DNA from: a virus
Reading direction: 5' to 3' (one strand)
Virus record (IMG/VR): IMGVR_UViG_3300048834_000523
Coordinates: 1 to 38,668 of that record
DNA length: 38,668 nt
Part shown: piece by piece, positions 1-38,668 of the stretch
Position numbering within the stretch: the stretch's first letter is position 1
Layout of the letters: each line of letters opens with the position of its first letter
Notes under the pieces: generated by a model
What the model was told of the DNA's origin: nothing
Databases searched by the model: none
The model's input: only the letters and a program-made list of their open reading frames with translations
Program-made: the position numbers and the translations under genes

Positions 1-127
1 TCGTTCCTTAGAAATACCCAGCCGCTCGCCAGCCTCACTGAGTTTCAGGCCCTCATAGAATCGCATGCGGATTACTTCGCGCTGACGCTCTGGCAGTTGC
101 TCAATTGCCTCACTCAGCAAGCCTGCC
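1..127. repeat. Terminal direct repeat marking circular closure
   Basis: Bases 1-127 are identical to bases 38542-38668. The sigma factor reading frame continues unbroken from base 1 to base 38541, so the two ends join and the true genome is about 38,541 bp and circular, or circularly permuted. An exact 127-base overlap is the size left by some k-mer assemblers, so it is probably an assembly overlap and not a physical terminal repeat. Confidence 0.95.
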
Positions 128-564
128 TCTTCGCCGGCGATCAGATCATCCAACAGCACGCGGTCATCTGGGACATGAGGTACAAAGTCACCGTACAGCC
201 GAGTAGCCTGCAGGTTATGTTTCTCACGTATGTGGCGAGAAGCGGAGACGCCGCGCTGGGCCCGGCGCATCTCGGACCGCATTCCCCACCAGATCTTGCG
301 AGCCGAATACGTAGTCAGCCTGGCCTTGGTGGCATCGAATGACTTCACGCAGTCGATCAATGCAAAATTACCAGCCGACACAAGCAATTCGATGTCGTAA
401 AACTTGTACTGTGCCGCCATACGGCCGGCGATCGTCAAAACCCATGCAAGCTGGGATTTGATCAGCGTGGCGGTATCTCCGGTACGCCAAGCCTCCAACT
501 CTTGTTGGCGGGATAGAAATCGGCAGTGACCTTCGATGTTACGACGATAAATTGCTATGCTCAT
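1..564 (-). CDS. Phage sigma-70 family factor (N-terminal 188 codons; continues at 38541)
   Basis: This would direct host core RNA polymerase to phage promoters. The ATG at 564-562 overlaps the upstream stop (ATGA). The frame is open to base 1 and continues at 38541 to a TAG at 38473, giving 210 residues. Residues about 35-110 look like region 2: a segment reading LLVSAGNFALIDCVKSFD, then TTYSARKIWWGMRSEM, matching the region 2.2-2.4 pattern of a core-binding helix and aromatic -10 recognition. Region 4 lies in the last 65 residues. No region 1.1 and little or no region 3 is present, so it resembles short alternative sigmas. It lies in the tail operon directly before the tape measure gene, an odd place for a regulator. 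I infer that it drives the repeated promoter element at 8168 and 21258. Confidence 0.9.
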   Translation of the reverse strand, partial: MSIAIYRRNIEGHCRFLSRQQELEAWRTGDTATLIKSQLAWVLTIAGRMAAQYKFYDIELLVSAGNFALIDCVKSFDATKARLTTYSARKIWWGMRSEMRRAQRGVSASRHIREKHNLQATRLYGDFVPHVPDDRVLLDDLIAGEEAGLLSEAIEQLPERQREVIRMRFYEGLKLSEAGERLGISKER

Positions 565-1073
565 TTGCTCAACTCCCGGATCCACCGGCGCGTTTCAGAT
601 CTGTAGATACCCAGTGCGACTTGTCGCTTCGACCTGGCCGCTCGCTTCATAAACTGCTTGCCTGGCACTTGCCGGCGAGCACTGTCACGGGCGGTCGCTG
701 CTGCACTTTGGGCAGCCGTACGACGTTTGCGACGCGATACACCAAAATCAGCATTCCGTGTACGCCTGCCAGACTTCCAGCCATATTCCTGAAAACCGCC
801 GTAGAACGTACGACCCTTGAACTGATGGTCAGTACCGCTGGAGGTAACCCTGGCACCGACTCGTGAGCGTGAGCGCCGGATCGCCTTGACCTTGATGCTT
901 CGCCCCAGCCGTCCGGATTTCCGCGGAGCGTTCGACTTGGCCTGCTCGGCCACCGGCCTCAGTGCGACCCGGCTTGCCTTGCGGATAGCCATTTTTGCTT
1001 TGGGTCCGGACAACTCAGCCAGCTTGCGGTTCAGCTCCTCGCTGCCCGTCAGCACGATGTGTGCTCTGGCCAT
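561..1073 (-). CDS. HK97 gp10-like tail completion protein
   Basis: This is a 170-residue basic protein resembling the HK97-gp10 family, which helps join or complete the tail at the head-tail interface. It opens with an ARAHIVLTGSEELNRKLAEL segment, then KMAIRKASRVALRPVAEQAKS, followed by an APRKSGRLGRSI motif typical of the family. The GRTFYGGFQEYG segment (family pattern 'yyg.fvEyGt') and a PGKQFM segment also fit. Its start overlaps the end of the T-like frame by 59 bases and its TGA overlaps the sigma ATG. In most HK97-like genomes this gene precedes the tail tube gene; here it follows the G/GT pair, so the order is rearranged. Confidence 0.8.
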   Translation of the reverse strand: MARAHIVLTGSEELNRKLAELSGPKAKMAIRKASRVALRPVAEQAKSNAPRKSGRLGRSIKVKAIRRSRSRVGARVTSSGTDHQFKGRTFYGGFQEYGWKSGRRTRNADFGVSRRKRRTAAQSAAATARDSARRQVPGKQFMKRAARSKRQVALGIYRSETRRWIRELSK

Positions 1074-1365
1074 GTTGCGTGACCCCTTGATTGCTTACGA
1101 CCAGCGAAGTGAAGCCCGCAAACAGATCCTCGTCGCTTGGCTCCGGATCCGGCTCGAAACAAAAATCGTCTGGCTGGCACAAGCTTGCGGCCGCTGCATA
1201 CAGGTCGGTCCGTTCCAGACCAACCCGCTCAAGCCGGGAGAATGCGATCAGCTCGGCGTACTCGATCGAGCTGAGCTGACGCAACCAAGCGCGACGACTG
1301 GCAAAACCCAGTGATAGAGCGACGCGCCATTGCCAGCGACGTTCCCGGGCAGCGTCGCTCCTTAG
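1015..1365 (-). CDS. T-like extension of the tail assembly chaperone, reached by -1 frameshift
   Basis: This is the downstream half of a lambda GT-type fusion. It has no good start of its own: the only candidate is a TTG at 1284 without a clear ribosome site. The frame is open from the slippery site at 1365-1371 to a stop at 1015. Slipping back one base at GGGAAAC lets ribosomes continue past the TAA of the chaperone gene and add 116 residues, giving a fusion of about 261. The extension has a basic, Trp-rich segment (ERRWQWRVALSLGFASRRAW) and an LSSIEYAELIAF segment like the DUF4035/gpT tail assembly proteins. The last 59 bases overlap the gp10-like gene. The family role is to hold the tape measure protein and recruit tail tube subunits. 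Confidence 0.8.
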   Translation of the reverse strand, partial: LRSDAARERRWQWRVALSLGFASRRAWLRQLSSIEYAELIAFSRLERVGLERTDLYAAAASLCQPDDFCFEPDPEPSDEDLFAGFTSLVVSNQGVTQHGQSTHRADGQRGAEPQAG

Positions 1366-1799
1366 TTTCCCTCGAGCTGGTCGATGTCGGCCTTCGTCAA
1401 CCCGTTAATTCGGCTGATTGTATTGAACAGCCGAGAGGTCGCCTTGCCATTTCTGCCGCCGATCGTCTGAGCAGCCTCTGGAACACGACCTTGGAACAAC
1501 AGCCAGCGTTTGTCGTCGCAAAGGCAGTAAGCCACAGTGAACGCTCTAAAGCCGACGTTATCCTCCTCCTCGCGAGCCGTCTTGTAATCCGCCCAGGCTG
1601 TTTCAAACTCGTCACGTTCGTCGCCCGACAACTCCGCGACAAATACCTGACTGCCTGGCTTCCACTCAGGCACCGGTACCGGAACCGCCCGCAGCCTATC
1701 CTTGCCCGCGAGAATGTCATCGCCGTTGAGGATGTCAAAGCTGTTGAGCGTTTTGTTTTCGGCGGCGAGCGCCTTGGTCTTTTTCTCGAGATCCGACAT
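1362..1799 (-). CDS. Tail assembly chaperone (lambda gpG-like)
   Basis: This is a 145-residue acidic protein placed between the tail tube gene and the tape measure gene, the standard position of the G chaperone. It starts with a charged MSDLEKKTKALAAENKTL segment and contains a central acidic helix (GDERDEFETAWADYKTAREE). It ends QLEGN at the slippery heptamer. A ribosome site (AAAGGG, about 10 bases upstream of ATG 1799) supports the start. By analogy with lambda it coats the tape measure protein during tail assembly together with the frameshifted longer form. Family assignment rests mainly on position, size and the frameshift; the sequence itself is weakly diagnostic. Confidence 0.8.
   Translation of the reverse strand: MSDLEKKTKALAAENKTLNSFDILNGDDILAGKDRLRAVPVPVPEWKPGSQVFVAELSGDERDEFETAWADYKTAREEEDNVGFRAFTVAYCLCDDKRWLLFQGRVPEAAQTIGGRNGKATSRLFNTISRINGLTKADIDQLEGN
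1365..1371 (-). promoter_or_regulatory. Programmed -1 ribosomal frameshift slippery heptamer GGGAAAC
   Basis: Read on the minus strand, the last sense codons of the chaperone gene are GAG GGA AAC followed by TAA. This places G GGA AAC in the X XXY YYZ register of a -1 slippery site. Lambda gene G uses GGGAAAG at the same point. The -1 frame is open across the stop and continues as the T-like extension. Confidence 0.85.
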
Positions 1800-1859
1800 G
1801 TTAGCAAATCCCTTTACGTAAATTTGGTTTTGAATCTGTCCACACTTGGGGCCAGACTA

Positions 1860-2288
1860 TTAAGGCGTATCGACTACGCGGGTAATGGCCGTGGTCAACC
1901 GCAACTCGATCGAGCGTGCGATCAATTCCTTTTGCTTGACCTCGGCCGGAGTGATCTTCAAAATGCGTCCGGAGAACGAATCCGTCACCAACGGATCGAA
2001 CATAGCCCATTCGATCGAGAACGCCCCCTCGCGATCGTCCGGATCGGTATCGTCGAACAAAGTGTCGATCAGCTGGCTATTGGTATCACCTGGCTCCCAA
2101 ACCACGTCCAACTTGAAAACACCTTGGTCGGGCGGATCCGCGTCCAAGTATTCCATGATCGCATCGCCGAAACAGGTCACATCGACCTCGTCGCGTGACT
2201 TCTCGGCCGGAGTAAACCCTCGGATACAACCGATCGCGGTTCCGTCGAGCTTTACGACTCCCTTGTGGCCTAACTTCTTGCGTGGCAT
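1860..2288 (-). CDS. Major tail (tube) protein
   Basis: This is a 142-residue protein beginning MPRKKLGHKGVVKLDG. The frame is open further upstream, but ATG 2288 has AAAGGA nine bases ahead and is the better start. The sequence VKLDGTAIGCIRGFTPAEK, then a DEVDVTCFGD segment and PGDTNSQLIDTLFDD, fits the compact beta-barrel tail tube fold of the lambda gpV/T4 gp19-like group (a domain named for the new tail tube position between DUF3168-like and G chaperone genes). It should polymerise into the hollow tube through which DNA passes. The identification is from position and pattern, not from a strong signature. Confidence 0.75.
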   Translation of the reverse strand: MPRKKLGHKGVVKLDGTAIGCIRGFTPAEKSRDEVDVTCFGDAIMEYLDADPPDQGVFKLDVVWEPGDTNSQLIDTLFDDTDPDDREGAFSIEWAMFDPLVTDSFSGRILKITPAEVKQKELIARSIELRLTTAITRVVDTP

Positions 2289-2347
2289 TCCTGCATTCCT
2301 TTGCTGTTGACAAAAAAGTACTTGGTGCACGGCCGGCTTGGCCGTAC

Positions 2348-2761
2348 CTAATCTTGCTTAACCCCATAAACCGCTACATCCAGTGCATGGAGGTAGTCGG
2401 GCTCGGCCTCACCAATCGACTGAAAAACGTAGTCATCGTCGGCGTCCTCGACCTCCACCAGCTGCACATCGCGGCCGCCCACGTCGCCCTCAAAGCCTTC
2501 CAGCGTGGCCACCAGAGCATCGATCAGCTCCTCACAATCGGAATCGCTGGCGATCTCAAAAGTAAACCGCTCTACGGTCATCTCCTCGGATCCGTCCACA
2601 AACCGATTGCGATCGCGACTGCTGCGCGTGAACCAGACGTGAGGATAATCGCTGGACTGGGGAATCTCTTGGTAATGCAGCCTATCCGCGATCGCATCCA
2701 CGATCTCGGGGACGTCCAGCAGCTCGGCACGTAAGGCCTTAGGCAAATCGAACCAGGTCAT
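2348..2761 (-). CDS. Tail completion / tail terminator-like protein (DUF3168/gpU-like position)
   Basis: This is a 137-residue acidic protein. Its ATG at 2761 directly abuts the TAA of the head closure gene at 2762-2764, suggesting coupled translation. It starts with a MTWFDLPKALRAELLDVPEI segment and has a YPHVWFTRSSRDR segment and a FEIASDSDCEELIDALV helix. Proteins of this size and layout in this slot (after head closure, before tail tube) usually cap the tail tube at the head-proximal end. No catalytic motif is visible. The function is inferred from synteny. Confidence 0.65.
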   Translation of the reverse strand: MTWFDLPKALRAELLDVPEIVDAIADRLHYQEIPQSSDYPHVWFTRSSRDRNRFVDGSEEMTVERFTFEIASDSDCEELIDALVATLEGFEGDVGGRDVQLVEVEDADDDYVFQSIGEAEPDYLHALDVAVYGVKQD

Positions 2762-3100
2762 TTATTTGAGTTCCCCACACACCAGTAGTAGTTCCCGCCG
2801 TGAATTGTCGCCATCGGTGACGGCCTTGATCTCCAGCACGCGGCCGCGGTACAGCAACCTCTGTTCGCTGGACACTCCGCTGCGAAAGCGAATCGTGACC
2901 GCATGCGTGGCATCTGACACCGTCTGCCTGGCGATCTCGGCCTCTCGACCGGATAGCTCCAGGACCTCCGACCACAGTCGATCAACTGTGACCCATTGCT
3001 CTTGGCCGCGCTGTTGGCGCCCGAGCGAATCGAATTGTGCCGATCGCTGTTGCAGGGTCACACGATGCTTGAGCCTTCCGACTCGTCGAAAAGTTGCCAT
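2762..3100 (-). CDS. Head closure / head-tail adaptor protein
   Basis: This is a 112-residue protein of the SPP1 gp16-like head-tail joining family. It opens with RRVGRLKHRVTLQQRSAQFD, the typical start of this family (R.r..i...), followed by QQRGQEQWVTVDRLWSEVLE, where the family has 'W.t..t.wa.v.'. It then has ATHAVTIRFRSGVSSEQRLL and RGRVLEIKAVTDGDN (family 'r..vr.I..v.d..'). It forms a ring under the connector that seals the packaged head. It lies between the connector gene (10 bases away) and the tail terminator-like gene (abutting). Confidence 0.85.
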   Translation of the reverse strand: MATFRRVGRLKHRVTLQQRSAQFDSLGRQQRGQEQWVTVDRLWSEVLELSGREAEIARQTVSDATHAVTIRFRSGVSSEQRLLYRGRVLEIKAVTDGDNSRRELLLVCGELK

Positions 3101-3110
3101 GGGCCCTCAT

Positions 3111-4049
3111 CTACTCGCACAAATCAAAATCTTCGAAATCATCGATCGTGGCTGCAGACTGGATCAACTCGTCAACGGCTGCCGGTGCTTTGGCTACGAT
3201 CGTGCCGATCACAGCCGCCTCACGTTGCTCGAACCACCAGGTAATCAGCATTAACATTGCCCGGATCCACGTCGGTGGTACCTTAGGAGCAGAATCCCAG
3301 CCGGCGTCGAACTCGATCGTGACTGCGTCGGGTGTCGACATGGTCGACGGCCACCGGGCCCAGCCCTTCAGGGCCAGCCGGCCACGGCCGAGCTCGTCGA
3401 TTCGCAGAACCAGGTCATCGGAATCGATCGTTTGTTCGGATCCATCTGGAGCCACATATCGCACTTCGGCGATCGATTGAGCCGGCCAGCGTGGCAGGTA
3501 GAGCCATCGTGCCTTGCGCGGGAATGCATCAAAGGTCATCGCCCAGCGCGTGGTCAGCAGACTAACATCCGTGTGCTCTTCAATGTACTCTCGGGCTTGC
3601 TGGATTAAGTCGACCAGCATTTCATCGTGCTCATCGCCATCGACTGAGCAATTCAACTGTGCCTGCCTGAGGCTCACAGCCTCCTCGGTAGCCGCTTCGA
3701 TCTTGCGGAGTGCGTATCGGTACCGATCGATGCCGGATCCGCCGATGGCTGATATGATCGCGCTGCCGGCAGCCGCACTAGTTTGACTCTTGGGATTGAA
3801 CTGCACGTCGACCGGTACGGCGTCGACGTGGCGAAACGAGTATGTTACGGCCGCGAAGTCCGTTTCTGCTCGCGTAGGAAAGTAAGACCAGGTCCCTGTT
3901 CCCTCGTTCTCGATCGACCCCAATCCCGGTGCTTTACCGCCACCATTGCCCAATACCCAGACGGTCACCGTGCCGCTGTCGACCGACAATCCCGTCGATC
4001 GATTGATTAAATTGGCGGTGACGACCTGGCCGTCTTTGTCTCGAATCAT
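3111..4049 (-). CDS. Head-tail connector (HK97 gp6-like) with N-terminal beta-rich extension
   Basis: The start ATG 4049 overlaps the upstream TGA (ATGA), giving 312 residues. The C-terminal part resembles HK97 gp6-type connectors: DLIQQAREYIEEHTDVSLL, then a TTRWAMTFDAFP segment, a WPAQSIAEVRYVAPDGSEQ segment and a final AMLMLITWWFEQREA helix. These proteins form the ring between portal and head closure. The first 100 residues (MIRDKDGQVVTANLINRSTG and following) are beta-rich and not part of a usual connector of 100-200 residues. They look like a small structural domain of the kind found in fibre or baseplate proteins. The upstream neighbour carries similar surface-type repeats, so a fusion seems plausible. 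Confidence 0.75.
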   Translation of the reverse strand: MIRDKDGQVVTANLINRSTGLSVDSGTVTVWVLGNGGGKAPGLGSIENEGTGTWSYFPTRAETDFAAVTYSFRHVDAVPVDVQFNPKSQTSAAAGSAIISAIGGSGIDRYRYALRKIEAATEEAVSLRQAQLNCSVDGDEHDEMLVDLIQQAREYIEEHTDVSLLTTRWAMTFDAFPRKARWLYLPRWPAQSIAEVRYVAPDGSEQTIDSDDLVLRIDELGRGRLALKGWARWPSTMSTPDAVTIEFDAGWDSAPKVPPTWIRAMLMLITWWFEQREAAVIGTIVAKAPAAVDELIQSAATIDDFEDFDLCE

Positions 4050-5108
4050 GACGCTACCCACACATTCGCCTGCGAGGCCCAAAACGGTTGAAAGTCACCC
4101 TCGGGAGGATTTGCGATCGCCAGCACGACAACGCCCTCCAGAATCGCCGTGATGCCCGCCTCGATCGGCGAGATAGCAGCGGCGATTGCCGAAACGCCCG
4201 CCAGTTCGATACTCACACCAGCCGCAATGGCGGACTCCGCCGAGCTGGATCCGGTAACGCCCTCCAGAATCGCCGTCACGATCCCTTCGACGCCTGCAGG
4301 CCCTTGCCCCTGTGCGGACACCGTCACACCGCTGAGCGTCGCTGTCACCCCCGCTTGGATCGGCGATACGGCGCTTGCGGTTGCATTTACTCCATCCAAC
4401 TGAACCGAAACCAGACCGTTGATCTCTGAGACGGCCGCTGCCGCCGCGGTTACTCCGTCGAGCGTGGTCGTCAAACTACCCGAAACGCCTCCATCCGCAC
4501 CGCCTGCAGCTGTGACGCTCACCCCTTCGAGTGTTGCGGTCACGCCGGCAGTGATCGGTGTCTGAGCGGAGCTCGTTGCCGTCACACCATCTAATGCAGC
4601 GGTGACACCAGCCGAAATTGGCAGTTGAGCTGTCGACGCGGCCGACACTCCGTCCAGCGTTGCAGTCACCGAACCATCGATCGGTGACTCTGCCGAGCTC
4701 GTAGCGGTGACACCCTCGAGAGTAGCAGTTACGGAGGCTTCGACTCCGCTCGAACTCCCCATTGCATAAATGTCCGCGATGTCGGTACCAGACCAGGCTG
4801 TACCGACCTCGACGATCGCATCGGCAATCTCACCATCGAAATAATTGCCTGCCGAAACCCCGCGCCCAATTGAAAAGCGACCAGCAGCGATTACCGCTCG
4901 CCGCTCCATAGGCGTAGGCGATTTCTTCCGCACCAGTGAAAATGAATGACTTACCCGATCCAAATGGGGGCGTGCCATAACCTGGCGTACCAGACCAAGT
5001 GCCGTTGCGACCATTGGCGGTATTGTCATTAGCGTCGCCGCTACCATTTTCGTCCGCATCGCCGTTCCAATGCAATTCGGCTGCGGCGATGATAGACGCG
5101 TAGCTCAC
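4046..5108 (-). pseudogene. Lectin (LamG)-like plus 22-residue repeat protein, interrupted by a frameshift
   Basis: Two frames cover this gene. The first starts at ATG 5108 (ATGA overlap with the preceding gene) with MSYASIIAAAELHWNGDADE, then a TANGRNGTWSGTPGYGTPP segment, and stops at 4830. The second, shifted +1, carries AAGRFSIGRGVSAGNYFDGE, then IADAIVEVGTAWSGTDIADI, and runs through ten repeats to 4046. The two halves are the beginning and end of a LamG/concanavalin-like domain, but its middle (about 70 residues) is missing. This points to an internal deletion that also shifted the frame near 4880-4910. The second frame has an ATG at 4909 without a good ribosome site. The intact form would be a virion surface or fibre protein. 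A sequencing error or +1 recoding is possible. Confidence 0.6.
4103..4738 (-). repeat. About ten degenerate 66-bp (22-residue) tandem repeats
   Basis: The encoded protein repeats a unit of about 22 residues of the form VTATLEGVTATSSAESPIxG. Examples are TATLDGVSAASTAQLPISAG, TAALDGVTATSSAQTPITAG and TAILEGVTGSSSAESAIAAG. One unit is Gly-rich and one carries a QGQGPAGVEG variant. Alternating hydrophobic residues suggest a beta-strand array, as in fibrous stalks. Confidence 0.85.
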
Positions 5109-5512
5109 GCGTTACCCTCAGTCAATCCATACGCCGTAACGGTGAACTGTTGGCCTGCTGCCAGTACGGTGTTGTCGAGCTCCATGTCACCGCCCCCACC
5201 GTTCGCGGTGATTGTTCCCTGTTCATGGCAGGTCGTCCCGCCAGAGTCCATGATCTCGTAGTGGCCAGCGGTGCCAGAGGCATCGGCAGAGAGATCCTCC
5301 CATGTGCCGGCCTTAAGCTTCTGACCGCTCGACGCGTCGCCCAACCAGTCTGATGGTAAGGTAAGGCTCGCCAGAATTGTCCCCGATCGGCTGGCGGCAC
5401 AATTGGCTGGCTTGGCACCGGAGCGGATACGCAGGATGGGCGACGTTCCAATGGTCGCCTCGATCGCGTCGAGGCGAGCGTTCCGAACTGCGGTTGAGTG
5501 TTGAACTGTCAT
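5105..5512 (-). CDS. Conserved phage structural protein of unknown role
   Basis: This is a 135-residue protein starting MTVQHSTAVRNARLDAIEAT, then IGTSPILRIRSG, a LPSDWLGDASSGQKLKAGTW segment and GHYEIMDSGGTTCHEQGTIT, ending in a DNTVLAAGQQFTVTAYGL segment. I recognise this pattern from proteins of unknown function found next to tail genes in other siphophages. It appears beta-rich and has no signal peptide or membrane segment. The TGA overlaps the ATG of the next gene. A minor capsid or tail-associated structural role is inferred from its place between head and tail genes. Confidence 0.8.
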   Translation of the reverse strand: MTVQHSTAVRNARLDAIEATIGTSPILRIRSGAKPANCAASRSGTILASLTLPSDWLGDASSGQKLKAGTWEDLSADASGTAGHYEIMDSGGTTCHEQGTITANGGGGDMELDNTVLAAGQQFTVTAYGLTEGNA

Positions 5513-5533
5513 GGCATCACACGGTGAAAGGTA

Positions 5534-5842
5534 TTAGGGTGGGGTCACAGTCAGCTTGGGCGATCGCGGGGCTGCAGCTGCAATCACGGCCGCAGCGTCG
5601 CCGCCGCTGACTCGCACGAATTCATCCTTCCAACTGACATACGCTCGGCCGTCAGTAACTTGGATCTGGTAGCCGTGCACCTTCGCGGTATCGCGCTCCA
5701 GGTCATCCAGGTAGGACATGATCACGTCGGCCAGCTGGTCGATCTCGGTATCCAGGCTGCGTGCCTCGGACTCCAATGAACGCTTGCGTTCTTTCAGCTC
5801 GCAGTATCTAGCCAGCTGATCCTTCTTTGGCTTGGTCGCCAT
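5534..5842 (-). CDS. Small coiled-coil protein of unknown function
   Basis: ATG 5842 is preceded by AAGGA ten bases upstream, so it is preferred to a start 33 bases further up. The 102-residue product begins MATKPKKDQLARYCELKERK and has a charged heptad-like helix through about residue 45 (SLESEARSLDTEIDQLADVI). A beta-rich stretch follows (YQIQVTDGRAYVSWKDEFVR), then an Ala-rich end. The gene overlaps the HHH protein gene by 35 bases. No function is recognised. The helix-plus-beta layout is compatible with a small structural or assembly factor. Confidence 0.75.
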   Translation of the reverse strand: MATKPKKDQLARYCELKERKRSLESEARSLDTEIDQLADVIMSYLDDLERDTAKVHGYQIQVTDGRAYVSWKDEFVRVSGGDAAAVIAAAAPRSPKLTVTPP

Positions 5843-6344
5843 CGGACATTCCTTCGTCGGTTTGCGTATCGTCACCTCGGGCCACGGCGTCCTTAGCCGC
5901 TACCAGCAATGCAGCAACGGCTTCTTGGATCTTCTTGAGGGTGGGCTTCCCGACGCCGGGGATCTTTGACTTGTTTTGCCGTACTAGCTCGACATTGGTC
6001 AGACCCGCCGCGATCAGCTTCTCCACCACATCCGCAGTGACGCCTGTGCCCGCGTCGACTAGCAACTCTGTAGGCAATCCTACCAAGCTGACGTCAAAAA
6101 CGGCCGGATCCGACGGCGGTGATTGTTGCTGCTCTTTCCGGGCAGTCTTACTTGGCTGTGCTTCAGGCACGTCCAAGTACTTCACCGGTCTACCTTCGTC
6201 ACCAGAGGTGAACTCGCGTGCGTAGCCAACTGCCAGGAAGCGTATGGCTTGCTCTTGGGAACACACCACACAGTCCCCGTACTGGATGTCGATTCCTTCG
6301 CCTACCAACGCCGTCAGTATGATTACCTTTGCCACTGAGCTCAC
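5808..6344 (-). CDS. Structural-module protein with C-terminal helix-hairpin-helix motif
   Basis: This 178-residue protein starts MSSVAKVIILTALVGEGIDI. The N-terminal 50 residues are hydrophobic and beta-like. A proline/glutamine-rich linker (about 60-80) separates them from a C-terminal region with NVELVRQNKSKIPGVGKPTL. There, IPGVGKPTLKKI is a helix-hairpin-helix signature that binds DNA backbone non-specifically in many proteins. It is the first gene after the capsid gene and terminator. In other HK97-like phages a small protein in this slot is a head-tail connection factor. Whether the HHH contacts packaged DNA is unknown. Confidence 0.7.
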   Translation of the reverse strand: MSSVAKVIILTALVGEGIDIQYGDCVVCSQEQAIRFLAVGYAREFTSGDEGRPVKYLDVPEAQPSKTARKEQQQSPPSDPAVFDVSLVGLPTELLVDAGTGVTADVVEKLIAAGLTNVELVRQNKSKIPGVGKPTLKKIQEAVAALLVAAKDAVARGDDTQTDEGMSDGDQAKEGSAG

Positions 6345-6394
6345 CTGTATCCCACGGAGTCCCTTCGGAATTGATCCATCATCTATTGCTTAAA

Positions 6395-6426
6395 GCCGGC
6401 GGCGATCTAAAAAGATCACCGCCGGC
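6395..6426 (-). terminator. Hairpin terminator after the major capsid gene
   Basis: The stem of 14 pairs (6395-6408 with 6413-6426) has a four-base loop and is GC-rich at its base. The only non-Watson-Crick pair (6403/6418) becomes G-U in the minus-strand RNA, so the stem is complete only in that transcript. It lies about 57 bases past the capsid stop and is followed by a short TTTA run. It would reduce readthrough from the capsid gene into the connector and tail genes. Confidence 0.7.
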
Positions 6427-6482
6427 GGTCAGTGTGCACTCGCTCTACCTGTTAAGGAGGAAGCGGGCGCCGTCAATTCGTA

Positions 6483-7964
6483 TTAGTCTTGCTCCATGAC
6501 CTTGACGCTGCAGCGAGCGTCGGCCGTGGGCCTGAGCAGCTTACCGTCGACGCGGATGTATCCCAAGAAACCGATTTGCAGCTTCTCAATGAATCGCTCG
6601 TTGGCTCGCACGATTCGTACACCCTTCACGCGACGCAGCTTGTAATCGCGTAACCGGCCAAACGCCATCGTCTTCAGTCCGGTCGTGACCGCGCTGGCCA
6701 TCGCCTGGTTGTAGACATACGGACGATTGTGCAAGCGGTCAGGCGTACCGTCGCGCATGGAAACTTGCCATAGAGGCCGGCCTTCGAGATCCTTGAGCAA
6801 CCGCAGGTACTGCAGAATCGTATCGTGCAGCATGAACTGCGACTCGGACCTGTAGGACGGATCCACCGAGTGCTCGAGCTTAACCACATCGTCGTACGCG
6901 ATCGCCGTAGCGGAAGCGGTTGTGTGGCCCACGGGTGCATCGAGCATAATTCCGGAAGGCTTACCGGTAGCATCGCCGGTCGTAGCCGCGGTGTTGATGG
7001 TTCGGCCCAGTCGCTCGCCCAACATGCCTGCCAGAATAACTTCCAGGTCAAACATGCTATCTTCGTTCAAGGCAATCGGTACCTTGATCCACTTGCTGTG
7101 CAGCTCGTGGGCAACCCAGTTCTGCCTGCGGAACGCCGGGTTAGGCTCACCGATCGTCTGGGTATCTTCACCCTCGACCGCAACCCAGTGGCCGCTATTG
7201 GCTGTATCGTCCGCGATCGGCCAATGCATCTGCTCGCCCGATTCGGTCGTGATCGTGTCGACGTAGCTCAACATATCACCGTAGGCCAGCATGGCCATTT
7301 CGAGAATGTTGATAAAGGTCTGGGGTACCAACTCGGGACCGGCCGTGGCTGTGCCAAGAGAGAGCGCTCGAATTTCCCCAGATTCGAATGCCAGCTGGCG
7401 TTCGTCCGGAGTCATGCGAGCCATTTGCCGCTGCATGACTCGCAGCGAGCGGGTATCGTGCAAGCCAACCGTAATCTGACCTTGGTTCGGCGAGAACTTG
7501 CGTCGAGCACAAGCGTCACGCATTTCGTCTGTCAGGACGTTGGGATTCTCGGCAGCAGCGCCGGCGAGCATCCACGATCGAAATACCAATCGCTTGTCCT
7601 TCTGACGCTGGGCGTACTCTTGTGCCTCATCGCGGTCAAAGCCGGCATCGCCGTACGATCGATCCTCACCGGGGAGCCGATCATCCAAGCCAGGCTTGGG
7701 GCCGCTGCGTCGGGATTGCTCTTCATCCTTGCGGATCTGCTCGACGCGGGAGCGGATCTCGTCATCGTTTGTGGCACCGATGAGAGCTTGCTCGTTGGCG
7801 TCGTATTCTTTGTTGACACTGGCCCAGGCCTCGCGAGTCTCATCTGGCCAGGCTTCACCGCCCGCCTTGCGTCGCTCTTCGTAGGCACTGCTTTGCTTGC
7901 GGATCTCGGCTGCGAGCTCCTGTTTCTTGACGCGGAGCTCCTGCAGGGTGAGCGTTTTGCTCAT
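6483..7964 (-). CDS. Major capsid protein, HK97 fold, with N-terminal scaffold-like (delta) domain
   Basis: This 493-residue protein has an N-terminal coiled-coil region of about 100 residues (MSKTLTLQELRVKKQELAAE and following, charged helix to RKDEEQSRR). In HK97 this delta domain acts as the scaffold and is removed by the prohead protease encoded at 11138-11833. The mature shell part follows, with LVPQTFINILEMAMLAYGDM, a STYAGG-like surface loop, HSKWIKVPIALNEDS, a GTPDRLHNRPYVYNQAM segment and a C-terminal LQIGFLGYIRVDGKLL. It has its own 28-bp promoter element and a 200-base leader with hairpins, and is followed by a terminator, as expected for the most abundant virion protein. Confidence 0.95.
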   Translation of the reverse strand: MSKTLTLQELRVKKQELAAEIRKQSSAYEERRKAGGEAWPDETREAWASVNKEYDANEQALIGATNDDEIRSRVEQIRKDEEQSRRSGPKPGLDDRLPGEDRSYGDAGFDRDEAQEYAQRQKDKRLVFRSWMLAGAAAENPNVLTDEMRDACARRKFSPNQGQITVGLHDTRSLRVMQRQMARMTPDERQLAFESGEIRALSLGTATAGPELVPQTFINILEMAMLAYGDMLSYVDTITTESGEQMHWPIADDTANSGHWVAVEGEDTQTIGEPNPAFRRQNWVAHELHSKWIKVPIALNEDSMFDLEVILAGMLGERLGRTINTAATTGDATGKPSGIMLDAPVGHTTASATAIAYDDVVKLEHSVDPSYRSESQFMLHDTILQYLRLLKDLEGRPLWQVSMRDGTPDRLHNRPYVYNQAMASAVTTGLKTMAFGRLRDYKLRRVKGVRIVRANERFIEKLQIGFLGYIRVDGKLLRPTADARCSVKVMEQD

Positions 7965-8013
7965 GGTACTGACTTCCTTGTCCTAGGGACGGATGGCTGA
8001 AATCTGAAATGGG

Positions 8014-8034
8014 GTCGCCTGCTTTAGAGGCGAC
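8014..8034 (-). other. Hairpin in the capsid gene leader
   Basis: A perfect 7-bp stem GTCGCCT/AGGCGAC with a 7-base loop lies about 50 bases before the capsid ATG in the transcript from the promoter at 8168. It probably stabilises the mRNA or spaces the ribosome site. No terminator-like U run follows. Confidence 0.5.
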
Positions 8035-8074
8035 GAGTTCTGTCACGGCTGACCCGAAAAAGCTCGTCGCGTAT

Positions 8075-8123
8075 AGACGCCGACAAAGCGTGCAGAGGCT
8101 GACTCCCGAGAATGTCGGCGTCT
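8075..8123 (-). other. Long-stem hairpin in the capsid gene leader
   Basis: An 11-bp perfect inverted repeat (AGACGCCGACA at 8075-8085 with its complement at 8113-8123) encloses 27 bases. It lies in the 5' leader of the capsid transcript, about 40-90 bases after the predicted start point. A 5' hairpin of this kind could protect the abundant capsid mRNA from decay. Confidence 0.55.
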
Positions 8124-8167
8124 GGACGTCCGACCACCGGGGAAGCGCCGGGGTACTGAAGCGGCCA

Positions 8168-8195
8168 ACTATAGCTCACACCCTGGCGATTTCCC
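8168..8195 (-). promoter_or_regulatory. Late promoter element copy 1 (capsid gene)
   Basis: This 28-bp sequence is repeated exactly at 21258-21285, in the same orientation relative to minus-strand genes. Read on the minus strand it begins GGGAAATCGCCAGGG, continues TGTGAGC and ends TATAGT, a good -10 hexamer. It lies 13 bases after the sulfotransferase stop and about 200 bases before the capsid ATG. No standard -35 is present, which suggests a phage-specific sigma or activator. The phage sigma factor is the obvious candidate (inference). Confidence 0.8.
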
Positions 8196-8207
8196 GGACG
8201 GAGTGAT

Positions 8208-8708
8208 TTAGATGCTAGAACACCCATTGGGCAGCGCTGAGGTAGATCGAATCTGCGAGAAGTCTACGTTCATTCCAAACAGGTCATTTAGATACGCCGC
8301 AACCTCAGCGAACGGCAGCCGCTCGACCTCCGGCAAGTCGCAGTATGCATCCATCGTTGGCGCTGGTTCAACCTCGCTGAACTCCTCGAACGTCAGGCCC
8401 TTGAGCCGAGTCACCTTGTCCCACCAGCCCACTGCACAGAACTGCCGGTCCTCTTCAGTCCGCTCCTGCGCGAACCGCTGAATGTGCTGGTACCAACTCA
8501 TGGCGATCTCATGATCAGGCCGGTATATGGCGATCTTGCGGGCATCGTCCCAGATCGGACCAACAAACTCTTTGGCTGCGGAGGCGCAGGCATGCTTGTG
8601 ATAAAGAACATCTTTGGAGACGAACGGCAAAGCCCCAAAAACATCGGTCAAAACGGTCCCACCAGTCCTTGGCACATGAATAAAAACTACTCTCGTGGAC
8701 CAAAACAT
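8208..8708 (-). CDS. Sulfotransferase-like protein
   Basis: This 166-residue protein starts FWSTRVVFIHVPRTGGTVLT. The HVPRTGGT motif (residues 11-18) matches the 5'-phosphosulfate loop of PAPS-dependent sulfotransferases of the heparan sulfate/sulfotransferase-2 type (HIPKTGGT). A second segment, IYRPDHEIAMSWY (61-73), matches the 3'-phosphate motif with its Arg and Ser. The protein is shorter than typical members (about 250-300), so it may be a minimal version. It overlaps the PRTase-HAD gene by 22 bases, suggesting joint translation and a common pathway. The substrate is unknown; sulfation of a sugar or nucleoside-like product or of a surface glycan is speculative. Confidence 0.75.
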   Translation of the reverse strand: MFWSTRVVFIHVPRTGGTVLTDVFGALPFVSKDVLYHKHACASAAKEFVGPIWDDARKIAIYRPDHEIAMSWYQHIQRFAQERTEEDRQFCAVGWWDKVTRLKGLTFEEFSEVEPAPTMDAYCDLPEVERLPFAEVAAYLNDLFGMNVDFSQIRSTSALPNGCSSI

Positions 8709-9940
8709 TCTGCCCTCTCGATCGATATCGTGACACGTTTTCGAATTCGGGCGATTGTCTCAGCCTGCTGCAGGTCGGACTCGATGAACATGCCGACTCC
8801 ATGCAGGTCGCACATCTCGGCTTTCCACTGGCCGACGTTGGTCCGTGCTCGCTGCTGGAATGAACCGGGGAACATCACCAGCCGATCGGTCCGGATACCA
8901 TAGCGGTTCAGCCACGCCATGCAAACATCTCGGTAAACCTCCCGTCGCGCGGTGATAATCGTCGGCACGTAGGTTGGCCTGCGAATCGGTTTAACGGCAT
9001 CCATCCACGCCCGATACCGTGTGCGGTCATCGTCGCAGTTCCTCGGACAATCCTCATTGAGAACCCCGTCCCAGTCTAAGCCCACTTTGAATTCTTGCAG
9101 CAGTGTCGTGCAGTGGAACAAATGCCAATCGAACCAATGGGGCAGCTCGATCGACACTGCGAACCCTGCCAACGCATGCTGCGCCGCGCTGGTCGCATAC
9201 ACTGCGTAGAAAGGTAGGTCCCTCAGCGATGGTTGCTGACGCATACGCTGGATGGATCCGCCTGAGCAGCTGGAGTCCTCGACCACCACAATAGGCCCGT
9301 GGAACTCTTTGCCGTCGAGCCGGAAACCGCTGTCCAGTCTGCGTAGGCCCGTCCGCTCAGAAGCTTCGTAGAGTGGCACGCCTAGCCGGACCGCGATGTC
9401 TGCAGCGGCTCGCATGCCAGACCGTGGACAGCCAGCTATTCCAGCTACGTTCGGGTACTGCTCGACTATCCGCTGGGTGAGCGTAAGCGTATCCCGCGTG
9501 AACTCAGCCCAGCTAATAAGGTGCTGAACCCTGGACCGCCGCTCTGGAAAGCGATACATGCGGTACGCATCCTCAAGCGTCATGGTAGGCTTGCGTGAGT
9601 GATGGGTGCTCACGTAATTATGATCCGCTACCGACTGCTCAAAGAACTCTTTGGCCGTCGTGAACCGCATAGGTACCCGCTGACGGTAGCCCATGAATGT
9701 CGGCCCGCAATCACAGTAGATCGGTATCTGTCGCAGCCAACCCGCGTACCAGTCTCGTGCATCGCTCTCGGACCATCGGTCCCAGTGTTCGACCGCGTAC
9801 CGATGCAGTGCCAGCCAATGACTCGCCGGCCGTCGCTGATCACCATAGGCAGTATCCCTATGAGTGACCACGCCACAGCCGCAACGCAGGGGATAGACGT
9901 AGCTCGAGTACTCGCGGCTGCAACCAGAGCAAGCGATCAA
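8687..9940 (-). CDS. Fusion: Cys-rich N-terminus, phosphoribosyltransferase, HAD-like hydrolase
   Basis: The TTG start at 9940 has GGAGG seven bases upstream and overlaps the previous stop (TTGA). The 417-residue protein has three parts. The first holds paired cysteines at 4/7, 20/22 and 76/78, likely zinc sites. The second is a type I PRTase: GIAGCPRSGMRAAADIA (167-183) and the PRPP loop VVVEDSSCSGGS (218-229). The third is HAD-like: DWDGVL (289-294) as motif I, IITAR (328-332) as motif II, Lys373 as motif III and ESD (387-389) as motif IV. Such a protein could join a base or acceptor to PRPP-derived phosphoribose and then remove the phosphate. It is unusual among capsid genes. Its substrate is unknown. 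Confidence 0.8.
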   Translation of the reverse strand: MIACSGCSREYSSYVYPLRCGCGVVTHRDTAYGDQRRPASHWLALHRYAVEHWDRWSESDARDWYAGWLRQIPIYCDCGPTFMGYRQRVPMRFTTAKEFFEQSVADHNYVSTHHSRKPTMTLEDAYRMYRFPERRSRVQHLISWAEFTRDTLTLTQRIVEQYPNVAGIAGCPRSGMRAAADIAVRLGVPLYEASERTGLRRLDSGFRLDGKEFHGPIVVVEDSSCSGGSIQRMRQQPSLRDLPFYAVYATSAAQHALAGFAVSIELPHWFDWHLFHCTTLLQEFKVGLDWDGVLNEDCPRNCDDDRTRYRAWMDAVKPIRRPTYVPTIITARREVYRDVCMAWLNRYGIRTDRLVMFPGSFQQRARTNVGQWKAEMCDLHGVGMFIESDLQQAETIARIRKRVTISIERAECFGPRE

Positions 9941-10731
9941 AACTCGACCTCCACTGAGTAATAATTCGATTCACTGTCGTAGCAGCTAGCCGGAAATAGC
10001 GAACCGACGTCGTTCAGAATCCCACCCTCGGAAACCTGGGCCGCAGAAGTTGGGTGCATATAGAGCGGACCGAAGTCGTTTTGGTTCTCAAAAATCCCCG
10101 TGGGGTACTGCTGGAATGACGGCGGTCGGCCGGGAATCAGACTGATCACACCCTGCAGGTCAGTGCATGGCTTGGCCGGGTCGAGGTAAAAGAACTCATA
10201 CCGCTCGGCTCGGGAACCACCGCCGCCGAACCCTGTCAGGAAGAACCTCTTGTAAAGCCGAACAACAACCTGATTCGATCCCGGAAACGCAGCCCACACC
10301 GGTGGAGCCAGACCATAGCCCAGGCCAATCGCCACCTGTGCGGCCTCTATGAACAACAAGAACTCAAGGCCAGTGAACTCGGAAATACCGGATGCACAGA
10401 CCGGACCGATATGCTCGTACGTTTGCCCGTAGAGCTCGGTCGAACTGTCAGGCAAGAACCGCCAATCAGCTACGCATCGACTCTTTTCCTCGTCGATAAA
10501 GACAGGCGGAGATTCCAGTTCCCGCGCGGTACCGAAAGTGTCATGGAGAACGCCACCGGAAGGAACCAGCACGCCACCAGTCGAACCCAATGGTGCAACG
10601 CCGTACGTCCCGCCAAGCAATCCACAGCAGCCACCGCCGTAACCGTAGCCACCTAGCGGCGTCACGATAACCGACTGGGGCCGCTTCCCACATATCCAGC
10701 ACGGATCGCAGTTGCATCCCTGGCAGGTCAT
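9937..10731 (-). CDS. Cysteine-rich protein of unknown function
   Basis: This 264-residue protein begins MTCQGCNCDPCWICGKRPQS, with six Cys in the first 14 residues (metal or disulfide cluster). A Gly/Tyr-rich stretch (GGYGYGGGCCGLLGGTYG) follows. The rest is mixed, with a hydrophobic segment around GLEFLLFIEAAQVAIGLGYG. I see no known family. It starts three bases before the stop-adjacent end of the upstream gene and ends overlapping the PRTase-HAD start, so the three genes appear to form one translated unit. It may be a decoration protein or a partner of the enzyme cassette. Confidence 0.75.
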   Translation of the reverse strand: MTCQGCNCDPCWICGKRPQSVIVTPLGGYGYGGGCCGLLGGTYGVAPLGSTGGVLVPSGGVLHDTFGTARELESPPVFIDEEKSRCVADWRFLPDSSTELYGQTYEHIGPVCASGISEFTGLEFLLFIEAAQVAIGLGYGLAPPVWAAFPGSNQVVVRLYKRFFLTGFGGGGSRAERYEFFYLDPAKPCTDLQGVISLIPGRPPSFQQYPTGIFENQNDFGPLYMHPTSAAQVSEGGILNDVGSLFPASCYDSESNYYSVEVEF

Positions 10732-11136
10732 TTATGGATCCTCCGATGGGATCGGAGTGGGATAGGCGCAGTCCGGTATGATCACCAGAAACCGCTCGTC
10801 AGGAAGCTTGACGCACAGGCCTTTGTTGCCTGTGACCTGGTGACTGGCGATGAGAACTGGGTCTACCAGAGTAATACCGGCCTCGGAGCCAGCGGCTCCA
10901 GCCCTAACAACATCCGCCGTAGCCTGGCCGACAACCGTCTCGCCAGCTGTCGGAGCTCCAATTGGAGCCATGTCGGCCAGCAGCGTATAAACGTACCAAG
11001 CCGACTCCCCACTACCACCGACCTTCCAAGGCTTGCGACGTGGCTCGGTGCGCGCACGGCCTACCTGCTGCGGAGTTCGCACTAGTGCGGCTACAGCCTC
11101 GGCCGTTTTGCGATCGTTGAAGCCCCATACCGTCAT
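10732..11136 (-). CDS. Small head-module protein of unknown function
   Basis: This 134-residue protein begins MTVWGFNDRKTAEAVAALVR, and its TAA abuts the ATG of the next gene. Residues to about 40 are basic (ARTEPRRKPWK). The remainder is beta-like with a TAGETVVGQATADVVRAG segment and ends near a Pro-rich PIPSEDP. No family is recognised. Its place between prohead protease and the Cys-rich cassette suggests a virion or assembly role. Confidence 0.7.
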   Translation of the reverse strand: MTVWGFNDRKTAEAVAALVRTPQQVGRARTEPRRKPWKVGGSGESAWYVYTLLADMAPIGAPTAGETVVGQATADVVRAGAAGSEAGITLVDPVLIASHQVTGNKGLCVKLPDERFLVIIPDCAYPTPIPSEDP

Positions 11137-11137
11137 G

Positions 11138-11833
11138 CTAATTGACCTCGATCGACCTCATGCGAATACGCACGGCCTCATCGTCAGCGGACCTCAGACT
11201 ATCTTCGCGCTCACGCAATAGCTCGGCGAACTCTTGTGGATCGTGCCGATTGCTCTTGGCATCAGCTCCACGTCCGGCCGTGGTCGCTTCGTAAGCCGGC
11301 CAGGTCACGGGGCCAACGTCAAACAGATCGACGTCGTGAATGTTGCGCACATACAGCCAGCCATCATCTTGCTTGAGTTCCTCCCAGCTCACCTTGCGGG
11401 GGATGAACGCGAAGCTGGATCCGGTTACATCGCCCCGGTCGATCTTGGCTGCGACTCGTTGGTGATCAGGATCCTTGGGATCCTCGTCGATCTCGTAGGC
11501 CAGGCCTTCGCTGGTTACACTCAGCCGGCACGTTTTACTGGAGATCCGCCCGAGCAAAAGACTGGAATCGTGATTGAACAACGCTCGTGCGTCGTGAGAT
11601 TCTTTGATCGCTCGATCGAAGGCACCTGGCAGGATCCGCTCGACGGTGTCGGACCACAGCCAGTACTCGGTACCAGCGTCCCCTGCGCGATAGAACACGG
11701 CCGACAGACCGACGATCACACCCGCCGAGCCTTCCGCTCGCTGCTCTCGCCTGACTCCCGATAGATCCCGCCTCAGGTGACGTACCTCCGGTCCGCTGGT
11801 GGTTCGACGTCTGGTTCCGGCTCGTTGATTCAT
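11138..11833 (-). CDS. Prohead (HK97-type) serine protease
   Basis: This 231-residue protease removes the capsid delta domain during head maturation. After a basic N-terminus, the core shows VGLSAVFYRAGDAGTEYWLW, then ERILPGAFDRAIKESHDARA and LFNHDSSLLLGRISSKTCRL. The NH in LFNHD is the catalytic His. The DVTGSSFAFIPRK segment carries the catalytic Ser (GSSF), and a VGPVTWPAYEAT segment (family 'vspVtyPAY') ends the domain. It lies three positions from the portal gene, the usual HK97 order apart from the small genes between it and the capsid gene. Confidence 0.9.
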   Translation of the reverse strand: MNQRAGTRRRTTSGPEVRHLRRDLSGVRREQRAEGSAGVIVGLSAVFYRAGDAGTEYWLWSDTVERILPGAFDRAIKESHDARALFNHDSSLLLGRISSKTCRLSVTSEGLAYEIDEDPKDPDHQRVAAKIDRGDVTGSSFAFIPRKVSWEELKQDDGWLYVRNIHDVDLFDVGPVTWPAYEATTAGRGADAKSNRHDPQEFAELLREREDSLRSADDEAVRIRMRSIEVN

Positions 11834-11845
11834 TTCCTACTCCTG

Positions 11846-12058
11846 TTACTCTGGTCTTAGCGTCGCACTGTTGCGGCACTTGGCATTTCGGCAGACCCAA
11901 TCGGGAACGATTCGCTCGCCCTCGATTCGGAATTCGTCGCTGGGATCGCCATCCAGGATGAACAGGCGATCGCTCACTTGTTCCAGCTCGTGCACGAGGC
12001 CGCACTGCCGGCAGCGGATCCAAAATCCGGATCTCGTCTTTTCAAGCTTCACTGTCAT
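11846..12058 (-). CDS. Zinc-ribbon-like small protein
   Basis: The ATG at 12058 overlaps the portal stop (ATGA), giving 70 residues starting MTVKLEKTRSGFWIRCRQCG. Two CxxC-type pairs (CRQC near residue 16 and CRNAKC near 58) suggest a zinc ribbon. Between them lies a beta-like stretch ending IEGERIVPDW. It is too short for an enzyme; a nucleic-acid or protein contact role during head assembly is possible. Function unknown. Confidence 0.75.
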   Translation of the reverse strand: MTVKLEKTRSGFWIRCRQCGLVHELEQVSDRLFILDGDPSDEFRIEGERIVPDWVCRNAKCRNSATLRPE

Positions 12059-13575
12059 GATGGCTCCAATAACTCGCGTTCCATCCCGGCCAGCTCGACC
12101 TCCACATCTCGATCGAGTACTGTGCATGCATCGGTGATCATCTCACGCACTGCAGTCAGCTCGTCCAGATTGAACACGTTGCGGCGAGCCTCGGGAGACT
12201 TGGCCCGTTCCAGCTTGATCGCCAGTCGATTGCGGGCGCGGGCGAGTGTCGCTTGGGCAAGTGAATGGGACGCTGCTCGCTGCCGGTCGCTTCCCCGGTC
12301 GCCAGACTCGTCACCCTCTTCGTCATCATCGCTGGCATTGCTGCCAACCGGCTCTAGGTTCAGCGGCCGATAATAGGTCTCGCCACCCTCGTATGGATTG
12401 AGGTTTTCCCACTCCCGCGTTTCATTCGGAGACCAACGGCCGTTGGCAATACCGCTATTGGCGATCTCGCTGCGAGTCTTGGCGTCAGCCCACTGCAGCG
12501 CGTTAATCTTGTAGTCCAGGTAGACCAGGTCCTCTTCGATCTCCTCGTCAGTTCTAAGTTTGGCATTGGCTTCACACCTGCAGCCGATGAGCCAATGGCT
12601 GAGCGTACCGTCGTGGTAGTCGCGGATGGCCATCTCGTCGGCGTTGTAGCTAGTGGCTCCCTCGACGCTAAGCCGGCCAGCCTTCAGGTTAAAGATCCTG
12701 GCGATCTCTCGCGCGTCCTGTTCAACCGACTCGGTCAGCTGTGCCTTGGATGGATCCACCTGCGTGGAAAACCATTTGTAGCCATCGCGCAGCACGATCG
12801 TCTTGAACGCGTTGTCGGTGTTGCTGTACTTTTCCTTCAGGCCGGCTTGCACCTTCTGGACAGTTTCCCGTTTGGCACCTGGTGGAACCGCCAACACGCC
12901 GCCAGCCATCATGCCATTCTTGAAAAACTTGCTGGTAAACTTGCGCTTTGCCAGGCTCGCACCGAACAGATCCCGAAACAGCTTTACCAGGTTCTCACCG
13001 TGGAAACCGTCTAGGCTCAGGCCTTCGATATGGAATACCTCATCTGCCGGCAGGGCAGCCATCTGACCACCAACCTCAGTCAGGTACCATAGTTGACCTT
13101 TGATTCGCGCCGGGCAGGTACGATCCGGCAGCAGGTTGTACAGTCCCAGCACTTCGCCTCGGCCGTTCTTATCGATCCACGCGTATCCGTTGTTCCACAG
13201 CAACGCGGAAACCATCAGCCGGCGCCAGAACTTAAACGCGTTGACTTCCTTATTGGCCATGCCAACTAAGTTCACGTGACGAAACGCGTGGTGATCACGG
13301 AATAATTCCCGCCCGCCATCTTGTCGACGTCGCCAGACACCCATTGGCAACTTGGCCACGTCTCCGGAGATCATCGACACTGCTTGGTACAGCGCCGGAA
13401 TGGACAGGGCTTTGCGGGGAGAGACCACTTCGCCCGATGCCGATCCGGTTGTATCCATGTCGCGGAGCGCTTCGTCGATCGAGACGTCCGGATTCTCGAT
13501 CGACCGAGATTCCACGTCCGCCGACTGGCTGCCCCGGCCGATTAGTGCGTTTCCAAGATTTGACCAATAACCCAT
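12055..13575 (-). CDS. Portal protein (HK97 family)
   Basis: This 506-residue protein forms the dodecameric DNA channel at one vertex of the head. Characteristic stretches are SIPALYQAVSMISGDVAKLP (around 58-77), VSALLWNNGYAWIDKNGRGE, a FHIEGLSLDGFHGENLV segment and REIARIFNLKAGRLSVEGAT, followed by a long C-terminal charged region. The C-terminus after about 420 (SNASDDDEEGDESGDRG) is acidic and probably disordered, then helical. It lies between large terminase (16 bases away) and the zinc-ribbon gene (ATGA overlap). Confidence 0.93.
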   Translation of the reverse strand: MGYWSNLGNALIGRGSQSADVESRSIENPDVSIDEALRDMDTTGSASGEVVSPRKALSIPALYQAVSMISGDVAKLPMGVWRRRQDGGRELFRDHHAFRHVNLVGMANKEVNAFKFWRRLMVSALLWNNGYAWIDKNGRGEVLGLYNLLPDRTCPARIKGQLWYLTEVGGQMAALPADEVFHIEGLSLDGFHGENLVKLFRDLFGASLAKRKFTSKFFKNGMMAGGVLAVPPGAKRETVQKVQAGLKEKYSNTDNAFKTIVLRDGYKWFSTQVDPSKAQLTESVEQDAREIARIFNLKAGRLSVEGATSYNADEMAIRDYHDGTLSHWLIGCRCEANAKLRTDEEIEEDLVYLDYKINALQWADAKTRSEIANSGIANGRWSPNETREWENLNPYEGGETYYRPLNLEPVGSNASDDDEEGDESGDRGSDRQRAASHSLAQATLARARNRLAIKLERAKSPEARRNVFNLDELTAVREMITDACTVLDRDVEVELAGMERELLEPS

Positions 13576-13591
13576 CCGTGGTTCCTGCAGG

Positions 13592-15373
13592 CTAAATGAT
13601 TTCTACATCGTTGTCGTCGTAGAAACTTCCTTCGTCTTCCAGACCTGTCACAGCATCGCGTAGGCTCATGAGCATCGCCTGCGCTAAGTCCACCTTTCGG
13701 TAGTCGCCCTGTTTCTGTTTGACCAGACGTTTATCCTGGTTGGCGTTTGTCTTCGCCTGAGCGTTGCCGATCTGCCAGGTGAGCAGTGGATGCCCGTTGT
13801 GCCGGAGCTCGTGACCAATGATCAGTCTCTCGACCTCACGCACGATCGGGCCATACTCCATAATCGTCTGCGGAAACTCCCAACGCACCGCACCGGTCTC
13901 CGCCTCCAGCCGCTGCGTCAACCACTCGGCTTGAAACAGCGGATCGTAATAAAACTTGGTAACACCGAACCGATTGATGATCTCAACCAGATCGTCAAAG
14001 ATCATGTTGTAGTCAGCCACGTCACCGGGCGTCAGCTTGATGTGCCCACCCTCAGCCCACTGCTGATAAGGGACTCGTTTGTTCTGACGCTCTGCCTCGC
14101 GCTCTGGCAGCCAGCAGAACGGCACTACGGCTATCGTTCCGTCTGGACGTCGCACGCTGACCACAGCCGCGTTGGTATCGCGTACGGCAGCGAAGTCCAT
14201 GCCGAGCCAGGCAGGGCATTCCTCTTTGGCCAGCTCGGCGATTTGCTCCTCCGTGAATAGCTCGTAGCAATCGATTCGTCGCTTCTTGCCAGCCCGCTCG
14301 GTCGGTCCGCTGTCCCAATCGGCAATGCCACGCGGGCAGGCCTCATCCAGCCAGGCGTTCTCGGCCGTCAACCAGATGTTCAGCCGCAGCCGCAAAAACG
14401 CCGGCCATTGACTCGGCTCCGCTTTGGCCGCTTCGTAATCCTGCCGAAACGTACTGAGTTTTAGCGGTGCATCACGGTCAGTCCCCAAGCTGGGGTTGGC
14501 CTTGAACCAGGTGGCCTCCTCGTGTGGATCGTCGTCTTTATCCGCGGCGAAGATCTCACCGTAGAAAGCTTCGTCGATCTGCTTGCCCGCGTTGATCGCA
14601 TGGGTCTTATCGTGCAGGGTCCGGCAAACGCTTTGCATATCTGCGCCGGCCGTCGTGATCCCAACAAACAAGCCTTCAGGCTGGCTGGCCAGCATCCACT
14701 TGAGAGTATTGAAAAACTCAAAGCCTTTCCACCTGTGCAGCTCGTCCGCCAGGCAATGGCCGTTGACTCCGTCAGCACTCTCCGGATCCGCCGCTACGAC
14801 GTTCCACTCGTTGTCCCCGTACGCGATCGACCAGAACCCTTCGAACTTTCTCAGGGTCGCCACTGCCAGCAATTCGTCGCGGTTCCGAACCTGCCTCAGC
14901 GCGTGCAGCAGGCACCGCTCGGCTTGCTTGCGAGTGGTCGCGGCCAGGTACAGATTGATTTGTCGATCCCATGAGTCACCGAATAATAGGTAGTTGCCAA
15001 CCAGCGAGACGAACGGTGTCTTGCCGTTTTTCTTAGGAACCTCTTCGTACCAGAAGCGAAATCGTCTGACCGGGTATCCCCACTCCGGTGAGAACTTCAT
15101 CCAACCGAAAACCCTGCTTGAGCAGGTCGCTTGCCAGTCCAGCAGGCGGAACGGCTTACCTTTCCAGGGGCCTTCCGTCAGCGTGCCAAATTCTTCTGCG
15201 AACTGGAGCCAGTGTTCAGCTCGGTGCACATCGAAATAGCAGCCGCTGAGCAGTGCCCGTTCGTCGGCCTCTTCGCCAGGTCCCTGGCGTAGGTACTGGT
15301 ACCACCCTTCGCGCTTGGCCTTGCCGATCGCGTCGAGCAGCTTGGTCGTTTTTCGTCTGGGCGTCCGTGCCAC
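13592..15373 (-). CDS. terL: Terminase large subunit (ATPase-nuclease)
   Basis: This 593-residue motor cuts and pumps DNA into the prohead. The Walker A site is VPKKNGKT (about 112-119), after an RFRFWYEE strand. The Walker B site is near CLADELHRW, with an acidic DE pair. The C-terminal nuclease domain shows WLGMDFAAVRDTNAAVVSVR (first Asp) and a KFYYDPLFQAEWLTQRLE segment (second Asp). The type is HK97/phage terminase_1-like, which usually pairs with cos-type packaging and the HNH nuclease found upstream. A fibre gene and a small gene separate it from the small subunit, which is unusual. Confidence 0.95.
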   Translation of the reverse strand: MARTPRRKTTKLLDAIGKAKREGWYQYLRQGPGEEADERALLSGCYFDVHRAEHWLQFAEEFGTLTEGPWKGKPFRLLDWQATCSSRVFGWMKFSPEWGYPVRRFRFWYEEVPKKNGKTPFVSLVGNYLLFGDSWDRQINLYLAATTRKQAERCLLHALRQVRNRDELLAVATLRKFEGFWSIAYGDNEWNVVAADPESADGVNGHCLADELHRWKGFEFFNTLKWMLASQPEGLFVGITTAGADMQSVCRTLHDKTHAINAGKQIDEAFYGEIFAADKDDDPHEEATWFKANPSLGTDRDAPLKLSTFRQDYEAAKAEPSQWPAFLRLRLNIWLTAENAWLDEACPRGIADWDSGPTERAGKKRRIDCYELFTEEQIAELAKEECPAWLGMDFAAVRDTNAAVVSVRRPDGTIAVVPFCWLPEREAERQNKRVPYQQWAEGGHIKLTPGDVADYNMIFDDLVEIINRFGVTKFYYDPLFQAEWLTQRLEAETGAVRWEFPQTIMEYGPIVREVERLIIGHELRHNGHPLLTWQIGNAQAKTNANQDKRLVKQKQGDYRKVDLAQAMLMSLRDAVTGLEDEGSFYDDNDVEII

Positions 15374-15380
15374 TTGAGTC

Positions 15381-15749
15381 CTAGTACACCGGGAAGTAGC
15401 CAGCTGCCAATTCGATCAGCCCGCCCCCTGTGATGTCTAGCAGACTGTATCGTAGAGTCCGCTTCTGATTGGTCATGGCGGTTGTCAACGTGATCTGTAC
15501 TTCGCCGTCGGATCGCAGAATGCTCCCGTTGGCGATATCAGCCACGTCTCGGGTGCGATAGTCTTGAACCAAGAACCGTAGGGTGCGCCCAGCCATTTCA
15601 ATGTCTGCACCATCGCCATCGGTGGCCGGTACCGAAACGCTGCCAACTTGCCCCAGGTCCAAATGAATGGTTCGCAATTCACCCCGCAAAAGCGTCTTGC
15701 CATCGGACGATGCCGATAGCCGCCCAAAGTTCAGTCCAATTCCAAGCAC
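15381..15749 (-). CDS. Small beta-rich structural protein
   Basis: This 122-residue protein starts MLGIGLNFGRLSASSDGKTL. It is predominantly beta-like (RGELRTIHLDLGQVGSVSVP, DGEVQITLTTAMTNQKRTLR, DITGGGLIELAAGYFPVY). It is sandwiched, with gaps of 5-8 bases, between the SGNH fibre and the terminase gene. It is probably an accessory to that fibre, such as a baseplate-binding or adaptor domain. There is no signal peptide and no known motif. Confidence 0.75.
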   Translation of the reverse strand: MLGIGLNFGRLSASSDGKTLLRGELRTIHLDLGQVGSVSVPATDGDGADIEMAGRTLRFLVQDYRTRDVADIANGSILRSDGEVQITLTTAMTNQKRTLRYSLLDITGGGLIELAAGYFPVY

Positions 15750-15754
15750 GCGAT

Positions 15755-18007
15755 TTACTCCTCTTCGACATAGCCGCCGAGCAGCTGCGTGGTGGGATCC
15801 GTCAAGTCATTGCCGTCTGGCTGCTTCGCGGTCTTGGCGGGAATTAGTTCTATCACAGTCCCTCGCTCATAGGTTTTGAGCACCTGCAGGCCACCGACCT
15901 CAACTAGCCTCTGATCCGCCTCGGATAGCTTGCGAATGGCTGTGGATTCTGCGGCAGCCGTCGCCGCATTGCTACGCGCTGTTGATTGGATAGCATCATC
16001 GTTGACGGCCCCCACTACATCCGCCGGTGTAAAACTGCCAACTGTGGCCTGCTGCGATGCGGTTGTTAGTAACGTCCGGTATAGACCGCCGACTGTCTCA
16101 TTACCTGCTGCATCGAAATGCACGTCATCGCCAGCCGTGAATAGGCTCGAATGGTCATCTACCGCGTAGGCTACATCAGACATTTCGATAGCTGGATGCG
16201 ATCCGAAATAGCGCTGCCCAGTTTGAAAGAGCAATCGCAGAAATCCATTCCTCGCGTCAATTTCACGCAGCTGTGTCGCGGTATATGTACCTTGCTCTCT
16301 TCGAATGCAAGTGGTCAGGTGTACTCGATTGCCACGCGATACGGCATCGAGAACAAACTGTCCCACCCTAGACTTCCAAATGGCAAAGCGACTAGCTCTG
16401 TTGCTGTCATCAGTCCCCGTCAAGTCGTTAATCGATGGACCATCGATTAGCTGAAATCGCATTCCACGCGTGAAGGCCAAGCCGGGAATTACGTCCGCGT
16501 AGAAACTATCAAATCCGTATCCGGGTCGAGCCAAAGTCGTCGGGTTGTTTGAGAATGGTCTGTCGGGTTCGGCAGTTCCGGGTATAGCGGAGAAGTCCTC
16601 CCCGTGGTAGCCCGCAAATACGCCCACTCTGTTTCGTGAAATGTAGGCAGCCGGACTTAGACTAGTGATCGCCGCGCCACACATTGAATCGATGCCCATC
16701 AGATTAACCCAGCGATCAATCCACACCCCGTCTACCTCAGCATCCGAGTCGACAGTCGTCGCCTGCTGAATTGCCCCAAGTGCTTGTGGCGTCCAGTTCG
16801 CCAACTGTGCCGACCAGGCGCGTGTGCTTCCAACTAATGCGGTTAGGTCAAGCAGCGTGCAACACGCCGCCCCGTCCTCATGTAGGTGCAGCAAAACCGA
16901 GTATCTGTGGGTATGATCCCAGGGGCCAATCTCTGTTGTGCCTTGAAGTAGATTATCCGCGTCCACCTCCAACTCGTAAACCGTAGCATCGTTGGCCCCG
17001 TTTCTTAGCCGAAAAACATGAACGCTAGCTCCGGGCAAATACGTATGCGGAAAATGCACCGTGGCCCAACCAGATGGATTGAACGGCAACGCCCCGATCG
17101 CCTGGCTGGTCAGCGTACAAGTACCAGCGCCACTCAATACCACTCGCTTTCGTAATGGGTTTGTACCCGAGGTTGAATAAGTCGTTTCCGTTAGCGTAGT
17201 GCCAGCTAAGCTGCTTGACCAACGTGAACCGCGCGGACGGTTTACCAGCTCGATGGGCAGCGACTGCACACAAAGATCCGAATCCTTCACATAGAGCATG
17301 TTTGCTGGGGTAATCGCCACATCCTCGGCGTTATCTGACTCAATTGGCCCAGCTACATCGACAATCGCGCCCGTCACCCCTAGCGACCAATAACAAAAAC
17401 TCGATGATGGCGACCCAGACGGGCCGGTCGCGGTAGTCATGCCCACGATTTCGGCGATCAGGACACCGTTGATATAGAAACGGAATTGCCCGGCCCCGGC
17501 TGTCGAATCGTACTCAACAGACAATCGATACCACCGACCAGCACGAATGAACGGCACTGCTCCCGACGCGGTTTGAGATGAAAGTCGCGTAAGGGTTCCA
17601 CCACCGGTTGTCTGTGACACAAGGCAATTCCAGCCAGCATCTTTACCGTCCGCAGCAGGCCGATAATACAGTTCAACTAAGACCCGAACTCCGAGTCCGT
17701 TTAGATCAAGGATCCGATTGTTTGCCCCATTAGCTGGCGGGCTAGCGTCATAGTTATACCTTACCCAAACGTGATGGGTGTACCGATTGTTCGCGCTGAA
17801 AATGGTACTTGCTGCATCAAGCTGTACGTACGAAAGGCCTGCAGAGTTTTGGCGTAAGAAACCCGTTGATTTACTTCCTGGCGGAATATCGGATGATCCG
17901 ACATGAGTCATCGCGACGCCGCTGAGAACGCTTAAACCGGTTGTACCTGCGGATGCTGCACCACTCAATGGCCACGCAGACCCTGACACGACTTTGAGTA
18001 ACCCCAT
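15755..18007 (-). CDS. Tail fibre / receptor-binding protein with lectin-like and SGNH-hydrolase-like domains
   Basis: This 750-residue protein is the likely host-recognition protein. Residues about 30-240 resemble a concanavalin/LamG sandwich (YTHHVWVRYNYDASPPANGA, FYINGVLIAEIVGM). The middle-to-C-terminal part resembles an SGNH (GDSL) esterase: a GIDSMCGAAIT segment near residue 440 stands for block I, and DDVHFDAAGNETVGG near 640 stands for block V with its Asp and His. The C-terminal 80 residues (an ARSNAATAAAESTAIRKLSE helix) look like a short coiled coil or attachment region. SGNH domains in tailspikes remove acetyl groups from surface glycans. Assignment of the hydrolase is moderate because the block I form is atypical. 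Confidence 0.7.
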   Translation of the reverse strand: MGLLKVVSGSAWPLSGAASAGTTGLSVLSGVAMTHVGSSDIPPGSKSTGFLRQNSAGLSYVQLDAASTIFSANNRYTHHVWVRYNYDASPPANGANNRILDLNGLGVRVLVELYYRPAADGKDAGWNCLVSQTTGGGTLTRLSSQTASGAVPFIRAGRWYRLSVEYDSTAGAGQFRFYINGVLIAEIVGMTTATGPSGSPSSSFCYWSLGVTGAIVDVAGPIESDNAEDVAITPANMLYVKDSDLCVQSLPIELVNRPRGSRWSSSLAGTTLTETTYSTSGTNPLRKRVVLSGAGTCTLTSQAIGALPFNPSGWATVHFPHTYLPGASVHVFRLRNGANDATVYELEVDADNLLQGTTEIGPWDHTHRYSVLLHLHEDGAACCTLLDLTALVGSTRAWSAQLANWTPQALGAIQQATTVDSDAEVDGVWIDRWVNLMGIDSMCGAAITSLSPAAYISRNRVGVFAGYHGEDFSAIPGTAEPDRPFSNNPTTLARPGYGFDSFYADVIPGLAFTRGMRFQLIDGPSINDLTGTDDSNRASRFAIWKSRVGQFVLDAVSRGNRVHLTTCIRREQGTYTATQLREIDARNGFLRLLFQTGQRYFGSHPAIEMSDVAYAVDDHSSLFTAGDDVHFDAAGNETVGGLYRTLLTTASQQATVGSFTPADVVGAVNDDAIQSTARSNAATAAAESTAIRKLSEADQRLVEVGGLQVLKTYERGTVIELIPAKTAKQPDGNDLTDPTTQLLGGYVEEE

Positions 18008-18039
18008 ACGTCAATCTCTCCAAGTTGGCAAGTACTGAA

Positions 18040-18492
18040 TTATTCGTCGTACTTAGCCTTAGCGAACTGTGCAATCTTCGGCATCTGTTGCCGCCCAATT
18101 CCTCCGCGCTTATTCAGCTGCGCCAGCGAGTGAGGCGTTAATCCAAACTTCAACCACAACTTTTGCAACGCGGCCAATGCCTTGTCACGCTGCCGGACCT
18201 GTGGCGTCTCTTGCGAGTACCCTTTGTCTGTCGTGAACATCATGCGGGCTGGATCCTCGTCCAGCCACACTGTCAGCGATCGATACTGTTGCCACTGCTC
18301 GCATAGCACACGGAAGCTTTGCAAGTGTACTGGTGTTAGGATGTTCAGCTCGATCAACTGGGGCGCAAGCGATAGCCAATACTCCTTGCCATATTCCCCG
18401 AGATCATCCGGTGGTGATGGAGCTTCAATCAGTACCGGGCCTGCAGGTGGCGTGCTCTCTCCCGGCTTGCGTCCATTTCGCTTCTTTGCCAT
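18040..18492 (-). CDS. terS: Terminase small subunit (P27-type)
   Basis: This 150-residue protein starts MAKKRNGRKPGESTPPAGPV, with a basic tail. It continues with SPPDDLGEYGKEYWLSLAPQ, the P27 family entry motif ('L.......W.......L'). A FRVLCEQWQQYRSLTVWLDE helix follows, then DKALAALQKLWLKFGLTPHS, the closing family pattern. It selects phage DNA for packaging and hands it to the large subunit. It lies next to the HNH gene, five bases away. Confidence 0.85.
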   Translation of the reverse strand: MAKKRNGRKPGESTPPAGPVLIEAPSPPDDLGEYGKEYWLSLAPQLIELNILTPVHLQSFRVLCEQWQQYRSLTVWLDEDPARMMFTTDKGYSQETPQVRQRDKALAALQKLWLKFGLTPHSLAQLNKRGGIGRQQMPKIAQFAKAKYDE

Positions 18493-18497
18493 TGGGC

Positions 18498-18821
18498 CTA
18501 TGCTCCGCTAGCCGTCTTGCGATCGTGGCAGCGCTTGCAGAGCGGTTGCCAATTGCTGATTCGCCAGAACAGCTGCTCGTTGCCACGGTGGGGAATGACA
18601 TGGTCGACCACGGTGGCCGCAACAAAGCGACGTTCACGCTCGCATGCTCGGCAAAATGGATTGGCTGCCAAATAGCGTCGCCGGGCGGCTCGCCAACGCC
18701 TGTTATATCCACGTTGGTGTGCGTTGGGCCGCCCCGACGCTGGTTCCGTTGTACCCTTTGCCGGCGCCGGCCGGCTTGTTCGTATTCGCTTTGGACGTAG
18801 TCTGCGAGCGCTCTGTGCCAC
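18498..18821 (-). CDS. HNH endonuclease
   Basis: This 107-residue protein has a basic N-terminus (MAQSARRLRPKRIRTSRPAP) and an HNH core: PFCRACERERRFVAATVVDH, then VIPHRGNEQLFW, N in RISNWQPLC and CKRCHDRKTA. Two CxxC pairs coordinate a structural zinc and the DH motif is the catalytic His. The start is a GTG two codons after the upstream stop. HNH nucleases beside terminase genes in HK97-like phages are needed for cos cleavage and packaging. Confidence 0.9.
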   Translation of the reverse strand: MAQSARRLRPKRIRTSRPAPAKGTTEPASGRPNAHQRGYNRRWRAARRRYLAANPFCRACERERRFVAATVVDHVIPHRGNEQLFWRISNWQPLCKRCHDRKTASGA

Positions 18822-18824
18822 GAC

Positions 18825-19343
18825 TTAAACTGGCTTTGGCTTCAGGCCGGTGGTCTTCTCAACCAGCCATTCCATAGCACGCCAAACCTGGAAGTGATCC
18901 AAGATCGGATTGAGCCAATCGCTCATCACACAGTACTTGACCTCAAACGGGCTGCGGTGGTGATGACCATGGTGCAGGGGGGACTGCAGAAGGCCTGTTT
19001 CCTGAAGGACAGCGACCCACCATGAGACCTTGCCTTTGCTATGGGCCCAAGCGTGGATCTCGTTTGCCTGGCTGACAAATACAAATACCATGCAAATCGG
19101 ACTGGGTACCGTCAGACAGAATGCGATCGCAGCGGGCAAGATCGTTGTCCAGTTTCGCGACCAGTAGCTCTGGAAGAGGAACGCCGACGGCTGTTCGTGG
19201 TGCAGCTCGTTTGGCTTGGCAATGTACTTGCCAATCACCGGCCAGGTCACATCGAAATAGCGATCCTCCAGCCAATGCCAGAAACCGGCAATCAAGTCTG
19301 CAAGCAAATAGCAGGCGAGCAGATAACCAATTACCGACACCAT
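18825..19343 (-). CDS. CarF/TMEM189 (Kua)-like lipid desaturase, plasmanylethanolamine desaturase family
   Basis: ATG 19343 has AAGGA seven bases upstream and gives 172 residues; an ORF extension further up is not supported. The sequence matches the lipid desaturase domain of CarF/PEDS1: GFWHWLEDRYF (His23), NELHHEQP (His48, 49), NEIHAWAHS (His97, 101) and SPLHHGHHHRSP (124-129), with closing SDWLNPILDHFQVWRAMEWL. In that family these His residues bind the diiron centre that makes the vinyl ether bond of plasmalogens. Two or more membrane segments are visible (residues 3-20, 67-90). Family members are usually about 270 residues, so this is shortened at the N-terminus. It follows a holin-like gene and an exported protease. 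A role in membrane change during lysis or lipid supply is inference. Very unusual in a phage. Confidence 0.88.
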   Translation of the reverse strand: MVSVIGYLLACYLLADLIAGFWHWLEDRYFDVTWPVIGKYIAKPNELHHEQPSAFLFQSYWSRNWTTILPAAIAFCLTVPSPICMVFVFVSQANEIHAWAHSKGKVSWWVAVLQETGLLQSPLHHGHHHRSPFEVKYCVMSDWLNPILDHFQVWRAMEWLVEKTTGLKPKPV

Positions 19344-19359
19344 CGCGGGATCCTTCCAA

Positions 19360-19554
19360 TCAGACCGTCTGCTTAGCCAACCACTTGCGACCCAAATTGA
19401 CCAGTACGCTGAACGCTGCGGAGAGCAGCATCGCATTGAAGTTGCCGGCCTCATCCAGCTGAGGGACCACTTGTGTGGACGTGTAGCTGAGAAGTGCCCC
19501 ACTGACTGCGATGCCAGCTCCCTTGCCGACTTTTAGCCAGTCCTCACGTTTCAC
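19360..19554 (-). CDS. Small two-helix membrane protein, holin-like
   Basis: The GTG start at 19554 overlaps the protease stop (GTGA), giving 64 residues: VKREDWLKVGKGAGIAVSGA and following. Two hydrophobic segments are visible, one around residues 11-30 (KGAGIAVSGALLSYTSTQVV) and one around 41-56 (FNAMLLSAAFSVLVNLG), with a basic end (GRKWLAKQ). The size, topology and position after a secreted lytic-type protein are typical of holins, which open the inner membrane at the end of infection. The pore function is inferred from position, not seen. Confidence 0.7.
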   Translation of the reverse strand: MKREDWLKVGKGAGIAVSGALLSYTSTQVVPQLDEAGNFNAMLLSAAFSVLVNLGRKWLAKQTV

Positions 19555-20822
19555 GAGCGTAGCCGCCCTAACAGATAGCCAGCGGCTCCAGCTCCAGCGG
19601 CTACCACAACCGTGATGATCACACGACGAAACCACTCGCCGAGCTTGGCGATCGGGCCTGCAGGCTGAGTCTTGTCCGGATCTCTGTCGCGGAATATTCC
19701 GGTACCCTCATCGGCGTCCGGCTTGTCTGGACCATCTTCGAGGATTGAGTCTATGACCGATCCATCGGTCGCGCCCTCAGTTTCGTCGGCGGACGTCAAG
19801 CTGGTAAACGCCAAGATTTGGCCGTCTAGGCCACACGGCATCTTCCGCACAGGGAGATTGGCCGTATTCGCCGACAACTCCTGAGCGTACACCGGCAGCG
19901 ATTCAAAAGATTTTGGCATCTGCCCACGCATTGCGTTAAGTAAAAACGGTGTCGATTGTCCGAGGCCTTCTCCACCACCGCCCCACGTCAACAGTCCGAC
20001 CACTCGGGGACCTGACTCGGTATAGTCAACTACGCTGGAGCCACTGCGCCCGCCGATCGCCTCTGGCAACCAGCGGAGTACTTGCCCCTCTGCACGAGTC
20101 AGCTTGAGTACTTGCATGGATGGCCATTCGCAGCGAGGGCAGCCGTAAGTTGACACGCCGGCCGCTACATCTGGATAGCGATCAGCCAGCGGAATCGGAA
20201 CAACGTCCTTGGCAAAGCCCGCGTTGCATTTGAGCAAGGCAAAGTCGATGCTCAGCCCACGGCCGTAGCCGGCAGCGATGATAGCACCATTGCCCTTTTC
20301 AGATTCACCGTTGGTATCCCAGCGCTGAACTTGCACCTGGCGTCCGCGTTGCGTTCCAGCTACGTGTGCGTTGGTCAATACGATCGCGTTACCGTCGCTG
20401 TCCCGGCCGACAACTGTCCCGGATCCGCAGACCCCAGACACCGTGATTCGGCAGGTCGCGCGGACTACTCGAGCAAACCGGTCGCCTACGTCTGCCAGCT
20501 CTGAGATCTCGACCGATGAGACATCGATCGACTTATCACCGCCTTGGAGCGGAGTCAAAAACAATTGCACAGTTTGGCAAGGTACGGCTACCCGATGTTC
20601 CACCGCAGAGTACGGAGCAATGTACCCGGGCTGACTGACGATCGGGGGAAACACCTGCACAGGGCATTGGCCACCGGGGCACTGCGAGGGCTGGCATTGA
20701 CCGCCTGGGCAGTTCTGCAGCATACGAGCGCGTAGGTCACAGTCTTGAGTAAAGGCAGGCACAGCCGCGCAAGAGTGCAGCAGCATGACTGCGATCGCAG
20801 CCATTTTGGGAAACGTGTTCAT
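19551..20822 (-). CDS. Exported trypsin-like serine protease with C-terminal membrane anchor
   Basis: This 423-residue protein begins with a signal peptide (MNTFPKMAAIAVMLLHSCAA). A Cys/Pro-rich stretch (QPSQCPGGQCP) follows. The chymotrypsin fold carries the triad His153 (TNAHV), Asp193 (SIDFALLK) and Ser260 in GRSGSS. A proline-rich acidic linker (about 350-395) leads to a terminal membrane helix (RVIITVVVAAGAGAAGYLLG) with a basic end. It would sit in the outer envelope space anchored to the inner membrane. It starts the cassette that continues with a holin-like protein and CarF-like protein. No peptidoglycan hydrolase is seen in the genome, so this protease may replace or assist the endolysin (inference). 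Cleavage of host envelope proteins is the other likely role. Confidence 0.85.
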   Translation of the reverse strand: MNTFPKMAAIAVMLLHSCAAVPAFTQDCDLRARMLQNCPGGQCQPSQCPGGQCPVQVFPPIVSQPGYIAPYSAVEHRVAVPCQTVQLFLTPLQGGDKSIDVSSVEISELADVGDRFARVVRATCRITVSGVCGSGTVVGRDSDGNAIVLTNAHVAGTQRGRQVQVQRWDTNGESEKGNGAIIAAGYGRGLSIDFALLKCNAGFAKDVVPIPLADRYPDVAAGVSTYGCPRCEWPSMQVLKLTRAEGQVLRWLPEAIGGRSGSSVVDYTESGPRVVGLLTWGGGGEGLGQSTPFLLNAMRGQMPKSFESLPVYAQELSANTANLPVRKMPCGLDGQILAFTSLTSADETEGATDGSVIDSILEDGPDKPDADEGTGIFRDRDPDKTQPAGPIAKLGEWFRRVIITVVVAAGAGAAGYLLGRLRS

Positions 20823-20852
20823 CCATGAGTTCCTTAGAGTTTCGGATTAACG

Positions 20853-21209
20853 CTAGGCAGCAACCAACGCACAAGCTAGGCAGCGGGCCTCCAGCACACG
20901 ACCACCACAGGTCGGGCAGCGAAACGACGGCCGCTCCATGGCAGCAATGCGCCGCACCGTATCGCGGGAGGTGCCTGCGGTCCGGGCGGTCTTGCTCACG
21001 CTGTTACCCCGTCGACGCATGTTGTGGATCCGGTCACGTTGTTCCGCGGTCAGTCTGGGCTTCACTCGCCGCCCGCCAACGGCATCCATACCGTAGCGTT
21101 CGATCCATCTGTGGGCGGACGACTTGGAGATACCGACTGCTAGCCCAGCGGCTTCGAGCGATTGACCGCTCGCGAGCATTTGCCGCAGTCGTGGAAGAAA
21201 TCGCGGCAC
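20853..21209 (-). CDS. Helix-turn-helix DNA-binding protein with C-terminal zinc ribbon
   Basis: This 118-residue protein starts from GTG 21209, the first in-frame start after a TGA. It resembles Hin/resolvase-type or Spo0J-like HTH proteins: SLEAAGLAVGISKSSAHRWI (first HTH) and NSVSKTARTAGTSRDTVRRI (second HTH). The end has paired cysteines (CPTCGG and CLAC) as a zinc ribbon. The late promoter element lies about 50 bases upstream, so it is probably the first late gene and may tune the late operon or packaging. Function not known. Confidence 0.8.
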   Translation of the reverse strand: MPRFLPRLRQMLASGQSLEAAGLAVGISKSSAHRWIERYGMDAVGGRRVKPRLTAEQRDRIHNMRRRGNSVSKTARTAGTSRDTVRRIAAMERPSFRCPTCGGRVLEARCLACALVAA

Positions 21210-21257
21210 GTGTATTCAGACCTCTCACGCGGGGCTGCCTCAACCAATTCAGTCAGG

Positions 21258-21285
21258 ACTATAGCTCACACCCTGGCGATTTCCC
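21258..21285 (-). promoter_or_regulatory. Late promoter element copy 2 (HTH / lysis / packaging operon)
   Basis: This is identical over 28 bp to the element at 8168-8195. On the minus strand it ends in TATAGT, and a start about seven bases later gives a leader of roughly 42 bases before the GTG at 21209. It lies between the IntI-like gene (stop at 21308) and the HTH gene. It would drive the whole late region. A GC-rich spacer and the absence of a normal -35 suggest a dedicated sigma or activator. Confidence 0.8.
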
Positions 21286-21307
21286 ACGGTTGGAAGCCAC
21301 ATATAAG

Positions 21308-22360
21308 TTAACCCGTAAAAAGACGGAGCTGTGGCGATGACTCAAGTGGGGACTGGCGAGTCTGTTGCCGGCGCAGATCGATAGTTTCATTCGAATTGGC
21401 AAGCAATGATTCCAGCGGACTCTTTGCGGATGTAACGCCGTCTTTTTGCAGATGAATGTAACCCATAGTCGTACGCGGGTCACTGTGGCCCATAATCCGC
21501 TGGACCACATGAATCGGCACACCGCCCTCAAGCGAATGCGTGGCATATGAATGACGTAAGCAATGGGAAGTAATTCGTTTTGGGATTCCAGCCTGTTGGG
21601 CAGCTTGCTTGATTTGTCGGGCAATGTGTCCCATATCGCGATGGTGCCGATACAGTCTCCCCGAGTGCGGGCATTTGGAGTAGTGATCGGAGGCAAACAG
21701 ATACCACCACGCGAAGTCCAGCCTCGACGAGGGCGATTTCTCACCCCAGCGATTGGGCAGCGAGACACCGTTGAGGCCTTCGCGCCGGTCGCTTTGCCAA
21801 AGTACCTGCATCGACTCCATTTGGACCCGCACCGGCTCGTGCAGCAGCTCCGGGAACGGAACCAACCGATCTTTATTTCCCTTGCCAGCGCGCACGACGA
21901 TTTGCCGCCGTTCGAAGCTGATGTCCTTCATACGAATGTTGCCAACTTCGCCGATTCGAAAGCTGGCCGCGTACATCATCGACGCGGCTAGTAGTGCCAC
22001 GCCGTGCAGCCGATCGAAAAGGGCAATCAGCTCCGACTGGTCTACCACATCACGGATCCTTTGGGGAGCCTTGGCTCTGAGTGCCGAGACGTCGACGAGC
22101 GGCCTGCCATATACGTTGGCGTATACGTAGCAGACGGCTGAGAACGCCTGATTCTGCGTACCTGCGGAGACGTTCCTTTGGTTGGCCATCTCAGATAGAA
22201 ACAACTCGACAGCTTGCTCGGCTTTGGTTTCACGCCCTAAACGGCGAGCCTTGAAGAAAGCCTCGTAGCGCTGCCACCAGTACCAGTAGACATCGGCCGT
22301 CGAATCTTCTTTGTTCTGGGCCCGCAGCTTTTCTCGTATCCGCTTTTCCATTTCTCTCAT
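21308..22360 (-). CDS. Tyrosine recombinase, integron-integrase-like (IntI type)
   Basis: This 350-residue recombinase carries all key residues: Arg135 (ASFRIGEVGN), Lys160/163 (GKGNKDR), His266 and Arg269 (SHCLRHSYATH), His292 (MGHSDPRTTM) and Tyr301 (MGYIHLQ). The segment FAWWYLFASDHYSKCPHSGR followed by LYRHHRD is the hallmark insertion of integron integrases, with the RHH motif. The N-terminal SAM-like domain (ADVYWYWWQRYEAFFKARRL) is present. Phage relatives of IntI exist, but no attC-type array is seen here. Its partner site could lie in the 700-base gap upstream. It is one of three tyrosine recombinases in the genome. Confidence 0.88.
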   Translation of the reverse strand: MREMEKRIREKLRAQNKEDSTADVYWYWWQRYEAFFKARRLGRETKAEQAVELFLSEMANQRNVSAGTQNQAFSAVCYVYANVYGRPLVDVSALRAKAPQRIRDVVDQSELIALFDRLHGVALLAASMMYAASFRIGEVGNIRMKDISFERRQIVVRAGKGNKDRLVPFPELLHEPVRVQMESMQVLWQSDRREGLNGVSLPNRWGEKSPSSRLDFAWWYLFASDHYSKCPHSGRLYRHHRDMGHIARQIKQAAQQAGIPKRITSHCLRHSYATHSLEGGVPIHVVQRIMGHSDPRTTMGYIHLQKDGVTSAKSPLESLLANSNETIDLRRQQTRQSPLESSPQLRLFTG

Positions 22361-23063
22361 GGCTGTCTCTCAAGTTTATTTGCGCGTTTATCGTGTGCGA
22401 CACGGTTAAAAATGTTGTTCTGACCTGCTTCACTTAGTTTTGATTCGAGCTTGAGCGGGATCGAAATCTGATACGCCGATGCTCGTGCTGGCTGCCGCTG
22501 ATGAATCCGGAAGCTCGCAGCTTTAGACAGACAAAATCTTCCGTCATCGTTTTGCATCGGTTGCGATGCGGTACCTCACCGCTGAGCTTGTCTCGGCGGG
22601 AGGGTGACTGGAGGCTACCATGGCGCACGATAGCACCAGCGGACGAGAGGTAGTGATGGCGAGCACCTGGCGGCTAACCGAGTCCGCAATGGAAGTGGGG
22701 CTGGCCACCAGGGATGTGGTGGACTCGAACGAGATCAGCGGCTAGTCTGAGTCTAACGCTCGTCCACGGCGTCGGTAGGCTGTGCCTTGGTAGCTACCAG
22801 TCATGCTTCCGCCGGGACGAGCCACGGCGGTGAGCGACACAGAGGATGGGAGATGGGCGATCAAACCTTGGCGTCACGATAAACTTGCTAGGCCATCGTG
22901 ATTCGTGCTAAACTACATCGCTGGCGGGTTCGTTTCGCCGCCAGCTCGCTTGCCACCGATCGCAGTCAGAACAACGTGGTGAACCGAAGTCGCGGTAGCC
23001 AATCAACTTTGCACAACAACTCAATCCCCCGCGACTGCGGTTACCACCACCGTTCGTCGTGCC
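22361..23063. other. 703-base region without a convincing gene; structured, possible ncRNA or att site
   Basis: Both strands have only short frames. The region is full of inverted repeats: CGAGTCC (22679-22685) pairs with GGACTCG (22721-22727); inside it CCACC (22705-22709) pairs with GGTGG (22718-22722); TGGTAGCTACCA (22788-22799) is a perfect palindrome; CCGCC (22809-22813) pairs with GGCGG (22826-22830); and CTGGCGG near 22920 pairs with CCGCCAG. It lies upstream of the IntI-like gene, so it may contain its attP or its promoter, or an RNA gene. Two plus-strand short frames are listed separately. Confidence 0.5.
22620..22745 (+). CDS. Possible 41-residue peptide
   Basis: On the plus strand ATG 22620 has GGAGG five bases upstream. 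The frame encodes 41 residues beginning MAHDSTSGREVVMAST and ending NEISG before TAG at 22743. Its sequence looks protein-like, and a good ribosome site supports translation. It lies on the strand opposite to all neighbours, inside the structured region, and could be fortuitous. Confidence 0.25.
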   Translation: MAHDSTSGREVVMASTWRLTESAMEVGLATRDVVDSNEISG

Positions 23064-23429
23064 CTAATCCACCCGCATCGTTCTGATTCCAGGCTCTTGC
23101 GGAAAGAACCTCCCAGCGTCTTGCTTTGCCATGAATCGCACGAATACCTGATCTCTGAATCTTTCGTGCATCCGATGCAATGCTAACGCCCACATCATCA
23201 AACCGCGTTTGCGGTTTCCGCCTGCCATGCCGATGTATCGCTTGGCAATTGGCGTGTTTTGCTCTCGCCAAACTGTACCGTCTGGCATCAATGCCATGCC
23301 GAGGTAATGCACTCGCACACCGCTATCGTGCTGCCAAGTAGAGCATCCGACGAATCGCCACCCACGACCGGGACGACGAACAATTGCGTGAACCGAAGTG
23401 CTCGATCCACCGTTTTCGATTTGTGCCAT
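23064..23429 (-). CDS. Early protein of unknown function
   Basis: ATG 23429 has AGGA six bases upstream and gives 121 residues starting MAQIENGGSSTSVHAIVRRP. There are beta-like stretches (GWRFVGCSTWQHDSGVRVHY, MALMPDGTVWREQNTPIAKR). The middle (AGGNRKRGLMMWALALHRMH) is basic and amphipathic. No family is recognised. It is the last gene of the early operon on this side, with an open frame upstream that is ignored because it lacks a ribosome site. Confidence 0.65.
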   Translation of the reverse strand: MAQIENGGSSTSVHAIVRRPGRGWRFVGCSTWQHDSGVRVHYLGMALMPDGTVWREQNTPIAKRYIGMAGGNRKRGLMMWALALHRMHERFRDQVFVRFMAKQDAGRFFPQEPGIRTMRVD

Positions 23430-23470
23430 GTCTTTTCCTCGCACTCGGTTACGCATGTCGTTCCACGGAC

Positions 23471-23803
23471 CTACTCCGGCCCGTACTCTCGTTGCTCTGA
23501 CTCGTGGCTTTCGCGTTGCTCTATCCACCGCTCAACATCTGCCAGCCGTTTCGCCAGATGCTCAATCGTCATCCTGCCCGCTTGGATTCGTCGGTACGGT
23601 TTGCACCTTTCCAAAATCTCATCGCACGCCGTTTGGTATCCCCGCGAAAACTCGCCCATGTCCGGGCAAAACGACTGGCTGCGAACGTACTTCACTTCGG
23701 CAACAATGCGTCCCAACTCCTCAATGAGAAGCGAAATCTGCTTCGAGCCATTTCCCACAACGCAACCTTCTATTGCTCTCGCAATGTATTCTTCATCTTT
23801 CAT
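23471..23803 (-). CDS. Early helical protein of unknown function
   Basis: The 110-residue product begins MKDEEYIARAIEGCVVGNGS and is almost all helix. The run QISLLIEELGRIVAEVKYVR and the later MTIEHLAKRLADVERWIEQR are heptad-like, suggesting a coiled-coil dimer. There is no signal peptide and no catalytic motif. The acidic C-terminal tail (ESEQREYGPE) is probably flexible. It lies 29 bases after the next early gene and 41 bases before the one at 23064-23429. Function unknown. Confidence 0.65.
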   Translation of the reverse strand: MKDEEYIARAIEGCVVGNGSKQISLLIEELGRIVAEVKYVRSQSFCPDMGEFSRGYQTACDEILERCKPYRRIQAGRMTIEHLAKRLADVERWIEQRESHESEQREYGPE

Positions 23804-23832
23804 ATTCGACTCACTTGTAAAGAAATCCTTGA

Positions 23833-24342
23833 CTACTCACCAACCACTTGCACTGCGCCGCGACCTGTCTCTGACGCGATTCGCAACGCAGAAACCACCG
23901 CATCGCGTTGATTGTTTCTTGCGCATACGGGCTTGCCGTTTTCATCCGTGACCGTGTACTCAACTAATCGCTGCGCACCTCTGACGAACACATTCCGCTT
24001 TAGCGTCCACGTCTTCATCGCCTTATCCTTGCCAAAAAATTTTCTCATTTGATGGTCCTCTTCAATGAACACCTTGCAGACTTCATCAAAGCTCTTGCAA
24101 TTGGCGTATGGGTTTTCTGTCGGTATCGTCTCAATCATGTTGTCCACAAGGTCAATGACCTCTCTGAGCGTGTTGGCTTTTACAATCCATTGACTGCGGA
24201 TGACGCCTTCCATGTTGGACGCTCTTGCTCTTGCGGTTGTCTCGGACTTCTCTAATCCGTTCCGCAGCAACTCCAAAACCTTGATGGCCGTGGAACAATT
24301 GGATGCATCGAAGCACCCGTCAACGTCTTTTGGTTTGTTCAT
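23833..24342 (-). CDS. Early protein of unknown function
   Basis: ATG 24342 (GAGG and AAAA before it) gives 169 residues starting MNKPKDVDGCFDASNCSTAI. A helical N-terminal half (VLELLRNGLEKSETTARARA) is followed by VIDLVDNMIETIPTENPYAN. The end is beta-rich (LVEYTVTDENGKPVC, ISENGR-like turns). No known motif. The upstream frame extends far but has no ribosome site. It lies 34 bases after the initiator gene stop. Confidence 0.7.
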   Translation of the reverse strand: MNKPKDVDGCFDASNCSTAIKVLELLRNGLEKSETTARARASNMEGVIRSQWIVKANTLREVIDLVDNMIETIPTENPYANCKSFDEVCKVFIEEDHQMRKFFGKDKAMKTWTLKRNVFVRGAQRLVEYTVTDENGKPVCARNNQRDAVVSALRIASETGRGAVQVVGE

Positions 24343-24376
24343 AGTTTTTCCTCGGGTGCTCGATGATCCATTGCGT

Positions 24377-25516
24377 TCAGGGGACGCCCACTGCCATCCG
24401 TTGGGATGCCTGATGCTCATCGCCGGTAATAAATTCTTCCAGCTTCGCTTCACCCAGCCGCCTCGCACTGACGGCCAAGATCCTCCACTCGGGAATTGGC
24501 TGCGCGGGAGGTGGCCGCGTGGCTTCACGTGCATCACGGCGTACGCAGCTCCGGATCTCGTCAGCGCGACGCCGGCGATCGGCCCGCAATTGCTCGGCGG
24601 ATTTGACCTTGGTAGCGGGCCACCCGCCATTGCGGATCCAAAAGAGCAGGGCACCCCCTGACAGCCCCTGAGTGTGCCGGACGACGTAGCAGGCGTCGAT
24701 CAGCTCAGAGCGTTTGACGCGGTGCCTGGTGGCCTCCTGGACGGCCATCTTCGGACACTCGCAACCTGCTGACTCGAGTTCCGCGATCAGCTCAGGATCC
24801 TCCTCCTGCAATCCGACCTCCAATATCGCCGCCGTCGCCGTCTTTTCTTCCGGAGACGGGGACGACGGAATATAGGAAATAGGAATCAAGGAAAGACATA
24901 AGGAGTGATTTGCGTTTTTAGCCGGGTTCGTGACCCCCTTCGTGACCCCCTTCGTAACCGGGTTCATGACCGGGTTCGTAACCGGGTTCATGACCCCCTT
25001 CGTGACCCCCTTCGTAGCCGGCTGCATGGAGTCGTGGACACATCCCACCGGAGGGGCCTGAATGCGTCGGCGGACGATACTTCCCGATTCGGGCAAGCCA
25101 TCGTACAGCTCGGCGATTCTTCGACGATTGAGCGTGACGTCGATGCCAACCGATTCGATTTTGCCGGTGCAGGTTTGAGCGTAGATGGTGGAGCGCTCAA
25201 TGATGCCGCATAGCTCCAGCTTCCCTAACGCAGCTTTCACGCTAGCTTCCTTGCAATCCAGATCAGGATCCTCGCACAGCTCGCGTCGCGTGATCTTCAG
25301 ACTCTCCCAGCCGGCGATCTTGGCGATCAGACCAACCAGTCGCCATGGAGTACTGCCGCGCCGTATGCCTAGCGCCTCGACCGCAGCTTGGGCCTGCAGG
25401 ATCCGTTGCCGGATGATCGACCGCTTGGCCTGTGCCTCGCGAGCTGCCTCGGCATCGGCCCGGTCGCATTCTTCCGCGATGCCGATTAATGGTCGGTCGC
25501 TGTCTTGTTGTCTCAT
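24377..25516 (-). CDS. Replication initiator-like protein with winged helix and internal iterons
   Basis: This 379-residue protein has an N-terminal winged helix (TPWRLVGLIAKIAGWESLKI, then a TRRELCEDPDLDCKEASVKA segment and GKLELCGIIERSTIY), typical of phage replisome organisers. A linker with repeated T/N-K/P-G/P-V motifs (KGVTKGVMNPVTNPVMNPVT) is encoded by eight 12-bp iterons. The C-terminal part (AELESAGCECPKMAVQEATR and following) could contact a host helicase loader, as lambda O does. The protein would bind the iterons and melt the origin. No helicase or polymerase gene is seen, so it presumably recruits host replication enzymes. Confidence 0.75.
   Translation of the reverse strand: MRQQDSDRPLIGIAEECDRADAEAAREAQAKRSIIRQRILQAQAAVEALGIRRGSTPWRLVGLIAKIAGWESLKITRRELCEDPDLDCKEASVKAALGKLELCGIIERSTIYAQTCTGKIESVGIDVTLNRRRIAELYDGLPESGSIVRRRIQAPPVGCVHDSMQPATKGVTKGVMNPVTNPVMNPVTKGVTKGVTNPAKNANHSLCLSLIPISYIPSSPSPEEKTATAAILEVGLQEEDPELIAELESAGCECPKMAVQEATRHRVKRSELIDACYVVRHTQGLSGGALLFWIRNGGWPATKVKSAEQLRADRRRRADEIRSCVRRDAREATRPPPAQPIPEWRILAVSARRLGEAKLEEFITGDEHQASQRMAVGVP
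24927..25022. repeat. Eight 12-bp iterons, candidate replication origin
   Basis: Tandem units of the form TTCRTRACCSSS lie inside the initiator gene: TTCGTGACCCCC occurs at 24927, 24939 and 24999; TTCGTAACCGGG at 24951 and 24975; TTCATGACCGGG at 24963; TTCATGACCCCC at 24987; and TTCGTAGCCGGC at 25011. A partial unit precedes them. Iterons within the initiator gene are the arrangement of lambda ori inside gene O. Confidence 0.75.
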
Positions 25517-25531
25517 GTTGCAAATCCATAC

Positions 25532-25807
25532 CTAGAACAAACTCAATTGCTGCCGATGCTTCTGATCTCGGCGGGGCTCTTCAAAACTTTGGCGCCCGAT
25601 CACGGATTCGCCTAATCGCTTCCAGTCGTCGCGACTCCACAGGATCACAGGTCGCTCAGCCGATGTGCTGACCGGCAGTACGCTACAGCCCCACTCGTTC
25701 GAGTCGGCCATTTGCTCCCTCGGTACAAACCGACCAATCGCTACGAGCGTGAATTCCTCGCAGTCCTCTACTTCTCTGGCGACGGCAATGGCATCGTCCA
25801 AACTCAT
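25532..25807 (-). CDS. Small early protein of unknown function
   Basis: ATG 25807 overlaps the exonuclease stop (ATGA), giving 91 residues from MSLDDAIAVAREVEDCEEFT. The middle (FVPREQMADSNEWGCSVLPV) and the end (WKRLGESVIGRQSFEEPRRD) are charged. No family is known. It lies between the exonuclease and the initiator, so it may be a replication helper. The upstream extension has no ribosome site. Confidence 0.7.
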   Translation of the reverse strand: MSLDDAIAVAREVEDCEEFTLVAIGRFVPREQMADSNEWGCSVLPVSTSAERPVILWSRDDWKRLGESVIGRQSFEEPRRDQKHRQQLSLF

Positions 25808-26568
25808 GTCACACTCTCCAGCCAACACGCCGGCAAAGGTGCATCCCTACGCAGCCGGATCAACCGCCTGACGCCAGGCAGCTCGGCCCGGAAGGCCAAC
25901 AGCAGATTGCGTTGGCGATCGCTCAGCCTCGCTGCGAACGGGTTGGCGTAAAATTCGTCCAAAGAGTCGAACGCGGAAAGCACTTCCACAGCTGCTTTAG
26001 GTCCAATGCCGACACATCCCTTGATGCCATCGGAGCTATCACCGGTCATAGAGCGATAGTCCACCCACTGGTGAGGGTGAACTCCGTACTGACTCTTCAG
26101 ATCTTTGGCCGTGATTACTTGGTACGCCAATTTGATTTGGGTTGTGCGCTTAACGCTCAGGACCTGATTGACCAAACCGGCAGCCAATGTTTGATGCAGA
26201 TCCCGATCGGCCGAACAGACCATCGCTTGCATGCCTTCATCCACGGCCGTGGCTGCGATCGTCGCGAGCAGGTCATCCGCTTCGAATCCTGGCACGGCGT
26301 AGGAGAGCAGTCCAAGCGACTCGACCTCGAGACGCAGCTCTGCGAGGCCTTTATCGAAACCAGGTGGCTTCTCACCGCGATGGGCCTTGTATGATTCGCT
26401 CAACTGCTTGCGGAAGCTCTCAGAGTCCCAGCAGACCGCCACGAGCTCCGGTTCAAGATCGTTGCGTACATCCCGCAGGCGATTGAGAAACGTCCGGATC
26501 CCTAGCTCGCCAGCCGCGAAGAAGTCCTTGGCAAACCAGTTGTTGCCGTCGATAAGTAGCCAGCTCAT
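25804..26568 (-). CDS. 5'-3' exonuclease / flap endonuclease (PolA N-domain type)
   Basis: ATG 26568 has GGAGG five bases upstream and gives 254 residues. The N-terminus LLIDGNNWFAKDF carries the first metal site (D in IDGNN). VAVCWDSESFRKQLSESYKA is the arch region, GFEADDLLATIA the second acidic site, SADRDLHQTL the third, and TGDSSDGIKGCVGIGPKAAV the H3TH DNA-binding motif. It removes RNA primers or flaps during phage replication and may process recombination ends. It overlaps neighbouring genes by ATGA at both ends. Confidence 0.93.
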   Translation of the reverse strand: MSWLLIDGNNWFAKDFFAAGELGIRTFLNRLRDVRNDLEPELVAVCWDSESFRKQLSESYKAHRGEKPPGFDKGLAELRLEVESLGLLSYAVPGFEADDLLATIAATAVDEGMQAMVCSADRDLHQTLAAGLVNQVLSVKRTTQIKLAYQVITAKDLKSQYGVHPHQWVDYRSMTGDSSDGIKGCVGIGPKAAVEVLSAFDSLDEFYANPFAARLSDRQRNLLLAFRAELPGVRRLIRLRRDAPLPACWLESVT

Positions 26569-26726
26569 TTGCGCCTCCATGAGGTATCAATCTCCTGCAG
26601 CTCAGCGGACACAACCCTGGTCATCGCTTCTGCTTTTTCTTGAATATCATCCACGGTACGCTGTCGAGCAGCCCGCACGCAGCTGACAATGAAAACCCAC
26701 AACACTTTGAAAACGGCAGTTGCCAT
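26565..26726 (-). CDS. Small single-pass membrane protein (53 residues)
   Basis: ATG 26726 opens a frame of 53 residues whose TGA overlaps the exonuclease ATG (ATGA). It begins MATAVFKVLWVFIVSCVRAA, with a hydrophobic segment at residues 5-17, and ends in a helical QEKAEAMTRVVSAELQEI segment. AAGG lies about ten bases upstream of the ATG. The overlap of stop and next start argues that it is real. Function unknown. Confidence 0.6.
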   Translation of the reverse strand: MATAVFKVLWVFIVSCVRAARQRTVDDIQEKAEAMTRVVSAELQEIDTSWRRK

Positions 26727-26775
26727 CGGTGCATACCTTCCACGCAGAAGACCAGTCGGGGACTTGAAAACTTGC

Positions 26776-26807
26776 TACGTATGAAGTTCGTACAAACTTC
26801 ATACGTA
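26776..26807. repeat. Near-perfect 32-bp palindrome (13-bp arms, 6-bp spacer)
   Basis: TACGTATGAAGTT (26776-26788) and its exact complement (26795-26807) are separated by CGTACA. The arms are the size of recombinase monomer sites (loxP 13-8-13, dif 11-6-11). It lies about 150 bases past the stop of a short tyrosine recombinase. In the minus-strand RNA the single mismatch becomes G-U, so an RNA hairpin is also possible. No strong U run follows, which makes it a poor terminator. Confidence 0.7.
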
Positions 26808-26954
26808 AATCACCCCACGCTTAGGGTGGCTCATCTTCATCAGACAGCGCGAGCATGCTTGTTGACTGCCAGTCAACACGTGCCACCGATCCGCGCGGCT
26901 GGCCGGCCTCACGGGTACGTGGCGTGATTACTGGCCCTATCGAATCACTGAGCG

Positions 26955-27674
26955 TCAGCCGTGTGACTTGCCGCTGAACAGCGACAAGCAAAGCTGTTCG
27001 CTCTGCTGCTTGCGAAGATAGATCTCGGTGGTTCGGATCGATCGATGTCCCATGAGTGCTTGTACGGCGCGAACATCGAGGTTGGCGTCGCCTTTGACCA
27101 GCTGCATGGCTTCCTGGCACGCGGTGTCCCGAAAGGAATGTGACGATAGCTTGCAGCCAAACAATCGCCCCAGAGGCCCTGCCACATCGCGATTGAACAC
27201 ATTGACGTTCAGCCGGCTCCCTGTGATGCTCGGCAGCAGATAGGGACTGTTGGCCATCGCTTCGAAGCTCGCACGCCCATCGGTCATAAGCCTGGTGTGC
27301 CGGCACATCAGCCTGGCGTGCCATGCCTTCGTCGCCTCCAGCAGCTCCGGATCGATCCGTATGACGTGCACCGCCCCGCGTTTGGAACGTCGCAGCTCCA
27401 CTGTATCGCCGCTCACGTCGTGCACCAAGAGACTGGCGAGTTCGTTGAAGCGGCCGGCCAATGCCGTCAGCCACAGAATCGTCAGCCCGTGGCGTCGAGC
27501 AATCAGAGATCCGGAACCGAACCGCTGCAGAAATTGATTGGCTCCATCGGGCACGTGCCGATAGAAATGACCGCTCCATGCGAGGTCCCAAACTGACAGG
27601 TAAAACGTCTCGCGCAGCGCTGCCGGTATCGGCCTGGTGGCCGACCTGGTTGGTTTCGATTTGTCGGTCTGCAC
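26955..27674 (-). CDS. Short tyrosine recombinase (mostly catalytic domain)
   Basis: This 239-residue recombinase has Arg75 (LAGRFNELASL), Lys98 (RRSKRG), His179 and Arg182 (SSHSFRDTACQE), His210 (ALMGHRSIRTT) and Tyr219 (TEIYLRK). The N-terminal DNA-binding part is only about 50 residues, shorter than the usual 80-100, so it may bind core sites with limited specificity. A candidate target is the 32-bp palindrome at 26776-26807. Its place between ASCH and exonuclease genes suggests replication-linked recombination such as monomer resolution, not prophage integration (inference). Confidence 0.8.
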   Translation of the reverse strand: MQTDKSKPTRSATRPIPAALRETFYLSVWDLAWSGHFYRHVPDGANQFLQRFGSGSLIARRHGLTILWLTALAGRFNELASLLVHDVSGDTVELRRSKRGAVHVIRIDPELLEATKAWHARLMCRHTRLMTDGRASFEAMANSPYLLPSITGSRLNVNVFNRDVAGPLGRLFGCKLSSHSFRDTACQEAMQLVKGDANLDVRAVQALMGHRSIRTTEIYLRKQQSEQLCLSLFSGKSHG

Positions 27675-27680
27675 AGTCCA

Positions 27681-28070
27681 TTACCTGCCTTTCCCATTGG
27701 AGCGAGTCCACGCGATCATGTATCCACGGAATACGCCAGGTCCATGGAAGTCCAACCAGAACTTGTGCATATCGTCAGCCGATCGAAAGCCGTCCGCGAT
27801 CGCGAACTGTTCGATCTTTTGAGACTTGCCCCCGAGAACAATCGAGACAATGCACTCCTCATCAAGAATGATCTCAACTGGAATCACCGCTTTGCAGATC
27901 GGATCATCAATGATCTTCTGAGCGTTGGAGGTCCTCAGCCCCGTGTAGAGCTGGATACGGTCACCAGGCTTTGCGTGCTTTCGCTTTCCAAGTCGACGAA
28001 TCGTGTGAGTCTTCTTGCCCCTGCGAATCGCGGGGACGAACCGAGCCTGGAAGTTATATGCGACCATCAT
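27681..28070 (-). CDS. ASCH domain-like protein
   Basis: The ATG at 28070 overlaps the metallopeptidase stop (ATGA). The 129-residue protein has the ASCH pattern: FQARFVPAIRRGKKTHTIRR, then GKRKHAKPGDRIQLYTGLRT (PGD motif), and a final FHGPGVFRGYMIAWTRSNGK. ASCH domains are beta-barrels related to PUA domains and are thought to bind RNA, sometimes in tRNA or translation-linked roles. In phages they often sit among early genes. The precise role is unknown. Confidence 0.8.
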   Translation of the reverse strand: MMVAYNFQARFVPAIRRGKKTHTIRRLGKRKHAKPGDRIQLYTGLRTSNAQKIIDDPICKAVIPVEIILDEECIVSIVLGGKSQKIEQFAIADGFRSADDMHKFWLDFHGPGVFRGYMIAWTRSNGKGR

Positions 28071-28627
28071 GCCCGTCTCTTGCTTGGCAGAATATCGAAA
28101 CCGGGGAAGTACATTTGACGAGAATTGGCCAACGCCGTAGCCTGCATAACTTCGATCGAGGCCTTGGCGTGGCGCTCAGCGATTTCGTCAAACCAGCCCA
28201 CTTCGAAATCGTGGGGCCTCATGCGTAGCTTGACCCTGCCGGCATCGTCCAGTTGGATCTCACCGGTCTTTGGATCTTCGGCAATCTGGATATGAGTCAA
28301 TTCATGGTCGATAATCGCCAGTAACGATTCGTACGGCCAGCCGTTCCACTGGTCGCCATCGATCCACATTACGGCGTCACGACGGCCGGCGACGCGTTCC
28401 TCAAGCTTAGTAATGCGGATGCATGCATACGCATCCTTGCCATGTACCGTGATGGCTGGACCTGTTTGTTCGCCATCTTTGTTTCTTGGACCATAGACGA
28501 CGATCGTCTCAACGCTGACGGACTTAGCAATCGTCGGCTCCAGAAGCCTGGAGTGATAACGCTGCATGATCGTCTTGACTGCCGTCTGCAACTTACCCGG
28601 CGCTTTATCAAATCGCTTTCCAGGCAT
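28067..28627 (-). CDS. Phage metallopeptidase-like protein (HExxH)
   Basis: The 186-residue protein contains LLAIIDHELTHIQIAEDPKT with a zinc-binding HELTH motif. A later RPHDFEVGWFDEIAERHAKA gives the expected downstream acidic/His ligand, as in the phage metallopeptidase family. The N-terminal part (QTAVKTIMQRYHSRLLEPTI) is helical. It may cleave a host or phage protein early in infection. The target is unknown. Confidence 0.75.
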   Translation of the reverse strand: MPGKRFDKAPGKLQTAVKTIMQRYHSRLLEPTIAKSVSVETIVVYGPRNKDGEQTGPAITVHGKDAYACIRITKLEERVAGRRDAVMWIDGDQWNGWPYESLLAIIDHELTHIQIAEDPKTGEIQLDDAGRVKLRMRPHDFEVGWFDEIAERHAKASIEVMQATALANSRQMYFPGFDILPSKRRA

Positions 28628-28743
28628 CAGAGCTCCTCCCGCTCATCGTCGCCAAACACACCGCTGCCAGATGAATCCAGAAGCGCGAGCATGAATGCCA
28701 CAGACCCCACGAACCAAACTGCTACCAGGCCACAACACCACAT
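28627..28743 (-). CDS. 38-residue membrane peptide
   Basis: ATG 28743 has AAGGAG eight bases upstream, a strong ribosome site. It encodes 38 residues beginning MWCCGLVAVWFVGSVAFMLA, one hydrophobic helix, then an acidic tail ending DDEREEL. Its TGA shares a base with the metallopeptidase ATG (TGATG), indicating coupled translation. Function unknown. Confidence 0.6.
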   Translation of the reverse strand: MWCCGLVAVWFVGSVAFMLALLDSSGSGVFGDDEREEL

Positions 28744-28779
28744 GCACGCGTCTCCTTACGTTGAAATTCGAGGCAGCAG

Positions 28780-29133
28780 CTACCCTGCCGGCTTAGCCGC
28801 TTTCTCACGCTCGGCGTTTTCTTTTGCGACACATCGATCGACACGTGCGGACGCGTCGATGATCTGGCAGCTCAGGTACGCCTTAGAATCCGGATCCAGC
28901 GGAGCCACATTGATATACTTGCGTGCTACGTGCAACAGGTCCAAACAAGCGTCACAGTTGCACCGAACTTCTTCAAGCATTCTGGCAACAACCACACCAT
29001 TGACCGGAACCTCTGCAGTAGACTTGGCAAGGGTCATGTGAATCTGCTGAGATCGGTCATCAGATTTTTGATTGCGCACTTGTTCAAATATTCCATTGAT
29101 GAGCTCGCTCAATGGACTGCTAGCTTTGATCAT
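28780..29133 (-). CDS. Early protein of unknown function
   Basis: This 117-residue protein starts MIKASSPLSELINGIFEQVR. It has a Cys pair (RCNCDACLDLL) that may bind metal and a basic helical end (NAEREKAAKPAG). It overlaps the end of the csrA gene by 14 bases, so translation is probably coupled to csrA. The middle (KSTAEVPVNGVVVARMLEEV) is beta then helix. No family is recognised. Confidence 0.65.
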   Translation of the reverse strand: MIKASSPLSELINGIFEQVRNQKSDDRSQQIHMTLAKSTAEVPVNGVVVARMLEEVRCNCDACLDLLHVARKYINVAPLDPDSKAYLSCQIIDASARVDRCVAKENAEREKAAKPAG

Positions 29134-29350
29134 CTGAACCCGCTCCTATTGAGATACCTGCGGAGACCAGATCCGGCAACGATTCGCCAGATAGAAGGAT
29201 GGCCTCTGCGACTTCGCCACGATGAATTGGAATACCGTCTGGCGCTTCAAATCCCAGACGGACCTTGTCCCCGCGAATCTCAATGACAGTCACGTAGACG
29301 TTGTTGCCAATGTGAACTCGCTCGTTTCTCTTCCTCGACAGAACTAGCAT
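29120..29350 (-). CDS. csrA: CsrA-type RNA-binding regulator
   Basis: The 76-residue protein begins MLVLSRKRNERVHIGNNVYV, then VIEIRGDKVRLGFEAPDG and IPIHRGEVAEAI. This matches CsrA/RsmA throughout, with the conserved first strand (LVLSRK) and the Arg of PIHRGE used for RNA contact. CsrA dimers bind GGA motifs in mRNA leaders. Its own leader has AAGGAGG eight bases before the ATG, so autoregulation is possible. The C-terminal 20 residues are longer than in E. coli CsrA. A phage-encoded copy may redirect host translation or time phage genes, several of which have AGGA ribosome sites (inference). Confidence 0.93.
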   Translation of the reverse strand: MLVLSRKRNERVHIGNNVYVTVIEIRGDKVRLGFEAPDGIPIHRGEVAEAILLSGESLPDLVSAGISIGAGSDDQS

Positions 29351-29391
29351 TCTCAGATCCTCCTTGCGTAGTGGTTTGATCTACCCGATTC

Positions 29392-29730
29392 CTAATAGTC
29401 TTCATCCTCGTCGCGACTGTCCTCGATCGCAGTCAGCGGCCGACGAAGCTTTTCCCGCATCTCCTCTGGCAGCTCGTAGAGGCTGATTGGCTGCCGCTTG
29501 AGGCCCGATGCAATCTGCCTGGCCAGCTCTTCGGTGGTAGGCGTGATCGCATAAACGCTGCCCGGACTGAAGTAGCGAGAGAACCCAGACAGATCGCCGC
29601 ATTCGGGAACATCCAGTCGCAACATGCCGACGCCAGCAATGACCTCCTCGGTCAATCGCCCAGCGAAACGCTGGTGTCCCATGATCTCGACTAGCGCCCA
29701 CGTGTCCGCAAAAACTGCTTGCTGAACCAT
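29392..29730 (-). CDS. Conserved small phage protein of unknown function
   Basis: ATG 29730 has AAGGAG upstream and is preferred to a start 114 bases further up. The 112-residue protein starts MVQQAVFADTWALVEIMGHQ, then RFAGRLTEEVIAGVGMLRLD. The pattern (GHQRFAGRLTEE...LRLDVPE) is familiar to me from conserved phage early proteins without a function. It ends in a very acidic tail. There is no signal peptide or membrane segment. Confidence 0.7.
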   Translation of the reverse strand: MVQQAVFADTWALVEIMGHQRFAGRLTEEVIAGVGMLRLDVPECGDLSGFSRYFSPGSVYAITPTTEELARQIASGLKRQPISLYELPEEMREKLRRPLTAIEDSRDEDEDY

Positions 29731-29767
29731 ACCGACTCCTTGCTGGTAATCAAAATTGCGAGAATCC

Positions 29768-29944
29768 CTATGTGCACGAAAAGCCAACGAAAACAAATGA
29801 AAAACGTGAGGCTCGCCAGACGTACTTGACGTAACGGCTGCCAATCAGTCGATGTACCGGATCACCATCGCGCGGAGCCATCAACCTGACTTCCGCGTCT
29901 CCATCTAGTGGTCCGCCAGAATAATCACACTTGAACGCTGCCAC
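29768..29944 (-). CDS. Small conserved early protein
   Basis: A GTG at 29944 has GGAG seven bases upstream and gives 58 residues. The sequence VAAFKCDYSGGPLDGDAEVR includes a YSGGPLDG segment known from small phage proteins. A beta-rich, aromatic C-terminus (YVKYVWRASRFSFVFVGF) ends the protein. Function unknown. A longer reading frame upstream is not supported. Confidence 0.6.
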   Translation of the reverse strand: MAAFKCDYSGGPLDGDAEVRLMAPRDGDPVHRLIGSRYVKYVWRASRFSFVFVGFSCT

Positions 29945-29964
29945 GATTTGCACTCCAAGAATAA

Positions 29965-30825
29965 CTAAACCGCAACTTCGGCCGGCAATTTGGGGTGATG
30001 CCGATAGCCTTCCAATGAAATGTGTTCCCACCTAAAGTTCAGCAGTTGCTCCAATGCACCTTTGCCGGGTGGCAAACCCACTGCTACCCAGGGCAGCAAG
30101 TGGGGCTCGCGAGTCAACTGCAACCTCGCCTGCTCAAGATGGTTGTTGTAAAGATGCAGATCGCCGAAGCTGATGAAAAGCTTTCTTGGGACCTTATCAG
30201 TCACACGGGCCAGCATCTTCAACAACAATGCGTAGCTCGCGATATTGAATGGCAATCCCAAGAAAACATCGATCGAGCGTGCGTACAAATGGAGACTCAG
30301 CTCGTTATTGGGATGGCATTTAACCTGCCAAAGCGTGTGGCACGGAGGGAGAGCAACGCGGTCCTGGTAATGAGGATGCCAGCCTGTGCAAATGATCCGA
30401 CGGCTGTTTGGCCTGTGGAGGATGTCGAGAATCACTGAGCAGATCTGGTCCGCAGATCCGTTGCCAGCTTCGTGTTCATCGAATGGACCAATAGGGAAGC
30501 GACGCCAGAGTGCACCGTACACTGGGCCAAGATCCCCCGCCTCGCGACCGAATCGGCCGCATTGCTCTGCAGTCGCCCATTCCTTCCAGATGTCCACGCC
30601 ACGTTGCCGCAGATCGCCTTCGTTGGTGGATCCACTGAGGAACCAGAACAATTCCTCGGCGACCCACCGTAAAGGAACAGCCTTGGTTGTGATTAGCGGG
30701 AAACCCGATTTCATATCATGAGTCCACTGGAGGCCGAAGGTACTAAGAGTTCCCACTCCAGTACGGTCCTCATGTGGCTCACCTTCATCGATCACGTAAC
30801 GCAGCAAGTCCAAATACGATTGCAT
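29965..30825 (-). CDS. thyA: Thymidylate synthase
   Basis: This 286-residue enzyme makes dTMP from dUMP with methylene-tetrahydrofolate. The catalytic Cys is in VALPPCHTLWQ. The dUMP-binding Arg pair is in RPNSRRIICTGWHP, and the folate region is in RSIDVFLGLPFNIASYALLL, with FGDLHLYNNHLEQ near the end. The length is normal (E. coli ThyA is 264). It begins the early nucleotide/replication group. It lies 32 bases after the gene at 30858. Phage thyA supplies extra thymidylate for replication. Confidence 0.96.
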   Translation of the reverse strand: MQSYLDLLRYVIDEGEPHEDRTGVGTLSTFGLQWTHDMKSGFPLITTKAVPLRWVAEELFWFLSGSTNEGDLRQRGVDIWKEWATAEQCGRFGREAGDLGPVYGALWRRFPIGPFDEHEAGNGSADQICSVILDILHRPNSRRIICTGWHPHYQDRVALPPCHTLWQVKCHPNNELSLHLYARSIDVFLGLPFNIASYALLLKMLARVTDKVPRKLFISFGDLHLYNNHLEQARLQLTREPHLLPWVAVGLPPGKGALEQLLNFRWEHISLEGYRHHPKLPAEVAV

Positions 30826-30857
30826 AACGCTGACTCCATTTGATCAGGACCAGAAAC

Positions 30858-31229
30858 CTACATATCAACCGGCCTAAAGTTCGATGTTTCGTACGACGTT
30901 ATCCGCTCGTCTCGATCCATGTGCGACTTGATGTCCGCCTCCAGAGCGTCACGACTGTCCCAGACTCCTTGGACCCAGTGATTCACTTGGCCACGGCGAT
31001 TCAGCTTGACATAGCAGCGATAACCTGGCCGAACGTCCGATACGGGCACAGCTCCGGGAACGCCTTTGAGCGTCACATGAGCACGGCCGTTCAAGGCAAA
31101 CGCGTTGCCATTCGTTTCAGTTTCAACACGTGCGCCATGAACATCTGCGATCACGCTTGTCCCTGACGGATACTTCGCGTTCCACTCGCCAACGTCACGC
31201 ATTCCACGAACTAGCTCTGCAGTCGCCAT
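30858..31229 (-). CDS. First early-operon protein, unknown function
   Basis: ATG 31229 gives 123 residues starting MATAELVRGMRDVGEWNAKY. The middle (AHVTLKGVPGAVPVSDVRPG) and RCYVKLNRRGQVNHWVQGVW are beta-like, ending MDRDERITSYETSNFRPVDM. The ribosome site GAGG (ten bases upstream) lies in a small GC-rich hairpin (31234-31249), so translation may be regulated. It is the first gene after the early promoter at 31519. No family is recognised. The long open frame upstream is not used. Confidence 0.65.
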   Translation of the reverse strand: MATAELVRGMRDVGEWNAKYPSGTSVIADVHGARVETETNGNAFALNGRAHVTLKGVPGAVPVSDVRPGYRCYVKLNRRGQVNHWVQGVWDSRDALEADIKSHMDRDERITSYETSNFRPVDM

Positions 31230-31233
31230 AGAG

Positions 31234-31249
31234 GGCCACCTCGGTGGCC
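31234..31249 (-). promoter_or_regulatory. Hairpin holding the ribosome site of the first early gene
   Basis: On the minus strand GGCCACCGAGGTGGCC folds with a CGAG loop. The GAGG ribosome site for ATG 31229 lies in the loop and right arm, so it is partly hidden. This could respond to an RNA-binding regulator such as the phage CsrA. Confidence 0.5.
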
Positions 31250-31280
31250 GGTAGCGGCTCGCCCCCCGAGCCGCTACCGG
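31248..31280 (-). other. Strong leader hairpin (14-bp perfect stem)
   Basis: The arms 31248-31261 and 31267-31280 are exact complements (CCGGTAGCGGCTCG and its reverse complement) with a five-base loop. It lies in the leader between the early promoter and the first early gene. No U run follows, so an antitermination or RNA stability role is as likely as a terminator. Confidence 0.65.
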
Positions 31281-31518
31281 ATCACCAATCCAAAAGAGGA
31301 ATGGAAACACACGTAACCGGGTCCGGCTTCTGGGCTGAGAATCCATTGAGCAGCTGGGATTTCCAACTGACCAACCGTTCACCCGGCAATCGGGAAAAAG
31401 GTGAGGTCGGTGCCACAGCGTGGGTGAGTCGCGGTGGCCATGGGCCAGTCGCAGCCACCCGGCGTTTCCGCAACATGAAAACAGAAACGCCGCTCAGCTC
31501 AAAAACCGAACGGCGTGG

Positions 31519-31547
31519 ATTATTGTGCATTCACAATACACTGTCAA
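31519..31547 (-). promoter_or_regulatory. Early promoter (TTGACA N17 AATAAT)
   Basis: On the minus strand TTGACA at 31547-31542 and AATAAT at 31524-31519 have a 17-base spacer, a good sigma-70 promoter. Transcription would start near 31512 and run into the early genes (31229 down to 23064). A palindromic operator overlaps the spacer and -10. Confidence 0.8.
31522..31537. promoter_or_regulatory. Operator palindrome ATTGTG-N4-CACAAT
   Basis: A 16-bp inverted repeat (ATTGTG, four bases, CACAAT) sits between the -35 and -10 boxes of the early promoter. This is the placement for a repressor that blocks polymerase. The Cro/CI-like gene at 32328 is the likely binder. Confidence 0.7.
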
Positions 31548-31558
31548 GAACGATACAG

Positions 31559-32041
31559 CTATTTTTTGGAGTTAGCTCTATCCGCCAGCTGCCTACACCA
31601 ACGCAGTAACTGTAAATCTCCGACCGGCAAAGCTTCACCGTCCAGCTGGGCATAAGCAAGCTGATTGGCTGCATTGTCATGTTCTCGCCAGTAAACTACG
31701 GCCATGGGCGACGTCAGCAAAGCCCCAAAAGAATTCTGACTGGAAACTGTGCCATCAACGAAAATGACCGTCGCTATCTCGCCACGCACGGTCTTGCTCT
31801 GGAAGTCGAAACTAGCGGTCTTTGGCGCTTTGAGGAAAGATGTAATTAGAGTTTTCGCTTCTCGTTCAGCTTGCTGCTGATAGCCAAGGTCCTCAAAGAA
31901 ATCGCGTGATTCCTGCCGACGCTCTGCTGTCGGTTTAGGAATGGAACTGATAAACAATGTCAGACACCCACCGCACAATACGACCCCCCCGCCAATGATA
32001 GAACCAATGACGATCAGGAGATTGCGTGCGCTATTTGCCAT
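31559..32041 (-). CDS. Membrane-anchored protein of the lysogeny region
   Basis: This 160-residue protein has one N-terminal membrane helix (ARNLLIVIGSIIGGGVVLCG, residues 5-24) with an adjacent CC pair and a soluble domain that follows. The domain has FFEDLGYQQQAEREAKTLIT, a TASFDFQSKTVRGEIATVIF segment and VDGTVSSQNSFGALL. No family is recognised. In the prophage state it could be a lysogenic conversion or superinfection-exclusion protein (inference). It overlaps the zinc-finger gene by 11 bases and ends next to the early promoter. Confidence 0.6.
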   Translation of the reverse strand: MANSARNLLIVIGSIIGGGVVLCGGCLTLFISSIPKPTAERRQESRDFFEDLGYQQQAEREAKTLITSFLKAPKTASFDFQSKTVRGEIATVIFVDGTVSSQNSFGALLTSPMAVVYWREHDNAANQLAYAQLDGEALPVGDLQLLRWCRQLADRANSKK

Positions 32042-32312
32042 TGCTAGCTAGTTCCCCATGCTCGACGATCGGGAAATCGATCTTCACTGTTTCAGAGGCC
32101 TCCTGAAGCTTAACGCATGCTTGGCGAAACCTTCGGAATCCATCTGAGAACTCCTTTGGCAGCAGCGTTCCTGAGCAATGTACGCAGTCACCATTGCTGG
32201 ATGCCTTCTCTAATTTTGCCAGTTCCAACTCGGTAGTGACCCCACAGGATCGACAAGTAACTCGGACCATTGAAAGCTCCTGTATCGATACACGTCTGAC
32301 AAGTTCAGTCAT
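32031..32312 (-). CDS. Small zinc-ribbon protein in the repressor operon
   Basis: ATG 32312 has GGAG upstream and gives 93 residues. The segment VRVTCRSCGVTTELELAKLE has CxxC and a later CVHCSG gives the second pair, a zinc ribbon. The C-terminal part (FSDGFRRFRQACVKLQEASE) is helical. It is read with the repressor gene, whose stop is 15 bases upstream. It may modulate repressor action. Function unknown. Confidence 0.65.
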   Translation of the reverse strand: MTELVRRVSIQELSMVRVTCRSCGVTTELELAKLEKASSNGDCVHCSGTLLPKEFSDGFRRFRQACVKLQEASETVKIDFPIVEHGELASNGK

Positions 32313-32327
32313 GAAATCTCCGTGTGG

Positions 32328-32558
32328 TCAGTGGCTCCGGACTACGGCGGGGAGCAGCTCGCCTGGTGGAATTTGCAGTGCTCCAGCAACTCGTATGACC
32401 AAGTTCAAACCGGGTTCGTATCGGCCGCGTTCAATGTTCGCATATGTCGATTGCGTCATCCCCAAACGCTCAGCCACCTGCAGCTGCGTGAGCCCGAGTT
32501 CTTTCCTTCGGTTCTTGACACGCTCGCAGAATTCGGCATGTTCATCAGATGTGGCCAT
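32328..32558 (-). CDS. Cro/CI-like (XRE) repressor
   Basis: ATG 32558 is preferred (GGAG about ten bases upstream) to a start at 32567. The 76-residue protein has an XRE helix-turn-helix: FCERVKNRRKELGLTQLQVA, then ERLGMTQSTYANIERGRYEP. This is a single-domain DNA-binding protein without the LexA-like cleavage domain, so it is closer to Cro or small CI variants. It lies divergent to a plus-strand operon starting at 32590, and the operator at 31522 is a plausible target. It probably controls the lysis-lysogeny decision. Confidence 0.85.
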   Translation of the reverse strand: MATSDEHAEFCERVKNRRKELGLTQLQVAERLGMTQSTYANIERGRYEPGLNLVIRVAGALQIPPGELLPAVVRSH

Positions 32559-32589
32559 TTCTATCATGCTCCCAATAGTAGGCAGAACC

Positions 32590-32802
32590 ATGTCCAATGT
32601 CGAGCAGCCCACGTTTTCCGTGGGCGATATCGTCCAGCTCAAATCCGGGGGACCACGCATGACCGTCGTCAGTCCAGCTGGCCCAGAAGAGGTCGTTTGC
32701 AATTGGTTTGCCACTGTTACCGCTTGCAATGTCAGGCCTAGCGAATGTCGGTTCCCGATCCGAGCACTCAAGCTGACCGCAGAAGAAACTCGCCATGAAT
32801 GA
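32590..32802 (+). CDS. DUF2158-like (YodC-type) small protein
   Basis: The 70-residue plus-strand protein begins MSNVEQPTFSVGDIVQLKSG, then GPRMTVVSPAGPEEVVCNWF and FPIRALKLT. This is the DUF2158 pattern (GD.V.LKSGGP.MTV...WF). These are small, SH3-like proteins of unknown role, common in Proteobacteria and prophages. It starts divergent to the repressor gene (31 bases between starts) and overlaps the next gene by eight bases. A weak TTGACA-based promoter may lie inside the repressor gene at 32515. Confidence 0.8.
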   Translation: MSNVEQPTFSVGDIVQLKSGGPRMTVVSPAGPEEVVCNWFATVTACNVRPSECRFPIRALKLTAEETRHE

Positions 32803-33154
32803 GAAGAAGCCGGACGAAGAATTCAGTGAATTCATCCGAGCGATGCGCGAACGTAACCTAAGGCGTGCAGCCCAATTTATGTCCACTCGGGGCAAACCAA
32901 GTCCGCCCAATAATGATCCCAGTCGCGACCGCGACCTCACGGACGTACTGCAAGAGTGGCATTGGAAGTACTGGAAATACATGCGAGATTCCAGGAATGC
33001 TTCCCCAGAAGAAAAGCGGTGGTTTGAGGATAGGGCCATGATCTATGCCTCCTGTTACCGAGACGTCTTTTGCGCAGTCAAAACCCCTTGGAAGCAATCT
33101 CTTTCAACCAAGCTACAAGCACTTGCAGTGACACTCCGGAGGCTGTTGTTTTAA
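32795..33154 (+). CDS. Small protein of the divergent operon, unknown function
   Basis: The 119-residue protein begins MNEKKPDEEFSEFIRAMRER and is basic in the middle (NLRRAAQFMSTRGKPSPP). A YRDVFCAVKTPWKQSLSTKL segment and a helical C-terminus follow. It overlaps the DUF2158-like gene by eight bases, so translation is probably coupled. The 3' end overlaps the opposing DUF2513-like gene by 77 bases, a tail-to-tail arrangement. No family is known. Confidence 0.6.
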   Translation: MNEKKPDEEFSEFIRAMRERNLRRAAQFMSTRGKPSPPNNDPSRDRDLTDVLQEWHWKYWKYMRDSRNASPEEKRWFEDRAMIYASCYRDVFCAVKTPWKQSLSTKLQALAVTLRRLLF

Positions 33155-33434
33155 CCCTCTCCATGGCCCGTCCCCATATGGAGTCAACCCTGGCCAAGTC
33201 AGCAAAGTCATGCCCAGCGGAAGAAAGTCGCAGAATGACAAATTCCGAGTACTTCGATCCAAGATCATCAACGCTTATACAGTCGAGGAAACCTGCCTCG
33301 TTCATTAACTCGCAGTGGTAGGCGATCTGATCTTCCTCATAGCCATCTATCTTGATTTCGACCGAGTTCACTTCATCGCTAGCGGACTCTATGTAGAACG
33401 CAATCTGCCTGATCAACTCGTAATCGCGTTTCAT
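33078..33434 (-). CDS. DUF2513-like protein
   Basis: ATG 33434 gives 118 residues starting MKRDYELIRQIAFYIESASD. The later DQIAYHCELMNEAGFLDCIS and FVILRLSSAGHDFADLARVD match the DUF2513 pattern (MKRD..L...il..iE ... vayHl.lL.eaG ... LTw.GHdFLd). The family is common in prophages and looks like a winged-helix protein of unknown function. It converges with the plus-strand operon and lies between it and the att/integrase region. Confidence 0.8.
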   Translation of the reverse strand: MKRDYELIRQIAFYIESASDEVNSVEIKIDGYEEDQIAYHCELMNEAGFLDCISVDDLGSKYSEFVILRLSSAGHDFADLARVDSIWGRAMERVKTTASGVSLQVLVAWLKEIASKGF

Positions 33435-33486
33435 TTTTCCGCCAAGTCCTTGCAAGTTCCCGAACGCGAACTATCGTCTGAACAAA

Positions 33487-33548
33487 TAGGGCTGACAGGA
33501 ATCGAACCTGCACACCTTGCGGTACTAGAACCTAAATCTAGCGCCGGT
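33487..33548 (-). tRNA. 3' part of a tRNA-Leu(UAG) gene, likely attP core
   Basis: On the minus strand there is a good anticodon arm (CTAGA-TTTAGGT-TCTAG, anticodon TAG), a short variable arm (ACCGCAAGGT), a T arm (GCAGG-TTCGATT-CCTGT) and the acceptor 3' strand CAGCCCT with A. The 5' half (acceptor 5' strand and D arm) does not pair properly: the expected AGGGCTG is not present at the right spacing. So this is not a complete tRNA. A phage carrying the 3' half of a tRNA next to its integrase usually uses it as the attP core, restoring the host tRNA on integration. Confidence 0.7.
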
Positions 33549-33639
33549 AGTGAACTTCGCCTTACCTTGAATTAAGCTGGAACCCCTATTCAAGATTCCG
33601 CAGGGACGCCTCACGTGTTCGCTTTTCGCGAGGCAAAGC

Positions 33640-34566
33640 ATGTTGCTGATCAGTGATGTCGAATCGCTCATTTGTGAGCGAACAATAGGGAAGGGCACTC
33701 AAGACCAATACCGTCGAGCCATCAAGTGCTACTCCAATTTCCTGACCGAACCGGCTAAACGAACTCACCTAAAAGAACTACAGGTGAATCGGTGGTTGAT
33801 GTCGCTTGACGGCCAGAAGGCGCCAGAAACCATACGAGGGCGAAAGGCAGGAATAACTGCTGTGTGGAATTGGTTGGCTGAGACTGGGCAGGTCAAACAC
33901 TACAACCCGAATCGCCTGCGCAGAATCAGAGTGCCAGAGAAGATTCCGATAGCTTGGTCAGTTGAGAATGTGCGTGCACTCCTCGCCGGCGCTGCTACAG
34001 TTAAGGGAACACTGAGATGCGGAGTCAAAGCGTCGGACATGCTAACGGCGTGGATCTGGCTCGGCTATGAGGCGGGGATCCGCCCCGGTGACATACTGCA
34101 ATTGTCTGCAGATCAGATCGGAAAGCGCGTGCATATCGTCCAGCATAAGACGCGGAAGCAGCACTCTTTCGAACTGAGCGATCACGCACTAGCAGCACTT
34201 CGCCCCCTGATTGCCCTCGGGCGGCGTAGCGTTTTTGGATTGCCAAGGAGTACTGCCAGGCGTTGGGAATTGAGACTCTTCCAAGCAGCGAAGGAGTTTG
34301 GATTTCAACGTCGGACGGGGCAGGGGCTCGGCACATTGCGGAAAACGCACGGCACTGAGGTCTGTCGGAGGTCGGGAATTGACGCCGCCGCACTGTCCCT
34401 AGGACATGTGAGCGGCACCCTGGTTGCACGTAGAAGCTACGTCCAGCCTGACGCGATTCGAACACCACCTCCACCGCCGAGTTTGAAAAATGTCGAACCC
34501 ACAGATCCTGGCGGAACAATTGAGACGACAAGTTCTGGAGATCCTAGAAAAGGAGCGGGAGGTTAA
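33640..34566 (+). CDS. Phage integrase (tyrosine recombinase)
   Basis: This 308-residue recombinase starts MLLISDVESLICERTIGKGT. The SAM-like N-terminal domain (QDQYRRAIKCYSNFLTEPAK) is followed by a catalytic domain with Arg148 (AGIRPGD), Lys170 (QHKTRK), Arg234 (GTLRKTHG), His256 (LGHVSGT) and Tyr267 (RRSYVQP). The first position of the usual HxxR motif is not His here (GTLR), an atypical feature. GAGG lies seven bases before the ATG. The tRNA-Leu fragment 90-150 bases upstream is the expected attP. It is the most likely enzyme for prophage integration. Confidence 0.8.
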   Translation: MLLISDVESLICERTIGKGTQDQYRRAIKCYSNFLTEPAKRTHLKELQVNRWLMSLDGQKAPETIRGRKAGITAVWNWLAETGQVKHYNPNRLRRIRVPEKIPIAWSVENVRALLAGAATVKGTLRCGVKASDMLTAWIWLGYEAGIRPGDILQLSADQIGKRVHIVQHKTRKQHSFELSDHALAALRPLIALGRRSVFGLPRSTARRWELRLFQAAKEFGFQRRTGQGLGTLRKTHGTEVCRRSGIDAAALSLGHVSGTLVARRSYVQPDAIRTPPPPPSLKNVEPTDPGGTIETTSSGDPRKGAGG

Positions 34567-34663
34567 CCGCACAGATCCACTTATCGTTTCGTTACTCCAG
34601 AGGATCTCAAATGCAGTCCAGAATTTAGGAGCTCCTAGCGACCTGGATCCCCCCGGCCGCTAA
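34490..34663 (+). CDS. Small protein overlapping the integrase end
   Basis: A frame of 57 residues starts at ATG 34490 within the integrase C-terminus, in another frame, and stops at 34661. It begins MSNPQILAEQLRRQVLEILE, then a KEREVNRTDPLIVSLLQRIS segment, and is highly helical. The ribosome site is weak. Such an overlap could be a real small gene or chance coding. Confidence 0.4.
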   Translation: MSNPQILAEQLRRQVLEILEKEREVNRTDPLIVSLLQRISNAVQNLGAPSDLDPPGR

Positions 34664-34810
34664 CCCCCCCCACCCCAAAAATGTCTCCAAAAATGTGCGC
34701 GCTCTCAGTGCGGTCTCCGCTACGGGGGTGCGCCACAATTTTACCCCCCCCCACCCCGGTGGCGAGGTGAGGCGAAGGTTGAATCCTTTGTTCGTCGCTT
34801 TGGAGGAAAG
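34664..34810. other. C-rich intergenic stretch
   Basis: This 147-base gap holds runs of eight to nine C near 34664 and again near 34745, and a duplicated CCAAAAATGT. There is no open frame of note. Homopolymer C runs could affect assembly. No promoter is clear; the next gene's GGAGG ribosome site lies at its end. Confidence 0.5.
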
Positions 34811-35017
34811 ATGCCAAAGTTAATTAAAGATTGGAAAGACTCAAACACGGTCACGGTGGCTGAGTTGATTGCGAAACTTTCAGAGTATCCACCAGACATG
34901 GCGGTTGCTTACACGTGGGAAGGTCAAGTGCTGCCGGTCGTTTTAGAAGAACTTGAAGTTATGGATGAGACAGATCGCGTGTTTGGGCCAGTTTTGCTTC
35001 TTGATGCCGAGACCTGA
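34811..35017 (+). CDS. Small phage protein of unknown function
   Basis: ATG 34811 with GGAGGAAAG directly before it, a strong ribosome site. The 68-residue protein begins MPKLIKDWKDSNTVTVAELI, then AKLSEYPPDMAVAYTWEGQV, and ends VLLLDAET. It is acidic and compact. The pattern 'V.eLi..Ls.yPpD..V....eg' is frequent in small phage proteins without a role. It lies after the integrase on the same strand. Confidence 0.75.
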   Translation: MPKLIKDWKDSNTVTVAELIAKLSEYPPDMAVAYTWEGQVLPVVLEELEVMDETDRVFGPVLLLDAET

Positions 35018-35332
35018 GCTCAAGCTCCAGATGAGCGTGGCAAGCACTGCGAAAACGATTAGCTCACTGAATGATACTGCGGTCACTTCTCGGCCCCTTT
35101 CAAAGACAGTAGCACCGTTACCTGCGAAGCAATGCTTTGCTTCAGAAGGGGGTTACTATCTCATGGCAGATGCCAGCGTCCCGCGCGATGTTCGTTTTCA
35201 GCGAGGGGTATGTAGAAATGGCTTAACCTCAACAAGCCAACCCTGTGGCAATGTCTTGACGACACGTCTGGGCTTGAGGCCTGCCTTGCTGAATACTGTC
35301 ATGACTCGTTGGTGCATGCATGTCTTCCGGAT
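35018..35332. other. Region with no convincing gene
   Basis: The only candidates are a minus-strand frame of 34 residues (ATG 35302, stop at 35198, beginning MTVFSKAGLKPRRVVKTLPQ) and plus-strand frames without ribosome sites. No repeats or clear terminator. The minus-strand frame is basic and could be real, but nothing confirms it. Confidence 0.4.
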
Positions 35333-35449
35333 TCAGCGTTCGGTGAGTCGAAGTGACCACAGTACGACCGAACCGGTGTAGCAAAGCAACCCTACACAGA
35401 GCAGACCGACTGTGCGTTCGAGGAGACCGATTTTTGGATTGTGTGACAT
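35333..35449 (-). CDS. Small membrane peptide at the end of the tail operon
   Basis: ATG 35449 follows the tail gene stop by about ten bases. It encodes 38 residues, MSHNPKIGLLERTVGLLCVG and following, with one hydrophobic helix (residues 8-32) and a basic end (LRLTER). The ribosome site is weak (GAG, twelve bases upstream). It could be a late membrane protein such as a second holin or antiholin, but this is only a position-based guess. Confidence 0.4.
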   Translation of the reverse strand: MSHNPKIGLLERTVGLLCVGLLCYTGSVVLWSLRLTER

Positions 35450-35458
35450 GATCACATG

Positions 35459-36352
35459 TTACTCTAAACTGAGTCCGTCGAAGTCGGCAGAAGGATAGGC
35501 AACGAACTCGCTGTATGTTCGAGTGCCACCGGTCGCAGCTGTACCGTCGGCATTGAGATTGCCGACGTAGGGAACATCGTCTTTGATGAACGGCTTCAGT
35601 GTTGAGTCGTCACCTGCGAACGCAACTGTACTGTAGTGACTGCCTTGATTGAGCGGGCGTAGTTTGAACCCATCTTCCGAGACAGCGAATCGAACCCTGT
35701 AGGTGACCTGCCAAAGCTTAGTGCCATCTTCAACTACCTGGCGTGCACGGATCTGGGTCATAAGTGCATGACCAGCAGCCGCACCATAAAACGCATCCTG
35801 ATTGATGTGGTCAACATAACCGAGGATGGTCACGGGCGTGAACGTCGCTTGGTACCGTTCGATGGTTAGTACCGGGAAGATGACTCGACGCGTGACCGGT
35901 GGGTCATACTGGTGGCCAACTGGGTTTAGAATATCCTTGCGCGGGTCGTCAAAATCTTGGTATAGAACCTCTTCCCCAAACTCGGAATCCCACTCGACGA
36001 TCGGAGGTCGGCTGGTAGCTTCACCGCTATCCTCCTCGTTCTCTTGGCTTTGGGAGGATGGATCGTTATCGAATTCGACGCGGACATACCAAACCAACGG
36101 CTGCTTGGAGTCTCGCCTCGGCGTCTTGCGCTTGCAGACTGCGGTGGTGTCTGATTCTCCACCGTATGAGTATGTACTCAGACCAACCAATGGCAGGCCG
36201 GCAGTCGATCGAATGGTAAGCGGACCTTGGCTGGTGTTGTCTGCTAAGACAACGTATTCGAGTGAGTAGCGTGCTATTACCTTGTCCTGCCCTAGCTCAA
36301 GGGATCCGGACAGTTCGCCGGCCTGGCGAACTCCTTTGATTGTCGGCATCAT
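35459..36352 (-). CDS. Tail protein after the tape measure gene
   Basis: This 297-residue protein starts MMPTIKGVRQAGELSGSLEL and is beta-rich. The central region (KQPLVWYVRVEFDNDPSSQS) and an acidic loop (ENEEDSGEATSRPPIVEWDS) lead into a GHQYDPPVTRRVIFPVLTIE segment. The end (GGTRTYSEFVAYPSADFDGL) is also beta-like. In siphophages, genes after the tape measure encode distal tail or baseplate proteins, and this is probably one. It shows no clear match to lambda gpM/L or Dit families. It is the last sizeable late gene. Confidence 0.65.
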   Translation of the reverse strand: MMPTIKGVRQAGELSGSLELGQDKVIARYSLEYVVLADNTSQGPLTIRSTAGLPLVGLSTYSYGGESDTTAVCKRKTPRRDSKQPLVWYVRVEFDNDPSSQSQENEEDSGEATSRPPIVEWDSEFGEEVLYQDFDDPRKDILNPVGHQYDPPVTRRVIFPVLTIERYQATFTPVTILGYVDHINQDAFYGAAAGHALMTQIRARQVVEDGTKLWQVTYRVRFAVSEDGFKLRPLNQGSHYSTVAFAGDDSTLKPFIKDDVPYVGNLNADGTAATGGTRTYSEFVAYPSADFDGLSLE

Positions 36353-36364
36353 GCCTCCGCTGTT

Positions 36365-38470
36365 TTAGACGCCAGACGCGCCCTGTAGATTGGCTATCCT
36401 TGCGTTCATTCGCTCAAGGTGAGTATTGACGTTGCGCAAGAGGCCGTTGCTCTCTTTCTGCAAAGACTCGGCCGAGCCCGCACGTTCATTCTTGAGTGCG
36501 GCCGAGAAGGCTTCGACGCTGCCTTTTTGCAGTGCTCCAAACGACGGAGTCTCCGGCCGCTTGTCTTTGGTCGCATCTTTGCCAAGCCTTGTTGCCGCTT
36601 CGCGAGCAGCTCGGGCATACGTACCAAAGTCGATCGCTCCTACGTTCAGCAGTCGACTCAGGTCGGCCATCTCTGCCCGCAGCTGCTGTTGCGGCGATCG
36701 GAATTGCTCCTGAAGCTGTTTGCCGCGTTCCATGGCTTGATGGAGCTCCTCCATCCTCTGTTTCTCTTGCTGCATGGCGGCGAAGCCTCTCAACTGCTGG
36801 GCTGTAGCTCCTTGGCGAGCAAGCTTCATGCGTTCGACTGCATCCGCCCCCATACGCAGCGTCGCGATCTCATCACGCAGCCCGCCGATTCGCTCTGCAA
36901 CTGCGTCACGATTCTGCTGAGCAGCTCGTGCACGTTCCTCGGCCGCTTGCTTCGCAGATTCGGCCGCAGCTTTAGCGGCCTCTTCGCGTGCTTGAATCGC
37001 TCCCATGTCGACAGAGCCTTGTCCACCTGATTCAGCAGCTGCCTTTGCCTCAGCTCTCGCTTGTTGCGTTTTAGCCAACAGATCCATTCCCGTCCCAAAG
37101 TCGAGGCCTCTACCGGCAGCCTCGACGGCGCCAGCCAGGTCAAGACGGCTCGCTCGCTCCATCGTCGTAAAGATCGATTCCAGAAGTTCCAACCAGTCGT
37201 AGAGGTATCCGGTACCATAGGCCAAGCCATCGACAATCGTTGGGAGAACTGTCTGCCAACCGCCGAACGACTCTGCAACGTCCGTTACCGAAGTTGCGAT
37301 CGCATCTATCAGCGGAGCTACCTCAGCGGCGATCTGTCGGAATGCCCCAGTTGCAATCAACTCCACGCGTCCCCAGGCATCATTGGCGGCTTCGACTTGC
37401 TTGGCTTGAGCCTGGCTGAGTGTCAGTCCTAGCCTGTCAGCGACGGCCACCGTTGCATTAATTGCATCCGGCCCACCCCTGAGCGTGTTAACCAAGGCAG
37501 ATCCCTCCTCCTCGAACAGGCGGAATGCCAATACTAATTGATCGGCCGGACTCTTCATTTGCTGTGTCGCGGAGGCCAGTTGCTTCATCGCCTGCAGGGG
37601 ACCTGCCTCCAAGAGCTGACCCGAGTCCAGGCCCAAGGACTTCAGTTGGTCATCCAGGGCACCGCCATTGCGTTTGGCCTCAGCCAATCGAATCTGCAGC
37701 TTCGTAAGTGCCTTGTCCGCTGCCTCCGGGCCCAGGCCGGTCGACTCTCCGACAGCCAGACGAAATCCAGCTAGCTCACGGAACGTCACATTGGCTTTAG
37801 AAGCGCTTTTTGCGATCTCGTCAATCTCGCCCAGTTGCTGACGGACGCCACGTATTGTGACGATGGCTGCTGCAGCGGCCGAGGCGGTTGCAACGAAACC
37901 AGCAGCGACGGCTGCGCCGGCCGCAATTCCTACCGGACCCAACCGGGTGAGCGCGGATCCTACGCCGGCAATCTGCGGAGTCGTTTTGCCTAGCACCTTG
38001 AACTCAGCGTCAATGACGTCGTTATCGTTCCTTTTCGGGAGAGCGATGGACCTGGTTCCGATCCTTAACTGTGGGACTATGTTCGCTGCAGAAGTTGCGT
38101 TCCTACGTATCAGCCCGGTCGCAGCAGCGGCCACTGTTGCAGCGGTCGCGAATTGTGCCATTTCCTGAGCTGCAGCCTTTGAGGAAACAGCCGTGTCCTT
38201 GGTGCTCTTGGCTACCCGGACTACAACACCGCCGGCGAAGGCTGCAGCAATGGCAGAGAAAGCAGCTGCAGCTGCCGACGCTCCGGGGATAGCTGCAAGG
38301 ATGTTCGTTCCGAGCTGACGCAATGGTGCTAGGGTCGCTTCGGCCGCTTTGCCCATGCGATTGATGTCAGACTCGAATTTCTTTACCTTACCCGTCGATC
38401 GATCGAAGCCTTTGTCCAGCTTTTCGGTCCGAGCTCCGAGTACGATATCTAGATTTTCGATAACTGCCAT
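36365..38470 (-). CDS. Tail tape measure protein
   Basis: This 701-residue protein starts MAVIENLDIVLGARTEKLDK. The N-terminal half is long helix (STGKVKKFESDINRMGKAAE), with alanine-rich hydrophobic segments (AAAAFSAIAAAFAGGVVVRV, GIAAGAAVAAGFVATASAAA) that probably cross the membrane or pack in the tube. The second half is coiled-coil (AKAAAESAKQAAEERARAAQ, RMEELHQAMERGKQLQEQFR). Its length sets the tail length; about 700 residues predicts roughly 100 nm (inference). The gene starts two bases after the sigma stop. Confidence 0.92.
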   Translation of the reverse strand: MAVIENLDIVLGARTEKLDKGFDRSTGKVKKFESDINRMGKAAEATLAPLRQLGTNILAAIPGASAAAAAFSAIAAAFAGGVVVRVAKSTKDTAVSSKAAAQEMAQFATAATVAAAATGLIRRNATSAANIVPQLRIGTRSIALPKRNDNDVIDAEFKVLGKTTPQIAGVGSALTRLGPVGIAAGAAVAAGFVATASAAAAAIVTIRGVRQQLGEIDEIAKSASKANVTFRELAGFRLAVGESTGLGPEAADKALTKLQIRLAEAKRNGGALDDQLKSLGLDSGQLLEAGPLQAMKQLASATQQMKSPADQLVLAFRLFEEEGSALVNTLRGGPDAINATVAVADRLGLTLSQAQAKQVEAANDAWGRVELIATGAFRQIAAEVAPLIDAIATSVTDVAESFGGWQTVLPTIVDGLAYGTGYLYDWLELLESIFTTMERASRLDLAGAVEAAGRGLDFGTGMDLLAKTQQARAEAKAAAESGGQGSVDMGAIQAREEAAKAAAESAKQAAEERARAAQQNRDAVAERIGGLRDEIATLRMGADAVERMKLARQGATAQQLRGFAAMQQEKQRMEELHQAMERGKQLQEQFRSPQQQLRAEMADLSRLLNVGAIDFGTYARAAREAATRLGKDATKDKRPETPSFGALQKGSVEAFSAALKNERAGSAESLQKESNGLLRNVNTHLERMNARIANLQGASGV

Positions 38471-38472
38471 CG

Positions 38473-38668
38473 CTATTCAACTCCCGCTGCGTGCAACTGA
38501 TTGCGAAGTGAGACGATAGCTGCAGATTGGATCTGCCTGGCTCGTTCCTTAGAAATACCCAGCCGCTCGCCAGCCTCACTGAGTTTCAGGCCCTCATAGA
38601 ATCGCATGCGGATTACTTCGCGCTGACGCTCTGGCAGTTGCTCAATTGCCTCACTCAGCAAGCCTGCC
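38473..38668 (-). CDS. Phage sigma factor (C-terminal part, partly duplicated by the terminal repeat)
   Basis: This is the end of the gene that begins at 564. Only 38473-38541 are new sequence; 38542-38668 repeats 1-127. The segment reads LPERQREVIRMRFYEGLKLS, then EAGERLGISKERARQIQSAA, the region 4.2 helix-turn-helix that binds the -35 region in sigma-70 factors. It ends LRNQLHAAGVE. Together with the N-terminal part the protein has 210 residues. Confidence 0.9.
   Translation of the reverse strand, partial: AGLLSEAIEQLPERQREVIRMRFYEGLKLSEAGERLGISKERARQIQSAAIVSLRNQLHAAGVE

Follow-up and report, generated by a model that had tools for sequence, protein, structure and literature searches.

A PN-type lipid desaturase of the PF10520 family encoded beside the packaging genes of phages

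The window, that is, the whole stretch of 38,668 bases analysed here, stems from a genuine tailed phage and encodes a protein of the PF10520 family, to which CarF, PEDS1 and FAD4 belong, with the full histidine set of that family, as had been claimed in a preliminary description. The narrower assignment to the CarF/TMEM189 type did not hold, and judged by its residues the protein should be called a PN-type PF10520 lipid desaturase of phages rather than CarF/PEDS1. On the basis of sequence comparison and a structure model, we consider it fairly probable that this protein belongs to a virus-borne subfamily of di-iron lipid desaturases of the membrane, whose members act on host lipid chains close to the head group. 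The desaturase is found in 81 distinct viral contigs (window included) and forms a mostly viral clade with an invariant residue of its own.

The phage genome and the desaturase gene

The first and last 127 bases of the record are identical, a direct terminal repeat which indicates that the genome is complete and circular, with a length of about 38,541 bp. The order of the modules fits a circle, the tape measure gene standing near the right end of the record and the head-tail connector gene near the left. The desaturase gene and the main phage genes are located as follows:

1..127, no strand: direct terminal repeat, left copy (sequence identity of ends)
3111..4082, minus strand: head-tail connector
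6483..7964, minus strand: major head protein
11138..11833, minus strand: head maturation protease
12055..13575, minus strand: portal protein
13592..15373, minus strand: terminase large subunit TerL, phrog_9 (family match)
18040..18492, minus strand: terminase small subunit TerS, phrog_83 (family match)
18498..18821, minus strand: HNH endonuclease (family match)
18825..19343, minus strand: PN-type lipid desaturase (PF10520), 172 aa (Pfam match and residue alignment)
36365..38470, minus strand: tape measure protein, with the gene order continuing across the record ends
38542..38668, no strand: direct terminal repeat, right copy (sequence identity of ends)

The desaturase is an intact open reading frame of 172 aa on the minus strand, a strand that the preliminary description had left unnamed; translation of the plus strand of 18825-19343 yields no such protein. 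It matches Pfam PF10520 (Lipid_desat) over profile positions 1-173 of 175 with an E-value of 8.7e-42 and 143.5 bits, above the gathering cut-off of 26.4 bits, and contains the motifs FWHWLED, NELHHEQP, NEIHAWAHS and LHHGHHH. Together with the conserved relatives described below, this confirms both the gene and the full set of histidine motifs (FWHW, NELHHEQP, NEIHAWAHS, LHHGHHH) that had been proposed for it. The reading frame continues without a stop as far upstream as 19502, but relatives share the same start methionine, so that the protein is probably 172 aa long. Downstream follow the HNH endonuclease, TerS and TerL, the packaging genes that had been reported beside the desaturase, and then portal, head maturation protease and major head protein.

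PF04116 (FA_hydroxylase) also matches the protein, below its own cut-off (E 8.7e-5), and in this case the sequence on its own does not distinguish a desaturase from a hydroxylase. No match was obtained in PADLOC or in a sequence search of solved structures, and PHROGs has no family for the phage desaturase. An AlphaFold2 model built on an alignment of 38 rows is helical and confident (pLDDT 91.5, pTM 0.85). Among viral proteins, its closest fold match is one from a giant virus annotated with a 'lipid desaturase domain' (E 2.4e-6, TM 0.70), and its best match in the PDB, a weak one, is the membrane di-iron hydroxylase Scs7p (TMq 0.49, E 3.5).

Elsewhere in the window, a thymidylate synthase gene was detected at 29965-30825 on the minus strand (PF00303, E 2.4e-86). 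A tyrosine recombinase at 21308-22360 (minus strand) matches the NCBIfam 'integron integrase' model TIGR02249 with 279.9 bits against a cut-off of 265; it had no match in the related loci L002, L003 and L023, and similar integrases with 30-38% identity occur in a few other phage records. Two more genes of the phage-integrase family, at 26955-27674 (minus strand) and 33640-34566 (plus strand), bring the tyrosine recombinases of this one phage to three.

Catalytic and diagnostic residues

The catalytic set of the window desaturase consists of His 23, 48, 49, 97, 101, 125, 128 and 129 and Asp 27. In an aligned set of 86 viral rows from 81 distinct contigs (window included), H95, D99, H120, H121, H186, H190, H214, H217 and H218 (human numbering) are conserved in 86/86, and the eight histidines plus Asp100 by which PF10520 is tested are present in the window protein and in every one of these rows.

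The residues that mark PEDS1 are replaced. At the position of Phe118, which is conserved across PEDS1 and FAD4 and whose exchange in F118A leaves 6% activity (PMC8960569), all 86 viral rows have Asn (Asn45 in the window protein). The position of His131 (mouse H131, CarF H113), the ninth histidine that marks functional PEDS1 (PMC9131029; PMC8960569), is Gln58 in the window protein and Gly in 57, Gln in 23, Lys in four, Asn in one and Leu in one of the viral rows, and never His. Homologues from plants and Alphaproteobacteria without the ninth histidine failed to replace CarF (PMC9131029). The NCBIfam equivalog model for CarF, NF045946, matches the window desaturase with 72.2 bits over profile positions 58-235 of 269, against a cut-off of 500 bits; the N-terminal 57 positions, which hold the first membrane helix, are missing. 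L056, a planctomycete gene with the PEDS1 signature, reaches 235 bits and is likewise below this cut-off. In BLAST, the window desaturase scored 95 bits with human PEDS1 and 90 bits with Arabidopsis FAD4; the former sequence agreed at all eleven published residue positions, and the latter, the one FAD4 sequence used, was checked by its Arg at 131 alone. A CarF/TMEM189 identity is not supported, given the exchanges of Phe118 to Asn and His131 to Gln, the low NF045946 score and the lacking first helix, and the protein does not group with PEDS1 in the tree.

Distribution and phylogeny

The search of viral genomes with PF10520, which had been recommended as a check, was carried out and was productive. 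A first scan of IMG/VR gave 28 viral loci with 46-72% identity to the window desaturase, and a scan with an alignment as query gave 110 encoding stretches. Between close relatives dN/dS was 0.07-0.21, indicating purifying selection on the desaturase of these relatives; the values rest on close pairs, the synonymous sites of the window gene itself being saturated. No homologue was found on plasmids, and two strict patterns retrieved no PEDS1-type gene from IMG/VR. Our literature search found no paper reporting PF10520 in phages. A PN-type PF10520 protein annotated as hypothetical (UIS25202.1) is nevertheless encoded by Erythrobacter phage vB_EliS-L02, an isolated lytic phage whose paper names no desaturase.

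In the first tree, the PN-type proteins formed one clade of 38 rows with a support of 100/99. Nearly all viral copies fell into one clade that is related to cellular PN-type genes of planctomycetes and lies apart from the planctomycete genes bearing the PEDS1 signature. A second tree recovered, within the PN clade, a group of 26 viral rows together with two copies from genomes, of which one is a verified prophage (SH-aLRT 95); the Erythrobacter-phage copy lies outside of this group. Human PEDS1 grouped with a cellular F-type gene of planctomycetes (99/87). When FAD4 served as outgroup, the PN clade was placed on the PEDS1 side (88/91, not starred), and it does not join FAD4, in a tree in which the human sequence stood for the PEDS1/CarF enzymes of known activity and a single sequence for FAD4. 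An assignment to FAD4 is likewise unsupported, as the PN clade is not its sister and has not kept Phe118, again by comparison with one FAD4 sequence. The simplest reading of the trees is that a planctomycete gene was captured and then evolved for a long time within phages. In the cellular loci L083 and L086, the PN-type gene adjoins a gene resembling CTP synthase (identified by eye), a neighbour that marks it as chromosomal there.

Two groups of PF10520 genes were noticed beside the phage family. Planctomycete chromosomes carry PF10520 genes (L051, L054-L057, L059-L068), most of them with Phe118 and His131, L058 being excepted. By their residues, those with the PEDS1 signature are possibly new bacterial CarF-like enzymes; true CarF has been reported only from myxobacteria and Leptospira (PMC9131029). 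A 595-kb huge phage (LR756511.1; L081, 2986-3444) encodes a PF10520 protein with both Phe118 and His131 that lies near FAD4 in the tree and for which no relatives were found.

Hosts and prophages

Relatives of the window desaturase are present in Pirellula MAGs, and the host of the window phage is, by its relatives, inferred to be a freshwater planctomycete. The 241 genomes searched all belong to a single planctomycete family. Two of them, each assembled as one contig, carry two phage-type copies apiece: G312 (8.4 Mb, 71% identity) and G385 (6.5 Mb, 70% identity). According to BLASTN, the IMG/VR contigs of L002, L003 and L023 correspond to the G312 and G385 copies at 100% identity. The L003 prophage starts about 150 bp after a tRNA-Leu gene, and a tRNA-Glu gene is located about 200 bp past the point where the L002 match ends. 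In G385 and G003, the chromosome additionally carries a PF10520 gene of its own, which has Phe at 118.

Neighbours of the desaturase

Two genes lie directly upstream of the desaturase, and membrane-anchored CxxC proteins adjoin it in other phages:

19551..20822, minus strand: exported trypsin-like serine protease, motifs TNAHV/DFAL/GRSGS intact, C-terminal membrane anchor
19360..19635, minus strand: small hydrophobic ORF between protease and desaturase, likely 64 aa from an internal GTG
L110 5494-5979, L114 3109-3615, L029 8918-9847: membrane-anchored, thioredoxin-like CxxC proteins beside phage desaturases

The exported protease described upstream of the desaturase is indeed there and is conserved in that position in the window's clade, with a signal peptide and a C-terminal anchor. 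A pattern search recovered all three of its catalytic motifs in 9/10 sequences, and the alignment shows a strongly conserved core in 10/10. Of the 33 loci of the first round, 24 have the protease next to the desaturase, and most loci of the same clade without it are truncated on the upstream side. The pair is common to two phage architectures, one with terminase phrog_9 (window) and one with phrog_38 (L005), and the desaturase-linked proteases are all on one side of a 100* branch, so that protease and desaturase are inherited together. An obligate pair is ruled out by the 64 of 75 further protease loci in which no desaturase was visible and a connector-like gene directly follows, a few of these loci ending just downstream of the protease. 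A strong C-terminal anchor is also not a hallmark of the desaturase-linked proteases, other proteases likewise having a membrane helix and then a tail. Loci L168-L239 represent a phage family that is widespread in freshwater and encodes an exported trypsin-like protease, anchored in the membrane, beside a connector-like gene.

The small ORF at 19360-19635 had been called holin-like, which is unsupported; it matches no family, and the relatives contain no homologue of it. For the suggested role in lysis we found no support beyond gene position.

In the sister lineage of L110, L114 and L025, the neighbour of the desaturase is a membrane-anchored CxxC thioredoxin-like protein. Its model has a pLDDT of mostly 74-88 in the C-terminal part and only 64 as a whole, and in a fold search the C-terminal part was closest to thioredoxins (probability ~0.99, E ~0.01). 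In L029, an exported, anchored CxxC protein is encoded just upstream of the desaturase. As the activity of FAD4 is enhanced by the peroxiredoxin PRXQ (PMC12456178), this neighbour recalls the FAD4-PRXQ partnership, an analogy that is only a lead. The window desaturase has no thioredoxin-like gene at its side, and no electron donor was identified in the window.

Proposed function and alternative explanations

Both characterised members of the family act near the glycerol end of the lipid, at C1'-C2' in PEDS1 and at C3-C4 in FAD4. We posit that the phage desaturase is made together with the late and structural genes and inserts into the host membrane, where it would use O2 and host-supplied electrons to remove two hydrogens from a membrane-lipid chain close to the glycerol (head-group) end. 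During infection or lysogeny, this may alter the packing of the membrane or its stability to oxidation, possibly in cooperation with the anchored protease or, in the sister lineage, the anchored thioredoxin-like protein. Because two residues tied to PEDS1 activity are replaced, a plasmanyl lipid handled in the manner of PEDS1 is an improbable substrate.

A true plasmalogen (vinyl ether) desaturase, converting alkyl-ether phospholipids of the host to plasmalogens, would be consistent with the shared family, with BLAST scores to PEDS1 similar to those to FAD4, with the placement of the PN clade on the PEDS1 side, and with PEDS1-signature genes on some planctomycete chromosomes, which suggest that the lipid may exist in the phylum. 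The invariant Asn at Phe118, the absence of His at 131, the NF045946 score, the missing helix and the failed replacement of CarF by homologues lacking the ninth histidine argue against such an enzyme, and we regard it as very doubtful. An acyl desaturase like FAD4, which would introduce a double bond at an unusual place, close to the carboxyl end of an acyl chain, with the assistance of a redox partner, also does without the ninth histidine, and the effect of PRXQ and the CxxC neighbours in L110/L114/L025 and L029 speak in its favour. We nevertheless judge it rather unlikely, as FAD4 keeps Phe118, the PN clade is not joined to it, and the window desaturase lacks a thioredoxin-like neighbour. 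More speculative, and in our estimate improbable, is a virus-specific lineage that makes a membrane lipid absent from its planctomycete host (with a vinyl ether or a near-carboxyl double bond) with the help of a phage-encoded anchored partner; if true, phages would have evolved a lipid chemistry of their own and not an unchanged borrowed host enzyme.

A further explanation concerns benefit, not chemistry, and is compatible with the others: the desaturase may be a passenger gene (moron) that serves the lysogen and not lytic infection, for example by helping the cell to withstand cold or photo-oxidative stress. Prophages near tRNA genes, two per genome, and the many protease loci without a visible desaturase, which mark the latter as accessory, are in line with this. 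The location inside the late structural region beside packaging genes and the PN-type copy in a lytic Erythrobacter phage are not, and we hold it only as a tentative possibility. A host gene caught in the assembly, conceivable in that planctomycetes have cellular PN-type genes, has a negligible probability given the terminal repeat, the phage module order with phage genes on both sides, the exported protease upstream, the separate clade of the phage copies and the prophage copies of relatives.

The favoured viral subfamily of head-group-end desaturases makes it possible to test directly whether planctomycete membranes are remodelled by phages, and its small proteins lend themselves to asking what separates PEDS1, FAD4 and the PN type.

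Comparison with known systems

The membrane lipid desaturases of cyanophages are classical acyl-lipid desaturases and are not known to belong to PF10520. They provide a precedent for phages altering the unsaturation of host lipids (Roitman et al., 2018, as cited in PMC8776855). With CarF/TMEM189 (PEDS1), the plasmanylethanolamine desaturase, the phage protein shares the PF10520 domain, the eight histidines with Asp100 and the membrane location, but it has Asn/Gln at 118/131, is about 100 residues shorter and has no first membrane helix. FAD4, the palmitate delta-3 trans desaturase of plants, is likewise a PF10520 protein without the ninth histidine, and the phage protein resembles it in the motifs around the third and fourth histidine groups (HAWAH, HHR.P); FAD4 differs in having Phe118 and Arg131, with about 34% identity, and is not its sister in the tree. 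UIS25202.1 of vB_EliS-L02 is of the same PN type (38% identity) and adjoins portal and head genes, although its host belongs to another phylum. The cellular PN-type genes of planctomycetes (L071, L074; L254-L259) are chromosomal, unlike the phage gene, but have the same Asn, no ninth histidine, 35-38% identity and a place in a related clade.
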